Shown: piece by piece, positions 1 through 64,000 of the stretch | Numbering within the stretch: the first letter of the stretch is position 1 | How the letters are laid out: the number at the start of each line of letters is the position of its first letter | Source: Clostridiales bacterium | Lineage (GTDB): Bacteria > Bacillota > Desulfotomaculia > Desulfotomaculales > VENG01 | NCBI GenBank assembly: GCA_016278505.1 | Contig: JADQBQ010000021.1 | Location: forward strand, 124,001 to 188,000 | Direction: 5' to 3' | DNA length: 64,000 bases | The notes under the pieces: generated by a model | The model's input: only the letters and a program-made list of their open reading frames with translations | Databases searched by the model: none | What the model was told of the DNA's origin: nothing | Position numbers and translations under genes: made by a program

Positions 1-17
1 TTGTCATTCTCGAACAA
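1..17 (-). CDS. 5' end of an unidentified gene, cut by the window start
   Basis: Just downstream of sucD on the minus strand there is a strong ribosome binding site (AAAGGAGG, about 25-33), followed after seven bases by a TTG codon at 15-17 that opens a reading frame running off the window. Only five codons are visible, so no product can be named. The position suggests a further member of the sucCD transcription unit. An ATG at 5-7 is a weaker alternative start. Confidence 0.35.
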
Positions 18-36
18 GGCTGTTCCTCCTTTCTTT

Positions 37-903
37 TTACAGTACCTTTTTCAATAGTCCAGGTACTTCAAAGGGTAATGCAGCGACTTGTACACCAACT
101 TCCTGCAAAGCTTCTACTTTGCCGTCGAATGTTCCTTTGCCGCGCTCAATAATAGCACCGGCATGTCCCATTCTCTTTCCAGGGGGCGCACTCTTACCGG
201 CAATATAAGCAACAACCGGCTTGGTCATATTGGCTTTAATAAATTCAGCTGCCTGCTCTTCAGCATTGCCGCCAATTTCACCGACCATCACAATAGCTTT
301 GGTCTGAGGATCATGTTCGAATTTCTCTAATACGTCCACAAATGACAGACCTACTGCGCGGTCACCACCTAGACCAACGACGGTACTTTGACCCAAACCG
401 TTCATAGCCAGGTTTCCTACTATTTCATAAGTAAGGGTCCCGCTGCGGGCAACAACCCCAACTTGGCCTTCTGTAAAGAATTGGTTGGGCGGTATACCAA
501 TTTTACACTTGCCGGAAGATACAATACCGAAACTATTAGGTCCAACAACTATGACACCCTTACTTTTAGCATAGTTGACGATTTCCATCTCATCATGGAC
601 GGGAATATGCTCGGGAACGCCAACAAGAACTTTGGCTCCAGCATCAATTGCTTCAAATGCAGCATCTTTAGCAAAAGGTGCGGGAATAAACAATACCGAA
701 GCATCAATACGGTTATCTTGTGCGGCAGCTGTCATGGTATCATAAATCGGTACCCCTTCCACTTCTTGGCCGCCTTTTCCGGGGGATATTCCGGCAACTA
801 TTTTTGTTCCATAGGCAAGCATCTGCTTAGCATGGAATCTACCCTGGTTTCCGGTCATTCCTTGTACAGCAACTTGAGTATTCTCATCAATAATAATGGC
901 CAC
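37..903 (-). CDS. sucD: Succinyl-CoA synthetase (succinate-CoA ligase) alpha subunit
   Basis: With SucC it interconverts succinyl-CoA and succinate, coupled to nucleotide phosphorylation, in the cytoplasmic TCA cycle. The 288-residue length is normal. The N-terminal CoA-binding Rossmann domain carries VQGMTGNQGRFH (about residues 13-24). The C-terminal ligase domain carries the phosphorylated active-site histidine in GHAGAIIERGKGT (about residues 248-260). The start is a GTG with AGGAGG ten bases upstream. It lies 28 bases after sucC and is surely co-transcribed with it. Known from the family: the alpha subunit binds CoA and is phosphorylated. Neighbouring fumarase genes fit a TCA-cycle cluster that could run oxidatively or reductively. 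Confidence 0.95.
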   Translation of the reverse strand: MAIIIDENTQVAVQGMTGNQGRFHAKQMLAYGTKIVAGISPGKGGQEVEGVPIYDTMTAAAQDNRIDASVLFIPAPFAKDAAFEAIDAGAKVLVGVPEHIPVHDEMEIVNYAKSKGVIVVGPNSFGIVSSGKCKIGIPPNQFFTEGQVGVVARSGTLTYEIVGNLAMNGLGQSTVVGLGGDRAVGLSFVDVLEKFEHDPQTKAIVMVGEIGGNAEEQAAEFIKANMTKPVVAYIAGKSAPPGKRMGHAGAIIERGKGTFDGKVEALQEVGVQVAALPFEVPGLLKKVL

Positions 904-931
904 TGGTCAATAACCTCCTTTTCTAAGTTTT

Positions 932-2041
932 TTAAGCTTTAGCCAGTTCTACAACTTTTTGCGCTGCTTCATGCATTACTTTATAGGCCTCAACGCCATT
1001 CTCACTTAAAATCTTAAGAGCTTCTTCTTCGTTGGTGCCGACCATGCGTATCACTACCGGGACAGGAATTTCCCTGGATTTTTTAACCTGGATAAACGCG
1101 TTGGCAACGTCATCGCACCTGGTAATGCCCCCAAAAATGTTAATAAAAACAGCCTTAGGTTTGTTTGCCAGGAGCAGCTCAAGTGCTTGCGCGGTTTCTT
1201 CCATACCGGTACCGCCGCCAGCGTCTAAAAAGTTTGCCGGGGAACCTCCGTAGTAAGAAATGGTATCCAATGTCCCCATCGCCATGCCAGCACCGTTGGC
1301 CATAATGGCAATGTCTCCACCCAATTCCACAAATGCTAATCCTAGTTCGTGCGCCTTCTTTTCAGTTTCTGTGCGCTCTTCAACCACAGGTGCTTCCTTT
1401 TGCCTAAATAAAGCATCATCGTCAATGGTCACTTTGGAGTCGGCGGCAATCAATCTCTCACCACTGATTACCAACGGGTTAATCTCTACCAGCTCGGCAT
1501 CCTTTTCGTGGAACATCTTAACCAAGCCGGCCATAAGTTTATTAGCTTCTTTAGCCAATGCCCCGGTAAGTCCCAAGCGGCGGGCAGTTTCCCTGCCTAA
1601 ATATGGACTAAAGCCTACCAGCGGGTCAATATGCTTCTTCATTATTTTTTCTTCAGCAACATCTTCAATCTCCATGCCGCCATCAGCTGAAGCAATAATT
1701 ACCGGCATTTTAGCAGCAGTGTCTACAGTTATCGACAGATATAATTCCTTGTCAATTTGAATTTTCTCTTCTACCAATAAAGCATCAACTTTATAACCCT
1801 GAACTGTCATGCCCAAGATTTCTTTAGCGGCAGCACTGGCCTCTTCAGCATTGTCGGCAAACTTAATACCGCCACCTTTACCCCTTTTACCTGATAAAAC
1901 CTGGGACTTAACAACCACTGTACTTCCGATTTCTTGGGCAACCTTGGCAGCTTCTTCCGGAGAAGTCACAACTCTACCTTTGGGTACCGTGACGCCATAC
2001 TCTGCAAATAATTCCTTGCCCATGTACTCAAATAACTTCAC
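932..2041 (-). CDS. sucC: Succinyl-CoA synthetase beta subunit
   Basis: This is the ATP-grasp and substrate-binding subunit partnering SucD. The family normally begins with a KLFEYMGKELF-like sequence. That matches a GTG start at 2041, preceded by GGGAGGAAGG, giving 369 residues. An in-frame ATG at 2107 would add 22 residues unlike the family. The ATP-grasp region includes VVKSQVLSGKRGKGGG (about residues 43-58). The C-terminal ligase domain includes FINIFGGITRCDDVA. sucD follows after 28 bases, so both subunits come from one transcript. The 181-250 bases upstream are AT-rich and separate it from the fumarase genes; I see no clear promoter hexamers there. Confidence 0.93.
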   Translation of the reverse strand: MKLFEYMGKELFAEYGVTVPKGRVVTSPEEAAKVAQEIGSTVVVKSQVLSGKRGKGGGIKFADNAEEASAAAKEILGMTVQGYKVDALLVEEKIQIDKELYLSITVDTAAKMPVIIASADGGMEIEDVAEEKIMKKHIDPLVGFSPYLGRETARRLGLTGALAKEANKLMAGLVKMFHEKDAELVEINPLVISGERLIAADSKVTIDDDALFRQKEAPVVEERTETEKKAHELGLAFVELGGDIAIMANGAGMAMGTLDTISYYGGSPANFLDAGGGTGMEETAQALELLLANKPKAVFINIFGGITRCDDVANAFIQVKKSREIPVPVVIRMVGTNEEEALKILSENGVEAYKVMHEAAQKVVELAKA

Positions 2042-2288
2042 TAATGCCTTCCTCCCTCCGATTGATTTGATCCCAGCTAGATTTGTAATTTTTAACAAGC
2101 CAGGCATACTAATTTAAAAACTAGTAACTTAGAATTTTTAAACATTTGAATTTATTTCTTCAATTATGTGATATTTCCTTCTATATTACAACAATAGTCG
2201 TCAAAAATTTTTACAATTATATAATTCCTAACCTTATTAACCATTTCTAATTACGTAAATCTTCTGATGTTTAAGCATTTTATTAATT

Positions 2289-2846
2289 TTATTTAGCACC
2301 GTAGATTTTAAGGCCTTCTTCATACAGATCCCCACCAAGCGAATCATTAACAACAATTACGGGGAAATCTTCCACCTCTAACTCACGAATAGCCTCAGGA
2401 CCTAACTCGGGATAAGCCACTATTTTACAAGATTTAATTCTTTTGCTAATCAGAGCTGCAGCGCCGCCAACTGCAGCAAAATAAACAGCCTTGGTTTGCT
2501 TCATGGCTTTTATGACTTCAGGCGTTCTTTTTCCTTTACCTATCATGCCCTTTAATCCTTGTGCCATTAATTTAGGTGCATATATATCCATTCTTCCACT
2601 TGTTGTCGGACCGGCAGATCCTATTACGTTATCCGGCTTTGCCGGGGAAGGCCCTACATAATAAATAATTTGATCCTTCAGCTCAATCGGTAGTTCTTCA
2701 CCATTTTCCAAAAGTTCCACAAGCTTTTTATGCGCTGCGTCCCTACCGGTATATATCTTGCCGTTCAGTAGAACTCTTTGACCAATACGAAGCTTTTCGG
2801 CTGCTTCCGTTGTGAAGGGAGTTTTGATTGTAATTACTGGAGTCAA
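2289..2846 (-). CDS. Class I (iron-sulfur) fumarate hydratase, beta subunit
   Basis: The 185-residue protein matches the C-terminal domain of class I fumarases and related tartrate dehydratases, which in many anaerobes is a separate subunit. It acts with the alpha subunit to hydrate fumarate to malate. Family features include GPTTSGRMDIYAPKL (about residues 79-93) and AVGGAAALI (about 127-135). The start is TTG at 2846, with AGGAGG nine bases before it. It begins 25 bases after the alpha subunit gene, on the same strand. The L(+)-tartrate dehydratase alternative cannot be excluded by sequence reading alone, but the TCA-cycle setting favours fumarase. Confidence 0.88.
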   Translation of the reverse strand: MTPVITIKTPFTTEAAEKLRIGQRVLLNGKIYTGRDAAHKKLVELLENGEELPIELKDQIIYYVGPSPAKPDNVIGSAGPTTSGRMDIYAPKLMAQGLKGMIGKGKRTPEVIKAMKQTKAVYFAAVGGAAALISKRIKSCKIVAYPELGPEAIRELEVEDFPVIVVNDSLGGDLYEEGLKIYGAK

Positions 2847-2871
2847 GTCTTTGCACCTCCTGGATTAAATT

Positions 2872-3714
2872 TTAAAATTCTATCTCTTTGTGTCTGCTAG
2901 CATGGCAATTTATATTTACGGCTACAGGCAAACTGGCAATATGTGCCGGGTGAGTATTAACATGAACCGCTAAAGCCGTGGTTTTGCCGCCTAGTCCTTG
3001 GGGACCAATACCTAACTTGTTTACCAATTCCAGCAGTTCTTGTTCTAAGTCAGCCGCATACGAATCCGAACTTGGTTCACCCACCGGGCGCAATAAGGCT
3101 TCTTTAGCCAGCAATGCCGCCTTTTCAAAGGTGCCGCCAATGCCTACACCTACAATTATTGGGGGGCAGGGATTAGGACCGGCTTCCTTAACTGTCTCCA
3201 CTACAAAATCTTTAACACCCTCCACACCCTGCGCCGGTTTCAGCATTTTAATTGCACTCATGTTTTCACTGCCGCCGCCCTTGGGGGCAATAGTAATCTT
3301 TAATTTATCGCCGGGAACAACACGTATATGGATCACTGCCGGTGTATTATCTCCGGTGTTTTGTCTTTCCAGGGGATGCCCCACAATTGACTTTCTAAGA
3401 TAACCTTCCTGATAACCTTTACGCACGCCATCATTGATAGCATCCTCCAGGCTACCACCTTCAATGTGCACATCCTGACCCATTTCGATAAAGAAAACAC
3501 TAAAACCGGTATCTTGACACATGGGGACCGACTCGTTCTTAGCAATTTGAGCATTCTCAATCAATTGCTGGAGAATGTCTTTACCGGTAACTGATTGCTC
3601 AGTTTCGTAAGCATTTTTGAATGCGTCAATAACGTCTTGTCCTAAAATGTAGTTGGCTTCCTGGCACATACGGGCGACTTCTTCGGCAATTTGATCAACT
3701 CTGACGACTTTAAT
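2872..3714 (-). CDS. Class I fumarate hydratase, alpha subunit (apparent ATT start)
   Basis: This subunit holds the oxygen-sensitive [4Fe-4S] cluster of the class I enzyme. Cysteines consistent with cluster ligands are in MCQDTGF, NPCPPII and NCHASR. The first ATG (3669) would remove the usual N-terminal segment. In frame upstream lies KVVRVDQIAEEVAR, which matches the family N-terminus. The only codon placed correctly behind the AAGGGGGG ribosome binding site is ATT at 3712-3714, giving 280 residues. ATT starts are rare (infC is the classic case), so either this is a weakly initiating start or there is a sequence error. The beta subunit gene follows after 25 bases. Confidence 0.85.
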   Translation of the reverse strand: MKVVRVDQIAEEVARMCQEANYILGQDVIDAFKNAYETEQSVTGKDILQQLIENAQIAKNESVPMCQDTGFSVFFIEMGQDVHIEGGSLEDAINDGVRKGYQEGYLRKSIVGHPLERQNTGDNTPAVIHIRVVPGDKLKITIAPKGGGSENMSAIKMLKPAQGVEGVKDFVVETVKEAGPNPCPPIIVGVGIGGTFEKAALLAKEALLRPVGEPSSDSYAADLEQELLELVNKLGIGPQGLGGKTTALAVHVNTHPAHIASLPVAVNINCHASRHKEIEF

Positions 3715-3769
3715 GACAATTCCCCCCTTAGTTATTGAAAACTCTTACATATTCATTAATCATTAAAGC

Positions 3770-3820
3770 AAAAAATATACCGGAAAAGCCACAGCGTGAA
3801 AATACTGGGCAATTCCGGTA
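3770..3820 (-). terminator. Intrinsic terminator after the sigma-54 activator gene, overlapping a sigma-54-like promoter
   Basis: On the minus strand TACCGGAA (3813-3820) pairs with TTCCGGTA (3779-3786), with further GCC/GGC pairing inside, and is followed by ATATTTTTT. This fits a terminator for the gene at 3947-5635. The same bases contain GG-N10-GC (GG at 3780-3781, TTTGC ending at 3768), which is the spacing of a -24/-12 sigma-54 promoter pointing at the fumarase genes. Both readings are plausible. Confidence 0.55.
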
Positions 3821-3946
3821 CATTTTAAGTAACCGCTCATTATACCTGTCTAATTCCTTATGTATACATCTGGAGACAAATGTTTTAATTTATCGAAATG
3901 TTATTATTTTAGAATAATTAGAAATATACCCATACTTAACCTCTAA

Positions 3947-5635
3947 TTATTGAAAACTACCGCTTTTCACCTTTTTAAGCTTGTTATATAGTGTGGCCAA
4001 AGAAATATTTAAGGCGCGGGCAGCCCTTCTCTTCCCTTCCACTGTACCGCCAAATTTAGCCATAGCTTTTTTAATTAATATCTGTTCCATTTGGTCAATA
4101 GGTATAAGTTCTATATCTTTTTCGGGTGCTTCCCTCAACTGGCTGACGTACTGTAAGAAGTGACTCTTAGTAAGAATCTCATCATCAACGGTAACCATAA
4201 CTCTTTCCACGACATTTTCCAATTCGCGTATATTTCCCGGCCAGTCGTAGCTAAATAGAACCTCCTCACCATGCTGGGACAAACCTTTCACTTTCTTGCC
4301 CAGTTTTCTATTTAGTTTAATAATCAAATTATTAGTCAATAGAGGTAAATCTTCCTTACGATATCTTAAAGCAGGAATAGGTATTTCAACCACATTTAAT
4401 CGATAGTACAAATCTTCACGAAACTTCCCCTGCCGTATCAAACCATGCAAGTCTCTATTGGTGGCAGCAATAACTCGCACATCAACTTTAATAGTTTCAT
4501 TGCCACCTACCCTCTCAAACTCCATCTCTTGCAGGACACGTAATAATTTACCCTGCAAAATAAGGTTCATATCACCTATTTCATCAAGAAATATGGTACC
4601 CCCGTGGGCCAGTTCAAACTTGCCTATGCGGGATTTGATAGCACCCGTGAAAGCTCCTTTAACATAGCCAAAGAATTCGCTCTCTAATAAATTTTCGGGA
4701 ATTGCAGCACAATTTACTTTGATAAAGGGTTTATCCCTGCGCCCGCTGACATGATGGACAGCATGGGCAAATAACTCTTTACCGGTACCGCTTTCCCCTG
4801 TCAATAATACTGTGGATGTACTTTTAGCGGCCCTTTCGCCTATTTGCATACACCTTTTTAGGTCTTGGTTATTACCCAATATGTCTTTGAAGGTATATTT
4901 ACTGGTTGTCACTTCACCGAACTTATCAGACAGATTCTCAATGATGGTGGTGCTCTGCTGCAGTTTTTCCATTAATTTCATAATATCGGTAAAGTGATTA
5001 AATACTACAACTGCTCCTCGGGTCTCACCATCAACAATAATCGGTGAAGCGTTACTGATAACTTCGGCATTACTGCCGCCAACTGTTGTACGGTGACCAA
5101 AAATGTGCTCGCCGTTTTCAAGTACCTTAGCTAAAGCTCCCTCCGGTGAAACATCATAAATATTATTACCAATACGTTCCGTGGGCTCTATACCGGTAAT
5201 ATTGGTGAAGGCCGGATTAACATACTTTATAACCCCTTTTTCATTTACAACTTCAATGGCTTCTTGAACGGAATTTAGTATGGTAGACAACTCACCCTGA
5301 ATCCCTTTCACCTTATCTTCCTCTTGCAAGATAACCTGTAAAAGTTCTGTTGCCTGACCTTCCAAAATTGCTACACCGTTAAGATTCAAACCCATCATCT
5401 GACGCCTTATATGTGGCATTCCTGATGTATCAATTATAGCATGTATATCTAAAGAAGGTAATTCAGCTAACTCTTTAACAACATAAATATTCTGCTCCAC
5501 CAAACTAAAGCTGTCATATCGTTCACCGGCTTGGCAAACAGCCACAACTTCAACCCGCTTAAACTTGTCCAACATATTTAAAACTGCTACTCCTCGCTCA
5601 TCACTAGCAATAACAGCAACCCTAAATTTAGCCAT
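3947..5635 (-). CDS. PAS-containing sigma-54-dependent transcriptional activator
   Basis: This 562-residue protein is a bacterial enhancer-binding protein. Residues 1-110 form a Rossmann-like N-terminal domain ([15 protein letters not shown]). Residues about 115-230 are a PAS sensor ([15 protein letters not shown]). Residues about 245-485 are the AAA+ domain, with Walker A GESGTGKE, the sigma-54 contact loop GAFTGA, and Walker B FLDEIG. The C-terminus is a Fis-type HTH ([19 protein letters not shown]). It should drive open complex formation at sigma-54 promoters in response to a ligand or redox signal, which I cannot identify. Its position upstream of the fumarase genes suggests it may control them. 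Confidence 0.92.
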
Positions 5636-5768
5636 AAATAAAGTTTCACCCTCTTTACCCCAGAGTTGTATTCAAAGTTGTATTGTCAGATAAGTTCGAC
5701 AAATATATTATGACTTCCTTCTAAAATATAAAAATAAAAAATAATTGTCCTATGTTTTATTTTTTTTT

Positions 5769-5808
5769 CGAACACACGTTTTACTGATGTCATTACATAT
5801 GTTATAAT
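5769..5808 (+). promoter_or_regulatory. lexA promoter with SOS box
   Basis: CGAACACACGTTTT at 5769-5782 matches the Gram-positive LexA operator CGAAC-N4-GTTYG in twelve or more positions. It overlaps a -35 element TTTACT (5780-5785), which is 17 bases from a perfect TATAAT (5803-5808). Transcription would start near 5815, so lexA is autoregulated by repressor binding over the -35 region. The site lies in the 200-base gap between two divergent genes. Confidence 0.85.
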
Positions 5809-5842
5809 TTCTGTGAGAATATCTGGGAAGGTTGTGAAGCAC

Positions 5843-6454
5843 ATGCCCGAAGAATTAACTTCCAGGGAAGAGGCTATATTACGCGTGATTAAAGAATCAG
5901 TACATCAAAAGGGATATCCTCCGTCAGTACGAGAGATAGGACAAAAGGTGGGCCTGCGTTCAAGTTCAACTGTTCACAGCTACCTTAGAAGACTGGAGGA
6001 AAAAGGGGTTATTCGCAGAGATCCTACCAAACCCAGAGCTATAGAAGTACTGGGCTCAGAGTCCCGTGAGCAACCCGGTACCTTTAATTGGGTTCCGGTC
6101 CTAGGGCGAGTAGCGGCTGGGGCACCGGTATTGGCTGTAGAGAACAGGGAAGCGTTCTTTCCTTTACCTATTGAGTTTACCGGTCAGGGTGAATTTTTTA
6201 TGCTTACGGTAAAAGGAGAGAGCATGATTGATGTAGGCATCTTCGATGGTGATTTAGTAATCGTAAAAAAACAGGCAACGGCTATTAACGGTGAGATCGT
6301 TGTGGCACTTCTGGAAGACGAGTCCACTGTAAAACGCTTTATTAAGGAAAAGGATCATATTAAACTAAAACCGGAAAATAAAAACATGACACCTATTATC
6401 ACACGAGAGGCTAAAATACTAGGCAAAGTCGTTGGCCTTTTAAGAAAGATGTGA
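5843..6454 (+). CDS. lexA: LexA SOS repressor
   Basis: LexA represses DNA-damage genes and inactivates itself by cleavage when RecA filaments form. The N-terminal winged HTH includes [12 protein letters not shown] and [14 protein letters not shown]. The cleavage site Ala-Gly lies in RVAAGAPV (about residue 91). The catalytic dyad is the serine of GESMID and the lysine of STVKRF. An upstream in-frame GTG at 5813 lies before the predicted transcription start, so ATG 5843 (with GGGAAGG upstream) is chosen, giving 203 residues. It is the only plus-strand housekeeping gene here and abuts the convergent LysR gene with no gap. Confidence 0.95.
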
Positions 6455-7372
6455 TCAGTAGTGATCAAGCATGGCTAAGTTATTACAGTCCTTCACGTAG
6501 TTGATAAAAGCAGTAGCGGCAAAGCCTCCCCCCAAGGCTTGTGAATTGCGTACTAAATATAGTTTACGTTTCAAATCCAATTCCGGCACTGTTATTTCTC
6601 TTATTGTGCCTAATTGCAGCAATTCTTTAACTGCCCACCGGGAAACAAAACTTAAGCCTAAACCGGCCTGTACCGCTGTAATAACCGATCGCGTACTGCC
6701 TAATTCAATAGCTACCCGGCACTGTCCCAGGGGGATTCCTTTTTTTTGCAACCTTCTTTCGATAGTTTTTCTGGTCCCCGAACCATGTTCACGTAAAATC
6801 AAAGGGTGTTTTTTTAAATTATCTAACTTAATCTCGCTTTCAAATTGCCCCGGTACAAGCACCGGACCAATAAGAACTAATTCATCATCAATCCACGTCT
6901 CACACTCCAAACCTTTTCCATCCACCATCGTTCCGGTAACCCCTAAGGCGACTTCCTTATTATTCACCCAGTTGACAACTTTTCCGCTTCCTCCTATTTT
7001 CAGGCTGATTTTAATCCCCGGGTGTATCTGACAGAACCCACCCACAAACAGTGGCAGGATATATTCCCCCGGGATTGTACTGGCGCCGATATTTAGTTGG
7101 CCCGTTTTAAGCCCTTTAAGGTTGTCTAAATTTTCAATTACTTTATAATGTTGCCTGAGAATTTCCTTCGCTCCAGGGTATAATAGTGAGCCTGCCTCAG
7201 TCAGTACTACCCTTTTTTCATTTCTTTGAAATAGGGAAACCTGCAGCTCATCCTCTAAAGACTTAATTTGAAAACTCACCGCCGGTTGACTCATAAATAA
7301 CTGCTTAGCCGCACCGGTAAAACTCTTTAAATCAGCAACCCATAAAAACGCTTCCAATTGCTTTAAATTCAT
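6455..7372 (-). CDS. LysR family transcriptional regulator
   Basis: The 305-residue protein has the LysR winged HTH at residues 1-60 (LKSFTGAAKQLFMSQPAVSFQIK). An effector-binding domain follows, with IGASTIPGEYILP near residue 95, as in CysL/CbbR-like regulators. It overlaps the upstream PLP-enzyme gene by four bases (ATGA). It is therefore translated from the same message, which is unusual for LysR genes, since they are often divergent from their targets. A role in sulfur or amino-acid metabolism is possible from the neighbouring gene, but its target and effector are not visible. Confidence 0.9.
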   Translation of the reverse strand: MNLKQLEAFLWVADLKSFTGAAKQLFMSQPAVSFQIKSLEDELQVSLFQRNEKRVVLTEAGSLLYPGAKEILRQHYKVIENLDNLKGLKTGQLNIGASTIPGEYILPLFVGGFCQIHPGIKISLKIGGSGKVVNWVNNKEVALGVTGTMVDGKGLECETWIDDELVLIGPVLVPGQFESEIKLDNLKKHPLILREHGSGTRKTIERRLQKKGIPLGQCRVAIELGSTRSVITAVQAGLGLSFVSRWAVKELLQLGTIREITVPELDLKRKLYLVRNSQALGGGFAATAFINYVKDCNNLAMLDHY

Positions 7373-8622
7373 AATCCATCACTTACTTTCAACACCTGCT
7401 CAGCAGCAGACAAAGCTGCAATTTTAACGTGCTCAAAAGTTAGACCACCTTGAAAATAGGCCGCGTAAGGCTCTCTTAACGGTCCGTCGGCAGTCAATTC
7501 CAGGGACCCACCTTGCACAAAAGTGCCCGCTGCCATAACTACCGGGTCCTCATACCCGGGCATAGCCCATGGTTCAGGCCGAACATGACTATCTATGGGT
7601 GATGCATTTTGTACCGCCTGGCAAAAAGCTACCAATCTACTTGCTGATCCAAGTATTACTGCCTGTACAATATCAGTACGCGATTCTTTAAACGAGGGTG
7701 TAACCTCAAAACCTAGCCTTTCAAAGAGCCGTGCAGTGAAAATGGCCCCTTTTAATGCCTGCGATACCACTGATGGAGCTAAAAAGAGTCCCTGGAAAAA
7801 CATTCTATGCCAATCAAGGGTTGCCCCAACATCACTACCGATTCCAGGGGCGGTTAAGCGAAAAGAAGCAGCCTGCACTAACTCCTTGCGCCCTACTATA
7901 TATCCGCCGGTGGGAGCCAGCCCACCTCCGGGGTTCTTAATCAGGGAACCCGCAGTAATATCAACACCAACTGAGGGGGGTTCCAGTGTTTCCACGAATT
8001 CGCCGTAGCAATTATCTACAAATATAACAGCATTCGGCTGTTTGGCCCTAACCAAGTTTACAATAGAGCCAATTGTATGCACATCCAAAGGCCGTCGCAA
8101 ACTATATCCCCTGGACCGTTGGATCATTACCATTTTTACAGGGAACTCTAAGGCCCGTTCAATTGCCGGCCAGTCCAGCTCCCCAACTGGTAGTAATTCT
8201 ACCTGCTCATATTGAATACCCCAATCAGTGAGCGACCCCTGCGGTCTCCCTCTGATGCCAACTACTTTTTGCAGAGTGTCGTAAGGCGCACCGTTTATAG
8301 ACAATAATTTGTCACCCGGCCGCAAAATACCAAACAAACATAAAGCAATGGCATGCGTCCCACTTGCAATTTGCCCCCGCACCAATGCAGCCTCCGCCCC
8401 AAAAATCTCCGCGTAGACATTATCCAAAACTTCTCTTCCGGGATCGTTATACCCATAACCTGTTGATCCCTTTAAGTGATGATCAGAAACTCTTGCCTCT
8501 TTAAAAACATTAAGCACCCGATGCTGATTTTCCAGACAAATCTCCCGCATATTCTTGCACGCAGGTTCAATTTCCTTTTCTACTTCACACATTAACTCTT
8601 TAAAGTCCAAGCTGCCCTTCAT
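7369..8622 (-). CDS. ynbB: YnbB-like PLP-dependent enzyme (methionine gamma-lyase / 'aluminium resistance' family)
   Basis: This 417-residue protein belongs to the fold-type I PLP family annotated as cystathionine beta-lyase-like or aluminium resistance protein. The PLP lysine is in SLIKNPGGGLAPTGG (about residues 227-241), preceded by FVDNCYGEF (aspartate contacting the ring nitrogen). The substrate of the family is not settled; C-S lyase activity is the usual suggestion. GGAGGGACAG precedes ATG 8622. It overlaps spoVK by four bases upstream and the LysR gene by four bases downstream, so the three are translationally coupled. The same gene sits near miaA-hfq in several Gram-positive genomes. 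Confidence 0.85.
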   Translation of the reverse strand: MKGSLDFKELMCEVEKEIEPACKNMREICLENQHRVLNVFKEARVSDHHLKGSTGYGYNDPGREVLDNVYAEIFGAEAALVRGQIASGTHAIALCLFGILRPGDKLLSINGAPYDTLQKVVGIRGRPQGSLTDWGIQYEQVELLPVGELDWPAIERALEFPVKMVMIQRSRGYSLRRPLDVHTIGSIVNLVRAKQPNAVIFVDNCYGEFVETLEPPSVGVDITAGSLIKNPGGGLAPTGGYIVGRKELVQAASFRLTAPGIGSDVGATLDWHRMFFQGLFLAPSVVSQALKGAIFTARLFERLGFEVTPSFKESRTDIVQAVILGSASRLVAFCQAVQNASPIDSHVRPEPWAMPGYEDPVVMAAGTFVQGGSLELTADGPLREPYAAYFQGGLTFEHVKIAALSAAEQVLKVSDGL

Positions 8623-9587
8623 TCTGTCCCTCCGATTAAGTCACAAGTGTCCCGTGCCCCTTGAACATCTCTCCGTTTAATGGCCATCAGCTCTTCCCTG
8701 GTGATAGTTCCTTTTTGTACGAGGCGAACCGCCTGTATCCTTATGGCCCGCTCGATAATGTTTCTTACCAATCTGGCATTACCGCTGTGTTGGTGCCGGC
8801 TTGACTGCTGCTCTATGATTAATCTAATCTCCTCACGCCCGCCACTGTCCAGATAATATTGCCGCTGTTTGAGCATTAAGTCCCCAATTTCCAACAATTC
8901 CTTAGTAGAATAATCAGGAAAATCAATATGAATGGGAAAACGAGACCGAAGCCCCGGATTTGTCTCTAAGAATTGCTGCATTTCATATTTATAACCAGCC
9001 AAAACAAGGATTAAGCTGTCCTTATTATCCTCCATACCCTTTACCATCGCATCTATGGCCTCTTTACCAAAATCCTTACTTCCTCCTCTAGCCAAAGAAT
9101 ACGCTTCGTCGATAAAAAGAATACCCCCGCTTGCTTTTTTAATGTGATCCCTGGTTTTTTGTGCCGTATGCCCTATATACTCACCAACCAGGTCGGCTCT
9201 TTCCACCTCTATGGAATGACCCTTGGGTAGCACACCAAGTTCCTTGAACAACTTGGCCAGTATTCTGGCCACGGTAGTCTTCCCGGTACCTGGGTTGCCC
9301 TTAAATACCATGTGCAGCACTTGAGATTCAGCAATTAGGTTTTCTCTTTGTCTTCGTTTTTGTATTTGTACAAAAGCGCAAATTTCATCTATGGTTTGCT
9401 TTACACTTCGCAGGCCGATTAGACCATTTAATTCCTTCTTTATTTTTTCTAATTCTTTGGCTTTATCGGACACAGCCCCACCACGGTCGCCGGAAGCTGG
9501 CTTAGATGAACCCTTATTCCTTATCGAATTATCTTTTGCAGGGTGTGAATTACTTTTGCGGTTATTTAGCATCTTTATACGAACCAA
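8619..9587 (-). CDS. spoVK: SpoVK-like AAA+ ATPase (CbxX/CfxQ family)
   Basis: The 322-residue protein has one AAA+ module with Walker A GNPGTGKTTVARIL, Walker B GILFIDEAYSLA and sensor/arginine regions typical of the CbxX/CfxQ group. In Bacillus, SpoVK is needed late in spore maturation, which supports an endospore former. Residues 1-45 are a low-complexity, basic N-terminal extension. The start is TTG at 9587 with AGGTGA seven bases upstream; an ATG at 9572 lacks a ribosome binding site. Related ATPases also remodel Rubisco, but no Rubisco gene is near. Confidence 0.85.
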   Translation of the reverse strand: MVRIKMLNNRKSNSHPAKDNSIRNKGSSKPASGDRGGAVSDKAKELEKIKKELNGLIGLRSVKQTIDEICAFVQIQKRRQRENLIAESQVLHMVFKGNPGTGKTTVARILAKLFKELGVLPKGHSIEVERADLVGEYIGHTAQKTRDHIKKASGGILFIDEAYSLARGGSKDFGKEAIDAMVKGMEDNKDSLILVLAGYKYEMQQFLETNPGLRSRFPIHIDFPDYSTKELLEIGDLMLKQRQYYLDSGGREEIRLIIEQQSSRHQHSGNARLVRNIIERAIRIQAVRLVQKGTITREELMAIKRRDVQGARDTCDLIGGTE

Positions 9588-9600
9588 CTAAGATTCACCT

Positions 9601-9634
9601 CACCGGACCTTGATATATAATTATACGTCCGGTG
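9601..9634. repeat. Inverted repeat in the hfq-spoVK gap
   Basis: CACCGGAC (9601-9608) and GTCCGGTG (9627-9634) are perfect inverted arms around an AT-rich 18-base spacer. On the minus strand the spacer contains TATAAT-like sequence just before the spoVK ribosome binding site. It could be an operator or an RNA hairpin in the spoVK leader. Confidence 0.4.
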
Positions 9635-9650
9635 GGCCTTTGACTTACCT

Positions 9651-9680
9651 AAAAAAGATGGCCTCTCCAATGGAGAGACC
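9651..9680 (-). terminator. Intrinsic terminator after hfq
   Basis: On the minus strand GGTCTCTCC, a three-base loop and GGAGAGGCC form a nine-pair stem, followed by ATCTTTTTT. It ends the miaA-hfq transcript before spoVK. Confidence 0.9.
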
Positions 9681-9688
9681 TGTTCCTT

Positions 9689-9940
9689 TTATTGGTTATT
9701 ATTAGGTTTAACCTCCGAAAATGAAGTGCTTACCGCCCGCAGTGGACTGATAGTCGAAATAGCATGTTTATAAACCATCATTTGTTTGCCTTCACTTTCG
9801 AGTATTACCGTAAAATTATCAAATCCCCGCACCACACCCCGCAGCTGAAAACCATTGACAAGATAAATGGTTACGGGAACATTCTCTTTCCTAACCTGAT
9901 TTAAAAATGCATCCTGCAGATTAATTTGCGGCTTTGACAT
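9689..9940 (-). CDS. hfq: RNA chaperone Hfq
   Basis: Hfq is a hexameric Sm-like RNA-binding protein acting on small RNAs and mRNAs. The 83-residue protein starts at ATG 9940, behind GGAGG. A longer frame to 9985 has no family support. Sm1 ([16 protein letters not shown]) and Sm2 ([12 protein letters not shown]) motifs are intact, including the YKH of the proximal RNA site. It follows miaA, the usual genomic order, and precedes a strong terminator. Confidence 0.96.
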
Positions 9941-9968
9941 GATAGTCCCTCCGTTGGAATATTTTTCA

Positions 9969-10922
9969 TTAATGGTTCGACACACCTTTACTAACTCCTT
10001 CCGCCTGACTGATAATTTCGCAGGCTATTTCCCTAGCCCCTCCGTATTCTTTTACATTTATCCACTTAATTCGTGAGTCACGACGAAACCAAGTTAACTG
10101 CCGCTTTGCAAAACGTCTTGTATCTCTCTTGATTAAATAAACTGCTCTTTCCAAGTCTATTTCGCCTTTTAAATACGCTGCAATCTCTTTATATCCTAAA
10201 CCCTGCATGGATACCAGACTAGTGTCGTACCCGGTCTCTAATAACTTGTTAACCTCTTGCACAAGACCCTGGTCAAGCATTTTATCCACTCTTTTGTTTA
10301 CCCGGTCATAAAGTTGATCACGCGACATATGTAGCCCGAAAAGGTCTTTATACCATGATTTCTTTTGGCCTGCATGCATGGATGATGCTGGTTTCCCTGT
10401 TATTTCATAAATTTCAAGAGCTCTAATAATTCTTTTTTGATCGTTGGGGTGCAGCCGGGATGCAGTATCGGGGTCAACTTTTTTAAGGTAATCATGTAAG
10501 GCCATTTTACCATGCAAATGGGCATAATTGTGTAATTTTTCTCTTAAGTCGTAATCAATTCCTACCTCTCCAAATTTATATCCGTCAATAACAGATTGTA
10601 TATATAAACCCGTTCCGCCTGCCAGTATAGGTAATTTTGACCTACGGCGTATATCAGCAATGGTATCTTGAGCCATTTTTTGATAATGTGCTACACTAAA
10701 TTCCTGGTCCGGTGCAACGATATCAATAAGATGATGTGTAATCCCTTGGCGCTCTTTGGAAGTAGGTTTGGCGGTGCCGACATCCATGTATTTATAAACA
10801 AGCATAGAATCAGCGGAAACAACCTCACCATCGCTAAGTAAAGCAACTTCAACCGCTACTTCTGTCTTGCCGGTAGCAGTAGGTCCTAAAACAACAAGTA
10901 AGGGAGCCGGTTCTCTCACCAT
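9969..10922 (-). CDS. miaA: tRNA dimethylallyltransferase MiaA
   Basis: MiaA adds the dimethylallyl group to A37 of tRNAs reading UNN codons. MiaB, encoded at 19.9-21.3 kb, then methylthiolates it. The 317-residue protein has the P-loop [12 protein letters not shown] near residue 13, [15 protein letters not shown] with the catalytic aspartate, [10 protein letters not shown], and the C-terminal [15 protein letters not shown] tRNA-binding motif. It overlaps the upstream methyltransferase gene by seven bases and precedes hfq. Confidence 0.96.
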
Positions 10923-11749
10923 ATACGACCCTCATTTCCAACAACCCAAACACCGTATTGGATGGGAGAATGCTTACCGCCAACCACAAAATCAACACCT
11001 AATCTATCAAATTCCTGACTGGTCCTGGTTTCTTTCATAACAACCCGGCGCCGCGCTACCTGTAAAGCCAATTTAATATTTACCCTTTCCAGCGGGCTGT
11101 GGTCAGCCAGGGGTCTAAGGCGGTCAACAGAACAACGGGCCCCCAGTTTAGCTCTACGGAACATGGGATCAAAATAAACCACATCGAACGAATCAGGCGC
11201 CAAATGGGCCAGGTATTGGCCGTGTTCAGCATTCAATACTCTGACCCTACGCATAGCTTCAATGACTTCCTTTTTTCCCTGTTGCTCATAGCTTTTAAGG
11301 CCTATTTTAACCAATGTAGAAATAATCGGGGAGGATTCTATCCCCACCACCTTTCCAGCAGTTCCGCTCACGTAACTGGCCACAATAGCGTCAGTTGCAA
11401 GCCCTAGCGTACAGTCCACAATGGAACAACCTGGATAGAGGTCCATTGCTTTAATCATTTGGTCAGTTTTCCCATACTTTATTTCTTTTATACGCATCGC
11501 ACTTTTGTCCGGATGAAAGAAAAACTCCCCCTGGGGACAGTGGTAAGATGTTTTTATCCTAGACACTACCACAACCCCTGCAACCATATAGCGGGAATAC
11601 ATTTGCTCCAAAGACTGCTTATCCCTGTCCACAAAAGGCAGTTTCAAAATTCTGGCCACTTGCATGGCTTGTTCTTGCACCCTAACGTCAGGTCTGTATG
11701 AAGTTGTAACCAAACAAGACAAATGCGAAACCGCACAGCGGTTCCCCAT
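10916..11749 (-). CDS. Class I SAM-dependent methyltransferase, RsmJ-like
   Basis: The 277-residue protein has a class I SAM fold: motif I region VDCTLGLATDAIVAS (about residues 129-143), an acidic residue in VVGIESS, and the motif IV-like VVYFDPMFRR. This resembles the RsmJ/YhiQ group of rRNA guanine methyltransferases, but the N-terminal 90 residues are different and the target is not certain. ATG 11749 has GGAGGGG upstream. It lies between mutL and miaA in one operon-like run. Confidence 0.75.
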   Translation of the reverse strand: MGNRCAVSHLSCLVTTSYRPDVRVQEQAMQVARILKLPFVDRDKQSLEQMYSRYMVAGVVVVSRIKTSYHCPQGEFFFHPDKSAMRIKEIKYGKTDQMIKAMDLYPGCSIVDCTLGLATDAIVASYVSGTAGKVVGIESSPIISTLVKIGLKSYEQQGKKEVIEAMRRVRVLNAEHGQYLAHLAPDSFDVVYFDPMFRRAKLGARCSVDRLRPLADHSPLERVNIKLALQVARRRVVMKETRTSQEFDRLGVDFVVGGKHSPIQYGVWVVGNEGRIW

Positions 11750-11770
11750 AATATATTACCCCTCCCAGGA

Positions 11771-13663
11771 CTAATTTGTGCGTTTAAACATTTGAGTCAA
11801 TTCCTGTTGAGTTATTTTAACCATGGTTGGTCTGCCGTGCGGACAGGTGTACGGTTCATTAGTGCATGAAAGTTGCTGCACCAGTGCATCCATGGCACTT
11901 AAGGATAGTATTTCGCCAGACTTAATTGCATTTCGGCAAGCTAACCTAATTGTAAAAGCCAGATAAAAATCCTTATCTTTTTGGATATCTGAAAGTTCCT
12001 CCAAAAGGTCTATAAGGTCCGTCTCCCCTTTGGATGTGGAAAGGTGAGCAGGCACCCCTCGCAGCACATATGTATCAGCACCAAACTCTTCCACTTCAAA
12101 GCCTAGGTTTCTGATGTCCCATAAGTTCTCCTGTAAGAGAACCCGTGACTTATAATCTAACTCCAAAGAAACCGGGGTTAAAAGCATTTGGGTTTCTTTT
12201 TGTTCACTGCCCATCATAGCCAATAAGTTTTCGAAAATAATTCTCTCGTGTGCCGCGTGTTGATCCAGTATATATAACCCGTCAGGACCGGCGGCAATTA
12301 TATAAGTATGCGCTATTTGCCCAATTACGTGTAAAAAAGGAAAGCCTGTTTGAGGCTCACTGTTTTGGACTTTTGCATTACCAATTCTTGCATTAATGTC
12401 ATAAGGACTTGCTGATGCCTCTCTTGTATTATCTTTACTATTATCATTAATTGAATCTCTAAATACATCACTTTGCAGTTTTTTAGCTGGCGTCTTAACA
12501 TTGAATTCGGATAAAATATTCTCATTCTGCTGTTTATTCTTTGATTCAAAGTGCTTTTGTACAGGCAAAACGCCGTCCATATATTTTTCAGTCCATACTG
12601 TCCCGGACTTTGATTCATTCCATTGCTCGTGTTCCCTTTTTGCTGCCCCACGCTGCTCATAGGTAGGAATCAAGATTTCTTTTTTTAATTGATTTCGAGT
12701 TACTTCTTTAATAAAAGAAATTACTTCTGTTTCCCTGTCAAATCTCACTTCCATCTTCGCCGGGTGAATATTTGCATCCACCTGCCCCTGGCCCAAGGAA
12801 AGCTTCAAAACCGCCATGGGATGTCGCCCGGTAAGTACCAATCCACCATATGCTTCATCTATGGCTTGATTTATCAATTGATTTCTTACATATCGCCCAT
12901 TTACAGCAACTGAAATGTACTGCCGCGTTGCGCGGTTTATAGAGGGTTTGCTAATCATACCGGCCAAAGTAATACTGCCTTCAGTGGCATTCACCTCTAC
13001 CATTTCCCGGGCTGTCTTGACACCGTAAATGGCAGAGATACTATCAATTAGCCGACCTGAGCCGGGTGTATGAAAGACCGTTTTGTCGTTATGTTTAAAT
13101 AAAAAGCGGATTTCAGGGCGAAGAAGGGCAATATTCTGCACCATGCCGGTAACCAATCCGGCTTCTGTCCCCTTGGATTTCAAGTGTTTACGCCGTGCAG
13201 GCGTATTATAAAACAAGTCAGTTACCTGTACAGACGTGCCTGAAGAACATCCAACTGCCTGTAATGAAATGACTTCGTTACCTTTGACTTCTATCTTCTG
13301 ACCTGCCTTTTCATTTGGTGGCTTTGTTTTTAATACCACCCGAGATACAGCTGCAATACTGGATAGGGCTTCACCCCTGAAACCAAGCGTGGATAAATTG
13401 TACAGGTCATTTACACTTGTTATTTTACTGGTAGCGTGACGGTAAAAAGCCAGGCTTACTTCTTCCTGGCTTATACCATGACCGTTATCATATACAGTTA
13501 TACCGGACTTACCGCCCTCGGTTATCTCTATAGTAATCTGGTCTGCTCCGGCGTCCAAGGAATTCTCAACCAGTTCCTTGACCACTGACACCGGTCTTTC
13601 GACCACTTCCCCTGCAGCAATTTGGCCTGCTGTTAACTCGTCTAAAAGAATTATTTTATTCAT
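11771..13663 (-). CDS. mutL: DNA mismatch repair protein MutL (nicking endonuclease type)
   Basis: MutL links MutS mismatch recognition to strand incision. The 630-residue protein has the N-terminal GHKL ATPase motifs NSLDAGA, DNGHGIS and LGFRGEALSS. A variable linker covers about residues 335-445. The C-terminal domain has the endonuclease motif DQHAAHERIIFE and the companion ACRNAIKSGE and CPHGRPT motifs. It is therefore the methyl-independent, nicking kind of MutL, as expected for a bacterium without MutH. It is 13 bases downstream of the deacetylase gene. Confidence 0.97.
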   Translation of the reverse strand: MNKIILLDELTAGQIAAGEVVERPVSVVKELVENSLDAGADQITIEITEGGKSGITVYDNGHGISQEEVSLAFYRHATSKITSVNDLYNLSTLGFRGEALSSIAAVSRVVLKTKPPNEKAGQKIEVKGNEVISLQAVGCSSGTSVQVTDLFYNTPARRKHLKSKGTEAGLVTGMVQNIALLRPEIRFLFKHNDKTVFHTPGSGRLIDSISAIYGVKTAREMVEVNATEGSITLAGMISKPSINRATRQYISVAVNGRYVRNQLINQAIDEAYGGLVLTGRHPMAVLKLSLGQGQVDANIHPAKMEVRFDRETEVISFIKEVTRNQLKKEILIPTYEQRGAAKREHEQWNESKSGTVWTEKYMDGVLPVQKHFESKNKQQNENILSEFNVKTPAKKLQSDVFRDSINDNSKDNTREASASPYDINARIGNAKVQNSEPQTGFPFLHVIGQIAHTYIIAAGPDGLYILDQHAAHERIIFENLLAMMGSEQKETQMLLTPVSLELDYKSRVLLQENLWDIRNLGFEVEEFGADTYVLRGVPAHLSTSKGETDLIDLLEELSDIQKDKDFYLAFTIRLACRNAIKSGEILSLSAMDALVQQLSCTNEPYTCPHGRPTMVKITQQELTQMFKRTN

Positions 13664-13676
13664 ACGTGGCTCATTC

Positions 13677-15032
13677 CTATCCTTCAGTACTCCACTCGTG
13701 GTTTTTGTCGCGCTCGTAATTTAGGCAAGTATCCAGAGATTTATCCTGCATGTATACATAATCATATTGCTCTTTCTTCTTAGCTTGGTGGTACGCATCA
13801 TATGCTTCTTGCTGGCACGCCTCGCACGCGGCAAAAGGAACAGTAACGGCAAGAATACGCACAGGAGCACGGTAACCCCGCTCTCCCCTGGACTCAATAA
13901 GGAGGTAACCAATGCAATTTGAACATTTCTTGACTTTCTCTATTTGTTCTTCTTCTATATAATCCGTATCGTAGTAAATGAACTTTTTGCGCTGATAAAA
14001 ATCACCTTTACCAAAAATATTATCAATATCCGCGCTATTTCGTTTTTCCCATACGTCACGCAAATAATCAACCGTTCTGTGTACTTTAGAGGCCCTTTCC
14101 GCATTTTCGGTAAACCTGCCCGGCCAGTAATCAGGCTCTAAAACATAGGAATAATCCAAGCGTGCTAAAGCTAGAATAATAGCCAGGTTTAGATAAGGAA
14201 GGGCGGTTTCAATGGCATAGCCACCTTCCAACACCGCCATATCAGGATTAAGCTTACGTGTAAAATCCGCATATCCTCTGGCTGTGAAACGCATACTGCC
14301 TAAGGGATCAGAATAATGATTATCTTGACCCGCGGAGTTGATAATAAAATCAGGCTTAAAATCCTTAATAACCGGAACAATAAGATTATCTACTATATAC
14401 TCTAAAGTCTCATCTCCAATACCGGGAGGCATGGGTACGTTAAGAGTGGTACCATAAGCTTGCGGTCCACCCAGCTCATGAGAAAAACCGGTTCCGGGGA
14501 ATATTGTTCTACCATCCTGATGGAAAGAAATAAATAAAACATCAGGATCATGATAAAAAATATCTTGTGTCCCGTCGCCATGGTGAACATCCGAATCAAT
14601 AATAGCAATCCTTTTTAGCCCGTGTCTTCTTCGCAAGTAATCAACTAAGACGGCTTCGTTATTAATATTACAAAAACCACGATTCCCATGTACTGTACGC
14701 ATGGCATGATGACCCGGCGGACGAACCATGGCGAAGCCATTTTTTATATCACCGGAGACTACTGCGTCACCCAGTTGCAGAGCTGACCCGGCAGCGATCA
14801 GATGGGCCTCTGTAACCTGGCTTTGCACCCTGGGCACACAAAAATGTACTCTGGCTATATCGTGCAGAGAAGCCAGTCGCGGAGCGTACTCTCTTATCTG
14901 AGGGAGATCCATAACCCCTTCTTCGAAAATTTGGTCTCGGGTATATAAAAGCCTCTCTTCCCGCTCCGGGTGGGTAGGTGAAATGGCCCAGTCGAAAGCC
15001 GGGAAAAATATTAAACCGGTCTTTTTTTCCAT
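13677..15032 (-). CDS. Histone deacetylase-family (AcuC-like) hydrolase with a C-terminal Cys-rich extension
   Basis: Residues 1-320 are a zinc-dependent deacetylase domain with RPPGHHA, DSDVHHGDGTQD and the downstream GGYAIE loop, so the catalytic histidines and metal ligands are present. Bacterial members deacetylate proteins (AcuC acts on acetyl-CoA synthetase) or polyamines. The extra 130 residues contain CSNC (about 367-370) and CEAC, which could bind a second metal. It lies between mutL (13 bases away) and the hydantoinase-like gene, sharing a one-base TAATG junction. That position suggests co-expression but no mechanistic link to mismatch repair is known to me. Confidence 0.85.
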   Translation of the reverse strand: MEKKTGLIFFPAFDWAISPTHPEREERLLYTRDQIFEEGVMDLPQIREYAPRLASLHDIARVHFCVPRVQSQVTEAHLIAAGSALQLGDAVVSGDIKNGFAMVRPPGHHAMRTVHGNRGFCNINNEAVLVDYLRRRHGLKRIAIIDSDVHHGDGTQDIFYHDPDVLFISFHQDGRTIFPGTGFSHELGGPQAYGTTLNVPMPPGIGDETLEYIVDNLIVPVIKDFKPDFIINSAGQDNHYSDPLGSMRFTARGYADFTRKLNPDMAVLEGGYAIETALPYLNLAIILALARLDYSYVLEPDYWPGRFTENAERASKVHRTVDYLRDVWEKRNSADIDNIFGKGDFYQRKKFIYYDTDYIEEEQIEKVKKCSNCIGYLLIESRGERGYRAPVRILAVTVPFAACEACQQEAYDAYHQAKKKEQYDYVYMQDKSLDTCLNYERDKNHEWSTEG

Positions 15033-16735
15033 TACTTTATTTCCCCCCCTGCCCCGATATGACCAAGAATTCCTCTGGGCGTTTGCACGTGAATATCATA
15101 AATCTTACCTGTAGTCACCCAATTCCTGACCATGTTAAAAACTTCACGGCGAATTATTTCTACATCTTCGATGCGTTGATTTAATCCATATTTATCAGCA
15201 CGCTTACCTAACCATTTAGAGGCCAAATCCAAGGCTTGTTGTTCAGTGAAATTTGCATCATCCAGTGCCTCCTGAAATCCCTCTTCTTCAATAGAATAAT
15301 AACCTTGTTCAGTATCAACCCTTAAAGTAACCTCCAAAGTAGGTAAGGCTACAGCAGCTCCAATAGCATTAGCTACGGGAGCATAAGGAGGGATCACCGG
15401 GTATGCACCCAGCGTGGCTGCAATTTGAGATATAAAACCCGCTGCCCCACCGCCGACACCGACAACTGTACTTGGTCTTTCTTTTCGTTTTTCGAGCACT
15501 TCCCACACCCTGTAAGCCGGCTCTTGTTCCCATTGGGTAAACATGAGCTGTATTTCTGCTGATATAGTATCTATGACTAAGTTACAAACTTTATTAGCCG
15601 CCTCACCGGGACTCATACCCAGGGGCGCACCTAAACTATCCATGGCTTCACGTGCCCTGTCTTTATCGCCAAGCCTGGTTAAACCCAATACCCTCAAAGC
15701 ATCAGTCGGTGTTGGCATCGGGCCACCCTGACAATAAGGAGGACCCAATCTTTCAGAATAAATAATTATCTCTTTACCGACCCTTTCCACAATGCTGTCT
15801 CCACCTACCGGTACGGATTTAACCGCCAACGCGCGTACATGGGTGAGATAATCATCAATGGCTGCCCCCTTAGATGCCAGCAGAGGAGATCCACTTAAAA
15901 TTAAAGCCAAATCAGTGGTGGTACCGCCGATATCAACCACCACCGAAGTTTCACCTGGTGGTGTAAGTGCTTGAACACCCAATGTACTTGCCGCCGGACC
16001 GCTAAATATGGTTTCTATGGGCACCCGTGTCGAACACGGTAAAGGTAAAGTACCCCCATCAGCTTTAAGAATAAATACCGGGGCATCAATTCCGCGCTGG
16101 GAAAGAGCTGTGATTACCGAGTCGACAAAATACTCATACTTTTCCCTGGTGGCACACGTTAACATAGTCGATACTACCCGGCGCGGGAAATTAAGCTGGC
16201 CTGCAACCTGATGCCCCATTTCAACCTGACAGTCCGGGTAATTCCAACGCAGTCTGGCAGCAACTTCCTTTTCGTGACGGTTGTTCCTGGAAGAAAATTT
16301 TCCCACCACAGCTACATTTTTATACCCGTCATCTGCCAAGTCCATGATTGCATTTTCCATTTGTTCGCGCCTTAAGGGAATAATCTCCCGCCCCCGGTAA
16401 TCCATGGCTCCGGGAATAATATAGGTGCCAGTATTAAACTGGTAATGTTGATGGCTCAAACCGGGCCCGGGAATTAGTAATAGTCCCACTGGATCATATT
16501 TTTTTTCAACGATCAGATTTGTAATCATGGTGGTGCTTAAAACAACACGTTCCACCAGATCGCCAGAAACACCTTTCATTGCTTTATCCAGTGCTTCTAA
16601 TAAAGAGGACAGTAGATCCTCTTTAGTCTGCACTTTAGCACTGGCACGAACACACCCTCTGTCCAGTAATACAGCATCGGTGAATGTTCCACCCACATCA
16701 ATACCTATGAACAACAAATCCACCCCCAGCCCCAA
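15032..16735 (-). CDS. Hydantoinase/oxoprolinase family protein (HyuA-like)
   Basis: The 567-residue protein has the N-terminal HyuA fold of the actin/ASKHA type: FIGIDVGGTFTDAV, VVDIGGTTTDLAL and VGVGGGAAGFI. Characterised relatives hydrolyse hydantoins, 5-oxoproline or acetone with ATP, usually with a separate HyuB-like subunit, which is absent here. The substrate is therefore unknown. The start is uncertain: TTG 16735 is the longest, but GGGGGTGG points to TTG codons at 16714-16717, seven residues further in. The stop and the next start share one base. Confidence 0.82.
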   Translation of the reverse strand: MGLGVDLLFIGIDVGGTFTDAVLLDRGCVRASAKVQTKEDLLSSLLEALDKAMKGVSGDLVERVVLSTTMITNLIVEKKYDPVGLLLIPGPGLSHQHYQFNTGTYIIPGAMDYRGREIIPLRREQMENAIMDLADDGYKNVAVVGKFSSRNNRHEKEVAARLRWNYPDCQVEMGHQVAGQLNFPRRVVSTMLTCATREKYEYFVDSVITALSQRGIDAPVFILKADGGTLPLPCSTRVPIETIFSGPAASTLGVQALTPPGETSVVVDIGGTTTDLALILSGSPLLASKGAAIDDYLTHVRALAVKSVPVGGDSIVERVGKEIIIYSERLGPPYCQGGPMPTPTDALRVLGLTRLGDKDRAREAMDSLGAPLGMSPGEAANKVCNLVIDTISAEIQLMFTQWEQEPAYRVWEVLEKRKERPSTVVGVGGGAAGFISQIAATLGAYPVIPPYAPVANAIGAAVALPTLEVTLRVDTEQGYYSIEEEGFQEALDDANFTEQQALDLASKWLGKRADKYGLNQRIEDVEIIRREVFNMVRNWVTTGKIYDIHVQTPRGILGHIGAGGEIK

Positions 16736-16796
16736 TCACAGCAAATAAGCGAATGACCTTAGAACTTAAGAAACACATGTCCTTTACTTTATGAAC

Positions 16797-19391
16797 TTAT
16801 TTTTCTAACTCTATCAGTATTTCCTGCCACTTAGCAATGGTATTTAGTGCTTCCAAAGGCGTCATTTGCATGACATTAACAGTTTTTAGCTTTTGCAATA
16901 CATGTAGATAACGGTTAAATTCCTTTTCCCTGGAAACTTTGTCCTCTTGCTCTTCTGATGCTACTGCAATCTCTTGCTTATTTTTTTGATTCTCCTCTAA
17001 TGCCGTCAAAACCTCCCGAGCTCTTTGTAATATTTCGTCGGGAAGTCCGGCCAGCTTTGCAACTTGAATACCGTAACTGCGGTCAGCCTTACCTGGTTCG
17101 AGCTTGCGCAAAAAGACTATCTCTTCTCCTTGCTCCTTTACTGTTACCGAATAGTTTTCAACACAGGCCAAGCTGTCTAAATCGGTTAACTCATGATAAT
17201 GAGTAGAAAATAGAGTTCTGGCCTTTATATGTTCGTGGATAAACTCGACCATAGCACGGGCCAAGCTAATACCGTCATAAGTACTAGTACCCCGCCCCAC
17301 CTCATCCATAATAATTAAGCTATGCTCAGTACCATACTCCATTATGTTTCGACATTCACTCATTTCTACCATAAAAGTGCTTCTGCCCCCCGCAAGATCG
17401 TCAGCAGCACCTACACGCGTAAAAATACGGTCAGTAATTCCAATTGAAGCAGCTTTGGCAGGGATAAAGCTACCGATCTGTGCCAAAAGAACTATTAAGG
17501 CCACCTGCCGCATATATGTACTCTTACCTGCCATATTGGGCCCAGTAATAATCGAAACAAAATTATCTTCATATATGTTTGTGTCATTGGGGACAAATTC
17601 CCCGGCATCAAGCATAGATTCCACTACAGCATGCCGCCCCTCAGTAATGAATAATTGCTTAAATTCAGTTAAAGTAGGGCGAATATAATTATTCCTAATA
17701 GAGGCTTCAGCCAGGGATAAAAGGGCATCAACCTTGGCCACAGATTCCGCGGTACACCGCAGCTTATTTATATAACTTGCCACTTGCTCCCGCACTTCAC
17801 AAAAAAGCCGGTATTCCAATTGAACTAAGCGATCTTCTGCACCTAAGATAAGTTCCTCATATTCTTTTAGCTCGCTGGTAACAAACCTTTCGGCATTAAC
17901 CAGGGTTTGCTTTCGCGTATAGTCATCCGGCACTAGATCAAGATTGGCCCTTGTAACTTCTATGTAATATCCAAAGACTTTGTTAAACTTAACTTTTAAA
18001 GATTTAATTCCTGTTCTTTTTCTTTCCTTGGTCTCTAATTCAGTCAACCATGTTTTACCGTCCGAGCTGGCTCTGCGCAGGTGATCAACTTGATCACTAA
18101 AGGAGGACTTAATAATCCCTGCTTCCCTCACCGACAATGGAGGTTCATCATTAATCGACTTCTCCAACAATTCATGTATTTCATCCAAGCTGTCAATAGA
18201 TTGAGCCATGCATTCTAATAGTTCCGTACCTGAACTTACTAAAACATTTTTCAGTTCCGGCAGGATTTTTAATGAATGTTTCAAAGATAATAAGTCCCGG
18301 GCATTGGCAGTACCACCCGCTACTTTGCTGCCCAATCTTTCCAAGTCAAAAATGGGATCAAGCAGATTGTAGACCGAGTCGCGCAAGAAAACATCCTCTG
18401 TTAACCGTTCCACTGCACTGTGCCGCCGTGTGATTTTTTGCATGTCCATAAGTGGCTGCTCCAGCCAATTACGCAACATCCTGCCGCCCATAGCAGTACA
18501 GGTATAGTCTAAACTAGACAACAAGGTACCCCGCCTGCCACCATCCGCTAAAGAAACGGTTAATTCCAAATTGCGCCGGGTAGCGCTATCAAGCACCATA
18601 AACTCTCCTGTGGAATAAACTTCCACCCTTCCCAACTGTGCAAGCTTTTGATGCTGTGTTTCATATAAATATGCTAAGAGTCCTCCGGCAGCACACACTG
18701 CTGCCGGGTAATTATCTAACCCAGTGCCTTGCAAATTAAACCCGTATTGTTGCTCTAAAAGCTTTTTTGCCCGTGCAAATTCAGTTTGGTGAACATCTAA
18801 ATTTGACAGCATAAATTTAGCATCACCAATATCCTTCACAATCTCATCGTTGGCCGCTAATACCTCTGCTGGTTGGAGTCTAATTAGTTCATCACATAGT
18901 AATTCCCTACCCCTGATTCCGGTAAACTGAGTAGCCATAAAATGTCCGGTTGTGATGTCTGCATGGGCAAGCCCAAAGCACCTGTTCCATTCCACTACGC
19001 ACGCCAAATAATTGTGTGACTTGTCGTCTAGAATGTTTCCTTCTAAAACTGTCCCCGGTGTTATAACCCTGGTTACTTCACGACGCACTATACCACGGGA
19101 TTCACCGGGCTCTTCTACCTGTTCACAAACTGCTATTTTATAGTTCCTCTCTATTAGACGGGCGATATACGTCTCGGCAGCGTGATAGGGGACCCCGCAC
19201 ATCGGTATTTTCTGCCCCTGCCCGCCATCTCTGGCCGTAAGGGTTATCTCCAGTGCACGGGAAGCTAGTTGAGCATCTTCAAAAAACATTTCATAAAAAT
19301 CGCCCAAACGAAAAAAGAGGATACTGTCCTGATACTTTTCCTTTATTTGCAAGTATTGTTTAATCATTGGAGTATACTGCAAGAAAATCAC
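16797..19391 (-). CDS. mutS: DNA mismatch repair protein MutS
   Basis: MutS recognises mispairs and small loops. The mismatch-wedge motif is in GDFYEMFFEDA, near residue 31. The ATPase domain has Walker A GPNMAGKSTYMRQ and Walker B IIMDEVGRGTSTYDG. At 864 residues it is full length. A GTG at 19391 gives the longest form. TTG 19382 after GGTGAT begins MQYTPMIKQYL, the more usual family N-terminus, and may be the real start. A terminator separates it from the upstream ricA gene. Confidence 0.97.
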   Translation of the reverse strand: MIFLQYTPMIKQYLQIKEKYQDSILFFRLGDFYEMFFEDAQLASRALEITLTARDGGQGQKIPMCGVPYHAAETYIARLIERNYKIAVCEQVEEPGESRGIVRREVTRVITPGTVLEGNILDDKSHNYLACVVEWNRCFGLAHADITTGHFMATQFTGIRGRELLCDELIRLQPAEVLAANDEIVKDIGDAKFMLSNLDVHQTEFARAKKLLEQQYGFNLQGTGLDNYPAAVCAAGGLLAYLYETQHQKLAQLGRVEVYSTGEFMVLDSATRRNLELTVSLADGGRRGTLLSSLDYTCTAMGGRMLRNWLEQPLMDMQKITRRHSAVERLTEDVFLRDSVYNLLDPIFDLERLGSKVAGGTANARDLLSLKHSLKILPELKNVLVSSGTELLECMAQSIDSLDEIHELLEKSINDEPPLSVREAGIIKSSFSDQVDHLRRASSDGKTWLTELETKERKRTGIKSLKVKFNKVFGYYIEVTRANLDLVPDDYTRKQTLVNAERFVTSELKEYEELILGAEDRLVQLEYRLFCEVREQVASYINKLRCTAESVAKVDALLSLAEASIRNNYIRPTLTEFKQLFITEGRHAVVESMLDAGEFVPNDTNIYEDNFVSIITGPNMAGKSTYMRQVALIVLLAQIGSFIPAKAASIGITDRIFTRVGAADDLAGGRSTFMVEMSECRNIMEYGTEHSLIIMDEVGRGTSTYDGISLARAMVEFIHEHIKARTLFSTHYHELTDLDSLACVENYSVTVKEQGEEIVFLRKLEPGKADRSYGIQVAKLAGLPDEILQRAREVLTALEENQKNKQEIAVASEEQEDKVSREKEFNRYLHVLQKLKTVNVMQMTPLEALNTIAKWQEILIELEK

Positions 19392-19423
19392 CCATCAATA
19401 TTATAACATAAAGGTAATTATTA

Positions 19424-19452
19424 CAAAAGATAACCCCGGCTAAGCCGGGGTT
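19424..19452 (-). terminator. Intrinsic terminator between ricA and mutS
   Basis: AACCCCGGC, TTA and GCCGGGGTT form a nine-pair stem on the minus strand, followed by ATCTTTTG. It lies after the ricA stop codon, so mutS probably has its own promoter or depends on readthrough. Confidence 0.85.
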
Positions 19453-19463
19453 TGTAATCGTGC

Positions 19464-19844
19464 TTAACAGCCACTGTTACAGGACGAACAACATGAATCA
19501 TCGCAGGACTGCTGCTCACCGGAAATAGACTGAGAAATGATATTATTAATTTCTTCTAACAGTTTCTCAAACTTTTGCTGTTTGTTGATATACTCAGCGA
19601 TTAAAGGATTGTCGGACATCTTCTGTTCCAATTCTTTGATATTATTTTTTTGACTGTCATTTAATTCTTGCCCCTGCTGCTGAATACGAAAATATTCTTG
19701 TTGTTTTTCCTGAAACTCATCAACTATGGCTTTGGCTTCCGGATTCTGCATCACTGCCAGCTGAGAAGTTTTCATCTCGTTAAGCTCTTCGCTGACGGCT
19801 AGCTGATCTCCAAGCTCCTTAGCCTTTTCTAAAACTGAAATCAT
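19464..19844 (-). CDS. ricA: YlbF/YmcA family regulator, RicA-like, with a Cys-rich tail
   Basis: The 126-residue protein is largely helical (YlbF/YmcA fold). Its last 13 residues contain five cysteines (CDDSCCSSCNSGC). In Bacillus the RicA-RicF-RicT complex carries [4Fe-4S] clusters and promotes RNase Y-dependent RNA maturation and developmental decisions. RicA is encoded next to miaB and upstream of mutS there, which matches this locus, so RicA is preferred over RicF. ATG 19844 has GGAGG six bases upstream; a longer frame to 19871 lacks support. Confidence 0.8.
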   Translation of the reverse strand: MISVLEKAKELGDQLAVSEELNEMKTSQLAVMQNPEAKAIVDEFQEKQQEYFRIQQQGQELNDSQKNNIKELEQKMSDNPLIAEYINKQQKFEKLLEEINNIISQSISGEQQSCDDSCCSSCNSGC

Positions 19845-19903
19845 CTTATCCCTCCATATTGTATATAGCACTGCATGAGAATATTATTCTCATGTCAGCC
19901 CCT

Positions 19904-21271
19904 TTAATGGTCTTTCGACAGAAAGACAAGTTCTCCTCCCAGATGAGTGAGGCCAAAATCGGTTATTTTCACTGAAACAAGCTTCCCTGTCAAATCCTCG
20001 TCACTGTCAAACATTACAAGTTTATTGTTCCTGGTACGACCACTGAGTCTGTCATCTCTTGTTTTACTCTTTCCCTCCACCAATACTTCAAGTACCTTTC
20101 CCACTTCTTTTTCATTGCTTTCTAAGGTAAACTCATTTTGCATTGCTATCAAATCTTGAATACGTTTACTTTTTATCTCATCAGGGACTTGCTGGGACAT
20201 TTTGGCTGCGGGCGTACCACTCCGCTTATTGTAGACGAAAACAAAACCTCCGTCAAACTTTACCTGCCGGACTAGATCCATGGTATCCAAAAAGTCCTTT
20301 TCGTTTTCACCGGGAAAACCAATAATTATATCCGTAGTTAAAGATACCCCGGGTATGGAACCTTTAATCTTGTTAACCAAACGTAAATAATCCTCCCTGT
20401 CATAACCCCTATTCATGTGCTTAAGAATTGTTGAACTCCCTGACTGCACCGGAAGATGTATATGTTCACACACTTTCTTGGATTCTGAAAGGGTGCTGAT
20501 AAGTTTATCACTAAAATCCCTGGGATGAGAGGTCATGAACCTTATCCTTTCAAGGCCTTCTATGTTTTCCAACATCACCAACAGATCCGAAAAGTCAATA
20601 TCACTATCCAAGTCTTTCCCATAAGAATTTACATTTTGACCTAAAAGAGTTACTTCCTTAACACCCTGCCCAACCATGTTTTTAATTTCATTCACTATAT
20701 CATGCTGGTTACGGCTGCGTTCACGTCCCCGCACATAGGGGACGATACAGTACGTACAAAAATTGTTGCATCCATACATTATACAAACCCATGCTCTTGG
20801 TCCAGAAACTTTTCTTTCTGGTATATCTTCCATCTCTTCCGGTGCCGAAGACCAGACTTCAATTACCTGACGCCTTTTCTCACTGGCCTGGGCAATAAAT
20901 TCAGGTAACTTATTAACGTTATGGGTACCGAACACAATGTCCACATATCGAAATCTTTCCTTTATTCTCTTACCCATTCCCTCTTGCTGGCTCATACAGC
21001 CGCCCATTGCTATAATCAAATTAGGATTTGACTCCTTAATTTTGCGCAGGCGTCCCAATAAACCGAATACCTTATTTTCAGCCGTTTCACGGATGCAACA
21101 CGTATTGACGACTATAATATCTGCACTTTGGCGGTCTTCAACGGCACTATACCCCATTTTCTCTAACATGGCGGCTATAACTTCGGAATCATGCTCATTC
21201 ATTTGGCAACCGAAGGTAATAGTGAGATACCCTTTTTTCTTATTATCCGTATTCATTAAATTTCTCTCCAT
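19904..21271 (-). CDS. miaB: tRNA-2-methylthio-N6-dimethylallyladenosine synthase MiaB
   Basis: This radical-SAM methylthiotransferase completes the ms2i6A37 modification begun by MiaA. An N-terminal UPF0004 domain supplies three cluster cysteines (GCQMNEHD, NTCCIRE, GGCMSQ). The radical SAM motif is CNNFCTYC, near residue 168. A C-terminal TRAM domain binds tRNA. The 455 residues are normal. ATG 21271 and ATG 21256 are both possible; the second has GGAG nine bases upstream. It heads the ricA-mutS-mutL run and marks the last clear housekeeping gene before the mobile region. Confidence 0.95.
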   Translation of the reverse strand: MERNLMNTDNKKKGYLTITFGCQMNEHDSEVIAAMLEKMGYSAVEDRQSADIIVVNTCCIRETAENKVFGLLGRLRKIKESNPNLIIAMGGCMSQQEGMGKRIKERFRYVDIVFGTHNVNKLPEFIAQASEKRRQVIEVWSSAPEEMEDIPERKVSGPRAWVCIMYGCNNFCTYCIVPYVRGRERSRNQHDIVNEIKNMVGQGVKEVTLLGQNVNSYGKDLDSDIDFSDLLVMLENIEGLERIRFMTSHPRDFSDKLISTLSESKKVCEHIHLPVQSGSSTILKHMNRGYDREDYLRLVNKIKGSIPGVSLTTDIIIGFPGENEKDFLDTMDLVRQVKFDGGFVFVYNKRSGTPAAKMSQQVPDEIKSKRIQDLIAMQNEFTLESNEKEVGKVLEVLVEGKSKTRDDRLSGRTRNNKLVMFDSDEDLTGKLVSVKITDFGLTHLGGELVFLSKDH

Positions 21272-21333
21272 TCAAAAATGTCCTAAAATAATTCCTTCCT
21301 ATTATAACGCATAAAAATTACGCTAACAAATCA

Positions 21334-21371
21334 AAAAGACACTCGGTTTTTCCTGGTAAAACAGAGTGTCC
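21334..21371 (-). terminator. Intrinsic terminator upstream of miaB
   Basis: On the minus strand GGACACTCTGTTTTACC and its complement ending in CGAGTGTC form a hairpin followed by TTTTTGATTTG. It would stop transcripts entering from the mobile region before miaB. Confidence 0.8.
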
Positions 21372-21398
21372 TAGTCAAATGTCTTTTAACTTCCGGTT

Positions 21399-21563
21399 CT
21401 ACCTCTCTTTAGTACGCAATATTGCTCGAAATATACAGCCATGTACGGGACATATGCATGTCACGGCTCTCTCTGTTTTGAAAGCGGACAACTCATGACT
21501 ACATCCATCTCTAGGACATGGGGTTACCTCACTATCAAGAACCTGACACCTTGCGTTTTTAAA
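21399..21563 (-). pseudogene. Remnant of a small Cys/His-rich (zinc-binding-like) protein gene
   Basis: An open frame of 54 codons on the minus strand encodes a peptide with CPRDGCSH, TCICPVHGC and a basic end, like a small zinc-binding domain. No usual start codon precedes the first cysteine block, and a stop codon lies just upstream. It looks like a truncated gene end at the border between housekeeping and mobile DNA. It could be chance; the regular Cys/His spacing is the only support. The rest of 21,272-21,663 holds the terminator above and nothing else I recognise. Confidence 0.3.
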
Positions 21564-21663
21564 TTACCTTTATTTTCTTTGGGGTTAATACTACTTTTTG
21601 TTTTTTGCAGGGTCCCTGTTAGGATAAATAGCCGCTTCCGAATATATGCAACCTACTTGAAAT

Positions 21664-22545
21664 TCATGTAGAGCTACTTGTTTCACCTAATTGAACCGGA
21701 GGAAGAGGTAAATTCGATATTAATAATTCTTTTCCGCGCGAACGCGCCTCTCTTGCAACACTGTAATCCAGGTAAAATGGACGATATCTTGCGCCAAAAC
21801 CACTATAAAGACCACAAATATAAGATGCGTCATCGTAACTAATAAGCCAGTCAAAATATCTATTATTCTTAACAAACTTAGCCAAATTCTTATGATCGTT
21901 GTCACTATAATAATGGCGATACATCTGTTTACCCTTCCTATAGTACGGAGGATCAAAATAAACAAAACTGGTTTCTTTAGTAAACACCCTTTTTGCTTGA
22001 TTCATAAAATTTAATGCATCGTCCCAATAAACTTCAACTTTATCCATAACTAAAGATAATTCATGAATCAATTCAATCAATTTTTCCTTATTAAAACGAC
22101 AATCGATCATATATTTGGATGATTGATGTATTCCACCTATAGGATTTGCTCTAATAATACCAGAAAAATTAGTGCGATTAAAAAAAAGCCCGGCAAACCC
22201 TAAATCCAACAATTCCGCATCAAATGGAGAATCAATCTCTCGTAACGGTTTAAAGTCCAGCCAAGTATCTATATTAACAGGAGTTTTTTCAATTCTGTGA
22301 CACAAATCGTCCGGACAATGAAAGACACATTTCCAAAAAGAAAATATCAATACATCTCTCTCCACAAGCACCAAACTATCTATAATTCCCTTTTTCAATA
22401 GATCTAAGCCTACAACCGCACTTCCAGCATAAGGCTCATAGAATTTGCAACCGCTAAGGTTATTACATTCTAATAATCTCTCCACATATGGAATTAATTG
22501 TCTTTTAGCCCCAGGATATCTTAACGGATTAATTGTTGTCGGCAT
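21664..22545 (-). CDS. D12-class DNA adenine N6-methyltransferase (Dam-like)
   Basis: The 293-residue protein has the D12 signatures: NPLRYPGAKRQLIPYVERL at the N-terminus (SAM binding), FNRTNFSGI near residue 126, and the catalytic DPPY in FVYFDPPYYRKG. It should methylate adenine in a short DNA site, not predictable here. No restriction endonuclease gene is adjacent. A ParB-like gene starts 40 bases upstream on the same strand, and an integrase follows beyond. It may serve as an orphan epigenetic methylase, an anti-restriction function, or half of a defence pair. Confidence 0.88.
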   Translation of the reverse strand: MPTTINPLRYPGAKRQLIPYVERLLECNNLSGCKFYEPYAGSAVVGLDLLKKGIIDSLVLVERDVLIFSFWKCVFHCPDDLCHRIEKTPVNIDTWLDFKPLREIDSPFDAELLDLGFAGLFFNRTNFSGIIRANPIGGIHQSSKYMIDCRFNKEKLIELIHELSLVMDKVEVYWDDALNFMNQAKRVFTKETSFVYFDPPYYRKGKQMYRHYYSDNDHKNLAKFVKNNRYFDWLISYDDASYICGLYSGFGARYRPFYLDYSVAREARSRGKELLISNLPLPPVQLGETSSST

Positions 22546-22584
22546 TCACAAACATCCTTCCCCTTGATAAGCAAAATAACATAC

Positions 22585-24195
22585 CTACTGATAGTCAATT
22601 ATCATTTGTATTAGTGACCTCATCCCGCCATTCGCCATCCCTTCAAGTGTATCCGACGTTGCTCGAATCAACCACGGATTATGTACATTGGCATTTAAAA
22701 ACTCACGTGACTTGGCCGATACGATTTGGTTAAATGCTCTCCTCATAGAACGGTCAGGCAAAACCTGCCCTTTATTATTCTTAACCTTATCTTCAATGTT
22801 ACTTAGCATAGGGAATGTATACGTTTTCTTTAAGGATTCCCATTGTCCTGTCTTTTTTAGTTGTAGTATTAATGATTGTTCATAAGCTGATCTGAGTAAC
22901 ATTCCTGCAGCAACTGGATATGCACAATAAGTTTTAACGGAACGTCTATCTACCTTAGTTTTATTTCGCGACATCCTATGTAATTCATCTAAGGCAACAA
23001 TAAGAGCAGCATGATCGTTATTGCTGGGGAATAGCTTGTTCTCCCACGAAATATATTCAAAAAAAGTAGAAGGATCACTTCCCCCTCCCGTTGGGCCACC
23101 AGTCTTTTGTTTACCTTCTCTCGAATTAGCATCTCCTTGTCCATCACTTTTTGATTCAGTATTAGGATTTCCCTTATGATGGGTTCCATAATCCCCCTTA
23201 TAACCGGAAGCATTTCCGTCCTTATTGTGCTCAGTAGTCTCATTACCTTCCCCATTTTTATCTGCCTTTTCACCATCGAACGTTTCTTGATTTCTAGAAG
23301 CAGTAGAGTTTCCTTTTGAGGAACTATTGCCTTTATCTTTATCTGTTATACTATCAATTAATGATTTGACCCCATTGACACTAAATAAGGTGTCCCTTGT
23401 ATCTACCGTTTCCTTCACGATGGTAGCCTCAAAAACCAATTGAACTATTTTTCTAAAAATATCTTTGGGTAAATCACTTATGGTATTCTGCCTGTTATCG
23501 TGTCTTATTTTTAAAATGTCAACAGGTGCAACCTTGTTACCAAAACCTATTTCTTGCTTAGCGGAGAAAATACGCAGAAAAGAATTAATGTGATATGACA
23601 AAAAATCCTCTTCAAATTGAGGATGGTTCTTTTTATATTCATTGGAAGCCTTTAATAAAAACTTATAGTCCCTTATATGTTTCCGGATACTATTTACACT
23701 GACCCCTGTCATCTCATTTAATTTGCTTATTGAATTTCCCGAATCGTACATATTAGAAAAAAACTGCTTTTTAGCTAATGGTTTCCAATGTTTAACTCCA
23801 GAGATATGTCTCTTAGCCATTAAAAGTATTGCATAGTCACGGTCGGGGGCAATGTCTACCTCAAGTTCCTCTATATTGGCTAATGTTCGTTTTGAAGCAT
23901 TTTTGATTTTATGTTCAAAACCATCTGGGATCAAATCCCTTTTAAGCATAAATTGTAAAGCACAAGCCCTGCGATTTCCCTCCATGACAACATATTTTCC
24001 ATTTTCTTCTATAATAACGATTCTTTCACCGAGAATAAGTCCTTCATTATCATTTATATCTCTCGCAAGCTGACATACATCCTCATACATTGCCATATAT
24101 TTCCTAATGGCTGTTTGAGTACGTTGTTCAATTGTCAAGAAACGAGGATTTTGCTCGTCCAATAACAGGTTTAACGGAGAAATCTTTATAGTCAT
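22585..24195 (-). CDS. ParB-like N-terminal-domain protein of unknown function
   Basis: Residues about 1-110 resemble the ParB/sulfiredoxin-like fold, with EGNRRACAL at the position of the ParB GERR motif. A HTH-like segment follows (SISKLNEMTGVSVNSIRKHI, about 150-175). Residues about 290-385 are a Gly/Asn/Lys/Ser-rich linker. The last 150 residues are a compact helical domain I do not recognise. It lacks a ParA partner, so chromosome or plasmid partition is unlikely. ParB-like proteins beside DNA methylases occur in phage-defence settings (DndB is one ParB-like example), which makes a modification-sensing or nuclease role a reasonable hypothesis. A run of Gs precedes its ATG. Confidence 0.65.
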   Translation of the reverse strand: MTIKISPLNLLLDEQNPRFLTIEQRTQTAIRKYMAMYEDVCQLARDINDNEGLILGERIVIIEENGKYVVMEGNRRACALQFMLKRDLIPDGFEHKIKNASKRTLANIEELEVDIAPDRDYAILLMAKRHISGVKHWKPLAKKQFFSNMYDSGNSISKLNEMTGVSVNSIRKHIRDYKFLLKASNEYKKNHPQFEEDFLSYHINSFLRIFSAKQEIGFGNKVAPVDILKIRHDNRQNTISDLPKDIFRKIVQLVFEATIVKETVDTRDTLFSVNGVKSLIDSITDKDKGNSSSKGNSTASRNQETFDGEKADKNGEGNETTEHNKDGNASGYKGDYGTHHKGNPNTESKSDGQGDANSREGKQKTGGPTGGGSDPSTFFEYISWENKLFPSNNDHAALIVALDELHRMSRNKTKVDRRSVKTYCAYPVAAGMLLRSAYEQSLILQLKKTGQWESLKKTYTFPMLSNIEDKVKNNKGQVLPDRSMRRAFNQIVSAKSREFLNANVHNPWLIRATSDTLEGMANGGMRSLIQMIIDYQ

Positions 24196-24553
24196 TCAAC
24201 CCCCCCCAAAAAATCTTTGTTTTATCTTTAATTTTTTAAATTTTATCTTAATTATGGTTGTATTTCAACATTTTCACCTTATAATGGAGGATACAGTTAG
24301 ACAAATATTCAAGATAGGATACAATTTATCCACTTTATTGTTGCCCCTGTCAAACTTCAGATACTATCACATATTAGGTGTGTTTTTTCTATAGTCTCTT
24401 AACTCTTATACAATAGGAATCACATTTAAAGTACACTTTTTGGACCTGTGAACTAAGGTTATCTACCGCGCCGTGCCCTATAGTTTCCATTGATACATTT
24501 TTATCTCGATTTTTGTAAAATTTTCAGCCAATTATTACTTGCATAGATATCAA
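24196..24553. other. 358-base AT-rich gap between the ParB-like gene and the integrase
   Basis: No gene, tRNA or strong hairpin is visible here. It contains the leader of the ParB-like/methylase pair (minus strand) and lies just downstream of the integrase gene, a common place for an attachment site. I could not identify a matching repeat elsewhere in the window. Confidence 0.5.
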
Positions 24554-25666
24554 TTACATCAAAAACCTTCCTTTTACCGATTTCGGCACATACCGATAAG
24601 TGACTTCTATCCTGTTATGCCCTAAATCCTTTGACAACTTCAACCTTGCCAAATTATCAACTGATTGTTCACGCGGGTTCCTACATATCGCCTGGGCTTT
24701 TTGTTTAGTAATCGAAAACTCTTTTACAAGGCTTCGCCAATCCTTCTCGTCAATCAGATCATTGATCATTTGAATGTACTCTCTATGGCGTTGAACAGCA
24801 AATGTTTTACGCATCCCATGTAATCCACGCCCTTCAATACCTACTTCATGCGACGCATTTTTTATTCGTTTATACATGGTAGGCTGGTTTAATCCGGCAA
24901 AGACCGGCCCCGCCGGGTTCTCTTGTACCAGTCTCTCCATTAACCCTTGGTAACGCCTGTCATACTCAACCGTACGCCACTTCCCACCCTTTTCACAAAG
25001 AGTAACTGTACCTTTGACTAGATCAATTCTATCTGCGATAATGGCCTTTTCAAAATCCCTGGACGCCTTTGTTTTATTGACTATGACGCCATTAACAACA
25101 ACTTTACCACCGGTTCTTACAATCCGGCCAAAAATAGATTCAGCCCGGCAACCGGTGGCACGAATAAATTCTAAAGCATCACCAGCACGTTTATCCAACC
25201 GGGCAACTTTTTTAATCAACTGATTTGCTTCCTGGTAAGTATAAGCCGGCCCTCGTTGAACTGTTATATCCTCCCGCTTTCTTCTAGGCTTTTCGAATTC
25301 ATCTATTTTCCACCTCACCTTCCCAAACCTTTCATTGGTCATATTTTCAAGCTTCTGCAACGCCGCACAATATTGATGAACCGTTTCGGGCCGGTGTGTC
25401 AAAGCAACACGCTCCAAAAAATTTTTAACTTCCTCCGGCTTTACGCTACAGATTTGGAATTTTTTATTACTGCGCCTTTCAGCCAAATCCTCTGCCCACC
25501 TCATACAAGCAGCCCGGTAATCGTCATATGTTTTGGCTGAAGTTATTGAACCTGCCATATTCCCCTGATTTTTTATTTTCTCTTTTGATTGGCCAAACTT
25601 TCGACTCATAGAAAACAGTTGGTCCACCTGCCGGAAAATAGTTTTTACCTTAGCCAAGAATACCAC
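24554..25666 (-). CDS. Tyrosine recombinase / integrase
   Basis: The 370-residue protein has a basic N-terminal arm, a SAM-like core-binding region (about 45-130) and a catalytic domain. The active-site residues are the Arg in ATGCRAESI, the Lys in GGKWRTV, the HxxR in LHGMRKTFA, the LGH in SKDLGHNRIE and the Tyr in TYRYVPKS. It differs from standard XerC/D in the insert between the HxxR and LGH boxes. It probably integrates and excises the element to its right and is the leftmost typical mobile-element gene. A strong start signal is not obvious; the ATG at 25666 is the longest choice. Confidence 0.82.
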   Translation of the reverse strand: MVFLAKVKTIFRQVDQLFSMSRKFGQSKEKIKNQGNMAGSITSAKTYDDYRAACMRWAEDLAERRSNKKFQICSVKPEEVKNFLERVALTHRPETVHQYCAALQKLENMTNERFGKVRWKIDEFEKPRRKREDITVQRGPAYTYQEANQLIKKVARLDKRAGDALEFIRATGCRAESIFGRIVRTGGKVVVNGVIVNKTKASRDFEKAIIADRIDLVKGTVTLCEKGGKWRTVEYDRRYQGLMERLVQENPAGPVFAGLNQPTMYKRIKNASHEVGIEGRGLHGMRKTFAVQRHREYIQMINDLIDEKDWRSLVKEFSITKQKAQAICRNPREQSVDNLARLKLSKDLGHNRIEVTYRYVPKSVKGRFLM

Positions 25667-25686
25667 TCTCCCCGCCTGCTTTATTC

Positions 25687-26127
25687 TTAAAGTTCGTCGA
25701 TGCGATAAGCTAAAGATGACAAGTGGAATTCACTCTTGTCAGGATAAAGGTTTCTTAGCATTTTATAAACATCACTAATATTCCAATTAACTGACCTGTA
25801 GTCGTTAAAAGTTGTCATGTACCTTTCATCCAATAACAGAGCTTCTTTTTCCTGGTTACTTAGTTTCGCCACGTTTACAGGCTGAGGAAGTTTTTTGGTG
25901 CACACTTCAAATTTGTATTTATCCTTAGATTTATTATCAATCCTTTGATACTTTCCAGCAGAGTAAATGTCCATATGATCATTCTTTAATGTAGCAACTA
26001 ATTTTTCATTTGCCAATTCTACTGCCTTGTCCCAAGAGCAAGCACCAACATAAACTGTTATATGTACAGAGATATTTAGAGCAACATCCATTAATTGTAT
26101 TATCCTATGTTTATTTGAGTTTCTCAT
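25687..26127 (-). CDS. Hypothetical protein of the mobile element
   Basis: A 146-residue protein of mixed charge, with no signal peptide or membrane segment. GAGGGAGG lies seven bases before ATG 26127. I see no known motif. It precedes the integrase gene by 20 bases and is probably co-transcribed with it, so it could be an excision or regulatory factor, but nothing in the sequence proves this. Confidence 0.6.
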   Translation of the reverse strand: MRNSNKHRIIQLMDVALNISVHITVYVGACSWDKAVELANEKLVATLKNDHMDIYSAGKYQRIDNKSKDKYKFEVCTKKLPQPVNVAKLSNQEKEALLLDERYMTTFNDYRSVNWNISDVYKMLRNLYPDKSEFHLSSLAYRIDEL

Positions 26128-26189
26128 TAATTTACCTCCCTCGTATAATTCATGGCGTGATGAGTCTTATCTTAAACAATCTATCCCTC

Positions 26190-26875
26190 CCTCCGGTCGG
26201 TGACAGAACCAGGCTACCGCCTTGTTCTGCTGTGGCCTTCCGGCCACTTAGCTTTGCTATTGCCTCGCTGCTACCGCATCAAGGCAATAGCAAAGCTAGG
26301 GTAAACCGTACGACCTTCCAGGTCGTTTATTTATGCCTCTCGTCATAAATAAACGACCCACGGTCGCACCTCCGGCCACCCCAACACCTTCCCTGCCGGT
26401 CAGGTGATTCATATGTACCGCTAACTCGTCTACCGTCTCGTCACCGGCTTGTCCACACATTCGCAGCTGCGTGGCCTCCGAATGTGTTACAGTCCCACCA
26501 CTAAGCCCATGCGCCTTTGCGCTCACGACCGGGCACCCTAGCCGCCCTACCAGGCCGCCTTTTATTCCTGGTCATCGGCGTTAAAGCTCCGCACTGAGAA
26601 ACAGTCGGAAAAAGAATCTTCTTTGGGGAAAGAAGATAAGGCTATTTTGCAGTTTTAACTGCAGTGGGTTCTACAAAACCCATTTCTATTCAACCTGATT
26701 ACCACCAGGTGAAATTTAATAAACAATAGTGCTTTGTACAGCACTTAAAAACACAGTGTTAATGATTTTTGATACTACCCCTAGCGGGGCGGCCCGGCTT
26801 ACGCCAGGCCAATACAATTTCGCGTAACCCTCTTTCAAATTCAAGTAATGTTTCAAGCCATTACCCTTCCACGTT
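26190..26875 (-). ncRNA. Candidate large structured RNA (dense hairpin series)
   Basis: About 680 bases without a convincing gene hold more than fifteen close hairpins. Examples are GTGGCC/GGCCAC (26233-26248), a 17-pair stem between 26251 and 26298, CGACCT/AGGTCG (26310-26324), GTCGTTTATTTATG with its complement (26323-26356), CACATTCG/CGAATGTG (26454-26485), ATCTTCTTT/AAAGAAGAT (26616-26637), GCAGTT/AACTGC, AGTGCT/AGCACT and CCCC/GGGG near 26780. The minus-strand version is purine-rich in loops (GACGAGACGG, GGAAGG), as in structured RNAs. Scale and hairpin density recall GOLLD, ROOL or OLE RNAs, but I cannot assign a family. Neither transcription nor strand is proven. Confidence 0.5.
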
Positions 26876-26877
26876 CT

Positions 26878-27180
26878 CTACAGGACGCCAGACATGTTTT
26901 TATCATGTTCCTGAACCCAACTAAGGGCATCTTTGCCGGTATAGGCATAAGCGTCAGCGTCACTATCAATATCAACATCTTTTCGATTCTTATGAAAGAT
27001 CGAAATAATACTTGTACTTAAATCCATCCAGTAATTACTATCGGGATGAAAATAAAAACCAATTCCGCCAGCCTCGTACCAACCGGCAGCTTTAATTATT
27101 TCTTTCGCCGCTTTCATCCGAAGAGATCTTTGCTCCGAAGTCTCACGAATTAAGTCTTCGTGAGTTAGCTTCTTACCCAT
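26878..27180 (-). CDS. Hypothetical protein of the mobile element
   Basis: A 100-residue soluble protein with an acidic C-terminal half (DVDIDSDADAYAY) and several tryptophans. AAGGAG lies eight bases before ATG 27180. No family is recognised. It belongs to the series of short minus-strand genes between the integrase and radC. Confidence 0.6.
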   Translation of the reverse strand: MGKKLTHEDLIRETSEQRSLRMKAAKEIIKAAGWYEAGGIGFYFHPDSNYWMDLSTSIISIFHKNRKDVDIDSDADAYAYTGKDALSWVQEHDKNMSGVL

Positions 27181-27208
27181 AAGATCTACTCCTTACTTCT
27201 GACCGAAT

Positions 27209-27327
27209 TTAGATTACGGTGCTTGAATATCTTTCATTGCTTTCACACAAGGGACATCTATCAATAGACTCCGCTTAAGTGAATCTTTCACCACAGATAA
27301 TAACCAGCCACTGGGCTTGCTTATTAG
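27209..27327 (-). pseudogene. Decayed zinc-ribbon gene
   Basis: In one minus-strand frame the translation reads ICGERFT, stop, AESIDRCPLCES. This strongly resembles the end of the nearby gene at 27690-28052 (CNERFTLTEANDKCPLCES). The in-frame TAA between the two cysteine pairs and the lack of a start codon suggest a broken paralogue. Confidence 0.4.
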
Positions 27328-27333
27328 TTTAGT

Positions 27334-27351
27334 GGAGGGCCGAAGCCCTCC
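27334..27351 (-). other. Stable UUCG-type hairpin after the 27361-27606 gene
   Basis: GGAGGGC-TTCG-GCCCTCC forms a seven-pair stem with a UUCG tetraloop on the minus strand, ten bases after the stop codon. There is no T run, so it is more likely an mRNA 3'-end stabiliser or processing barrier than a terminator. Confidence 0.5.
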
Positions 27352-27360
27352 AGAGCTAGG

Positions 27361-27606
27361 CTACCTTAATTTACATAAATACCCGTTTGTTGATAGCTTG
27401 ATCCCACACGCTGTAACTGCCAACCCATTTTTACCTGTATCGAAATTTTTTATTACTTTAAAACCCTTACTCTCTAAGTATTTTCGTGCTTCGGTTCCGT
27501 CTAAGTCAGCGTGCAACTTATAGGCATCATCATAAATAAAGTTCCCCTCAGAAGCAATTTGCTGTAGTTCGGTTTTAGTTAATACCATTGGGTAACCATT
27601 TATCAT
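27361..27606 (-). CDS. Small hypothetical protein with a structured leader
   Basis: An 81-residue protein with no recognised family; it ends in GIKLSTNGYLCKLR. The start is taken at ATG 27606 rather than the longer frame to 27663. The bases between are a perfect hairpin that separates the AAAGGAGGG ribosome binding site from this ATG, the same layout as four other genes nearby. The longer frame would read through the ribosome binding site and hairpin. Confidence 0.6.
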   Translation of the reverse strand: MINGYPMVLTKTELQQIASEGNFIYDDAYKLHADLDGTEARKYLESKGFKVIKNFDTGKNGLAVTACGIKLSTNGYLCKLR

Positions 27607-27670
27607 CTTTATACCGGCCCACCGGCCGGTACTCCCTCCTTTCGAATTGGATTTACCGGCCATTAAGGCC
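27607..27670 (-). promoter_or_regulatory. SD-hairpin-start leader element, copy 1
   Basis: Order on the minus strand: arm A GGCCGGTA (27654-27661), SD AAAGGAGGG (27634-27642), then arm B TACCGGCC, loop GGTG and arm C GGCCGGTA (27612-27631), then TAAAG and the ATG. Arms B and C form a perfect eight-pair hairpin that shortens the SD-to-ATG distance from about 27 to about 7 bases. Arm A is identical to arm C, so A-B pairing would destroy the hairpin and place the SD in a loop. Confidence 0.7.
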
Positions 27671-27689
27671 TCGTTATTAGATCATATAG

Positions 27690-28052
27690 CTATTTCTCTT
27701 GAATTTTTTTCAGCTTGCTTTCACACAAAGGACACTTATCATTCGCCTCCGTCAAAGTGAATCTCTCATTACACTTTGGACATTCGTACTCACTGACTTG
27801 CTTTACACTGGTTTTCACCGTATTCCAGCATTCTAAAAGCGGACCCACAACATGCAAAATTTCCTTTTCAATTACTTGTTCATCACCGCAGCGCAAGGCA
27901 CCAATAAGATGCCCCATGTGCTCGGCACCGATTATTCCCCAATCCAACGGTTTACGCTGGTCGTCCGCATCTGAATCACCGTGTGCCTCCCGATTAAGTT
28001 TTTGCTGTGCCAAAACAGCTTGGACAAAGCTCTGAGCTTCTTGTAAAGTCAT
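27690..28052 (-). CDS. Hypothetical protein with a C-terminal zinc ribbon
   Basis: The 120-residue protein has a helical N-terminal two thirds. It ends in a CPKC-x(14)-CPLC zinc ribbon (about residues 92-113). GGAGG precedes ATG 28052 at normal distance. A broken relative of its tail lies at 27209-27327. Function unknown; such small ribbons in mobile elements often contact nucleic acid or protein partners. Confidence 0.65.
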   Translation of the reverse strand: MTLQEAQSFVQAVLAQQKLNREAHGDSDADDQRKPLDWGIIGAEHMGHLIGALRCGDEQVIEKEILHVVGPLLECWNTVKTSVKQVSEYECPKCNERFTLTEANDKCPLCESKLKKIQEK

Positions 28053-28121
28053 TTAAAGTAACCTCCAAATTTCTCCTTTTAACGGGGTAACCTGGGCTTT
28101 GCCAGGCCATCACTTTTCGAA

Positions 28122-28523
28122 TTATCTTATTTGCGCTATATCCGCCGGGTGTTCCCCGGTTTCCTCGCCCCATTGTGATCGAGACGCTAACTGCTGACCG
28201 CTTTGGTTATAATCCGTACCACAGCGACCGCAAGTGTTCGTAAATCCTTCAAGGTAAACTTCCTCCTCGCACACATTACAAGTACCGACCGCTGGTTCCA
28301 TATACCTGTGTTCACTCTTCCGAACCCCGGTAAACCGAACGTTATATTCCCCACATATGCAGGCGTTAAGGTTTTCCCGCGCCGCTTGATTCATTTTATT
28401 GAACGTAATGTTCCCGTCTTTATCGCAGTCGAAGCCAATTCCCGCACCTGGGCAGTCATTCCACTCAAATTCCAGGCTGTAGCTTATAACCGATACTCGC
28501 TCACTTTTTTTGATAATTTCCAT
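28122..28523 (-). CDS. Hypothetical protein with two cysteine pairs (zinc-ribbon-like)
   Basis: The 133-residue protein carries CICGEYN near residue 55 and CNVC-x(12)-CGRC (about 83-101), likely binding zinc. The C-terminus has SRSQWGEETGEHPADI, a tail I associate with hypothetical proteins of Gram-positive mobile elements. AAAGGAG precedes ATG 28523. No enzymatic motif is visible. Confidence 0.65.
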   Translation of the reverse strand: MEIIKKSERVSVISYSLEFEWNDCPGAGIGFDCDKDGNITFNKMNQAARENLNACICGEYNVRFTGVRKSEHRYMEPAVGTCNVCEEEVYLEGFTNTCGRCGTDYNQSGQQLASRSQWGEETGEHPADIAQIR

Positions 28524-28587
28524 TACACTATTCTCCTTTTCTTACTGCTCTCTCCAGCCACTTATTTCTACATGTATAACGGCTGCC

Positions 28588-29274
28588 TCAAATCAATCCT
28601 CTTTCTTTGAAACTCACAAACCTCTTATCGCCGATTACTATGTGGTCAATAATAAAAATCCCCATTACTTCACCAACCTCTACTATCCTTTCCGTAACTT
28701 TACAGTCTTCACTGCTTGGCTCCGGGTCCCCGCTGGGGTGATTATGCACCAGGATAATAGAGTCTGCGCTGCGGCGAATAGCCGGCTTAAATAGTTCCCT
28801 TGGATGGACCTGTGATGAATTCAGAGTCCCGATTGAGATTATCTCTCTGGCTATGACTTGTCTCTTTACATTTATGAGCAAGGCCACAAAATGCTCTCTA
28901 TCCAGGTGGCGCATTTCCTCCATCACTAGATTCGCAACATCTTCCGGAGACCTTACTTGCGGCATATCCTCGGGCATGATCCGTGTCACGCGCCTTGCCA
29001 GATCAAAAGCGGCACTTAGACGAACGGCTCTTTCCCTGCCAATACCCGGTAAGCTCATAAATTCTTCGGATGTCATATCAGCCATGGCCCGTAGCCCTTG
29101 CTTCATTAATGATTCCATGGTTTCATCTGGCACATCACCAAGGATAGAAGCAAGTACGCCTGGCAATTCTGAAGACTCAACTCCGTACTGCATTACCTCT
29201 TCTCTAGCTATCGAGGCCAGAGTTTTTTGTGGTTGCATGGCATACTGTTTTAAATAATTCTCGCTCCATAACAT
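28588..29274 (-). CDS. radC: RadC-like JAB/MPN domain protein
   Basis: The 228-residue protein has helix-hairpin-helix-type segments (FMSLPGIGRERAVRL) and a C-terminal JAMM motif, VHNHPSGDPEPSSED. RadC-like proteins are frequent in plasmids and integrative elements, where they are thought to act on DNA; the old radiation-repair role is not supported. The ATG at 29274 lacks an SD at normal distance. The only SD (AAAGGGGGG, 29308-29316) is separated from it by a ten-pair hairpin, so translation probably depends on that structure. Confidence 0.85.
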   Translation of the reverse strand: MLWSENYLKQYAMQPQKTLASIAREEVMQYGVESSELPGVLASILGDVPDETMESLMKQGLRAMADMTSEEFMSLPGIGRERAVRLSAAFDLARRVTRIMPEDMPQVRSPEDVANLVMEEMRHLDREHFVALLINVKRQVIAREIISIGTLNSSQVHPRELFKPAIRRSADSIILVHNHPSGDPEPSSEDCKVTERIVEVGEVMGIFIIDHIVIGDKRFVSFKERGLI

Positions 29275-29302
29275 ATTTACGGATACGGGCCCCAGCCCGC
29301 AT
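29204..29302 (-). CDS. Possible overlapping upstream ORF in the radC leader
   Basis: ATG 29302 lies five bases after the AAAGGGGGG SD, an ideal spacing. It opens a 32-codon frame (MRAGARIRKYVMEREL...) that ends at 29204 inside radC, in a different frame. Its ATG is inside arm B of the leader hairpin. When the hairpin is open the ribosome could use this ATG; when closed, the radC ATG. I find no protein family for it; it may be regulatory only. Confidence 0.3.
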   Translation of the reverse strand: MRAGARIRKYVMERELFKTVCHATTKNSGLDS

Positions 29303-29349
29303 CCAATCCCCCCTTTCGGATGATTGGTGTACGGGCTGAACGGCCCGGG
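29275..29349 (-). promoter_or_regulatory. SD-hairpin-start leader element, copy 2 (radC)
   Basis: Arm A is CAGCCCG plus CCAATC (29322-29338). The SD is AAAGGGGGG (29308-29316). Arm B GGATGCGGGC, loop TGGG and arm C GCCCGTATCC (29281-29304) form a ten-pair hairpin with one G-U pair, then GTAAAT and the ATG. Arm A pairs with GATTGG and CGGGCTG across arm B, enclosing the SD in the loop. An outer GGGCC/GGCCC adds to this alternative fold. Confidence 0.75.
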
Positions 29350-29353
29350 TTAG

Positions 29354-30178
29354 TTATGCAACTTTAATCTTTTCACTTAGTTTCTCTACCCGCCGGATTA
29401 GTTCTCCGGCAGCTTTTTGGATGTCGCTCCCCAACTTGATAACTTTCTCAATATCTCCCTTGGCCCAACCGGTAACGTATCCAAAGCTGGAAGGAGAAGT
29501 ATCTACATCAAAGTATTGGGCTACTACGCATGTCGCGCCTTCGGCAATAATTTCAGCCCGTTCGCGATCTACCTGGTCTTTCGGAGGATCTTTTTCTACT
29601 ATTGAGTGGACAACTTCGTGAAGCAGTGTTGCCGTCAGCTCGTCTCCGGACCAGTTATCACTCAGCACTATCTCCTTATCTATCGTATGATAGTAACCCT
29701 TGGCGCTGCCGGTCTCTCCGAATCTGACCGGCACTGGTGCTGCCTCCATTAACTCGTTATATAACTGACGTCCATTTTGGGTATCTCCTTCCAGATCCGG
29801 GGCTAATTCCGGTAACGGTTCACCTTCCGTTTGATTAATGTCAAAAACTGTTACGGCACGAAAGCCTTTTAATACCCACTTTTCATCTCCGGTATCTTCG
29901 TTTTCTACTTTCCTTGCCAGCGGGGCAAATATCCTAATGCCTTTTTCGCCTTTTTTCACTTTACGTCCCATGCTGTTCCAGGTCTTTAGCCCGGCTACCC
30001 TGGTAGCTTCAGGCTTTTGCATAAAGATCAACATTGTGTTGCTAAAAGAGTACCGGTGGAACCGGGTTTGGAACTTTAGGAACTCATGAAATTTTCCGCT
30101 GGAAATTATCTCGGATACCCCTGCTTTCAAGTTCTCGTATAACTCCTTAACTTTTTCCCTACCTTTACCCTGTGCCAT
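29354..30178 (-). CDS. ardC: ArdC-like antirestriction protein with zincin motif
   Basis: The 274-residue protein has an N-terminal ArdC domain (YSFSNTMLIFMQKP, WNSMGRKVKKGEKGIRIFAP). A metallopeptidase-like C-terminal domain carries LLHEVVHS, an HExxH zinc motif near residue 188. ArdC proteins bind DNA and protect incoming plasmid DNA from host restriction. This one fits an early-expressed establishment gene next to radC. Its ATG is preceded by the third copy of the leader element. No membrane segment is present. Confidence 0.85.
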   Translation of the reverse strand: MAQGKGREKVKELYENLKAGVSEIISSGKFHEFLKFQTRFHRYSFSNTMLIFMQKPEATRVAGLKTWNSMGRKVKKGEKGIRIFAPLARKVENEDTGDEKWVLKGFRAVTVFDINQTEGEPLPELAPDLEGDTQNGRQLYNELMEAAPVPVRFGETGSAKGYYHTIDKEIVLSDNWSGDELTATLLHEVVHSIVEKDPPKDQVDRERAEIIAEGATCVVAQYFDVDTSPSSFGYVTGWAKGDIEKVIKLGSDIQKAAGELIRRVEKLSEKIKVA

Positions 30179-30253
30179 TTGTGCGGCGCACCGGCCCTAA
30201 CGGGCCTGGTGCGCCAATCCCTCCTTTCGAGTTGATTGGTATGCAGCAGGCCC
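30179..30253 (-). promoter_or_regulatory. SD-hairpin-start leader element, copy 3 (ardC)
   Basis: Arm A has GGGCCTG and CCAATC (30234-30253). The SD is AAAGGAGGG (30219-30227). Arms B and C (30185-30215) form a 13-14 pair hairpin with a GTTA loop and one mismatch, followed by GCACAA and the ATG. The linear SD-to-ATG distance is about 40 bases; with the hairpin folded it is about nine. Arm A pairs with GATTGG and CAGGCCC of arm B as the alternative state. Confidence 0.78.
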
Positions 30254-30293
30254 TTGTATAGGCCGGTGTTCCTAATGGTTTACTACAGAGGCG

Positions 30294-30551
30294 TTATTTC
30301 CAATAGTCCGGGTAATTTCTCAGTCTACGCACGATCCAGAACCAACTAGTACATTCATATCTTTTTTGAAGTTCCGTATCGATGGCAAACCAGTAGTCTC
30401 TGAACCCTTTTTCTTTGGCCCATTGAGCCATAGAAAGCAGTATTTCTTCTTCGGATTTGTCCTTTTCTTCAAAGTCCTTGACTAAATTCTCTGCAAATTC
30501 TCTTACTAAAATACACTTTTTCTCAATTGTTAATTTATCTCTTTTGCTCAT
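30294..30551 (-). CDS. Small hypothetical protein with a structured leader
   Basis: An 85-residue, highly charged protein rich in Lys/Glu and aromatic residues (FRDYWFAIDTELQKRY), without known family. ATG 30551 is chosen because the SD-hairpin layout ends there. A TTG at 30590 would start before the hairpin and add 13 residues encoded by hairpin bases. Role unknown. Confidence 0.6.
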   Translation of the reverse strand: MSKRDKLTIEKKCILVREFAENLVKDFEEKDKSEEEILLSMAQWAKEKGFRDYWFAIDTELQKRYECTSWFWIVRRLRNYPDYWK

Positions 30552-30630
30552 AATCTTTGGATACCGCAGTCTGTTCGACCCGGTACCCAATCCCTCCTTT
30601 TGATTGATTGGCTAACGGGCCCAGGCCCGG
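30552..30630 (-). promoter_or_regulatory. SD-hairpin-start leader element, copy 4
   Basis: Arm A has CCCG and CCAATC (30602-30622). The SD is AAAGGAGGG (30592-30600). Arm B GGTACCG and arm C CGGTATCC (within 30559-30587) pair with one bulged base around a longer loop, followed by AAAGATT and the ATG. Arm A pairs with GATTGG and CGGG of arm B. The loop is larger than in the other copies. Confidence 0.65.
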
Positions 30631-30666
30631 TTAATTATTAAGCTTTATCGCAGTTTTCTATCCACA

Positions 30667-30834
30667 TCATACATGGTTTTCAAAATCAACATTCATTTCA
30701 TCAGATGCCCATTCCGCCTGGTATTCATGATCGAATACTTCACCGGGAACATAACAGTGAAGATAGCAATCATACACTTTCCATTTGCAGTCGGTATCGT
30801 CCCAATCTGCATAATAGCGAGTTAACCTGGCCAT
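30667..30834 (-). CDS. Small hypothetical protein (55 residues)
   Basis: ATG 30834 follows directly on the TAG of the upstream gene, behind GAGGAGG, and opens a 55-codon frame. The product is acidic and aromatic with four tyrosines, three tryptophans and cysteines (YYADWDDTD, CKWKVYDCYLHCY). The immediate stop/start junction and strong SD argue for a real coupled gene. No family is recognised. Confidence 0.6.
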   Translation of the reverse strand: MARLTRYYADWDDTDCKWKVYDCYLHCYVPGEVFDHEYQAEWASDEMNVDFENHV

Positions 30835-31446
30835 CTATTTTGCCTCCTCGGCCATCATTTCTTGCAATAATTCGCACTCGACCTGGTACTGTTTCCAATC
30901 TGCCTCGAACCCTTCTTTGGCTTGGTCCATCGCGTAATTCTTGGAGCAACAAAGTAAGTTGTGGCAAGCCATTTCATAATACTTTCGAAGCAATGCTCGT
31001 TTCTGGTCTTCCTTGTTTTGATAATTTGCACTAATAACGGTCAAACTCTCCGGAGCGTTGAAGAAGCTGCTGTACAACCTTCTCAAGTCCTCTTTTACAG
31101 CTACTTTTTCATCCTCCAAAGCCCATAATATCTTCCCTCGGAGATGTTCATAGGCCTCTACTAGCTCTCTCCTGGTTACCCCATCCTTTTCACACTCTTC
31201 CTGGCATTCCGCGAGATACTCATCTAACGTCGTATCCAGGCTTATAATATGCTTCCATTTCTCATTCACCCGTTTTGGTGCTTCGCTCTCAATCATTTCT
31301 TTAACTTGATCGTGAAACAAATTAAAGAAATACCAATCCATCTGCCGCCTGAGGCAGTCTCCGTGGTTTTTCTCCCATTTTTGGTGTGCCTCCAGCATAA
31401 TTTCCCAGGCCCACTTCTCAAGCTCATTTTCAAGGATAACTTTCAT
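30835..31446 (-). CDS. Hypothetical protein of the mobile element
   Basis: A 203-residue, mostly helical, acidic protein, starting at ATG 31446 behind AAAGGAG. It contains no membrane segment or known catalytic motif. It is followed without gap by the 55-residue gene and preceded by the DUF5348-like gene, forming a small operon. Confidence 0.6.
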   Translation of the reverse strand: MKVILENELEKWAWEIMLEAHQKWEKNHGDCLRRQMDWYFFNLFHDQVKEMIESEAPKRVNEKWKHIISLDTTLDEYLAECQEECEKDGVTRRELVEAYEHLRGKILWALEDEKVAVKEDLRRLYSSFFNAPESLTVISANYQNKEDQKRALLRKYYEMACHNLLCCSKNYAMDQAKEGFEADWKQYQVECELLQEMMAEEAK

Positions 31447-31460
31447 GTATTCTTCTCCTT

Positions 31461-31922
31461 TCACTTCCTGGTGGCGGCTGTCATTCCAGGATGTAACCCA
31501 TGATGTTCCCATCCCGATTCATTGTAGAAATAATAACCACCATATTCATCAGAATGTTCCACCCGGCCAAACTGCCATCCGTAATCCTCATGACCCTGAT
31601 CCGGTATAAATAAATCAATTGCACAGCCGCAGGTCAGTTCGAAAGCATTATTACCGGAAACTAACGCATAACGGCCGTTGGGCTGCTTTTGCAACTTGCC
31701 CTCCGACCGGGGCTTTAAGAGGTATTCAACTCTTTTGTGCAAGCCATTAACGTCATCGGATCCTTCGCATAACCTCATGAGCTCCACTAGTTCTGCCTTT
31801 TCGATTCCCTCTAGCTCATCACAGTAAGTGTAGAGCCCTGAGATTTGGTCCATTTGAACCATGGTTTGGCCTAAAATATCTCTTAAACGCTTAATCTCCT
31901 GGGTTACTACTCTGTTTTCCAT
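31461..31922 (-). CDS. DUF5348-like protein
   Basis: The 153-residue protein has a coiled N-terminal half (residues 1-70). A C-terminal domain (LQKQPNGRYALVSGNN, GWQFGRVEHSDEYGGYYFYN) resembles the DUF5348 group found in Clostridia. ATG 31922 with AAAGGTGAT is preferred to the GTG at 31934. Function unknown. Confidence 0.6.
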   Translation of the reverse strand: MENRVVTQEIKRLRDILGQTMVQMDQISGLYTYCDELEGIEKAELVELMRLCEGSDDVNGLHKRVEYLLKPRSEGKLQKQPNGRYALVSGNNAFELTCGCAIDLFIPDQGHEDYGWQFGRVEHSDEYGGYYFYNESGWEHHGLHPGMTAATRK

Positions 31923-31963
31923 TGTTTTTATCACCTTTCTTTGACTATTGATTTACTCAGCAT

Positions 31964-32527
31964 TTAAATTAATCTCTCATAGCTGTTTAAAGCCATCATC
32001 TGAATTTGAGTGTTTTTGTTCAGTAAACATTCGATCAGATATTCGTAGTAGTCAGCTTTAATCGCCAACTCTGCGAAGTCGCAGTGTGCTTGATAACCGC
32101 CGGCTGCGAGTGTATTGTTGATCGTTCGCACAAGCAGTGACATTGTTTCATGTGCTTTTTCTAATTTCTCTCGCTTCTTTGCCTCCTGTGCTGCTTGCTG
32201 TATAATCTTGTGGCGAACTGCTGGCGAAAGCAGCTTATCCACTTCAATGCCAAAATCCCGGGCAATCATCCGTGCCGCTTCGATAAGTTTAATGTTGAGT
32301 ACTTTTGCTATTAAGTCGGTCACATCGCCATGCTCACCGCAGCCGAAGCATTTCCATTTTCCATCTGGGAAAATAACAAAGGACGGTGAGTGATCATCAT
32401 GGTGCGGTAGTGGGCACCGAGCCACCCAACGCCGGCCACGCTGCTTTAGTTCGGCTATTTTGTAGTGATTAATAACATCCACTATATTTAACTGTTTAAC
32501 TAATCCAAAGATATTTACAGCGTGCAT
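31964..32527 (-). CDS. CHC2 zinc-finger (primase N-terminal-like) protein
   Basis: Residues about 35-95 match the DnaG-type CHC2 zinc finger: CPLPHHDDHSPSF followed by KWKCFGCGEHGDVTDLI. The remaining C-terminal part is helical, and there is no Toprim catalytic domain. It is therefore not a full primase. It could recognise the element's origin or act with a separate helicase or primase. GAGGTGATG precedes ATG 32527. Such stand-alone CHC2 proteins are common in conjugative elements. Confidence 0.78.
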   Translation of the reverse strand: MHAVNIFGLVKQLNIVDVINHYKIAELKQRGRRWVARCPLPHHDDHSPSFVIFPDGKWKCFGCGEHGDVTDLIAKVLNIKLIEAARMIARDFGIEVDKLLSPAVRHKIIQQAAQEAKKREKLEKAHETMSLLVRTINNTLAAGGYQAHCDFAELAIKADYYEYLIECLLNKNTQIQMMALNSYERLI

Positions 32528-32563
32528 ATCATCACCTCACCGTTTATATTTATTTTCCCTTGC

Positions 32564-32616
32564 AAAAAAACACAAAGGAGAACGCCCCAGGGATATTCCC
32601 TGAAATACGTTCTCCT
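32564..32616 (-). terminator. Intrinsic terminator after the 32657-33148 gene
   Basis: GGAGAACG pairs with CGTTCTCC, with an inner AGGGA/TCCCT stem, and the minus strand continues with TTTGTGTTTTTTT. It closes the transcript that begins upstream of the 33.15 kb leader element. Confidence 0.82.
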
Positions 32617-32656
32617 AAATTCCTGGCCAAACTAATTGTGTCTGGCACTGTTACTC

Positions 32657-33148
32657 TCAGGATTCTGCCTTTACGAATACCGCAAACGCGGTACCGTTAT
32701 CCATAAGGCGGTATTTTACTTTTACCTGCTTTCCCATTGACTCTAATAATGCCTTTCCGGCTCCGTTCTTGGCAAAGACGGCTCCTTTTTTATCTTTTTC
32801 TACATCCTGACACCATGCTCTTACGGTACCAGGTGTTTTCGTTTCCTTAGCTTCTATCACTTTAAAATCTGCTTCAACCAGATCACCGGGTTTATTACCG
32901 TTTTCTTTATGTCCGGTCTGTGTTGATTCTTCGGAGTTTTCCTTTTCATTACTTTCGTTGCTCATACTTTCAGGTCTGCCAGATGCAGAGATGCGACCAC
33001 ATTCGTTACCTGTCCAGGCAGCACAACGTTCTTCCAGGCATTCAAGAAATTCCTCTTCCCACTCTTCAAGAGTGTTAGTTTTACCATCAGTATTTGCAGT
33101 AACAATCTTAGCAAATTTTTTCTTTCTAAAAGGACATAACTTAGCCAT
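32657..33148 (-). CDS. Hypothetical protein with a structured leader
   Basis: A 163-residue protein. The first 50 residues resemble a short Cys-containing domain (MAKLCPFRKKK, CLEERCAAW) seen in mobile-element proteins. A Ser/Glu/Asn-rich linker covers about 50-90. The C-terminal domain has VRAWCQDVEKDKKGAVFAKN. The ATG at 33148 is fixed by the leader element and the family-like N-terminus; a frame to 33214 would read through the hairpin. Confidence 0.65.
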   Translation of the reverse strand: MAKLCPFRKKKFAKIVTANTDGKTNTLEEWEEEFLECLEERCAAWTGNECGRISASGRPESMSNESNEKENSEESTQTGHKENGNKPGDLVEADFKVIEAKETKTPGTVRAWCQDVEKDKKGAVFAKNGAGKALLESMGKQVKVKYRLMDNGTAFAVFVKAES

Positions 33149-33220
33149 TTCTCGGACACGGGCCCTTGCCCGTATCCATTCACCTCCTTGAAAAAGTGTT
33201 TGGATTACGGGCATTAGCCC
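33149..33220 (-). promoter_or_regulatory. SD-hairpin-start leader element, copy 5
   Basis: Arm A TGCCCGTAATCC (33202-33213). SD AAGGAGGTG (33181-33189). Arm B GGATACGGGC, loop AAGG and arm C GCCCGTGTCC (33154-33177) form a ten-pair hairpin with one G-U pair, then GAGAA and the ATG. The hairpin is nearly the same sequence as the radC copy. Arm A is complementary to arm B apart from one bulge. Confidence 0.78.
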
Positions 33221-33244
33221 TAATTATCTTTATGGCGTAATTTA

Positions 33245-33850
33245 TTAAGTAGTTCCTAGTCCAGCCTTAGTCCAATCCGTTCTCCCCGTCCTAAATACAT
33301 ATCCGCAAATTGTTTCACAGGTGTCACTTTCCATATTCTCAATCCAAAACGACTTCCATCTCTTTCCGCTGATCTTGTGGATATACTGCCCCTCGACAAC
33401 CTCGAACCTCAATCCAAGATAACTGAAGTGCTCTATTGTCTTTGTTTTCTTGCACTCAGTTTCCCAATAGAGCCAGTTTTCTGCATAATCTTTATATTGG
33501 TAAGCAGCAAGATCCTTGATTACGAAGGCTCTCCATTCTACATTACTTCTCAAACCTAGTTTTTCACATACTTCCTTTGCCTTTGCTTTCGCCATCTGGT
33601 AAATAGACTTAAGCGGCTTATATTCATCTGCATTGCTTTCCGTAAAGAGTATATTCCCACTCTTATCAACAATCTGGAAGATAATGTCGTCACGGATCAA
33701 AGAGCTATTCTCCCAATATCCCATGTGAGGGTAAACCGTATACCACATTCCATAATCCGTTCTGTTGAAATACCGTTTACCGTCAACTTCCTTGAAAGTA
33801 GTCTGACAGAGCCCGCTGTCTTCATGATGGAACTGAACTTTGATAATCAT
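33245..33850 (-). CDS. Hypothetical protein of the mobile element
   Basis: A 201-residue protein rich in aromatic residues (MWYTVYPHMGYWENSS), with Cys near the C-terminus. No membrane segment or known domain. The SD before ATG 33850 is weak (AAGGGC). It begins three bases after the end of the next upstream gene, so coupled translation is likely. Confidence 0.58.
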   Translation of the reverse strand: MIIKVQFHHEDSGLCQTTFKEVDGKRYFNRTDYGMWYTVYPHMGYWENSSLIRDDIIFQIVDKSGNILFTESNADEYKPLKSIYQMAKAKAKEVCEKLGLRSNVEWRAFVIKDLAAYQYKDYAENWLYWETECKKTKTIEHFSYLGLRFEVVEGQYIHKISGKRWKSFWIENMESDTCETICGYVFRTGRTDWTKAGLGTT

Positions 33851-33852
33851 AT

Positions 33853-34137
33853 CTATTGCCCTTGATTATAAGGCTGTTCAATCACAGCAACTCTGAACTC
33901 ACTGGAATCTGTGAAAAGAAAGAGTGACCTGGTGACTTCAGTAGTATCCTCAGCATGTGAATCCAGATATTCTTGCAATTTTTCACCAGCCCCAACACTG
34001 AAAATCTTCACAACATCGTAGTCAGGGCAAGGGTGTTCAAGTTTTTTCAACCAATTGCAGCTCTCGAATATTTCCACGATATCAACATTTCTTTCCAAAC
34101 AAATTTTCCTATCGCATATTGCATATTCGGTAGTCAT
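33853..34137 (-). CDS. Small hypothetical protein
   Basis: A 94-residue acidic protein beginning MTTEYAICDRKICLERN, no known family. An ATG at 34137 overlaps the stop of a possible six-codon leader (MEVNVK, ATG at 34156 behind AGAGGAG) as ATGA, so initiation may be coupled to that mini-ORF. An alternative ATG at 34176 gives a 13-residue longer form. Confidence 0.55.
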   Translation of the reverse strand: MTTEYAICDRKICLERNVDIVEIFESCNWLKKLEHPCPDYDVVKIFSVGAGEKLQEYLDSHAEDTTEVTRSLFLFTDSSEFRVAVIEQPYNQGQ

Positions 34138-34194
34138 TTTACATTGACTTCCATATTCTCCTCTTAAAAATAACATGTGCTTGTTAATTCCCCC

Positions 34195-34240
34195 TCACTA
34201 AAAAAGGGCAAAAAGGTATTTATCATAACCTTTTCGCCCT
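34195..34240 (-). terminator. Intrinsic terminator after the RelE-like gene
   Basis: AGGGCGAAAAGGT and ACCTTTTTGCCCT pair on the minus strand, with a short loop, and are followed by TTTTTTAG. It ends the ssb-antitoxin-toxin unit. Confidence 0.85.
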
Positions 34241-34263
34241 GCTTCCTTGCACGTTTTAAGTGC

Positions 34264-34536
34264 TTATTTGTAAGCATCTTTCCGTTGTGTGATATCCACT
34301 ACGTGTATTTCTCTGTTGGCTTTATCAAACAGAAAAAATACACGCCAGTCACCCACACGAAGTCTGTACCTTCCCCTCATGTCTTTCAGCTTTTTAATAT
34401 CCCCACGCGGCGGCATTACCGTTATCCCGTACAATGCTTTTTTAATTCTCTTCTGGATATCGGTATCAAGCCTTTTTAACTTTTTCACAGCCCTTGGGGA
34501 TAATAAAAGCTTATATCCCGAGTTCTTTCCAGACAT
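34264..34536 (-). CDS. RelE/ParE-family toxin
   Basis: The 90-residue basic protein has the RelE fold signature: LLLSPRAVKKLKRLDTDIQKR, KLKDMRGRYRLRVGDWRVFF and a terminal IHVVDITQRKDAY. RelE members cleave mRNA on the ribosome. It overlaps the upstream antitoxin gene by 26 bases, the usual pair arrangement. It probably stabilises the element in the host population. Confidence 0.9.
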   Translation of the reverse strand: MSGKNSGYKLLLSPRAVKKLKRLDTDIQKRIKKALYGITVMPPRGDIKKLKDMRGRYRLRVGDWRVFFLFDKANREIHVVDITQRKDAYK

Positions 34537-34777
34537 CTTCGGCCTTTACACCCTTACCAGCTTTTATTTCAGCTTCCCCTTGAATGATGCCCTCTTTTTC
34601 TTCCGCTGTAATTTCCGCTGTCTCACATGACATCTCAAAATTAATCAAATCAATCAACTCTTTCAGATTTTCGTTATCATCGTTTTTGGCCAACAGCTCC
34701 AGTATACCAACGGCAATTTTAAGCTTTTCCGCTGGAAGGGCTTCAACTATTTCAATAGCTTTTTGGGTAGCATCCAT
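34511..34777 (-). CDS. Antitoxin partner of the RelE-like toxin
   Basis: An 88-residue acidic protein directly upstream of the toxin, starting at ATG 34777 with GAGGTG upstream. It is helical and ends in GKGVKAEDVWKELG, a type of tail found in RelB-like antitoxins that wraps the toxin. A longer frame begins in overlap with the ssb stop (TAATG, 34837). The DNA-binding domain type is not clear. Confidence 0.75.
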   Translation of the reverse strand: MDATQKAIEIVEALPAEKLKIAVGILELLAKNDDNENLKELIDLINFEMSCETAEITAEEKEGIIQGEAEIKAGKGVKAEDVWKELGI

Positions 34778-34836
34778 GGCCATCACCTCAAGGCCATTAT
34801 ATACCCTGTCAGCCCCTCTTGTCAGCATACTTGACA

Positions 34837-35169
34837 TTATGCGATCTCCTTGGCCTTATCAAGGAATTTTATCTTTTCGGCTACAACTTCAGCGGCTTTG
34901 CGCCTGATGCCCTGGCTGTCGTCGTATGAACGGATTTGCAACCGTCCCTTAACGGACACCAGCCGGCCCTTGCCTAGATGCTTGACACAGTTTTCCGCAA
35001 GCTTTTCCCAGGTAAGGATATCAATGAAATCGGCTTCGCGCTCCCCGTCGGCGTTTGCGTAATCTCGTTCCACCGCCAGGGTCATTTTTGCCACAGTTTT
35101 TCCGCCCGGGGTTTTATTTTCCTCCGGATCCCTTACCAACCTTCCAATCAGCCATACTTCATTCATCAT
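34837..35169 (-). CDS. ssb: Single-stranded DNA-binding protein
   Basis: The 110-residue protein has the SSB OB-fold (MNEVWLIGRLVRDPE, FIDILTWEKLAENC, LVSVKGRLQIRSY). It lacks the long acidic tail of chromosomal SSB, so it is a compact mobile-element version. ATG 35169 lies behind AAAGGAG; a second ATG follows at 35166. It would coat the element's single-stranded DNA in transfer or replication. Two tandem terminators lie just upstream. Confidence 0.93.
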   Translation of the reverse strand: MMNEVWLIGRLVRDPEENKTPGGKTVAKMTLAVERDYANADGEREADFIDILTWEKLAENCVKHLGKGRLVSVKGRLQIRSYDDSQGIRRKAAEVVAEKIKFLDKAKEIA

Positions 35170-35193
35170 TTTTGGGATACTCCTTTCTTTTTT

Positions 35194-35240
35194 GAAAATA
35201 AAAAGCACTCTCTGTTCCGTTACACGAGACGATAGAGTGT
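35194..35240 (-). terminator. Second tandem terminator or attenuator before ssb
   Basis: CACTCT (minus strand, 35234-35239) pairs with AGAGTG (35206-35211), and TTTTTATTTT follows. It stands between the structured RNA's own terminator and the ssb ribosome binding site, so it may attenuate readthrough into ssb. Confidence 0.6.
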
Positions 35241-35251
35241 CTTTGCTTTCA

Positions 35252-35311
35252 CAATAAAAAATGACACGTCAATACAATAAAGCTTATATTTGCTTTACTG
35301 TTGAGTGTCAT
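35252..35311 (-). terminator. Intrinsic terminator of the 35.3-35.75 kb structured RNA
   Basis: TGACAC/GTGTCA, TCAA/TTGA and GTAAAGC/GCTTTAT form a long stem on the minus strand, followed by TTTTTTATT. It defines the 3' end of the candidate RNA upstream. Confidence 0.85.
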
Positions 35312-35752
35312 TGCTTTCAACTATTCTTTTCTTTTAAAGTTTCAATCTTTCTACGTTACCCACCCGGGTTCACTATCCGGTATTCAGGCAATTCCGGGAT
35401 CATCCCAAACACCTTCACCCTGCGCTAACGCCTTATCAGCACTGGTAGTGCGGGTCCACACCTTCACCAGTGGTTAGGGTTCTCCTTGCTTTTAGCACCG
35501 TGGCGGCGAAACCCCCAAATGCCCTGCACGATGGTTAGGCTTGTACTGTATGCGGCCATACACCGGTACAAACCTACTTGCACTGTTTGGTAGAATAAAC
35601 CGTGTTAAACGCAGTTCAGCACAGTTACTCAATTGTGCAAGCAATTCAGCGAATTTACAAACGCGGTTTATAAACTTAACGCTGTGGGGACCAAGATAAA
35701 CGTGGTTTATCCGATGGCCAATCCCCTCTGGCATAACCGCTTGTTTCTTGGG
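35256..35752 (-). ncRNA. Candidate stand-alone structured RNA, about 490 nt
   Basis: Between an extended -10 promoter and a strong terminator lies a sequence full of hairpins on the minus strand. Examples are GATAAAC-CAC-GTTTATC (35693-35709), CAGCG/CGCTG around GTTTATAAAC, CACTGGT/ACCAGTG (35441-35472 region), GGGA/TCCC and CCGG/CCGG stems. A direct repeat GGTGAAGGTGT occurs twice, about 50 bases apart. An 80-codon frame (35492-35734) crosses it but lacks an SD and follows the hairpins, so I treat it as chance. I do not recognise an Rfam class. A degenerate intron is another possibility. Confidence 0.55.
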
Positions 35753-35756
35753 TTAG

Positions 35757-35785
35757 GTTATACCATTTACATGTAACTTACAAAA
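35757..35785 (-). promoter_or_regulatory. Promoter for the structured RNA
   Basis: On the minus strand TTTTGT (35780-35785), 17 bases, then TATAAC (35757-35762), with TGG directly before the -10 as in extended -10 promoters. Transcription would begin near 35750. Confidence 0.55.
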
Positions 35786-35811
35786 AAGACTAGCAAATTT
35801 TTCATAAAAAA

Positions 35812-36531
35812 TCAATACCTAATATCTAAAAAACTTTTTTGGGCTATGTCGTAAAACGTGTTTTCCCTTTTGCTTAATACCCGGGCCACATCCTTAAGTA
35901 GCAGGTCATTGATCCTAAGATTCTCCAAAACATCCAGGTTAACAATAAAAATGGTGTTGTCATATTTGTTCAGCTGTGACCATCTTACCTCTTCCAGGTG
36001 GATCAGTCCGTAGCTTTTACCCTTTTTATCCGTTACCTGATTATTACTTCTAAAGGTATATAGGTCACAATTATCGATCAAAAACCTTGATTTTACATAT
36101 TGCTTGTACTTCTGATCCAGTCCGGCGGTGAAAGGAATATGGTTATATTCTGATTTCATGTCCATGTCGTCAAGGACGTATAACCCTCCTGTATCTACCA
36201 TATACCAAAAATATTCAACATCATCAAGTTTGATGTGGTTTTCGAAGATCAACCCCGTGAGTATACATTCCTCAATTCTTTTTTTGCATTCCTTGAATTT
36301 ATAGCCCAAAAAAGGCTTGATTGAATCAAAGTCTAAAATAGTAAACTTGTTAATTAACTTAAGTATTGATATATGATTCTCATCTAGTAGCAGGCTTCGG
36401 AAAAAGCCTGCTACATCGTCTTTTGATATGTTTCTTGCTACTAATGGTTTTATCTGAGAATTATACCTTCGTCCTTGCTTCATTGTGATGGATTCAAGGA
36501 AGTAATGAGTTTCGTAATTGCACAAAAGCAT
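35812..36531 (-). CDS. Hypothetical protein
   Basis: A 239-residue soluble protein, AT-rich and lysine-rich, with no motif I recognise. Its ATG overlaps the stop of the S1-domain gene by one base (TAATG, 36531), so coupled translation is likely. ATG 36483 (MKQGRRYN) is an alternative. Being in the VirD4/S1 cluster it may serve transfer or element control, without direct evidence. Confidence 0.6.
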   Translation of the reverse strand: MLLCNYETHYFLESITMKQGRRYNSQIKPLVARNISKDDVAGFFRSLLLDENHISILKLINKFTILDFDSIKPFLGYKFKECKKRIEECILTGLIFENHIKLDDVEYFWYMVDTGGLYVLDDMDMKSEYNHIPFTAGLDQKYKQYVKSRFLIDNCDLYTFRSNNQVTDKKGKSYGLIHLEEVRWSQLNKYDNTIFIVNLDVLENLRINDLLLKDVARVLSKRENTFYDIAQKSFLDIRY

Positions 36532-37391
36532 TACTTATCAGCCCTTTTTGACCGGTTTCGCCCGTGTTTTTTCCAATATTCCCGGTTCTTTTTGCGCCCG
36601 CGAATGATTTCGGGATCAAAATATCCAAGGCTAAGCGATTTTTTGTCAGGATCGTATTCGTTTACTTTGAACTTAAATCGTTCACCTATTTCCGGGGTTT
36701 TGCCGTTGGCAGGGTAAGGTGCAATACCTACAAGTCCGGCTCTTATGGCCACAAAGATGTTTTTTTCACCGAGGTGAACCACTTCGCCTGAAACTATGTC
36801 GCCACGGGAATAACGAACTTCTTGCCACGGATCTACCGGTAAGACTGATATTATACCATTGTCTCTGTCAATTTTTTCGATAATTACTTTTACTCTTTGA
36901 CCCTCATGGTAAATAGCGTTCAATGGAATTGATCTGGATGTGCCGGCTCTCTTCCGGTCCAGGTCTACTATCACTCCTCCGCCAATATCTAGTCCAACCC
37001 ATATATCGGTCACAAAGCTGACACAGGCCTCTATTTGCTGTCCTTCTTCCACCATTCTTATGATCCTTTCCCGGGCTTGTTCCACCGGCTCTCGGCGCGT
37101 ACAAGCAACCAGGTTGTTTTTCTTGTCAATTCCTTTAATTATTACCTTTACCTCTTGACCGACGAAGTAATTCATCATTTTTTCATTGGGCAGACCAGTT
37201 TCACTAAAGGGAACCACCCCACGCACATCATATGCTCCGTCAAATTCCAGTTCCCAGGCCAAGCCCTGAAGTGTTTCTTGTTGAACCACGGCAACGACCA
37301 TGGCATATATTTCACTGTTACGGTCCTTGGCATCATAAAGCTTGTCCCAAAATTCCATACCAGATAAATTCTTTTCTGGTGCTAATAACAT
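36531..37391 (-). CDS. Protein with three S1-like OB domains
   Basis: The 286-residue protein contains three OB/S1-type repeats at about residues 20-105, 110-185 and 195-265. The first has GVVPFSETG-, VGQEVKVIIKGID; the second GQRVKVIIEKIDRDNG; the third GDIVSGEVVHLGEKNIFV and AGLVGIAP. S1 domains bind RNA or single-stranded nucleic acid. It sits directly downstream of the VirD4 gene, as S1 proteins do in several Gram-positive conjugative elements. GGGAGG precedes ATG 37391. Confidence 0.8.
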   Translation of the reverse strand: MLLAPEKNLSGMEFWDKLYDAKDRNSEIYAMVVAVVQQETLQGLAWELEFDGAYDVRGVVPFSETGLPNEKMMNYFVGQEVKVIIKGIDKKNNLVACTRREPVEQARERIIRMVEEGQQIEACVSFVTDIWVGLDIGGGVIVDLDRKRAGTSRSIPLNAIYHEGQRVKVIIEKIDRDNGIISVLPVDPWQEVRYSRGDIVSGEVVHLGEKNIFVAIRAGLVGIAPYPANGKTPEIGERFKFKVNEYDPDKKSLSLGYFDPEIIRGRKKNREYWKKHGRNRSKRADK

Positions 37392-37416
37392 ATTTTCAAC
37401 CTCCCATGTTTGTTTT

Positions 37417-38690
37417 CTAGTTTGCTGACCAGGTTCTAACCTTTCTATCTTTCACTTTACTAATTGGCTGTGGCAGCTCCTCTCCCGTTACTATTGCCTG
37501 ATCATCAATTTCCGGTAGAAAAACATCAAATCCCCTGGCTGGTATCACCTCCTCCACCGGCAGCATGCCGCATTCCTTTATTTCTTTTGCCTGGGGCAAT
37601 TCAACCCAGCCGACTTTTCGAAGGTATAATGGGTATGACCACTGTAGAAGTGCAATGCTGTACCTGGGATCTAGACGTAATATTTCGTCTATGGTCATAA
37701 GCGGTCTTTCAATCACTGTCCGTTCCTTTTTCTTGAATTCAAAAAGGTGTCTGCCCGGAACGGTTAGATCCTCACTGACTTTTTCTATTTCTACCGGGGC
37801 GCTGCCCAGCAAACCGCTGAACATACGGGCTAACTCCCGGTCAGCCGGGGCAACACCGATTAACATTGCCGTGGGACAATTCCCCAGTATTATTTTTGCG
37901 TCATCTTGCCCGTAAACAGATTCCAGCTGGGTGGGTGTCTGCAGGATCATTTGAATGTGTATCCCTTTGCTCCGGGCCGTGGATATAATCTCCGGTAGTC
38001 CCGGTATCATACCTACGTTGGCCATCTCATCCCAAATGTTTCTGACACCGACGGGTAGTTTTTGCCCGGGGCTCCTGAAAGCTAGTTTATCTAAACGTCT
38101 GAATATGAACTTATAGAGTATGGACAAGATGGGTTTTAAATAAATTCCCTCACCACCGGTGGGAATGATAAGAAACAATGCTGTTTTTTTCTGGCCCAGC
38201 TGGTTCAGATCAATTTCCTGCTCAGACATCATTGCTGCAAGAGGAGCTGTGGTCAGGTTTTTTAGCACTGCCGTCAGGTTGGAAACTGCGTATTCATAGT
38301 TTTTCTTCACTACCCCCCTCCAGCGTTCATAAATCATTGGGCTTATTTTCCCGGCTTTAAAAGCTTCTCTAAAACGTTCATCAAGTTTTTCTTCCGGCCA
38401 TGAGGCAAGGGTCATTAGAGAACGCATATGTTGCTGCTCTACTGGAAAGTCGCCCTTTAAGAGCCCTATAAATGCCTCCATTAACTCCATGGCCTTAAGT
38501 GCAAAATAAGAATCGCTGCCGCCGGAAGCATTTTTTGAAAGTGTGTCTATCATCTCTGAGATTTCAGCATCACTTAAACATTCAATCACCGGATCCCAGC
38601 GGTGACTGTGTTCCGGTTGCATAAAATTTAGTACCCACACGTTTTCATATCCCTTTTCTTTAAGCCATTTGCCTACAGTGGCAAACAGCT
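37417..38690 (-). CDS. virD4: VirD4/TraG-type coupling ATPase, 3' exon
   Basis: This exon encodes the C-terminal 424 residues of a type IV coupling-protein-like ATPase. It has the second half of the ATPase (NIWDEMANVGMIPGLPEIISTARSKG and ILQTPTQLESVYG). The codon split at the intron joins to the 5' exon as GGT G|AG, producing DPKGELFATVGKW. A GTG at 38640 can start a 407-residue fragment alone, but the family sequence continues upstream to 38690. Coupling proteins deliver the relaxase-DNA complex to a transfer channel. No relaxase is visible in the window. Confidence 0.88.
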
Positions 38691-41370
38691 ATGACGATAG
38701 GTAAGGTTTTGATGTTATCTACACCTTTTCCCCCGCCTCACACCGTACGAGCTGGTTTCCCAGCATACGGCGTTCCATCGTTTCCAGCTAATTTATATAA
38801 GTTACATTACTATCGGTTCGTTACCGACTTTTGACCTTAGATGATTTAATTTAGCGAGTTGCTTTTTATTTAACGAGAGTGTTCGAATGGCACTTATGAT
38901 CTTCTGCGGATTCGTCATGTGAATTAGTTTGTGTATGGACCAATCAACAATGACGAGATTGCTGTAGTTGTCTGTTCCTGCGAGATATAAAGGAGTAACA
39001 TGGTGACAGTGAACACGATCTATCCCAATTACCTCACCTGTGACAAAACATTTTCCATATTGGGCGACATATTTGGAGATGCGATTGTCATTATACTCAA
39101 TACTCCTTGTTTTAGAGTAAGTGCTCATGACTTGTGAGAGAACATCCCTTGATATCGCTTTAAGATTTGTATGGATTTTACTTCTTCCGGCTTCTGTGTA
39201 ATTACAGGTTTCTTGGGAGAAATTCCAAGGATTTTTATGATGAATACCTGTAACCGGAAGTATGGGTGTGTTTTGAATAGTAATGATTTTCGTGTCAGGT
39301 CTGATCCCTTTTGCTCTCTTTTTAAAAGCTGAAGGTGTTTCGCTAAAAGACACAATCTTTAGGTGATTTTGAAGTCGGTTTTTCATGGTTTTAAGTAGAG
39401 AGTAGCTAACCTCCGTTAAATCCATGTAGATGGTGGTTGCGTATTTAAAGTAGTTTTGTATTCCTATAAGGGTAGAGTTGAATCGCAAGACACTATCCGG
39501 CTCGGGATTCTTTTGTATTTCTTTTACCGTTTCCTTTAGAGTACGCTTTGTTCTTTTGATTGCCTTATCGGTCATGCTTGTTTTTGCGACATATCCATAT
39601 CTGGATTTGCCTTGCTTGACAATTCTGACCTTAAAACCAAGGAAAGTTGAGGAGTTTTTCTTGAGATTTACTACTTTAGACTTATCCGCATTAACTTCTA
39701 ATCCTAAGCGTTTGTTAAGAAAATCGATAGTAGCGTGATAAAAACGTTGAGCTTCTTCATACGTTCTACACATGATTTTAAAGTCATCAGCGTACCGGAC
39801 GATGTACCCGTCTTTTAGATTGGTGTATTTTCGAGCGTAGCTCAAGAACCCTTTATGTTTAGTAGAAACCTTTTGTGGTTTATAGGTTTCCCATTGATTG
39901 CTGACCCACCAATCTAATTCGTTCAAAACGATATTAGAGAGTAGAGGAGAAATGATTCCGCCTTGCGGCGTACCTTTCGATGGGATTCCTTCACCTTTGA
40001 TTTCTGATTTAAGGATTTTCGAGATTACACATAGTAGGGATTTATCCCTGATTCCCATTGTCCATATTTGTTTGAGTAGTTTGCCATGGTTTACATTATC
40101 GAAGAATCCCTTGATGTCGATATCCACGCAATAATGGTGTCTGCCGATGTTTATAAGGCTTATCATCCTACTTAATGCGTGATGAGTGCTTCTGTTAGTT
40201 CTAAAACCATAGCTATGCTTATGAAATTTTGCTTCGCAAATAGGGTCAAGGATTTGTAAAGTGGATTGTTGTACAAGGCGATCCCAAATAGTTGGAATCC
40301 CAAGCGGTCTCATCTTATCGCTGCCTTCCTTGGGAATATACACTCTTAAGACAGGTTGCGGTCGATACTTGTTAAGCCTTTTTCTGACTTCTTTGACTAT
40401 CGCTGTGTCATTTAAGTGCCAAATATCTTTAATAGTCAATCCATCAACACCAGGCGTTTTGCTACCCTTATTAGTTTTAATATTTCTGTAGGCTAACCGT
40501 ATGTTTTCTTCAGAACCGATGAGTTCCATTAACTTATAGAAGTTGTTACCGTTAAGACTTCTGGAATATAAGGTGTCATATATTTTTTGCATATCGTAAT
40601 ATTCGCTATGTCTTAACTTGGTTTTCTTGAGCATGGGCTGTAACCTCCTGTCGGAGGGTTACATCTCTTATTCTTACTCGAAACCATGCAAACCGTTAGT
40701 AACTTTTTAGCCTTCAATCGACTAGTGGCTATCCCTCCACGTTCATTACACGCTTCATTGGTACTGTGCCACCACTTTCACTGTCATAAATTTAGGTTAT
40801 ACACTCAGCTAATCTCACTGATGTTTTCCCTAAAACCACTTTAACAGGAGCGACCCCTTAGTGTTGACAGTTTTACCACGTTCCGTCATTCCTATCTATA
40901 CATACACTTTTAGGTTTCCCCTATGAGCCTGCTACCTTGATATTGCCTGTAACAATATACGGACTTTCATAAAGGAGAGTTTTACTCATCCGCAGTAGCG
41001 ACACTATTTGTGTCAGTAAGCCTTTCGACTTACTCCCGATATAGACCCGTACTATCAGGGATTCGTCTGCACTTCCAGAGCTCGAACCGGTTCATTGTGC
41101 ATCCTAACCATGAGTGTTTTGTAGACTCCCGGCTTATAGGTTACGCCATCCACCTCTGGACAGTTTTCATATCTTTTCGATTTACGGTAACTCTCAGCCG
41201 TCTTCACCGAGCTTCGTACAGTTTGATTGTCGCTAATCTTGCTGCACGTCGGAGTATTAGAGGAAGCCCTTCAAGGCGTTACCCTATCATTTGACTTCTT
41301 GGAATGACAGTTCACTGTTGAGCTATAAGCTTGACAGTGCCTAACCTTTTCAGTTAGGAACGTGTCGCGC
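38691..41370 (-). mobile_element. Group II intron inserted in the virD4 gene
   Basis: The intron is 2680 bases. The 5' end reads GCGCGACACG, a variant of the GUGYG consensus. The 3' end is ...CGTCAT, ending in the usual AY. Domain V is the 34-base hairpin at 38739-38772 (CGCCGTATGC, GAAA-type loop, GTACGG), with a CGC rather than AGC catalytic triad position. Domain IV carries the reverse transcriptase gene. The flanking exons total 2121 bases, an exact multiple of three, and splice into a single frame. The intron lies just after the DPKG motif. Confidence 0.88.
38802..40634 (-). CDS. ltrA: Group II intron reverse transcriptase/maturase with HNH endonuclease
   Basis: The 610-residue protein has RT motifs through GTPQGGIISPLLSN and catalytic YADD (VRYADDFKI). 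A maturase/thumb region follows, and an HNH nuclease domain ends the protein (CFVTGEVIG, VHCHHVTPLYLAGTDNYSNL). It assists intron splicing and retrohoming into DNA. It appears full length with no frameshift, so the intron may be active. It is encoded on the same strand as the host gene. Confidence 0.95.
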   Translation of the reverse strand: MLKKTKLRHSEYYDMQKIYDTLYSRSLNGNNFYKLMELIGSEENIRLAYRNIKTNKGSKTPGVDGLTIKDIWHLNDTAIVKEVRKRLNKYRPQPVLRVYIPKEGSDKMRPLGIPTIWDRLVQQSTLQILDPICEAKFHKHSYGFRTNRSTHHALSRMISLINIGRHHYCVDIDIKGFFDNVNHGKLLKQIWTMGIRDKSLLCVISKILKSEIKGEGIPSKGTPQGGIISPLLSNIVLNELDWWVSNQWETYKPQKVSTKHKGFLSYARKYTNLKDGYIVRYADDFKIMCRTYEEAQRFYHATIDFLNKRLGLEVNADKSKVVNLKKNSSTFLGFKVRIVKQGKSRYGYVAKTSMTDKAIKRTKRTLKETVKEIQKNPEPDSVLRFNSTLIGIQNYFKYATTIYMDLTEVSYSLLKTMKNRLQNHLKIVSFSETPSAFKKRAKGIRPDTKIITIQNTPILPVTGIHHKNPWNFSQETCNYTEAGRSKIHTNLKAISRDVLSQVMSTYSKTRSIEYNDNRISKYVAQYGKCFVTGEVIGIDRVHCHHVTPLYLAGTDNYSNLVIVDWSIHKLIHMTNPQKIISAIRTLSLNKKQLAKLNHLRSKVGNEPIVM

Positions 41371-42217
41371 CACCTTTGGGGTCAATGACGATAATACTTT
41401 GGCCTTCTGCGACCGCCGCTATGATATTGCCGATGACAATGCTGAAAGATTTGCCGCTGCCGGTGCCGCCGTAAAAGATGGCGTGGGGTGCAGTTTTGGG
41501 TGTGTCTTCCGGCATTTTATCGAAATTCACCCTGACGATTTTACCCTCCAGTTCGCCGATAACATTGCCGCCCGGAAACCTCACCCGCATGTTTTCATTT
41601 TTTTCAGGCAGTACCGGTGGGCCTAATTCGCAGTAGCTTTTAACGTCTTTGAGACCGGCCCAGCGGGATGTACCGTATGCCGGATTGTCTATTATTTTTA
41701 AGCCGTGGACTCGATTAAAGGCGTTTGCCTTGTTTTGCCGCTTTTTTAACTGCCACCAAGTATAAGCGCCGGCTGCACCGGCACCGAAAAATGCATTAAG
41801 CCACAGCCATGTATGTTTTACTTCAGGGTAGGACAGTGATTCCGATGGTTTTGTTAACCATGCCCAGCCGTTACTTATTGGGTGTTTGAAGTAGTAAGGC
41901 ATTAGTTTGGCATATGTTTCAGGTGTTGCTGCTGCAGTTGCCTTTTTCTCGTCCGGCGAATCAAACATTGGTATGTCATTCCAGCCTGAGGTAACGTCAT
42001 TAAAACCTGAGATTAAGCTGCGAACTCCGTTGATGGTGTCATGGATACCGGCTGCCAAGCTGCCCAGGGCCCAGACATCGGCAAAATAAAAAAGCGGCAC
42101 GGCAATAGGGGTAATTCCCAGCGCCAGCGCAGCTTTTTTATGCTCTTTGACCCAATTTTTAATTTGCAGGTCATTAATTCCAACCAATTTAACTTTATCC
42201 TTCCGCAGCGGTAACAC
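41371..42217 (-). CDS. virD4: VirD4/TraG-type coupling ATPase, 5' exon
   Basis: Encodes 282 residues: two N-terminal membrane segments (about 30-60 and 128-150), then the Walker A motif GGTGSGKSFS (about 252) and IIVIDPKG at the exon end. Without splicing, translation would stop nine codons into the intron (41354). GTG 42217 lies too close to its SD (GGAG); TTG 42187 after GAAGG is an alternative start. It overlaps the upstream 130-residue gene by 23 bases. Confidence 0.88.
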
Positions 42218-42587
42218 CTCCGGTCTTACCGGGCTGCGTTATCCGTACAGCTACTTTATCGTCCACGCCCAAGTTTTCCAGAATTATTTTGCCGATGTAT
42301 ATAACGCCCAATTCCCCTTTTTCGGAAATGTCCTCGGCAAAACGGACTTTCTTTGCCGTTTCTTTGTCCCATACAACTTGGGTAATATAGCTATCCCCAG
42401 CGGAATTAGCGAAAAATGTTTTGTTCGGGGCTAATTGGACCAAGATTTCATCACCAATGTTTAACTCCTCCACTGCTTGAATGGACAAATATATCCTGCC
42501 TATGCGGTCCATGTTTTCTTTAAAACATGCTTTGCATTTAGTGGTTTTTTTAAGGCGCATGACGAATTCCATAACTCCTGTTTCCAA
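42195..42587 (-). CDS. Hypothetical protein between topB and virD4
   Basis: A 130-residue protein with CKACF near residue 18 and AbrB/OB-like beta-rich sequence (LNIGDEILVQLAPNKTFF, LGVDDKVAVRI). It starts at TTG 42587 behind GGAGG and lies six bases after topB. A DNA-binding regulator is possible from the repeated 'vgDevlv' pattern, but this is weak. Confidence 0.6.
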   Translation of the reverse strand: METGVMEFVMRLKKTTKCKACFKENMDRIGRIYLSIQAVEELNIGDEILVQLAPNKTFFANSAGDSYITQVVWDKETAKKVRFAEDISEKGELGVIYIGKIILENLGVDDKVAVRITQPGKTGGVTAAEG

Positions 42588-42592
42588 AATTA

Positions 42593-44986
42593 TTACCTCC
42601 CGTTGAATTTAAAATTGACTTTGCCCTCCTGTCCTAGTACCAGCGCTGCGTCGAAATTTTTACCTGATTTTGCTTTGAATCCTTTTATGAGTTCGGTCTT
42701 ACCATTTTGCATGATGTCTTGGGCTTGTTTGGTGGTGATTTTTTTGCCGGCAATTTGTTTCCAGACCACGAATTTGCACCCTTGTTCCCTGTAGCCGCTG
42801 CAGCTATATCCTTTTGCCGCCTCTATAACTTCTTTACCGCAGAACGGACATTTGCCGAGTGCTTTTTTACTGCCTTCATCTTTTTTATTGGAGCTATTGT
42901 CAAACTGGAATTCAACTTTCCCGTTTTCCAGCTTTAGAATGGCTTCAAACTTATTACCTTTCTTGGATTTAAAGCCTTTAATAACGCCGGTTTGCCCCTT
43001 TTCCAGTAACGTCTTCGCCTGGTTGCGGGATATTTTCTTGCCGGCAATCTCTTTCCAGATTACAAATTTACAGCCATTTTCCTTATAGCCGCTGCAGCCG
43101 AAACCTTTTTTACCTTCGATCACGTCTTGTTCGCATAAGGGGCACTTGCCCAGTGCATCATTTGCCTGTTGCGGCATACTGCTGGCCTCCTGGTTCCGGG
43201 TATTCTCAACTATTTCCTTGGTCAATTCGGTTATACCGGCCATAAATTCCTTGGGATCAGCTGCTCCTTGTTCAATATCGGCCAAGGTTTTCTCCCATTG
43301 GCCGGTGGTTTCAGGACTTTTGATTATTTCCGGCACCAGGTCGATAAGAACTTCGCCTTTTTCTGTTGGTACCAGGGTTTTCTTATTGCGCTCGATGTAG
43401 CCCACGTTTATAAGCCGGTCGATTATAGCTGCCCGGGTGGCAGGTGTACCCAGGCCGTGGCCTTTCATGGCTTCTTTGAGTTCTTTGTCGTCCAATAGCC
43501 TGCTTGCACCTTCCATCGCTGCCAATAGGCTTGCCTCTGTGTAACGTTTGGGTGGTTGAGTCTGTTTTTCTTTAACCTCCGTCTTTTGGGTGTTCACTGC
43601 CTCGTTTTGTGACAGGGGCGGCATTGTACCGGCGTTATCATCATTTTCACTTTCCTTTTCTGGTGAGTACACGGCTTTCCAGCCCTGATCCAATTCCACC
43701 TTGCCGGTGGTGAGAAAAGTTTCTCCGGCTGCGTCGGTAACCACCCTGGTCTGTTTATATCGTGCCGGTGGGTAAAAGATAGCCAGGAAGCGACGAACCA
43801 CCAGGTCATAAATCTTAAGTTCGTCGGGTGTCAGTATGCCAAAGTCAGGTTTAGTTTCCGTGGGAATTAGTGCTGTATGGTCGGTAACCTTGCTGTTATC
43901 AACGTATCGCTTACCTGGAATACCGGCTTTTTGCACTGTGGTAACAAACGTTGTGTATCCACTCACACCGGCCAGGGCAGAGAGACGGCCCGGTATTGTC
44001 CCGGCTAAGTCTTCAGTCATATGCCGGCTGTCTGTCCGGGGGTAAGTCAGCAGTTTTTTGGTCTCGTACAGCGCCTGGGCTACAGACAGGGTCTTGCTTG
44101 CCGAAAATCCAAATTTTTTATTAGCCTCTTTCTGCAGATCATTCAAGTTAAACAGCATCGGAGGCTGTTCGGAAGTGTCTTTTTGCTTTATTTCCCTGAT
44201 TTTAGCTGGCTGACCGGTTACCTTGCTTTCCACAGCCCTGGCGTCTTCCACGGTAGAAAAGCGGTTCTGGTCGCCCTTGAACCATTTGCCCGTATAGGTC
44301 TGCCCATCTTCTTTGGCAAACTGAGCGTGCAGTTCCCAGAACGGGGTGGGTACAAAATTTCTGATTTCCCGTTCCCGGTTGACGATTAACGCCAGGGTGG
44401 GAGTTTGCACCCGGCCGACAGAGAGAAGGTTATTGTGCCTTACCGTAAAGGCTCTGGTACCGTTAATACCAATAAGCCAGTCTGCTCTACTGCGGGCCTC
44501 CGCTGCGTGAGCCAGGCGGTCAAAATCAGTTCCGGGACGCAGGTTTTCAAACCCTTTTTTTACTGCTCCCGATGTTGTTTCCGACAGCCACAAACGCTTA
44601 AAGGGCTTCTTGCTGCCGGTTAGCCGGTAAATATAGCGGAATATCAGCTCCCCCTCGCGGCCGGCGTCCGTCGCGCAAATTAGTTCTTTGATATCGGACC
44701 GGTTAACCAGTTCCTTGACTACTTTGAACTGCTTTATTGTTTTAGAATTAGGTTTTAACTTAAATCTTTCCGGCAGAATGGGAAGCGTGCTAAGATTCCA
44801 TTTTTTAAGGCTCTGATCATAATGCTCAGGCCCGGCCAGTTCCACCAGGTGTCCTATGGCCCAGGTGATCACATAGTCGTTGTTTTCCAGGTAGCCGTCT
44901 TTGTTTTTAAACTTTCCCAGCGCTCCGGCCAGATCCCGGGCAACTGAGGGTTTTTCAGCTAAGACTAAAGATTTAAATTTAAACAC
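42593..44986 (-). CDS. topB: DNA topoisomerase III
   Basis: This type IA topoisomerase has the Toprim start LVLAEKPSVARDLAGAL, ATDAGREGELIFRYIY and the active tyrosine in LLTYPRTDSRH (near residue 310). The C-terminus has two copies of a zinc-containing repeat (CPLC...CSGYKENGC at about 619 and CPFC...CSGYREQGC at about 714) that bind single-stranded DNA. Such 'mobile' TopB forms are typical of plasmids and integrative elements and resolve transfer or replication intermediates. It is upstream of virD4 on the same strand. Confidence 0.94.
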   Translation of the reverse strand: MFKFKSLVLAEKPSVARDLAGALGKFKNKDGYLENNDYVITWAIGHLVELAGPEHYDQSLKKWNLSTLPILPERFKLKPNSKTIKQFKVVKELVNRSDIKELICATDAGREGELIFRYIYRLTGSKKPFKRLWLSETTSGAVKKGFENLRPGTDFDRLAHAAEARSRADWLIGINGTRAFTVRHNNLLSVGRVQTPTLALIVNREREIRNFVPTPFWELHAQFAKEDGQTYTGKWFKGDQNRFSTVEDARAVESKVTGQPAKIREIKQKDTSEQPPMLFNLNDLQKEANKKFGFSASKTLSVAQALYETKKLLTYPRTDSRHMTEDLAGTIPGRLSALAGVSGYTTFVTTVQKAGIPGKRYVDNSKVTDHTALIPTETKPDFGILTPDELKIYDLVVRRFLAIFYPPARYKQTRVVTDAAGETFLTTGKVELDQGWKAVYSPEKESENDDNAGTMPPLSQNEAVNTQKTEVKEKQTQPPKRYTEASLLAAMEGASRLLDDKELKEAMKGHGLGTPATRAAIIDRLINVGYIERNKKTLVPTEKGEVLIDLVPEIIKSPETTGQWEKTLADIEQGAADPKEFMAGITELTKEIVENTRNQEASSMPQQANDALGKCPLCEQDVIEGKKGFGCSGYKENGCKFVIWKEIAGKKISRNQAKTLLEKGQTGVIKGFKSKKGNKFEAILKLENGKVEFQFDNSSNKKDEGSKKALGKCPFCGKEVIEAAKGYSCSGYREQGCKFVVWKQIAGKKITTKQAQDIMQNGKTELIKGFKAKSGKNFDAALVLGQEGKVNFKFNGR

Positions 44987-45041
44987 CCCCTGTGTACATA
45001 ATCAAATCAGCCTGATATTAGTAAAGCACAGATTAGAAACC

Positions 45042-46055
45042 TCACCCCATGTAGAGTGACCTGAAAAAATCCTTTTGCTCGTCTTTCTCTAATTTAGCCT
45101 TAGTAGTTTTTGAACCACGTTTAACTCCTTCAACAATGCTTTTGAGGTAAAGCAAGGGCTTGGATATTTCTTCGGCAGCCATAGCCATACTCAATTCATG
45201 GATACCCTCCAGCACCTTTTCGTAGCCATGTCGATTGTAAAGGCTCCCGATAAAAGCAAAGTCCCCATTTTTGGGAACTGCACCTGTGCTTCGGTATTCA
45301 CCTGTCAATTCAGTTATTAGGTCTTTGGCTGAAGGTAATCGATCTTGGTCTGCTGCGCCCGCTTGTGGACGGCTATCGCTATCGTTTCCGCAATGATCTT
45401 TTGTGTTTACCACACCTGTCTGCATGTGGCTATCGCATTTACTATGTTTTTGTAAGTTATTGCTATCAACGGCAGCAGTGGATTGCAAGTCCACTGCGCT
45501 GTTGTTTGTATCCGAACGAAGTGAGGATATAAACAATTTATCTTTTTCTTTATTGGGTATTGTTATCTGGGTCTTATTAGGGTCAAGTGGCTTTACCAGG
45601 TTGTCAAGTGGCTTTACCAGGTGGTTAAATGAGTTTACCACCCCCTCTTTATTTTTTACCGGTGGTAAAGCTATTTTACTACCCCCCTCTTTTGGCAAGG
45701 AAACGGGAGGATTATTAAGTATATAAATCGTGTTAGCGTACTCGCTGTTTGGTCGTTTTTGGATAATCTTTTTTAGCCACTTTTTTTCTTCTAGTTCGCC
45801 AAGAGCTTTGGTAACAGTAGGTTTGCTAATTTTGCAATTTTTAACTATTTTTTTTAGTGACGGCCAGGCCTGCCGGTCTCCATTTGCGCACTTAGCAATA
45901 TACAGTCGAACTAATATAGCATTTTTTGAAAGGTCTGAATCGAATACTTCATTGAAATCCCAAAACCATCCTTTGCTTCGCTTATCTTGCAAATATGCAT
46001 TTGGTTCAGCCTGGTTGGGTGGTAATTGCTTGTTTTGTGGATATTTTTCTCTCAA
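45042..46055 (-). CDS. Replication-initiator-like helix-turn-helix protein
   Basis: The 337-residue protein has an N-terminal winged HTH (KNAILVRLYIAKCANGDRQ, SLKKIVKNCKISKPTVTKAL) like plasmid RepA/phage replisome organisers. A disordered middle (about 130-225) is followed by a DnaD-like C-terminal helical region (LYNRHGYEKVLEGIHEL). It probably opens the element's origin or loads a helicase. TTG 46055 follows GAGGGATGATCA. No iterons are obvious inside the gene. Confidence 0.72.
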   Translation of the reverse strand: MREKYPQNKQLPPNQAEPNAYLQDKRSKGWFWDFNEVFDSDLSKNAILVRLYIAKCANGDRQAWPSLKKIVKNCKISKPTVTKALGELEEKKWLKKIIQKRPNSEYANTIYILNNPPVSLPKEGGSKIALPPVKNKEGVVNSFNHLVKPLDNLVKPLDPNKTQITIPNKEKDKLFISSLRSDTNNSAVDLQSTAAVDSNNLQKHSKCDSHMQTGVVNTKDHCGNDSDSRPQAGAADQDRLPSAKDLITELTGEYRSTGAVPKNGDFAFIGSLYNRHGYEKVLEGIHELSMAMAAEEISKPLLYLKSIVEGVKRGSKTTKAKLEKDEQKDFFRSLYMG

Positions 46056-46214
46056 TGATCATCCCTCAACTTGTAAATGTATTATAAATTCCAAAACATT
46101 AATTTTTAATACAGGCAAAACCGGTACCTACCGGTTTATAATTTGCCTAAGTGAACCATTATATTGCATTTCCCCCCCATGCCTTTGGATTAATATGTTA
46201 CAAGTAAATGTATT

Positions 46215-46244
46215 ATAAAATAAAAAAACGGGGATATCCCCGTT
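46215..46244 (-). terminator. Intrinsic terminator after the 46252-47238 gene
   Basis: AACGGGGATATCCCCGTT is a perfect palindrome on the minus strand, followed by TTTTTATTTTATA. It closes the gene whose stop is eight bases before. Confidence 0.92.
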
Positions 46245-46251
46245 AATACTG

Positions 46252-47238
46252 TCATATATTTACTTTCCTATATATTAAAGCGTTATACGCCGAATTATAT
46301 ATATCCCTTAATTCATTTAACCTTTCAGTAAATTCAATATTAATTTTAAATATAAAACATGATTCATGGTAATGTATACCTATACCGTTTATATCATTTT
46401 CACTTCCTGTATAGAAAAAAATATCATTTATTGGAATGTTTAATTCAAAATCATTTCCATGTATAATAATTTCAGAGGTGGTAAAGATTATTTTTTGAGG
46501 TTTAATGATACCAGTTATGGTAGGATAGTGATAAATTTTGTTTTTCCACGGTTTAATTTCAATCTCATCAATGCCATACTTATTACAGTTATCTTTTATT
46601 AATTTAATTATCAATGACATTGCAAAATCATACTGTTCACTTAATGATTTATCAATTTCCCTTTTCTTTTGCAAGTAAATTTCCTTTTTTTGTTTTTCGG
46701 CCAAAGGATCATAATCTTCTAGTTCTTGGATGAAGCCTAATACTTCATGACGAGGGAAATTATGTAGCAATCCTTCATCTGAAAAATTAGCATTACAAGG
46801 TATACACTTTCTACGACCATCTTTCCTTTCCCATTTACTAGCAACATCCTGAAACTTTACATTTTTACTTTTTTCTAACTCTCTTAATTTTTTTACGTCT
46901 TCTTCCTTTGTTAACTCTGAAGTAATTTTCTCAAAGTCACTGAAATAAAAGTCTATTTTTTTCAATATGTCCTTGCTGTTAGGAATATTAGTTTTTTTAT
47001 ATACTCTTTGATTAATTAAGCGTTTTTTCCTCCGGCGGACATTAACAAAAGTATGTTCATCATAGTGTATTAATTCGTATTTTCTTAACAAATCAAATGC
47101 ATTGTTTATATATTTTGCCGGAATATATCTCTTGAATTTTTGTTGCAATTCCAACCTTGCCTCTTCGCGACTGCCTAAAAAACAAATATCTTCCCAACTT
47201 GAGAATAATCCGTAAAATACATCTAAAAACGCACTCAC
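46252..47238 (-). CDS. Hypothetical protein with a Cys/His zinc-finger-like motif
   Basis: A 328-residue, lysine-rich and notably AT-rich gene, unlike its GC-richer neighbours, suggesting separate acquisition. The centre has CIPCNANFSDEGLLHNFPRH, a C2H2-like spacing. The C-terminal half is a beta-rich domain (GIIKPQKIIFTTSEIIIHG). It has its own terminator. I do not recognise a family; cargo or defence roles are possible. Confidence 0.6.
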   Translation of the reverse strand: MSAFLDVFYGLFSSWEDICFLGSREEARLELQQKFKRYIPAKYINNAFDLLRKYELIHYDEHTFVNVRRRKKRLINQRVYKKTNIPNSKDILKKIDFYFSDFEKITSELTKEEDVKKLRELEKSKNVKFQDVASKWERKDGRRKCIPCNANFSDEGLLHNFPRHEVLGFIQELEDYDPLAEKQKKEIYLQKKREIDKSLSEQYDFAMSLIIKLIKDNCNKYGIDEIEIKPWKNKIYHYPTITGIIKPQKIIFTTSEIIIHGNDFELNIPINDIFFYTGSENDINGIGIHYHESCFIFKINIEFTERLNELRDIYNSAYNALIYRKVNI

Positions 47239-47340
47239 TTATAATACCCCCCAAATTCAATATCCTCTTAAGTTTTTTTCAGCCATTATGAATCCCCCAT
47301 TATTTTACCATGATCAATGTCGACGGTTCACGACCGCTTA

Positions 47341-47667
47341 CTATTCTACCACATTTATTACAGACGGAGAGCTGTACATCCGTACCGGAATACCAAGTTC
47401 TTCAGCTACCTGTTTTTCCTGCAGGCATCCACTTGAATTCCACCAATGTCCAGTGAGCCAAAGTTCTTCACACTTCGCTAAAAGCCTGAAACAACACCTC
47501 ATTATTTTTTCCCTTTCCTCGGGCTCGCGAAAATAACAAAAGTTTAATACAGGCGAAACCGGCACCACTTCCGGGTACCGGTTTGCAATTTCCCTGGCTA
47601 TTAGCTTGGCTTTTTGATAATTGCCGGCTGGATCCGAAGCAACCGGGTGCGCTAAGTAGACCAGCAT
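47341..47667 (-). CDS. Nucleoside 2-deoxyribosyltransferase-like (DUF4406-type) protein
   Basis: The 108-residue protein begins LVYLAHPVASDPAGNYQKA and ends with a typical 'c.e.wltg.w..S.G...e...A.elgipv' segment (ELWLTGHWWNSSGC, EELGIPVRMY). These are the signatures of small phage and plasmid deoxyribosyltransferase-like proteins that may act on nucleosides. The exact substrate is not known. Confidence 0.72.
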   Translation of the reverse strand: MLVYLAHPVASDPAGNYQKAKLIAREIANRYPEVVPVSPVLNFCYFREPEEREKIMRCCFRLLAKCEELWLTGHWWNSSGCLQEKQVAEELGIPVRMYSSPSVINVVE

Positions 47668-47692
47668 GTTTTATTTCCCTCCTCAGTTTTTT

Positions 47693-47995
47693 TTAAATTT
47701 TCAAGAATACTGCAGGATCAATTGTGGCATTTTGGCATTCCGTATCATGTCTTTGTTCGAGAACCTGGTTTGGTTTTTCAATCTTTCCTCCTTTTTTTAA
47801 GATCTCTTTAATCTCTTGCAGTTCTTGTTTTAATTCTTGCATAGCTTTAGTCACCTGTCTGCCTTGTTCTAACCATTCTCTGGCAACCCTGCTGCGCTCT
47901 CCTTCCGGAAACGAAAACACGGGGTGATCCACTGGAAGTTTAATATGCAAGGATTTGATGTGACCACCTTTACCCTTACGCCCACTGGGTCTCAT
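47693..47995 (-). CDS. ParR-like small DNA-binding protein candidate
   Basis: The 100-residue protein starts with a basic tail, then KSLHIKLPVDHPVFSFPEG and a helical ERSRVAREWLEQGRQV, consistent with a ribbon-helix-helix fold. A coiled coil follows (about 47-68). Its start lies beside the GTGTGAC repeat array, and a parM-like gene is on the same strand upstream. In ParMRC systems ParR binds such repeats and caps ParM filaments. Assignment rests on context. Confidence 0.6.
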   Translation of the reverse strand: MRPSGRKGKGGHIKSLHIKLPVDHPVFSFPEGERSRVAREWLEQGRQVTKAMQELKQELQEIKEILKKGGKIEKPNQVLEQRHDTECQNATIDPAVFLKI

Positions 47996-48016
47996 ATTAT
48001 CTACAACACCTTTCTC

Positions 48017-48441
48017 GTCACATTATTTTTTAAAAGTGGTGAGACTTGTAAAACACAACAGCGCGTTAAGCTTAGACTTGTTTTACATGATAATCGTCAC
48101 ACAGAATAATTGGGGCGTTTTAAAAAAGGTGTGACGATTTATTTTTAAAATGGTACTTAGGTCTTACAGTACCAGTGGTTTCGTGGTCACACCAAAAAAA
48201 ATTAATATGGTGTGACCAACTCAAGCTTTGTCACACTTGACTTTTAGCCATTTTTCCACTATTCCGTCACACCTGTTATTCTTTTTTCGTGTGACCGTGT
48301 AAGCCCAACTGTCACAAGGGTTAATCACTTATTTTAGAGTTAATTGTCACACCCTATAAATTATTTGCCATGAGCCGGTGTGACGATTTACGTTAATACC
48401 ACTTCTTAGGCCTTGCGCCATCATCGTTTTCTCGGTCACAC
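48017..48441. repeat. GTGTGAC/GTCACAC repeat array (candidate centromere or operator)
   Basis: Ten perfect heptamers start at 48096, 48129, 48186, 48210, 48230, 48266, 48289, 48346, 48378 and 48435, with two shorter matches at 48017 and 48311, in both orientations. Spacings (33, 57, 24, 20, 36, 23, 22, 35, 32 and 57) are near multiples of about 11, placing sites on one DNA face. Two copies are followed by GATTTA. The array fills the gap between the HTH gene and the ParR-like gene, without any coding signal. Confidence 0.85.
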
Positions 48442-48723
48442 CATCTTAAACATAAACATATAAGATGAATAACATTGAATAGGGCATAATTCATTTAACT
48501 TTTCTTGGTAAACCCATAACTTTTTCTCTGGTATAGGTTTTTGTCCTAATTCGCATCGAGTAATATCTGTTTGACTGACACCAGTACTCTTAACAAATTC
48601 TCTAGCTGTTAAGTTCAGGGCATACCTAACAATCCTGATTATATTACCAGGGCGGAAGCGATAAATCTGAAAATTTGAGAAAAAACGCTCTAAAACCTGA
48701 TTATTTATATATTTAATCTTCAA
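48436..48723 (-). CDS. XRE-like helix-turn-helix protein
   Basis: The 95-residue protein contains a Cro/CI-type HTH (LTAREFVKSTGVSQTDITRCE, about residues 38-58; shown region shortened by family match). Its stop codon overlaps the last GTGTGAC repeat. It may bind that array and autoregulate. It is AT-rich with a cysteine-containing tail. Partners are the ParM-like gene upstream and ParR-like gene downstream. Confidence 0.7.
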   Translation of the reverse strand: MKIKYINNQVLERFFSNFQIYRFRPGNIIRIVRYALNLTAREFVKSTGVSQTDITRCELGQKPIPEKKLWVYQEKLNELCPIQCYSSYMFMFKMV

Positions 48724-48747
48724 AGCAATCTAATCTCCTCACAAAGA

Positions 48748-48975
48748 TTATGTTCTGTCGTACAGAGGTAAATATCCGTTCCACAGCCTCGCTAGAACAT
48801 AAGAAACCGGTTCCTCCCCTTCACGAACCGGTTGCTTTAACTCTTCACACTTGGTCTTTGTCTTATAACCTTCCGGTACATCCTGCCACCTTGTATAAAA
48901 CGGCTTGCCGGTTGCTTCCACCTCAGATCGGCGCAAAGAAATTTTCATCCGCTCCTTAGGAGCGAGATACGTCAT
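48748..48975 (-). CDS. Small hypothetical protein
   Basis: A 75-residue basic protein (KISLRRSEVEATGKPFYTRW), no recognised family. It is 15 bases from the ParM-like gene and 25 bases from the HTH gene, in the same direction, so it belongs to the partition-like operon. An SD-like GGAGGTGG precedes the start. Confidence 0.55.
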   Translation of the reverse strand: MTYLAPKERMKISLRRSEVEATGKPFYTRWQDVPEGYKTKTKCEELKQPVREGEEPVSYVLARLWNGYLPLYDRT

Positions 48976-48989
48976 ATAACGCCACCTCC

Positions 48990-50003
48990 TCAGCTCTCAC
49001 CAAACTTTAAAAAGCCAAGCGCATTAGCAAATTGCGCATCTGAAACAATGGATGATTCCTTAAGCAGGTCTCTAAGTTCCGGCAGTTCTAAAACACCGCC
49101 ACCGGCCAGGTAAACCTGCCGCACGAAATCAGCGCGGTCACCCCAGGCAGCCATTACCCCATCCACAATAGCTCTGGCAACAACGCGTCGCTTTTCTTTA
49201 AGTGTGTGACTCAAATCTACCTTTTCTCCTCTAAACCATATTTGGCCATCACGCATTACCTGCCCCGTGTAATTAGCAGGTAGCCGTATGCCGGTGCGCT
49301 TTAGAAATTCCTCCGACACGGCTTTGTGCACATGTAAAATGCCGACCTCCACACTAACACACATGGACTGAACCGGCCTGCTGCTTCCATTCTTTACTTC
49401 AATAGCAACGCAATCTGTTGTCTTATGTCCCACGTCTACCATGGCAATTATGCCGCCTCCAGGTATGTCTGGCACAGTGAGAAGGGCACCGGCCCCCTGC
49501 GGGTAAACCTGTATTTCTTCAAAGGACAATGATACTTCCGGAGTTCCATCTACCGCCACTGTGGCACTCAGGTTTTGAAGATGGTTCTGTAGGCTTTTTC
49601 CTTGATCCCGGTAATAATCAACCGGAAGACCAACAACCAGCTTATTGATTGATTCGGGTTCCAAAAGAGCTGCCGCTGTAAGAAGCACTATGTCATGGGC
49701 CGGGTGTTTGTGCTTCACATCATCTAAGGTGAAGTGTACAGAGTGTCCTTCTTGCACTGCTAATTCTCCAACGAAGTATTCTTCTTTTTGTCCACCTTCT
49801 TTACGGATTGTCACCTTATGCCCAATAGTATTGTCAGCGAGTGCAGCCAGGGGCAGATCCCTGGCCGGGCTGATAACCGAGGGGAAACAAATTCTCTTGT
49901 CGCTGCTTGACACTGCCTTGGTGTAACCATATCCTACATCTACCGCCACCACGTTTTTCTTTTGGGGAAACTGGCATACTTGTGTTTCTGGAATCGTCGT
50001 CAT
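48990..50003 (-). CDS. parM: ParM/StbA-like actin-family ATPase
   Basis: The 337-residue protein has the actin-fold phosphate loops VAVDVGYGYTKAV and AMVDVGHKTTDCVAI, and an adenosine motif VYLAGGGVLELPEL. Bacterial ParM/Alp proteins polymerise and push plasmid copies apart. ATG 50003 has AAGGTGG eight bases upstream; a GTG at 50015 is too close to that SD. With the repeat array and ParR-like gene nearby it suggests active partition, unusual for a purely integrated element. Confidence 0.88.
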   Translation of the reverse strand: MTTIPETQVCQFPQKKNVVAVDVGYGYTKAVSSSDKRICFPSVISPARDLPLAALADNTIGHKVTIRKEGGQKEEYFVGELAVQEGHSVHFTLDDVKHKHPAHDIVLLTAAALLEPESINKLVVGLPVDYYRDQGKSLQNHLQNLSATVAVDGTPEVSLSFEEIQVYPQGAGALLTVPDIPGGGIIAMVDVGHKTTDCVAIEVKNGSSRPVQSMCVSVEVGILHVHKAVSEEFLKRTGIRLPANYTGQVMRDGQIWFRGEKVDLSHTLKEKRRVVARAIVDGVMAAWGDRADFVRQVYLAGGGVLELPELRDLLKESSIVSDAQFANALGFLKFGES

Positions 50004-50035
50004 AACATCTTCCACCTTTCGTGATTTTTATTTAC

Positions 50036-50632
50036 CTATAGTGATGGACTTCTTTGCATACCGGCGCTCACTATATTTCGGTCTTCCATTAACGATATAA
50101 AAATACCGGCCACCTCAGGGTCAAACTGGGTACCGGCACAGCGAGATATTTCTTCTAAAGCTTGGTTTTTGTCTAACGTCTTTTTATATGGTCTGCTTGC
50201 CGTCATGGCATCAAAGGAGTCAGCCACGGCGATTATTCTGGCTGCTATAGGAATATCTTCTCTTGCCAATCCATCCGGATAACCGTTTCCATCCCAACGT
50301 TCATGATGATGATATACAGCCTCCACAATCTCTTTATTTAATAGATCAGCAGATAACAATTCTGCACCGATTACCGGGTGCAGAATCATTATCTGCCATT
50401 GGGAAGGAGTTAAATTTCCGGGCTTAAATAATATTTGGTTGGGGATACCTATCTTGCCGATATCATGATAAATTGCGGCTTGTTGTATGGTTTCGATTGA
50501 TTTTTCTGGTAGATTCATTGCTTCTGTAATTATAAGGCTATATTGGCACACATTTCTGTTGTGCCGGACAAGGTAAGTATCTTTTAATAACGATATATAA
50601 CTCAAATTTTCTAGTACATTTATATTTATCAC
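50036..50632 (-). CDS. HD-GYP domain phosphodiesterase
   Basis: A 198-residue single-domain protein with intact HD-GYP motifs: YHDIGKIGIP, HPVIGAELL, HHERWDGNGYPDGL and ARIIAVADSFDAMT. It should hydrolyse cyclic di-GMP (or a related dinucleotide). No sensor or receiver domain is attached. Located between the partition module and a secreted protein gene, it could link c-di-GMP to surface traits such as the Tad pilus. Confidence 0.9.
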   Translation of the reverse strand: MININVLENLSYISLLKDTYLVRHNRNVCQYSLIITEAMNLPEKSIETIQQAAIYHDIGKIGIPNQILFKPGNLTPSQWQIMILHPVIGAELLSADLLNKEIVEAVYHHHERWDGNGYPDGLAREDIPIAARIIAVADSFDAMTASRPYKKTLDKNQALEEISRCAGTQFDPEVAGIFISLMEDRNIVSAGMQRSPSL

Positions 50633-50670
50633 CCCCTCTTGCTATTGGAACTTATAATTTTACCCTCTAA

Positions 50671-50697
50671 AATAAAGAAAACCCGGGGTTCCCGGGT
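50671..50697 (-). terminator. Intrinsic terminator after the secreted protein gene
   Basis: ACCCGGG, AACC, CCGGGT form a hairpin on the minus strand followed by TTTCTTTATTTT. It separates the secreted protein gene from the HD-GYP gene. Confidence 0.85.
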
Positions 50698-50722
50698 CTG
50701 TAGGTTTATCAATCGTCAAATA

Positions 50723-51865
50723 TTATATTTTGAAAACCGTCATTGTGTCATTAGACGCGTTTCCGGCTTGATCTCGAACTTCTACACTAATCGTGTGAGC
50801 TCCGCCACCACTAATGCCAGTGGCCACCGCATAATTACTTATCGATGTCCAGTTACTCCAACTTCCGGAATCAGCCTTAACTCGAAACTCCAGAGAGTCA
50901 GAACTATTATCGCTGGCCTTTACAACAACCTTAAAAGTGGTACCAGTTGTACAGGTAGCGCCGTTATAACCTTTAACTGATGTTATTGTTGGGGGAGCTG
51001 AGTCTCCGGTAGACATATTATTTTCTATGTTTGCGACCTTGGTTTCTAGGTTATCAATCTTGTTTTCAACGGTGGGTAATTGCGTATTACGTATATAGTC
51101 TGCATCTCCAGCGGCGGCGTCGGCTGATGATTTGGCTTGTTGTGCAGAGGTTTTGGCGCTATTAGCAGCATTTCGCGCGTCTATACTCGCAGAGTAGAGA
51201 TCACCATATTTAGACTCAAAAGCCTTTTGTATATCTGTTTGACTTGAAGTTATTGTAAATTTACCTGAGTTATATTTCAAAACTGTATCTTGTTTTAAAT
51301 TAAAAGCTAAACGAATTCCATGAGAATAATCTACATATATTCTATTAACCATACCATTATCCATTACATAATAGGCTTGCCATACATGGTAATTAAGAGG
51401 AAATGGCGTACATGTCCAATAATCACCTTTTAACTCCCCTAAATTGACAAACCCGTAATTCTCAGACCACGTATCAGATGAACCAAAGGAGCCAACAATA
51501 TCTTTTATAGATGGAGCACTTACATTAAAAACGTATTCATCTATGTTAAACGTACAACTATCTACAATAGATTTTAAATAAGAACTTTTGTAGTTATTTG
51601 AGCCATCGGTTGAAAATTTTTTATGATATGCCCCTTGATTAGTTGTCACAACCAACCGAGGAGCTTTGCCAGCATGTACTACTACAGCTTCCTTGGATAC
51701 ATTGTATACTCCATTACCTGACACATTGAATCCCGTTAATATCGAACCTACAGCCAAATCTTCAGCAAAAATACACTTCCCATTAGAATATTCTGCATAC
51801 GCAGGGTTTGTAATAAGAATAGATAACATTAGCAGAAAAAATATCATACAACCTTTTACCTTCAT
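50723..51865 (-). CDS. Secreted surface protein with coiled coil and Ig-like C-terminus
   Basis: The 380-residue protein has a signal peptide (hydrophobic CMIFFLLMLSILITNPAYA). A DUF6273-like domain follows (about 110-230; DYWTCTPFPLNYHVWQAYYV). Then come an Ala/Asn coiled coil (about 245-310) and a C-terminal Ig/bacterial-surface domain ending in SVEVRDQAGNASNDTM. AAGGAGGG precedes ATG 51865. An in-frame extension to 52003 without a signal sequence is less likely. No LPXTG or S-layer anchor is visible. Confidence 0.75.
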   Translation of the reverse strand: MKVKGCMIFFLLMLSILITNPAYAEYSNGKCIFAEDLAVGSILTGFNVSGNGVYNVSKEAVVVHAGKAPRLVVTTNQGAYHKKFSTDGSNNYKSSYLKSIVDSCTFNIDEYVFNVSAPSIKDIVGSFGSSDTWSENYGFVNLGELKGDYWTCTPFPLNYHVWQAYYVMDNGMVNRIYVDYSHGIRLAFNLKQDTVLKYNSGKFTITSSQTDIQKAFESKYGDLYSASIDARNAANSAKTSAQQAKSSADAAAGDADYIRNTQLPTVENKIDNLETKVANIENNMSTGDSAPPTITSVKGYNGATCTTGTTFKVVVKASDNSSDSLEFRVKADSGSWSNWTSISNYAVATGISGGGAHTISVEVRDQAGNASNDTMTVFKI

Positions 51866-52003
51866 TAAATTTTGGCCCTCCTTATCAAACTGCCTGGTTA
51901 AGACATATTTTAGAGTTCGGTTATGATCTGAATTTGCATCATATGCATGTGAGCCGCATTCAATTTCAGTCACAGACACATTGTCAATCACCTCCCATAA
52001 CAA

Positions 52004-52362
52004 TAGAAAACTTCGAGCGCATACCCGAAGCTAAAATGTATAGATTTAATTTTTGAAACCCAGGGACAAATTTATTAGGCCCCACTGCCTGGATCTTGCC
52101 GCCAACAAATGCTGTTTCACACTTCAGGCAAAAAGCGCAGTTGTGGAAAGAAAGGGACCTACCGCAATTTTAGTATGGAATATTCATAAGTTTTCGGGAT
52201 ACAATAAAATCTCGAGCTTAAACTTGTTGTTACCCCTGCTCCTGAATAAGACTTAGCCCAATGATAATAATAAGAAAGATAACAAAAGCATCAATTATTT
52301 AATCTTTGAAATCCTTTAAAAAAGTTCTCGTTTTTTTTAATTTCTAAAGGAGGTGAGTTTCC
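52004..52362. other. Divergent intergenic region, 359 bases
   Basis: It separates the minus-strand secreted protein gene from the plus-strand membrane protein gene, and so should contain both promoters. The only structure I see is a short CTTCG/CGAAG hairpin at 52009-52030 with TTTT on the minus strand, and an AAAGGAGG site just before 52363. No riboswitch consensus is recognisable. Confidence 0.5.
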
Positions 52363-52809
52363 TTGAAAGACAGGCTTATAGCTGGTGGTTTTGCAGGAGC
52401 GGTTGCAGGGTTGATTCAAAATCTTTACGGTAATTTAGTTAAGTTCTTAGGAGTTTCTGATAGGGCTTTTGCCGACTTTGCCTTGGTAATGATAACATTT
52501 AAACCTTATTCAGGATTTGCAGCCTTTTTGGTTGGTATAATCTCTCATACTATTGTCGGAACAATATTTGGAGTTATTTTTGCCTATATCATCTTGATAA
52601 CTTCTAGTAGATATAATCTGATTAAAGGATTAGGTTTTGGGGCGGTATTATGGTTTTTACTATCAGGGTTCGGGACAATATTTAGATTACCATTATTTAA
52701 AAATATCCCCCCAGGTGATGCTATTAGCACTTTTGTCGGTGCATTAATTTATGGTATTTTAACCGCTTATGGATTAATGTTACTGGATAAGCGGACAAAG
52801 TTGCTATAA
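52363..52809 (+). CDS. Four-helix membrane protein, paralogue 1
   Basis: The 148-residue hydrophobic protein has about four membrane segments (residues 8-28, 47-80, 86-107, 120-143). It begins with TTG after AAAGGAGGTGAG. It ends with GALIYGILTAYGLMLLDK, which matches the end of the gene at 53153 (GALIWALTMAYTLLYLDK). No transport or enzyme motif is visible. It may belong to the small YqhR/DUF1440-like group, but I am not certain. Confidence 0.65.
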   Translation: MKDRLIAGGFAGAVAGLIQNLYGNLVKFLGVSDRAFADFALVMITFKPYSGFAAFLVGIISHTIVGTIFGVIFAYIILITSSRYNLIKGLGFGAVLWFLLSGFGTIFRLPLFKNIPPGDAISTFVGALIYGILTAYGLMLLDKRTKLL

Positions 52810-53152
52810 TAATTTACGGCCAACCCAGAAACGCGAGTTACAGTAAACCAGTTTAAAACAAAATAACTGGCACTCCCTACAATGAAAAAGTGTCAAGTTA
52901 TAATGCTAAAGCCGCAATAAATCAATGGCAACAAAATGCACTACCCATATATGTAATTTTTAATAAATCTTTTCAAGTGAGCATAGGTCAAAATTTGGGA
53001 TTGTTTAAATACCCAAAAACTACCTACCGATATATCGACTTTGCTTATTCTTTTCCTGGTTTGTTATTATAACAATTTTAAAAATATAAAAATCCAGCCA
53101 AAATTAATTTAATCCCTAAGATAACTACTTTCAGGCAAGGAGCGGAAATAAA
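52810..53152. other. 343-base gap between the two membrane protein genes
   Basis: AT-rich DNA. A 60-codon plus-strand frame at 52890-53072 has no SD and no recognisable product. Otherwise only the AAGGAG site for the next gene is seen. Confidence 0.45.
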
Positions 53153-53611
53153 TTGTGTAGATTCACAAAAGGAATTGTAGCAGCAATACCAGGTTGGTTT
53201 TTAATGAATTCATGGAGCTATTATTCGAAAAGCATTGGCTTTACCGAATTACGATTTGCTGATTGGGTAAGCTTAACTATATATGGTAATTTAGCTGAAA
53301 GCGGGTCAGAGCTTGGTTTTGCTTTATTTCTCCACCTTATGTTTATAAGTTTTTTAACCGTAATTTTTTCTTATTTAATACCATTCATAAATTATAGTTC
53401 CGTTTGGTTAAAGGCTATATTATATGCGATTATTGTAGGGTTTTTTATTTACGCTATACCTACATTACTTTCTTTCCCTCATTTAACCAGAACCTCCCTT
53501 GGAACTGTAGTCTCCAATTTTACAGGTGCTTTAATCTGGGCATTAACAATGGCTTATACATTATTGTATTTAGATAAAAATATAGAAACAACAAATGAGT
53601 TTATACCATAA
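53153..53611 (+). CDS. Four-helix membrane protein, paralogue 2
   Basis: A 152-residue membrane protein starting at TTG 53153, with AAGGAG ten bases before. It has four hydrophobic segments and the same C-terminal pattern as the gene at 52363. The sequence is much diverged elsewhere. The pair are the only plus-strand genes in the right two thirds of the window, so they probably form their own transcription unit. Function unknown. Confidence 0.65.
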   Translation: MCRFTKGIVAAIPGWFLMNSWSYYSKSIGFTELRFADWVSLTIYGNLAESGSELGFALFLHLMFISFLTVIFSYLIPFINYSSVWLKAILYAIIVGFFIYAIPTLLSFPHLTRTSLGTVVSNFTGALIWALTMAYTLLYLDKNIETTNEFIP

Positions 53612-53846
53612 GAAGAAATTTGGGTAAAACAAAAATACATTCCCCAAAACATACCTTCTGACAGAGAACAAGGAAAGGATTTTTAGGTATAAAATTTTAA
53701 CATGTTACTACTCATTTTACCTACAATGGGTAACAAGTGAGATTTCGGCCTTTCCGGTTATGGCAAACTATATACGTGGGCTGCAGCTCCTTGGCATATT
53801 CCTCTCAAACCTCTCACCTACGCATCCTTAACTCTAGCTGGACGTT

Positions 53847-54023
53847 TTATCCTACCCTGAATTCTTCATCAATCTTTTTCATGACAGCCATCAAATCTTC
53901 TATTTCACCCTGAGAAATCGCATATTTATTTATAAAAGCATTAACCTCTTCAATGTTGTCTTGATAATATTTAGTGAGTGCCGGTGAATCTGAAATTAAG
54001 TGTCTAATTGCTTTATCCTCCAT
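53847..54023 (-). CDS. Small acidic hypothetical protein
   Basis: A 58-residue acidic, helical protein (DNIEEVNAFINKYAISQGEIE) beginning at ATG 54023 behind GAGGGGG. It is 25 bases after the Xer-like recombinase gene and likely co-transcribed. No family recognised. The 235 bases on its downstream side hold no gene I can support. Confidence 0.55.
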   Translation of the reverse strand: MEDKAIRHLISDSPALTKYYQDNIEEVNAFINKYAISQGEIEDLMAVMKKIDEEFRVG

Positions 54024-54048
54024 CTTTAACCCCCTCAACTGATTAGTG

Positions 54049-55014
54049 TTAATTAACGAAATGCTGATCGTAAGCCTTCTTTTTTCTTTCTAATGACACT
54101 TTGGCGTAGACTTGGGTAGTGTTAGGACTTGAATGTCCTAATATAGCTTGAACGTCTTCCAGACTGGCACCGTGATCCAGCATAGTGGTGGCCATGGTGT
54201 GCCTAAAAATATGAGGGTGAATGTTTTTCTTGAATTCAACGCGGTCAGCTATTTTTTTAACTACGTCGTGAATTGAACGTTGTGATAACCGTCTTGGAAT
54301 CCCCTTTTCGGTTACAAACAATGGTTTGATATCGTCGCTCCGGCTATCAAGATATTTTTTTAGAACATGCCCCGCCCGGGGATTAAAAAAAACGACTCTT
54401 TCTTTGTTCCCCTTTCCAGTAACGATTAGACTCCTTGTCTGCCAATTTACATCCAGGCGATCCAACCTATATATTTCATCGAGCCTGCAGCCGGTGGCAT
54501 AAAGAATTTCCAATATGGCCTTGTCGCGAGGTGTTTTACACCCTTCCCGGAGCACTTCAAGTTCCTCAATCGATAAAGGCTTGGGGATCTGTTGTTTGAT
54601 TTTTGGTACTTTAATTTTCCTGGTTGGATCTACGTCAACTAACTCCTCAATTACAAGAAAGTTATAAAAGCTTCTTAACACACTGATGTGATACCGAATA
54701 GTGCTCATTTCCAAATGGGAATAGTTTGCTAACCAATTCCTTATATCGTCCGTGGCAACCTGATTAATTGTTTTGCTTATATGACGTCCAAAATCTGTTA
54801 TAGTCCTTTCGTAGTTTTTAAGGGTTTTGGGGCTTAACCCTTCCATTTTTTTGCTTAAAATAAACATGTTCATTTTGTCGGTTATATCGGGGTTTTTCTC
54901 CGGCAACTGTTTTCTTATTTCGTAACGATTGAGAAGCTCTGTTAGTTCCTTTTTCGCTTCATGTTGCTTTTCGGGTTGACAGATATCTAATATTTTGTCA
55001 ATCAAACCTTCCAT
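54049..55014 (-). CDS. XerC/XerD-like tyrosine recombinase
   Basis: The 321-residue protein has a SAM-like core-binding domain (about 45-130) and the catalytic residues: Arg in ATGCRLDEI, Lys in GKGNKERV, HxxR in HIFRHTMAT, LGH in ILGHSSPN, and Tyr in TTQVYAK. It is the second recombinase in the window. The N-terminal 45 residues extend beyond typical Xer proteins. It could be the integrase of a unit including the Tad genes, or a resolvase for the partition-bearing replicon. Confidence 0.88.
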   Translation of the reverse strand: MEGLIDKILDICQPEKQHEAKKELTELLNRYEIRKQLPEKNPDITDKMNMFILSKKMEGLSPKTLKNYERTITDFGRHISKTINQVATDDIRNWLANYSHLEMSTIRYHISVLRSFYNFLVIEELVDVDPTRKIKVPKIKQQIPKPLSIEELEVLREGCKTPRDKAILEILYATGCRLDEIYRLDRLDVNWQTRSLIVTGKGNKERVVFFNPRAGHVLKKYLDSRSDDIKPLFVTEKGIPRRLSQRSIHDVVKKIADRVEFKKNIHPHIFRHTMATTMLDHGASLEDVQAILGHSSPNTTQVYAKVSLERKKKAYDQHFVN

Positions 55015-55032
55015 GGAGTTTGATATCCCTCC

Positions 55033-57222
55033 CTAATTATCACGTCCTTTAAGAACGACCACCCAATCCTCATATACACTTCCCATTGTCTTAGCTACCC
55101 CGGCCCCATAGGGTGGAGCATCCACCGTTGAAAGTTTTGTATCTCCCTCGGTGCTGTGTCCTGTTAAGTCCATCTCAACGATGGTACCATCCGGGCATTC
55201 TTCAATACTGGCCTCAGTCCAAAACTCAATAAGCCAGCGGTTGGTAGAGTTGCCCGGGGCTCCGGTATTTTTAATCTTATACACAGTGGCTTCTTTGCCT
55301 AAATAGGGAAAAACAGCATCAAGTGAATTAAGCGGTCCAATGCTGTCTACGAGCATTCCAACCTTACCACCTGCCTTAGTTACTGGCAGTTCATCTTCTG
55401 TCATACCTTTATTGACTACCAGGTAAGTATTTGGTTGATCCGGAACAGGTGGTGTCTGTCCTGCGCCTGGGCTTACGAGTTCTTTAATCCTTGGCCTCTC
55501 CAAACCTACGATACAAAATTCAGCTGGGTCTGACCATTCAGACGGAATCCCGACGGCATCAAAAGTTCTGACTTCAACGGTAAATTCATACTCACCCGAC
55601 GCCCATAAGGGTCCTGGAACGTCAGGCTGTTCACTGGTTGGTATTTTAAATTGGGGGTCTGAGCTGATAACTGTGCCTGAATCATATACTAATGTGCCAT
55701 CTGACTGTTTCCTTATAAGCACTTGATATCCTGATTGGGTATCGCCGGGATCGGGATCGCTAAATGACCAGTTGATTGTCGGTGTTGTAGATGCATAACA
55801 CTGTGCTGGAAGGTTCAAGTCCGGCTTTTCCGGTGGGTTACCGGCCTCCCATACGACTGCTACGTCATTTTTTATAACTTTAGGTGTTTGTTCCGGATCA
55901 TCGGTTTCCAGCACTGCTTTCCACATGATGTCCCGGCCGGCCGGCAGCTCTATCCATAGTTCCTTTGTATCCTGGTCAGGACCGGCTTTGGAAGCAATGC
56001 CTATGTTTGTCCAGGATAATGTATCGGGGTCAAATGCTTCACATATAGCGGTACCGGTATCGTTTTTCAATCTCATTGCTTCGGTAAAATTAGCACCGTC
56101 AGTGGTTAAATACCAGGTGACAGATGTTCCCTGAGGCAGGGCGTGGTACGCGCGTATGCGGAGAAATGTAGTGTCAACGGTTGTGTTCTTCACCTGGGAC
56201 ACAACGGTAGCTTTTGGTGCATACCCGCCTAACTCGTTAAGCCCTGAAATGGTGGTTGATCGTTCAGGGTCATAGACAAGATTCCCGTTTTCAAATTTAT
56301 AATACTTAACGTCATTCCCATCCACAATAATGCGGTCGTTGCTATTCGGGCGCAGCGCAACACAGGTGGGGGAGGATAAACCGGATGTCACGGACAGTGT
56401 ACTGTTATAACGGAGGGAGTTGCCATCAAAGGAATAGTGTTTAACCTGATTCCCATCTACAATTGCAGTATCCAAGTCATTTCCGGTCCCAATAGCTTTA
56501 GGATTATTTAGACCAGTAATAGCGAGAGCCGGGTTTTCCACCATTTGCGTGCCGGTATTCATGAAAAACCGTACCCTGTCCGGCTCCATGATGGCCATAT
56601 TATTCCGGTCAGGGTAAAGGCTCAGGCCCATAGGGTTGCTAAGGTCTACGCTAGGTTCTAAGCTTGTGTCCCGAGATCCACTTTTGTAAGCCCTAACTTC
56701 TTCGTCAATCAATCCGGCCGCAATATCTTCCCTTGCCCCTACAAATAACACACCGGACAGATCTGCAACGCTTAACGCCGGGTTTTCAACCATATCAGTG
56801 CCGGTGAAGGAATAATGGGTGGCACCTCTGTCTTTATCCACTACAACTACATCCGGATAAGGTGCCGGTGCCGCTATAGATAAAGGGTTATTTTGTCCGG
56901 GTACACTTAAAATGGTATTTTCAACCGTCTGGCTGCCTGTCCAGGAATAGTGCTTGATTTCCGTGGGGGTCATTACGATATAGTCCGCAGATCCGTCCGG
57001 CCAGAACGCTACGGCCCCGGGGTTGAACCGTGGCAGGCGTATTTCATTGTTTTGAGTGTCAACGACAGCTGTTGTCTGAGATTGATCTATGACATTAGGG
57101 GTGTCCATATTAGTAATTGAGTACTCCCATCTGCTGGTCGCCCAGGCAGGTTTAGCTATAGTGAATAGAATTAAAACTATTAATACCGTTTTTACTATCC
57201 TCAGAGAGTACACCCCCTTCAT
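55033..57222 (-). CDS. Large secreted repeat protein of the Tad locus
   Basis: The 729-residue protein has a signal peptide (VKTVLIVLILFTIAKPAWA). Residues about 45-335 contain about six blade-like repeats of 45-50 residues with NPLSIA / VENPALSV / YSFTGT elements, suggesting a beta-propeller. A discoidin-like beta region (about 340-455), a fibronectin type III-like domain (about 465-570) and a C-terminal domain follow. It is downstream of the TadE-like genes, so a pilus-tip or adhesin role is plausible. No cell-wall anchor is seen. Confidence 0.7.
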   Translation of the reverse strand: MKGVYSLRIVKTVLIVLILFTIAKPAWATSRWEYSITNMDTPNVIDQSQTTAVVDTQNNEIRLPRFNPGAVAFWPDGSADYIVMTPTEIKHYSWTGSQTVENTILSVPGQNNPLSIAAPAPYPDVVVVDKDRGATHYSFTGTDMVENPALSVADLSGVLFVGAREDIAAGLIDEEVRAYKSGSRDTSLEPSVDLSNPMGLSLYPDRNNMAIMEPDRVRFFMNTGTQMVENPALAITGLNNPKAIGTGNDLDTAIVDGNQVKHYSFDGNSLRYNSTLSVTSGLSSPTCVALRPNSNDRIIVDGNDVKYYKFENGNLVYDPERSTTISGLNELGGYAPKATVVSQVKNTTVDTTFLRIRAYHALPQGTSVTWYLTTDGANFTEAMRLKNDTGTAICEAFDPDTLSWTNIGIASKAGPDQDTKELWIELPAGRDIMWKAVLETDDPEQTPKVIKNDVAVVWEAGNPPEKPDLNLPAQCYASTTPTINWSFSDPDPGDTQSGYQVLIRKQSDGTLVYDSGTVISSDPQFKIPTSEQPDVPGPLWASGEYEFTVEVRTFDAVGIPSEWSDPAEFCIVGLERPRIKELVSPGAGQTPPVPDQPNTYLVVNKGMTEDELPVTKAGGKVGMLVDSIGPLNSLDAVFPYLGKEATVYKIKNTGAPGNSTNRWLIEFWTEASIEECPDGTIVEMDLTGHSTEGDTKLSTVDAPPYGAGVAKTMGSVYEDWVVVLKGRDN

Positions 57223-57236
57223 ATCGGAACTTCTTT

Positions 57237-58007
57237 TTAAATGCTTTCAACGTTGGCGATTTTCCAGCCCACGGACGTTTTATACATCCAGACCATCACG
57301 CTAACCGGCCTGGAATCAGCCTCATACATTATTTTTGAAACTACCATGTTATTTTTATGCCATACCGGTTCTACCGTTATATCCTGATAGTCCTTTATCA
57401 CCGGACTCTTACCGAGTGCCTGCATCCCAATCTCAAATTGTTGGCGGGACAATCCCACCAGGTAACGTCCTGCCTCCCTATACCGATTTTGAGCTAAGCA
57501 TGTTAAGTAGTCGGAGAAAACTTCCTGTATCTTCTGCACATCTGCCTTGCTAATGCCTTTTAAATCAGGAGTTCCATTCAGCACAGGCAATACAGAAGTT
57601 ACTCGGTACACTTTCCACCCGTTGTCATTTTGAAGCATTAAATTATACCAGGAAACGTCAACATCTCCATCAGAGAGTGCGGTTTCTACGATAACATGTG
57701 CCGATGCCCACTGTTTTGACGTGGCCATAACATTGATTTGCATATCAACTATTTTAGCAGCGTACAGCGATTCAACCTGTTCTTTCCTGGTATTGATCGT
57801 ATAAAGTGCCCGGCCGGATGATGTTTTTTCAACCTCATTCCAATCTTGCTCGGCAAGGGCCGTAATAAATGTTTCTGCGGCCTCTGCCGGACCTTTATAC
57901 ATAAAATGGTTATAGATAAAATAAACAGTTGTCAGAACGGTTGTGAGAATTAAAACACTTATAAAAGCTATTATCTTTTGGTTTTTAATCGGTTGACTCC
58001 TCCTCAC
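57237..58007 (-). CDS. Membrane-anchored protein with two NTF2-like domains
   Basis: The 256-residue protein has one N-terminal membrane segment (about 12-34). Two NTF2-like halves follow, one at about 40-150 (AEAAETFITALAEQDWNEVE) and one at about 155-255 (FSDYLTCLAQNRYREAGRYLVG), each ending with a 'GWKV/GWKI' strand. This layout resembles extracellular assembly proteins such as TcpC/VirB8 types. Here it overlaps the TadG-like gene by 23 bases and is probably part of the pilus operon. Confidence 0.65.
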   Translation of the reverse strand: MRRSQPIKNQKIIAFISVLILTTVLTTVYFIYNHFMYKGPAEAAETFITALAEQDWNEVEKTSSGRALYTINTRKEQVESLYAAKIVDMQINVMATSKQWASAHVIVETALSDGDVDVSWYNLMLQNDNGWKVYRVTSVLPVLNGTPDLKGISKADVQKIQEVFSDYLTCLAQNRYREAGRYLVGLSRQQFEIGMQALGKSPVIKDYQDITVEPVWHKNNMVVSKIMYEADSRPVSVMVWMYKTSVGWKIANVESI

Positions 58008-58635
58008 TCCGGTTATGAATTTTTGCTGAAGCCCAGCGCACAGGCTTTGCCGGGGTTTCCGTGATGGTTTTTAAATTCACCTCGGCTATGGAAACACAGC
58101 CCGGCGCATCGAGGATAACGTCGAATGTCCCTCCACCGCCATATGCAATATTAAAATCCGATACAGTAAAGTGCTGTGGGAATCCAAGCCCGGACAAAGG
58201 ATACGAACTTAATGTACTGCCATCGAAATCGTACTGGTACGCTGCCCGGGCACCTGATGCGGCATAATTACCATCACCGTTATATACAATCAGGCTGTAT
58301 CTCATGGGTGCCTTTAAAGGTGAGCTGCTCAAAGGGGCCATCGAAACCGGGTCAAGTTTTAAGTTGTCTGCCAGTATGGCACGAAATGCGGCATGTGCCC
58401 GGTCAGAACTTATCCTCGGGTCTCCTTCAGCCTGGCTTCTTTCAGTCACCTGGTTGGCGGCAGCCTTGACCGCTTTTTTCAGGCTCTCGTTAAAGTCAAT
58501 CTCCGTATGCGTAACAGCCTGGCTGTAATCCATACGCCACATGATCATGCTTAAAATAAGGGGGGCTATGAGCAGTAATAATAAAAGAGCGTCTCCACGC
58601 TCTTCTTTAATAAACCTATGGATCCACTCTCTCAC
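57985..58635 (-). CDS. TadE/TadG-like pseudopilin
   Basis: A 216-residue protein with a short N-terminal basic part (RFIKEERGDALLLLLLIAP) and one membrane segment, then an extracellular domain with VSIAEVNLKT near the end. The 'EERG-A' boundary before the hydrophobic stretch fits the TadE prepilin processing motif. It overlaps the gene on each side. It is likely a minor pilin. Confidence 0.72.
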   Translation of the reverse strand: MREWIHRFIKEERGDALLLLLLIAPLILSMIMWRMDYSQAVTHTEIDFNESLKKAVKAAANQVTERSQAEGDPRISSDRAHAAFRAILADNLKLDPVSMAPLSSSPLKAPMRYSLIVYNGDGNYAASGARAAYQYDFDGSTLSSYPLSGLGFPQHFTVSDFNIAYGGGGTFDVILDAPGCVSIAEVNLKTITETPAKPVRWASAKIHNRSEEESTD

Positions 58636-59050
58636 TGATCACACTGCCTTTCAGGTTAATATAGTAATCACCCGGAGCCCCGGCCCCTACAAGCCCCCCT
58701 ATACTTAACCCCTTATTTTCCGGTTTACATTTTATCCTCACCGTGATTAAACTGCTTGTTACACTGTCGTTTCTCAAAACCCGGCTGTCCCCCTGGGATT
58801 CCCTTGGGCAGTCGATTTCATCTATCGGGCAGTTGATGGTATCAAAATCACTTAGCATTGCGTTTTCATCCTGCGTGGTTAAGTAGCCCTCAACCTGTAT
58901 GCGGTCCAGGTAAGCGTAAAACTTTGCCTTGGCCTTGTCATATAAATCCATTTGGTTATCATAAAAGATGGGGCTGAACACTAAAAAAGTAAGCGGTACC
59001 ATTACAAGAATCAGCGTCAGCAGCGCCTGTCCCCTGTTTTCCCTTACAAT
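58616..59050 (-). CDS. TadE-like pseudopilin (start uncertain)
   Basis: The frame has VRENRGQALLTLILVMVPLT, the TadE-type 'RGQ' motif and membrane helix, followed by about 110 extracellular residues with cysteines (INCPIDEIDCP). No ATG, GTG or TTG lies at the expected N-terminus. ATT at 59048-59050 is the likely start from homology, giving 144 residues. The longer frame to 59200 would read through the preceding small gene in another frame. The preceding gene stops at 59044, so coupling is probable. Confidence 0.62.
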   Translation of the reverse strand: MVRENRGQALLTLILVMVPLTFLVFSPIFYDNQMDLYDKAKAKFYAYLDRIQVEGYLTTQDENAMLSDFDTINCPIDEIDCPRESQGDSRVLRNDSVTSSLITVRIKCKPENKGLSIGGLVGAGAPGDYYINLKGSVISERVDP

Positions 59051-59226
59051 CCCGAGCTGCCTAAATCCTGAATATACTGCACTCCCACATCGTGAAAAGA
59101 GGAAAGAGACAGATTTAAATTCCCTATTACCACAGCAGTTATGGTTACTATAAAACCTAGTCCTAGGAGGTAAGTTATCAATGATACTCCTTTTTCGCAT
59201 TTTAGCAGCTCCTTTAATTTAGCCAC
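59044..59226 (-). CDS. Small single-span Tad locus protein
   Basis: A 60-residue protein with a membrane segment (SLITYLLGLGFIVTITAVVIG) after KCEKG, like a TadE/pseudopilin stub. GTG 59226 lies ten bases after AGGAG. It is placed between the Flp pilin and a TadE-like gene and probably is a minor pilus component. Confidence 0.62.
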   Translation of the reverse strand: MAKLKELLKCEKGVSLITYLLGLGFIVTITAVVIGNLNLSLSSFHDVGVQYIQDLGSSGL

Positions 59227-59256
59227 TTGAAATCAACTCCTATTTCAGGGTAAAAG

Positions 59257-59292
59257 TTTATACTCCGGCAGTTTTAGCTGCCGGAGTATAAC
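59257..59292 (-). terminator. Strong hairpin between the Flp pilin gene and the TadE-like genes
   Basis: GTTATACTCCGGCAG and its complement (with loop CTAAAA) form a 13-15 pair stem four bases after the pilin stop. It is followed by ACTTTTACC, a weak T run. It may be a leaky terminator or RNA stabiliser that keeps pilin expression above that of the downstream genes. Confidence 0.75.
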
Positions 59293-59296
59293 CTCT

Positions 59297-59512
59297 TTAA
59301 CTACCGCTCTGCAGATCAGTAACCTTCTGGTCGATTGTACCAGAGACCGATGTGCCGACTGACTCTATAGAATTACCTACCGGACTTAGAGCAACCACGG
59401 CGGCAAGAACGATTACGATCAAAACCACTGCGTATTCTGCCAGTCCCTGTCCTTTTTCATCCTTGCTTTTACCTTTCCTATTTAGGAAAAAATTCTTTAC
59501 TTTTTTATACAT
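59297..59512 (-). CDS. flp: Flp-type IVb pilin
   Basis: The 71-residue prepilin has the Flp signature, GQGLAEYAVVLIVIVLAAV: glycine processing site, conserved Glu-Tyr and hydrophobic core. The prepilin peptidase at 63.3-63.8 kb should cleave before residue Q/G of this motif. GGGAGG precedes ATG 59512. It is the main structural subunit of the pilus. Confidence 0.93.
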   Translation of the reverse strand: MYKKVKNFFLNRKGKSKDEKGQGLAEYAVVLIVIVLAAVVALSPVGNSIESVGTSVSGTIDQKVTDLQSGS

Positions 59513-59530
59513 TGATAGTCCTCCCATAAA

Positions 59531-60307
59531 TTATTTAATATTGCCTATAGCCTCGAACAACACATTTTGAGCGTAATAAGCAAAATTACCGGCAAACAAA
59601 CCGAAGATACTCATGAAAGGCAGCACCCTCCACAATAGAAGCCGCATTTTTCCTACCGCAAAGCTCTTTTCCTCCATTCCTGCCAATTTGTAATCAATGT
59701 TGCGGGCACCCTGGCTTAATACATGGGCTACACTTTCACCTCCTGACTCATATGCTCTTAACAGAACATAGCAAAGTGTCTCAGCCTCTGGAATATTAAT
59801 CTCTTTGCGTAAACCCTCCAGAGCCTGACGTGGATCAAAAGACCACCGCTGCAAGCACCTTTGCACCGGTGGTCTTAATGAGGGAGTGAGGGCAGCTGCC
59901 ACACGTAATGAGTAAGGAATATTGTACCCGACACTTAACCTTATACCTAAAGCTTTAAAAAAAACGGAAGCTTCATGTAAGGCATTGCGCCTGTTTTCCT
60001 TTTTTAGTATTTTCTGCGTCATGTAGCCTATTAGTATCCCCATCCACGCGATAACCTGTACAGCCATTAAGTTAATAGATGGTGATCCCCACATTAACAA
60101 CAAGGCAGATATTATTCCTGCCAGTGCGCCGTAGACGGGCAGCCAGTCATACACTGTTCTTTTGCGCCTCAAGTCGTTGCGTAGTTTTTCTTTTAAATGG
60201 ACTGTGACCTTGAGTTTTATGTTAGAAATACGCTGTAAAAGCAGAAATACCAGGCATGTCGCCAATAAAACGGTTCCTATGGCGAGGATTATTAAAGATA
60301 GTTCCAC
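59531..60307 (-). CDS. tadC: TadC-like pilus assembly membrane protein
   Basis: The 258-residue protein has a T2SSF-type domain (membrane segments near 5-25, 60-100 and 230-255). It pairs with TadB as the inner-membrane platform driven by TadA. GTG 60307 follows GGAGG and begins three bases after the tadB stop. A longer frame overlapping tadB is rejected. Confidence 0.85.
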   Translation of the reverse strand: MELSLIILAIGTVLLATCLVFLLLQRISNIKLKVTVHLKEKLRNDLRRKRTVYDWLPVYGALAGIISALLLMWGSPSINLMAVQVIAWMGILIGYMTQKILKKENRRNALHEASVFFKALGIRLSVGYNIPYSLRVAAALTPSLRPPVQRCLQRWSFDPRQALEGLRKEINIPEAETLCYVLLRAYESGGESVAHVLSQGARNIDYKLAGMEEKSFAVGKMRLLLWRVLPFMSIFGLFAGNFAYYAQNVLFEAIGNIK

Positions 60308-60309
60308 GG

Positions 60310-61215
60310 CTACACCTCCATTTTTCGGATCGTGGTGTAATCCATCACGGGGCCAAGTGCCACCGATAATAAGTACAAGCATATTAAAAATTTTCCGGCT
60401 ATTGTTTGAGTCATAAACTCCCATGTTGTGGGTACTACCCGGGTGGCAATGGCATAAGTGGGGAAGAACATTAAAAGCATGGCAATGGACAGTATACGGT
60501 CCTGGAAAAGCTTGGCTATATTTTCGTGCAGCCGCTTACGCTTGGATTCCATCTCCTGGCCCAGGTCAACAAACATGGGGGCCACCGCTGAATTAAAATA
60601 ACAGTCATAGGCCCGGGATATGAAATCCTTACCGTAATTAAAATCCATGTGGCGCAACATGCGGCCAAATGCCTCTTTGGGCTCGTTGGTGGCGATTAAG
60701 TCTCTTTCAGCCTGCCGGAAGATGCGCCCAATTGGGTCTGGAATGCTCCGCCCGGTATTGCCTAAAGCACGGGTAACATGAACCCTCTGCAGTTCCGAGG
60801 CGAAAACAGGGCACGCTTCCACCAGCTGGTCAAACTTCACCAGCCTTTGACGAAGGATAATATATAGAAAAATCTGTTCCGGAATGACAAAACCGATGAC
60901 TGCAATTAATATGGCAGCCAGTGCATTGTTAAGAATGCTGCCCAAGAAAATACCGGTGGTAATTGCAAAAGCGAGCAAAACAATATAAACACTGGCTTTA
61001 AGACGTGTATTACGACGCTTTAAGTGCTTCTCTACCCGTACCATCCAGTTAGAAACAGTATCGGCACCTTTTAAATTCTTTCTGTTGCTCCAAAGTCGTT
61101 TTATTCCCGATATGAAACGGGATATAGTCAAATAAATTACTACGGAAACTGCTATTACCGTAAACAGATAATATAGATGAAAATAGGGATCAAATCTCAA
61201 AAATTCAGGCATCAA
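60310..61215 (-). CDS. tadB: TadB-like pilus assembly membrane protein
   Basis: The 301-residue protein has N-terminal membrane segments (about 10-35 and 80-120) and a cytoplasmic T2SSF-like region, then C-terminal membrane helices (about 235-300). It works with TadC as the platform for Flp pilus extrusion. It overlaps tadA by 11 bases, so the genes are translationally coupled. Confidence 0.85.
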   Translation of the reverse strand: MMPEFLRFDPYFHLYYLFTVIAVSVVIYLTISRFISGIKRLWSNRKNLKGADTVSNWMVRVEKHLKRRNTRLKASVYIVLLAFAITTGIFLGSILNNALAAILIAVIGFVIPEQIFLYIILRQRLVKFDQLVEACPVFASELQRVHVTRALGNTGRSIPDPIGRIFRQAERDLIATNEPKEAFGRMLRHMDFNYGKDFISRAYDCYFNSAVAPMFVDLGQEMESKRKRLHENIAKLFQDRILSIAMLLMFFPTYAIATRVVPTTWEFMTQTIAGKFLICLYLLSVALGPVMDYTTIRKMEV

Positions 61216-62581
61216 GCCATCCCACCTTGCTTAATTCATCATTAACAGCTCCGTAAAGCCTCATGCGGGCAATAAACTCTCTAAAGGGCTTGTCCGGGAA
61301 AGTCCAGCTGCCGTCCCAGTAGTCGGTTTCCCCCGGCACCCATTTAACCAGGCTTCGATATTCCACTTTTTCGCCTGTATCCCGGGCACAGGTTATGTCC
61401 AATATCTTTTTAACCCCGTGCTTAAGGTCGCCGTATACCGTTACGAAGGTATCAAAAGCGCGTATTACCTGTTTTTCAGCTATGTCATGTGTAAGAGCGG
61501 TGTTCCTGGACACCAGGATGTCTGCTATCCCTGCCACGGCTTCCCGGGCGGTCCTGAAATGGCTTGTGCTCCAAAAGTGGCGGGCACGTTCTCCGGCCAT
61601 GATGGCCGCATCTATTTCTTCCAGGCGGAACTCACCGAAGATTAAATGTGTGGCGGACAGCCTTAAACTGCCGGCGAAAAGTTGTTCTAGAGTTCCCCCT
61701 CTTAATTGAGCGTGCTCTTCCATCTCTACAACACTTCTCTCAGGGTAAGTACGCTGCAGAAAAAGTTCACGGTCGCTTTCAATGGAAACCGACCGGGTTG
61801 CGTGGTCCAGTTCGCCGGTCAACAGCCGGAGCCAGCTTGTCTTCCCACTTTCCGGAGGGCCGATAAACAGTATTCTTGCGCCGTAACGGGCAAGCAGAGA
61901 AAGGATGTCCCACCCTCTTTCGTTTACGGTGCCGACTTTGATCAGGTAGTCTTGGTTAAGGTCAACGGCCTTTAATTTCCGTAAATTGATGCATGTGTAC
62001 TCAGTCAGGGGGCTTCTGAATGCTGTCAATCGTGATTCATCGTTTCTTACGCACTGTACGGTGGGGTGTGAATCGTCAAACAAAGAATCTTGGTCGTGCT
62101 TGATCAGTTTTAGAACCAGGTCGGTGACGTGTTTGTTATCGCGAAATTTTATGCCGGGCACCCTTTCCACCTTACCCATACGGGACACGCTGACCATGTC
62201 AGGCCGGTCAACGTATACTTCTATTACTTCCGGGTCGTAAAACAAGTCATGTATTACATCCAGCCCCCAGTTTTTCTTAAATATTTCGTAAGCCAGTTGA
62301 TCAGTTGTCAGTCCTTCTACTTTTAAATCAAATTGAATTATCAGGTATTTTATTTGTTCGGTTAACTTTTTCCCTTCGTTAAAATCACCGGAACTGGCCA
62401 TGTCTTGGAGTTCACTCGTGGCCACCAGCTCTTCTTCAGACCACCTGGTGCTGTCGGTAGTTATGTTGCCGACCAGTGTGGCACATTCGTCAACTGTCTT
62501 GGGTATTTCCGTTATCTGCTCGGGTTTTTCCTCCTCCGTTATTTGTCCCTTCAACTTGGTTAACATCTTTTTCATTTCCAT
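61205..62581 (-). CDS. tadA: TadA/CpaF-type pilus secretion ATPase
   Basis: The 458-residue type II/IV secretion ATPase has Walker A GPPESGKTS, the Asp-box-like LIFGEFRLEE and a His-rich ERARHFWSTSH region. It powers Flp assembly. GAAGGAGG is about 13 bases before ATG 62581. The N-terminus overlaps the cpaB gene by about 92 bases, a large overlap that is usual only in tightly packed operons. Confidence 0.88.
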   Translation of the reverse strand: MEMKKMLTKLKGQITEEEKPEQITEIPKTVDECATLVGNITTDSTRWSEEELVATSELQDMASSGDFNEGKKLTEQIKYLIIQFDLKVEGLTTDQLAYEIFKKNWGLDVIHDLFYDPEVIEVYVDRPDMVSVSRMGKVERVPGIKFRDNKHVTDLVLKLIKHDQDSLFDDSHPTVQCVRNDESRLTAFRSPLTEYTCINLRKLKAVDLNQDYLIKVGTVNERGWDILSLLARYGARILFIGPPESGKTSWLRLLTGELDHATRSVSIESDRELFLQRTYPERSVVEMEEHAQLRGGTLEQLFAGSLRLSATHLIFGEFRLEEIDAAIMAGERARHFWSTSHFRTAREAVAGIADILVSRNTALTHDIAEKQVIRAFDTFVTVYGDLKHGVKKILDITCARDTGEKVEYRSLVKWVPGETDYWDGSWTFPDKPFREFIARMRLYGAVNDELSKVGWLDA

Positions 62582-63287
62582 TGGCTGCGTTAACACCTCC
62601 TTCTCTCCCGTTTTTAACTGCTAAAACGATGTTTGTTTTTCCGGTTACTGCTCCGTCTACCACCCGGCCGGTCTCTGTTGGTTTTACGGCTAACCTTATT
62701 ACAGCGGGCGGCTTGGTTGATGACAGGGCCTGGACCGCTTTATCAGTTATGCCTTCACTCTGCTCGGAGTAAATATTGTTTCCCTGGCCGTCCCACACGT
62801 TGAGGACAATGGCATTCCAGGCCACGGGTTCTTTCAGTGTTACACCTGACTCGCTGTCCAGTACCAATTTATAAACATCCACCTTGTTACCGGGTACTGC
62901 CCCGCCTGCACGGGCCAGGTCTACATTTACACTTACAAAGTCATAGCCTTTTAATAAATTAACCGCAGTTAAGCGATTGCGGTTGATATACTCCCCTTTG
63001 TATAAGGGCACTTTTGCAAACTTACCCACTATGTTAGCCGGGTCCACCAGTGTTTCTTTGCCTACAGTACCTGCCGGTATGCTTTCAAATTTAAGGTCAC
63101 CTGCAGCTATTTTGTGGTATCCGGGTATATTCTGTCCGGGCACTGCTACTTGTATTGTCTCCTGTCCGGTTTTAAGCCGGTCTTTATAGTAATAACCCCC
63201 GGCACTGACCATAACTATACTGATTACTAAAGAAGCCAGGAAAAGTTTGTTTATGCGTGGTTTTTTTAATCCTAACTTTAAACCCAA
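62490..63287 (-). CDS. cpaB: CpaB/RcpC-like pilus assembly protein (SAF domain)
   Basis: A membrane-anchored protein with an N-terminal helix (LFLASLVISIVMVSAGGYY). A SAF domain follows (IQVAVPGQNIPGYHKIAAGD), with a beta-rich C-terminal part and a Gly/Asn-rich tail. TTG 63287 after GGTGAG is chosen over TTG 63317, giving about 265 residues. CpaB proteins are thought to bind cell-wall glycans and guide the pilus through the envelope. Confidence 0.82.
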   Translation of the reverse strand: MGLKLGLKKPRINKLFLASLVISIVMVSAGGYYYKDRLKTGQETIQVAVPGQNIPGYHKIAAGDLKFESIPAGTVGKETLVDPANIVGKFAKVPLYKGEYINRNRLTAVNLLKGYDFVSVNVDLARAGGAVPGNKVDVYKLVLDSESGVTLKEPVAWNAIVLNVWDGQGNNIYSEQSEGITDKAVQALSSTKPPAVIRLAVKPTETGRVVDGAVTGKTNIVLAVKNGREGGVNAANGNEKDVNQVEGTNNGGGKTRADNGNTQDS

Positions 63288-63303
63288 TTTTTGCTCACCA
63301 TCC

Positions 63304-63798
63304 TTAAATAATTGCAAACAAATTTATGTTCATCAGCGAGAGTAAAATAAATGTCCATAGCCCAAAACACAGACAAAAACCAAAGGCTATTACATTCGGA
63401 GAGACCGGTGTATTAGCATCCGGTAAAACCTTTGCTCTGGGTATTTCGCGTTGTTTAACAACTCTGCAAACGGACCATAATACCCCCATTATGCAAGAGA
63501 TAAAAAGGACCACCATAAAGTTAAAGGGGCCAAGCCAGGCCCCGACCCCCGCCATTAGCTTTACATCACCCATGCCAAGTTGGTTAAGTAAAGCCCCGGG
63601 CAGACCGGCAATTAATGCTGCAGTAACACCTAATAATGATGCCTGCCAGTGGCCGTTGTAAATTCCATAAATAATACCCATCAATAAAATGGGTATCGTA
63701 AGGATATTGGGCAGGCGGTATGTTTTTAAATCGGTATAAGCGGCCGCAGTAGAGGGTATTACACATCCCCAAAACAAAGGTATGGATATTAGCTCCAA
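63304..63798 (-). CDS. Prepilin peptidase (TadV/CpaA, A24 family)
   Basis: The 164-residue membrane protease has the two catalytic aspartates: in AAYTDLKTYRLPN and in GMGDVKLMAGVGAW (GxGD). It processes the Flp prepilin and pseudopilins. It lacks the N-terminal methylase domain of type IVa peptidases, as is normal for TadV. TTG 63798 follows AAGGGGGG. Confidence 0.9.
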   Translation of the reverse strand: MELISIPLFWGCVIPSTAAAYTDLKTYRLPNILTIPILLMGIIYGIYNGHWQASLLGVTAALIAGLPGALLNQLGMGDVKLMAGVGAWLGPFNFMVVLFISCIMGVLWSVCRVVKQREIPRAKVLPDANTPVSPNVIAFGFCLCFGLWTFILLSLMNINLFAII

Positions 63799-63802
63799 GC
63801 AA

Positions 63803-64000
63803 TTAGCCCCCCTTCAATAGCAGGCGATCACCCACTTCTGTCCCCGTATTATTTAATGTCCCGGCTGCAAACTCAAAAACATGTACTACATCCGAATAGA
63901 ACCCGGTGGCTCGCCACGGGTGCATGTTTTTTTTCGTGCCCACTACCCGCCAGTCTTTGGATACAAAGATTACATCAACGGGAAAACGCATAAAAAAGGT
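63803..64000 (-). CDS. DUF192 family protein, 5' end beyond the window
   Basis: The visible 66 codons give TFFMRFPVDVIFVSKDWRVV, KKNMHPWRA and EFAAGTLNNTGTEVGDRLLL, the C-terminal half of a DUF192 protein. The ATG at 63991 is internal to the family pattern, so the gene continues past 64000. DUF192 proteins of unknown function are often exported and are seen beside Tad genes. It is five bases from the peptidase gene. Confidence 0.88.
   Translation of the reverse strand, partial: TFFMRFPVDVIFVSKDWRVVGTKKNMHPWRATGFYSDVVHVFEFAAGTLNNTGTEVGDRLLLKGG

Follow-up and report, generated by a model that had tools for sequence, protein, structure and literature searches.

Five leaders on the minus strand of the window (the 64,000-nt stretch of DNA analysed here) belong to one family of RNA leaders, which probably represents a cis-acting element controlling translation initiation of a gene set on an ICE family, and operating as a bistable switch of the distance between the SD and the start codon. 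All five lie where the first-pass annotation had placed them, with E-values of 1e-10 to 1e-23 under the refined covariance model R2 [Table 1]. The annotation had counted them as five independent copies; this part of its description does not stand, as the copies are homologous and share descent within one family. Its proposal of a multi-gene set under the leader is borne out, and the set includes ardC and radC; some of the genes, though not necessarily all, would serve establishment in a new host. A repeated regulon of split ribosome-binding sites with a built-in competing fold appears to be new; no earlier description was found.

Architecture of the leaders

The leader is ~80 nt long, spans the SD and has the order A′-A-S1-SD-S2-B-C-start, where S1 and S2 are the arms of a hairpin, S. 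These arms (CCAATC...GATTGG) flank the SD and pair around an extended SD (GAAAGGAGG); in the leader of the gene at 27606, the inner S stem is degenerate (TCC..GGA). A′ pairs with A to form hairpin h1, and B with C to form hairpin h2, which lies between the SD and the start codon. Since B is used by both A.B and B.C, the two pairings are mutually exclusive. Hairpins h1 and S are two conserved parts that the first-pass annotation had not described.

The distance from the SD end to the start codon is 28 nt (27606), 34 nt (radC), 41 nt (ardC), 41 nt (30551) and 34 nt (33148), in agreement with the earlier statement that the SD is too distant in every case and that a hairpin fills the gap. In the window leaders, about 2 to 5 nt remain between the SD and h2 and about 4 to 7 nt between h2 and the start, and most of the h2 sequence is common to the radC and 33148 leaders. 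Throughout the family (~100 leaders), the SD-to-start spacing is 31 to 41 nt in essentially all leaders, and the effective spacing once h2 has formed is mostly 7 to 11 nt. Where an SD can be recognised in front of other genes of the same element, its spacing is mostly ordinary, as judged by eye. A model-free geometry rule (an SD 26 nt or more from the start, none nearby, and a hairpin of at least 8 bp between) holds for 65/75 leader-associated starts vs 61/5077 other candidate starts at the same loci, and several of those 61 are alternative starts of leader genes. Judged by sequence, the leader is thus a split ribosome-binding site, in that a distant strong SD without a nearer one is combined with a conserved hairpin predicted to restore the distance.

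Table 1 Leaders, the genes that they are proposed to control and the linked S1 paralogue in the window
Feature	Coordinates	Strand	Evidence and remarks
Leader of gene at 27606	27604..27677	-	R2 40.1 bits, E 1e-10; parts h1, S/SD hairpin, h2, start codon
radC leader	29272..29352	-	R2 80.3 bits, E 1.3e-23; starts 2 nt past the ardC stop
ardC leader	30176..30259	-	R2 39.8 bits, E 1.3e-10; longest h2 among the window leaders
Leader of gene at 30551	30549..30634	-	R2 50.4 bits, E 5e-14
Leader of gene at 33148	33146..33226	-	R2 63.8 bits, E 2.6e-18
81-aa gene, putatively leader-controlled	27361..27606	-	Without Pfam or NCBIfam match
radC, putatively leader-controlled	28588..29274	-	PF04002, E 2e-46
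ardC-like antirestriction gene, putatively leader-controlled	29354..30178	-	PF08401 ArdcN, E 3e-12
85-aa gene, putatively leader-controlled	30294..30551	-	Homologues in L067 and L071 carry the same leader
163-aa gene, putatively leader-controlled	32657..33148	-	Cys-rich N-terminus (MAKLCPFRKKK...); in the largest cluster of leader-controlled homologues (n=24)
Ribosomal protein S1 paralogue, candidate trans-acting partner	36531..37391	-	NCBIfam 30S ribosomal protein S1, E 3e-17; no leader of its own

Covariation and folding of the competing helices

In an alignment of 97 distinct leaders, which was fitted to the modelled structure, pairing reaches 98.7% for h2, 90% for S and 82% for h1; the covariation score is 0.450, vs 0.172 after shuffling and 0.03 to 0.06 when slid. 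For A.B the corresponding figures are 78.8% paired and a score of 0.211, vs 0.110 shuffled and at most 0.083 slid. A swap test, in which the pairing of a leader's own arms is compared with that of swapped arms in 29 non-redundant leaders, favours the own arms for B.C (z -11.6), S1.S2 (z -8.0) and A.B (z -4.7, p 5e-5), and A′.C gives p 0.005. The controls A.C, A′.B and S1.B are not significant in these 29 leaders, and h1 fails the swap test although it passed the alignment test. Taken as sequence evidence, the covariation is overwhelming for h2, strong for S and significant but weaker for A.B, part of which could stem from h1 having arisen as a degenerate h2 copy (both are GGCC-rich). These data point to two mutually exclusive helices, both selected, with the weaker support falling on A.B.

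An upstream arm complementary to the 5′ arm of the hairpin, as first described, is present in all five window leaders, and it covaries with B. The orthologous leaders of the 30551 leader (L067 7403 and L071 5774) have compensatory changes. Such changes in homologues, whose absence had been named beforehand as refuting, were looked for and found. Selection on the hairpin, also claimed earlier, is upheld by the h2 covariation; moreover, h2 contains 70 G.U pairs vs 3 A.C mispairs, which indicates that the sense (mRNA) strand is under selection.

Nearest-neighbour estimates for naked RNA place both folds near -43 to -46 kcal/mol, with a difference (h2-forced minus A.B-forced) of +3.7 kcal/mol (sd 3.6), and by these models the two are near-degenerate in energy. 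In the window, the ensembles forced to A.B and to h2, respectively, have -43.2/-39.3 (27606), -51.1/-44.2 (radC), -55.4/-53.2 (ardC), -36.5/-38.0 (30551) and -43.3/-40.7 kcal/mol (33148). The MFE structure of the full leader contains A.B in 65/99 cases, and that of the leader without its upstream arm contains h2 in 97/99. S is formed, and the 3′ half of the SD paired, in both folds. The switch would therefore alter the SD-AUG distance and not free the SD, such that any difference between OFF and ON rests on distance alone.

Spread of the leader and its linkage to an S1 paralogue

A covariance model built from nine copies, R1, has matches in 31/200 related genomes. The refined model, R2, has matches in 43/113 of the order's genomes and in 23 more in a phylum sample (28/398 of that sample); there are up to 17 leaders per genome, usually clustered. 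As a negative control, though a weak one, R2 finds nothing in ten genomes from unrelated groups. Scanning all genomes with an exact pattern gives 30 matches, most by chance and real only in Desulfoscipio and Desulfotruncus, hence the need for a covariance model; a pattern scan of IMG/VR gives one real match (L004) and one chance match (L005). At the leaders of the window and eight loci, no Rfam family reaches its gathering threshold, and with E up to 10 only chance-level matches appear. The ORF start coincides with the leader's start codon for nearly all matches, across unrelated gene families; R2 contains the start codon, so that ATG conservation in the matches is partly built in.

Upstream of the leaders and, by coordinates, on the same strand, lies a gene adjoining traG that encodes a protein of ~286 aa. 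Its best match in the PDB is bS1, and all its scores are far below the equivalog cut-offs, identifying it as a paralogue and not bS1 itself. It matches the S1 model at positions 114-330 only, corresponding to ~220 residues of S1 repeats; with the alignment beginning at about position 114, the domain-1 region seems to be missing. The protein has no match in plasmid and phage collections. Among the order's genomes, 31 have both leaders and paralogue, 5 leaders only, 4 the paralogue only and 73 neither (Fisher p 2.7e-18). The paralogue gene lies within 30 kb of 33/52 leader clusters, mostly 2 to 9 kb off, and of 12 paralogue loci that seemed leaderless, four have leader matches on closer search. 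The linkage recurs outside the order in G470, G451, G318, G208 (twice), G342, G281, G478, G210 and G375. In G013 and at one G025 locus, the paralogue is present and no leaders were detected, while leaders occur with no strong homologue of the paralogue in G241 and some other clusters.

Proposed switch, alternatives and known systems

In the proposed switch, formation of B.C would bring the SD, otherwise 31 to 41 nt away, to an effective 7 to 11 nt from the start, and the gene would be translated (ON). Capture of B by A would block h2, leaving the distance too long and yielding little translation (OFF). By prediction, A.B is the usual resting state of the full leader, and occupying or removing the upstream arm would favour h2. 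We infer that the two folds interconvert, as well as the direction and the signal of this change and its link to the S1 paralogue. Candidate triggers are a ribosome that completes the upstream gene, cleavage of the RNA, or a protein that unfolds it, for which the element's own S1 paralogue would be the best candidate.

A relay by translational coupling, in which ribosomes terminating at the end of the upstream gene would occlude both A′ and A, freeing B for h2 so that the next gene starts and each gene depends on its neighbour, is a possible though tentative reading and is compatible with the switch as its trigger. The leaders are intercistronic, the upstream stop is often 0 to 40 nt before the leader, and loss of the upstream arm yields h2 in nearly all predicted structures; the stop-to-leader distances, however, are broad (overlap to >300 nt; 2 to about 200 nt in the window) and unphased. 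A similar, tentative probability attaches to operation by an RNA-binding protein of the element targeting the twin hairpins or else the SD hairpin, most likely the S1 paralogue as a private unfolding or initiation factor, which again could be the trigger. The co-occurrence, proximity and recurrence of leaders and paralogue, including the loci recovered on closer search, argue for it, as does the ability of E. coli S1 to unfold mRNAs with structure so that initiation can occur (PMC3858243). Against it, the gene beside traG may be plain ICE backbone, such that the linkage is confounded by the element, some loci have one partner without the other, and E. coli S1 lacking domains 1-2 bound neither 30S nor mRNA (PMC3858243), while the paralogue seems to be without domain 1. 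Somewhat more speculative is a private translation circuit, in which the cut-down S1 opens the bistable split sites or refolds them to h2, and the genes are translated only with the element's factor present or freshly made.

A constitutive structured spacer is rather unlikely. Here, h2 would only set the SD distance (and might protect the mRNA or raise initiation), A being the leftover of a duplicated hairpin and no switch existing. That h2 is conserved far better than A.B, that h1 and h2 resemble direct duplicates of a single hairpin, and that structure as an enhancer has precedent in T4 genes 38 and 25 (PMC3014915) all fit this idea; but A fits its own B better than that of other leaders, which the controls A.C and A′.B do not, and the prevalence of A.B among the MFE structures would defeat a purely enhancing h2. 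A role as a single-stranded-DNA hairpin, e.g., a Frpo-like promoter acting on entry of the transferred strand, is very improbable. The hairpins are stable, and leading regions typically carry ardC, radC and ssb-like genes, yet the SD and start geometry is conserved, a consensus scan of the minus-strand leaders gives no promoter-like site, and the hairpins lie around and after the SD, where a promoter would exclude the SD from the transcript. Least credible of all is that the leaders are REP-like or otherwise repetitive DNA without a regulatory role, a reading for which the several copies per element might speak; it is contradicted by the covariation, with its compensatory changes, and by the fixed start-codon distance. 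No minus-strand terminator-like site (a GC hairpin followed by a T run) is present at any leader. A leader peptide starting from a TTG or ATG just after the SD was discarded, as its frame and presence are not conserved across leaders (by eye), and the upstream in-frame starts 27663, 33214 and 30590 were set aside, their frames being open in some copies only.

If the bistable switch operates as proposed, mobile elements would coordinate genes through the SD-to-AUG distance. The family offers ~100 natural variants with which the reach of an SD acting through structure can be probed, and the linked S1 paralogue makes testable S1-like initiation help from a mobile element to hosts with a short or translation-non-essential S1. 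The linked protein resembles bS1 over its S1 repeats and differs in its reduced length and its place on the element.

Split ribosome-binding sites were previously known from a few phage genes; here many mobile elements carry them as a repeated regulon. In T4 genes 38 and 25, a hairpin between SD and AUG likewise shortens the distance, from 22 to 5 and from 27 to 11 nt, and efficient initiation depends on it (PMC3014915). These are single genes for which the relevant parts of that source mention neither a competing upstream arm nor a hairpin flanking the SD nor a repeated regulon, in contrast to ~100 leaders with 31 to 41 nt spacing here. Compared by description only, EGeRS1 of pLS20 resembles the leaders in being a repeated and structured sequence that immediately precedes the RBS of establishment operons, that of ardC among them, and is reported to block expression from upstream promoters (PMC8708921). 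However, it occupies 420-750 bp upstream of the RBS, unlike the ~80-nt leaders that span the SD, and no split RBS is reported for it (PMC8708921). As in bistable riboregulators (riboswitches and leaders of the T4 gene e type), alternative or occluding helices would decide whether the start site is usable. Unlike these, the leaders are without an evident ligand pocket, their alternative helix would change the spacing and not only hide the SD, and they precede unrelated genes of one mobile element family.

Architecture of the leader and conservation of its pairings

Inspection of the window sequence bears out the first-pass annotation of five leaders, which lie on the minus strand at the positions given. 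Each has a strong Shine-Dalgarno sequence (SD) far from the start codon (28-41 nt in all five), a hairpin occupying the gap and a competing upstream arm complementary to the 5′ half of that hairpin (both present in five of five). The leader runs from arms A′ and A (helix h1) through S1, the SD and S2 (hairpin S around the SD) to B and C (helix h2), followed by approximately 4-7 nt and the start codon; A may pair instead with B. Most other genes of the same element with a recognisable SD show ordinary spacing. Across family matches, the distance from SD end to start is 31-41 nt (one exception, 27), h2 is mostly 9-12 bp long and, with h2 discounted, the spacing is mostly 7-11 nt. The SD is usually extended: 82 of 99 leaders have at least 8 nt complementary to the textbook 16S tail, most commonly GAAAGGAGG. 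A model-free geometry rule holds for 65/75 leader starts versus 61/5077 other starts. The split ribosome-binding-site part of the leader is well supported.

Pairing in h2 reaches 98.7% among 97 distinct leaders, and every h2 pair shows changes on both sides; the figures for S and h1 are 90% and 82%. The covariation score is 0.450 (0.172 shuffled, 0.03-0.06 slid), a value favoured by the fitting of the alignment to the model structure; for this reason alignment-independent tests were added. When duplexes were exchanged among 29 leaders less than 72% alike, the own duplex was stronger for B·C (z −11.6), S1·S2 (z −8.0) and A·B (z −4.7), and not stronger for A·C, A′·B or S1·B. Within elements the A·B advantage is smaller yet present (p 0.01), and on the alignment A·B is 78.8% paired (score 0.211 versus 0.110 shuffled). 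In h2, 70 G·U pairs stand against three A·C mispairs, so that the folding being conserved is that of the sense strand (mRNA).

Distribution of the family and the genes it precedes

The leader family is real, selected and widespread. A pattern search (CCAATC..AAAGGAGGGATTGG) revealed an additional radC leader elsewhere in the source genome. When the scan was widened, copies also turned up in Desulfoscipio geothermicus and two Desulfotruncus species. The first covariance model, built from nine copies, matched in 31 of 200 relatives and gave 106 matches on leader-cluster loci, three being opposite-strand echoes of palindromic copies. Among 113 genomes of the order, the refined model matched 43 (with up to 17 copies); in a phylum sample of 398 it matched 28, five of which belong to the order itself, and in ten genomes from unrelated groups it matched none. 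Some weak matches close to the threshold may be false. At the leaders, no Rfam family matched. The family is apparently undescribed: the searches made of the open-access literature, where absence is weak evidence, yielded no paper on it. The IMG/VR contig IMGVR_UViG_2599185230_000001 (108,394 bp) shares its length and its leader with the bacterial contig NZ_FOOX01000020.1 of Desulfotruncus arcticus, with which it appears identical; its viral label is thus doubtful, or the element is integrated.

The start codon that the leader predicts coincides with the beginning of the ORF in nearly all cases, and the genes concerned are unrelated. The encoded proteins fall into a cluster with small Cys-rich members (24), ArdC-type (17), RadC (14) and YTRKQA proteins (6; DUF6573-like), the remainder forming many small groups and singletons. 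The largest cluster includes a family with the motif CPFRGF.ECL...C.AW....C; its window member has no match in Pfam or NCBIfam.

The host element and its ribosomal protein S1 paralogue

The window holds an integrative and conjugative element (ICE), whose components include ArdC and RadC.

Features of the element in the window
Feature	Position	Remark
Leader-preceded gene	start 27606	
radC	start 29274	leader-preceded
ardC	start 30178	leader-preceded
Leader-preceded gene	start 30551	
Cys-rich protein gene	32657-33148	leader-preceded
Two small ORFs	34264-34837	resemble ParE/RelE-type toxin and antitoxin partner (by eye); just upstream of the leader cluster, adjoining the ssb-like gene
ssb-like gene	34837-35208	
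S1 paralogue	36531-37391	about three S1 repeats
Stretch with group II intron	37417-42217	the intron appears to split the traG coupling-protein gene
Intron Rfam matches	38691-38775; 41118-41315	
Intron reverse transcriptase	38802-40634	
Topoisomerase	42593-44986	ICE component
Two 67-nt direct repeats	48128-48194; 48377-48443	70% identical, 249 bp apart; inverted-repeat ends GGTGTGAC...GTCACACC
Actin-like protein	48990-50015	ICE component
Integrase	54049-55014	ICE component

The paralogue of ribosomal protein S1 (unrelated to arm S1) is a candidate partner of the leaders, on grounds of linkage, not function. Within the order, leaders and paralogue occur together in 31 genomes, singly in 5 and 4 and neither in 73 (p 3e-18). 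Of 52 leader clusters, 33 have the paralogue on their own contig no more than 30 kb away; it mostly lies upstream in the same orientation, at 2-9 kb. A closer search gave leader matches at 4 of 12 paralogue loci that had seemed leaderless, and similar linkage was seen beyond the order as well. Of the clusters lacking a local paralogue, some (G099:C5, G000:C29 and G011:C5) come from genomes with a copy elsewhere. The paralogue adjoins traG and may be ICE backbone. In the genome G028, a related traG is present, with neither leaders nor paralogue found. A second element in the source genome (G000:C22) carries a relative of traG together with an S1-like ORF that contains a stop codon; no leaders were detectable in it. 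To unfold structured mRNAs on the 30S subunit, Escherichia coli S1 requires domains 1-3, and domain 1 varies greatly among Firmicutes S1 proteins (PMC3858243). The window paralogue seems to be without the domain-1 region.

The proposed switch and comparison with known systems

Through B, the h2 and A·B folds are mutually exclusive. Forced ensembles lie near −43 (h2) and −46 kcal/mol (A·B), differing by 3.7 (sd 3.6), and fall within 5 kcal/mol in 62% of leaders. Minimum free energy folds of 99 full leaders contain A·B in 65 and h2 in 15; with the upstream arm removed, h2 appears in 97. In both predicted folds the SD has its 5′ half open and its 3′ half paired in S, so that the SD-to-AUG distance is likely what would differ between them. 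Covariation and computed energetics support a putative switch. Upstream translation and the S1 paralogue are the leading candidate triggers; the leaders mostly occupy gaps directly 3′ of an upstream stop codon, a position from which they could be coupled to upstream translation.

Shortening of an over-long SD spacing by a hairpin is established for T4 genes 38 and 25 (PMC3014915). The EGeRS1 regions of pLS20 are an instance from another system of structured repeats preceding establishment operons, that of ardC among them, but they span 420-750 bp and are placed upstream of the ribosome-binding site (PMC8708921).
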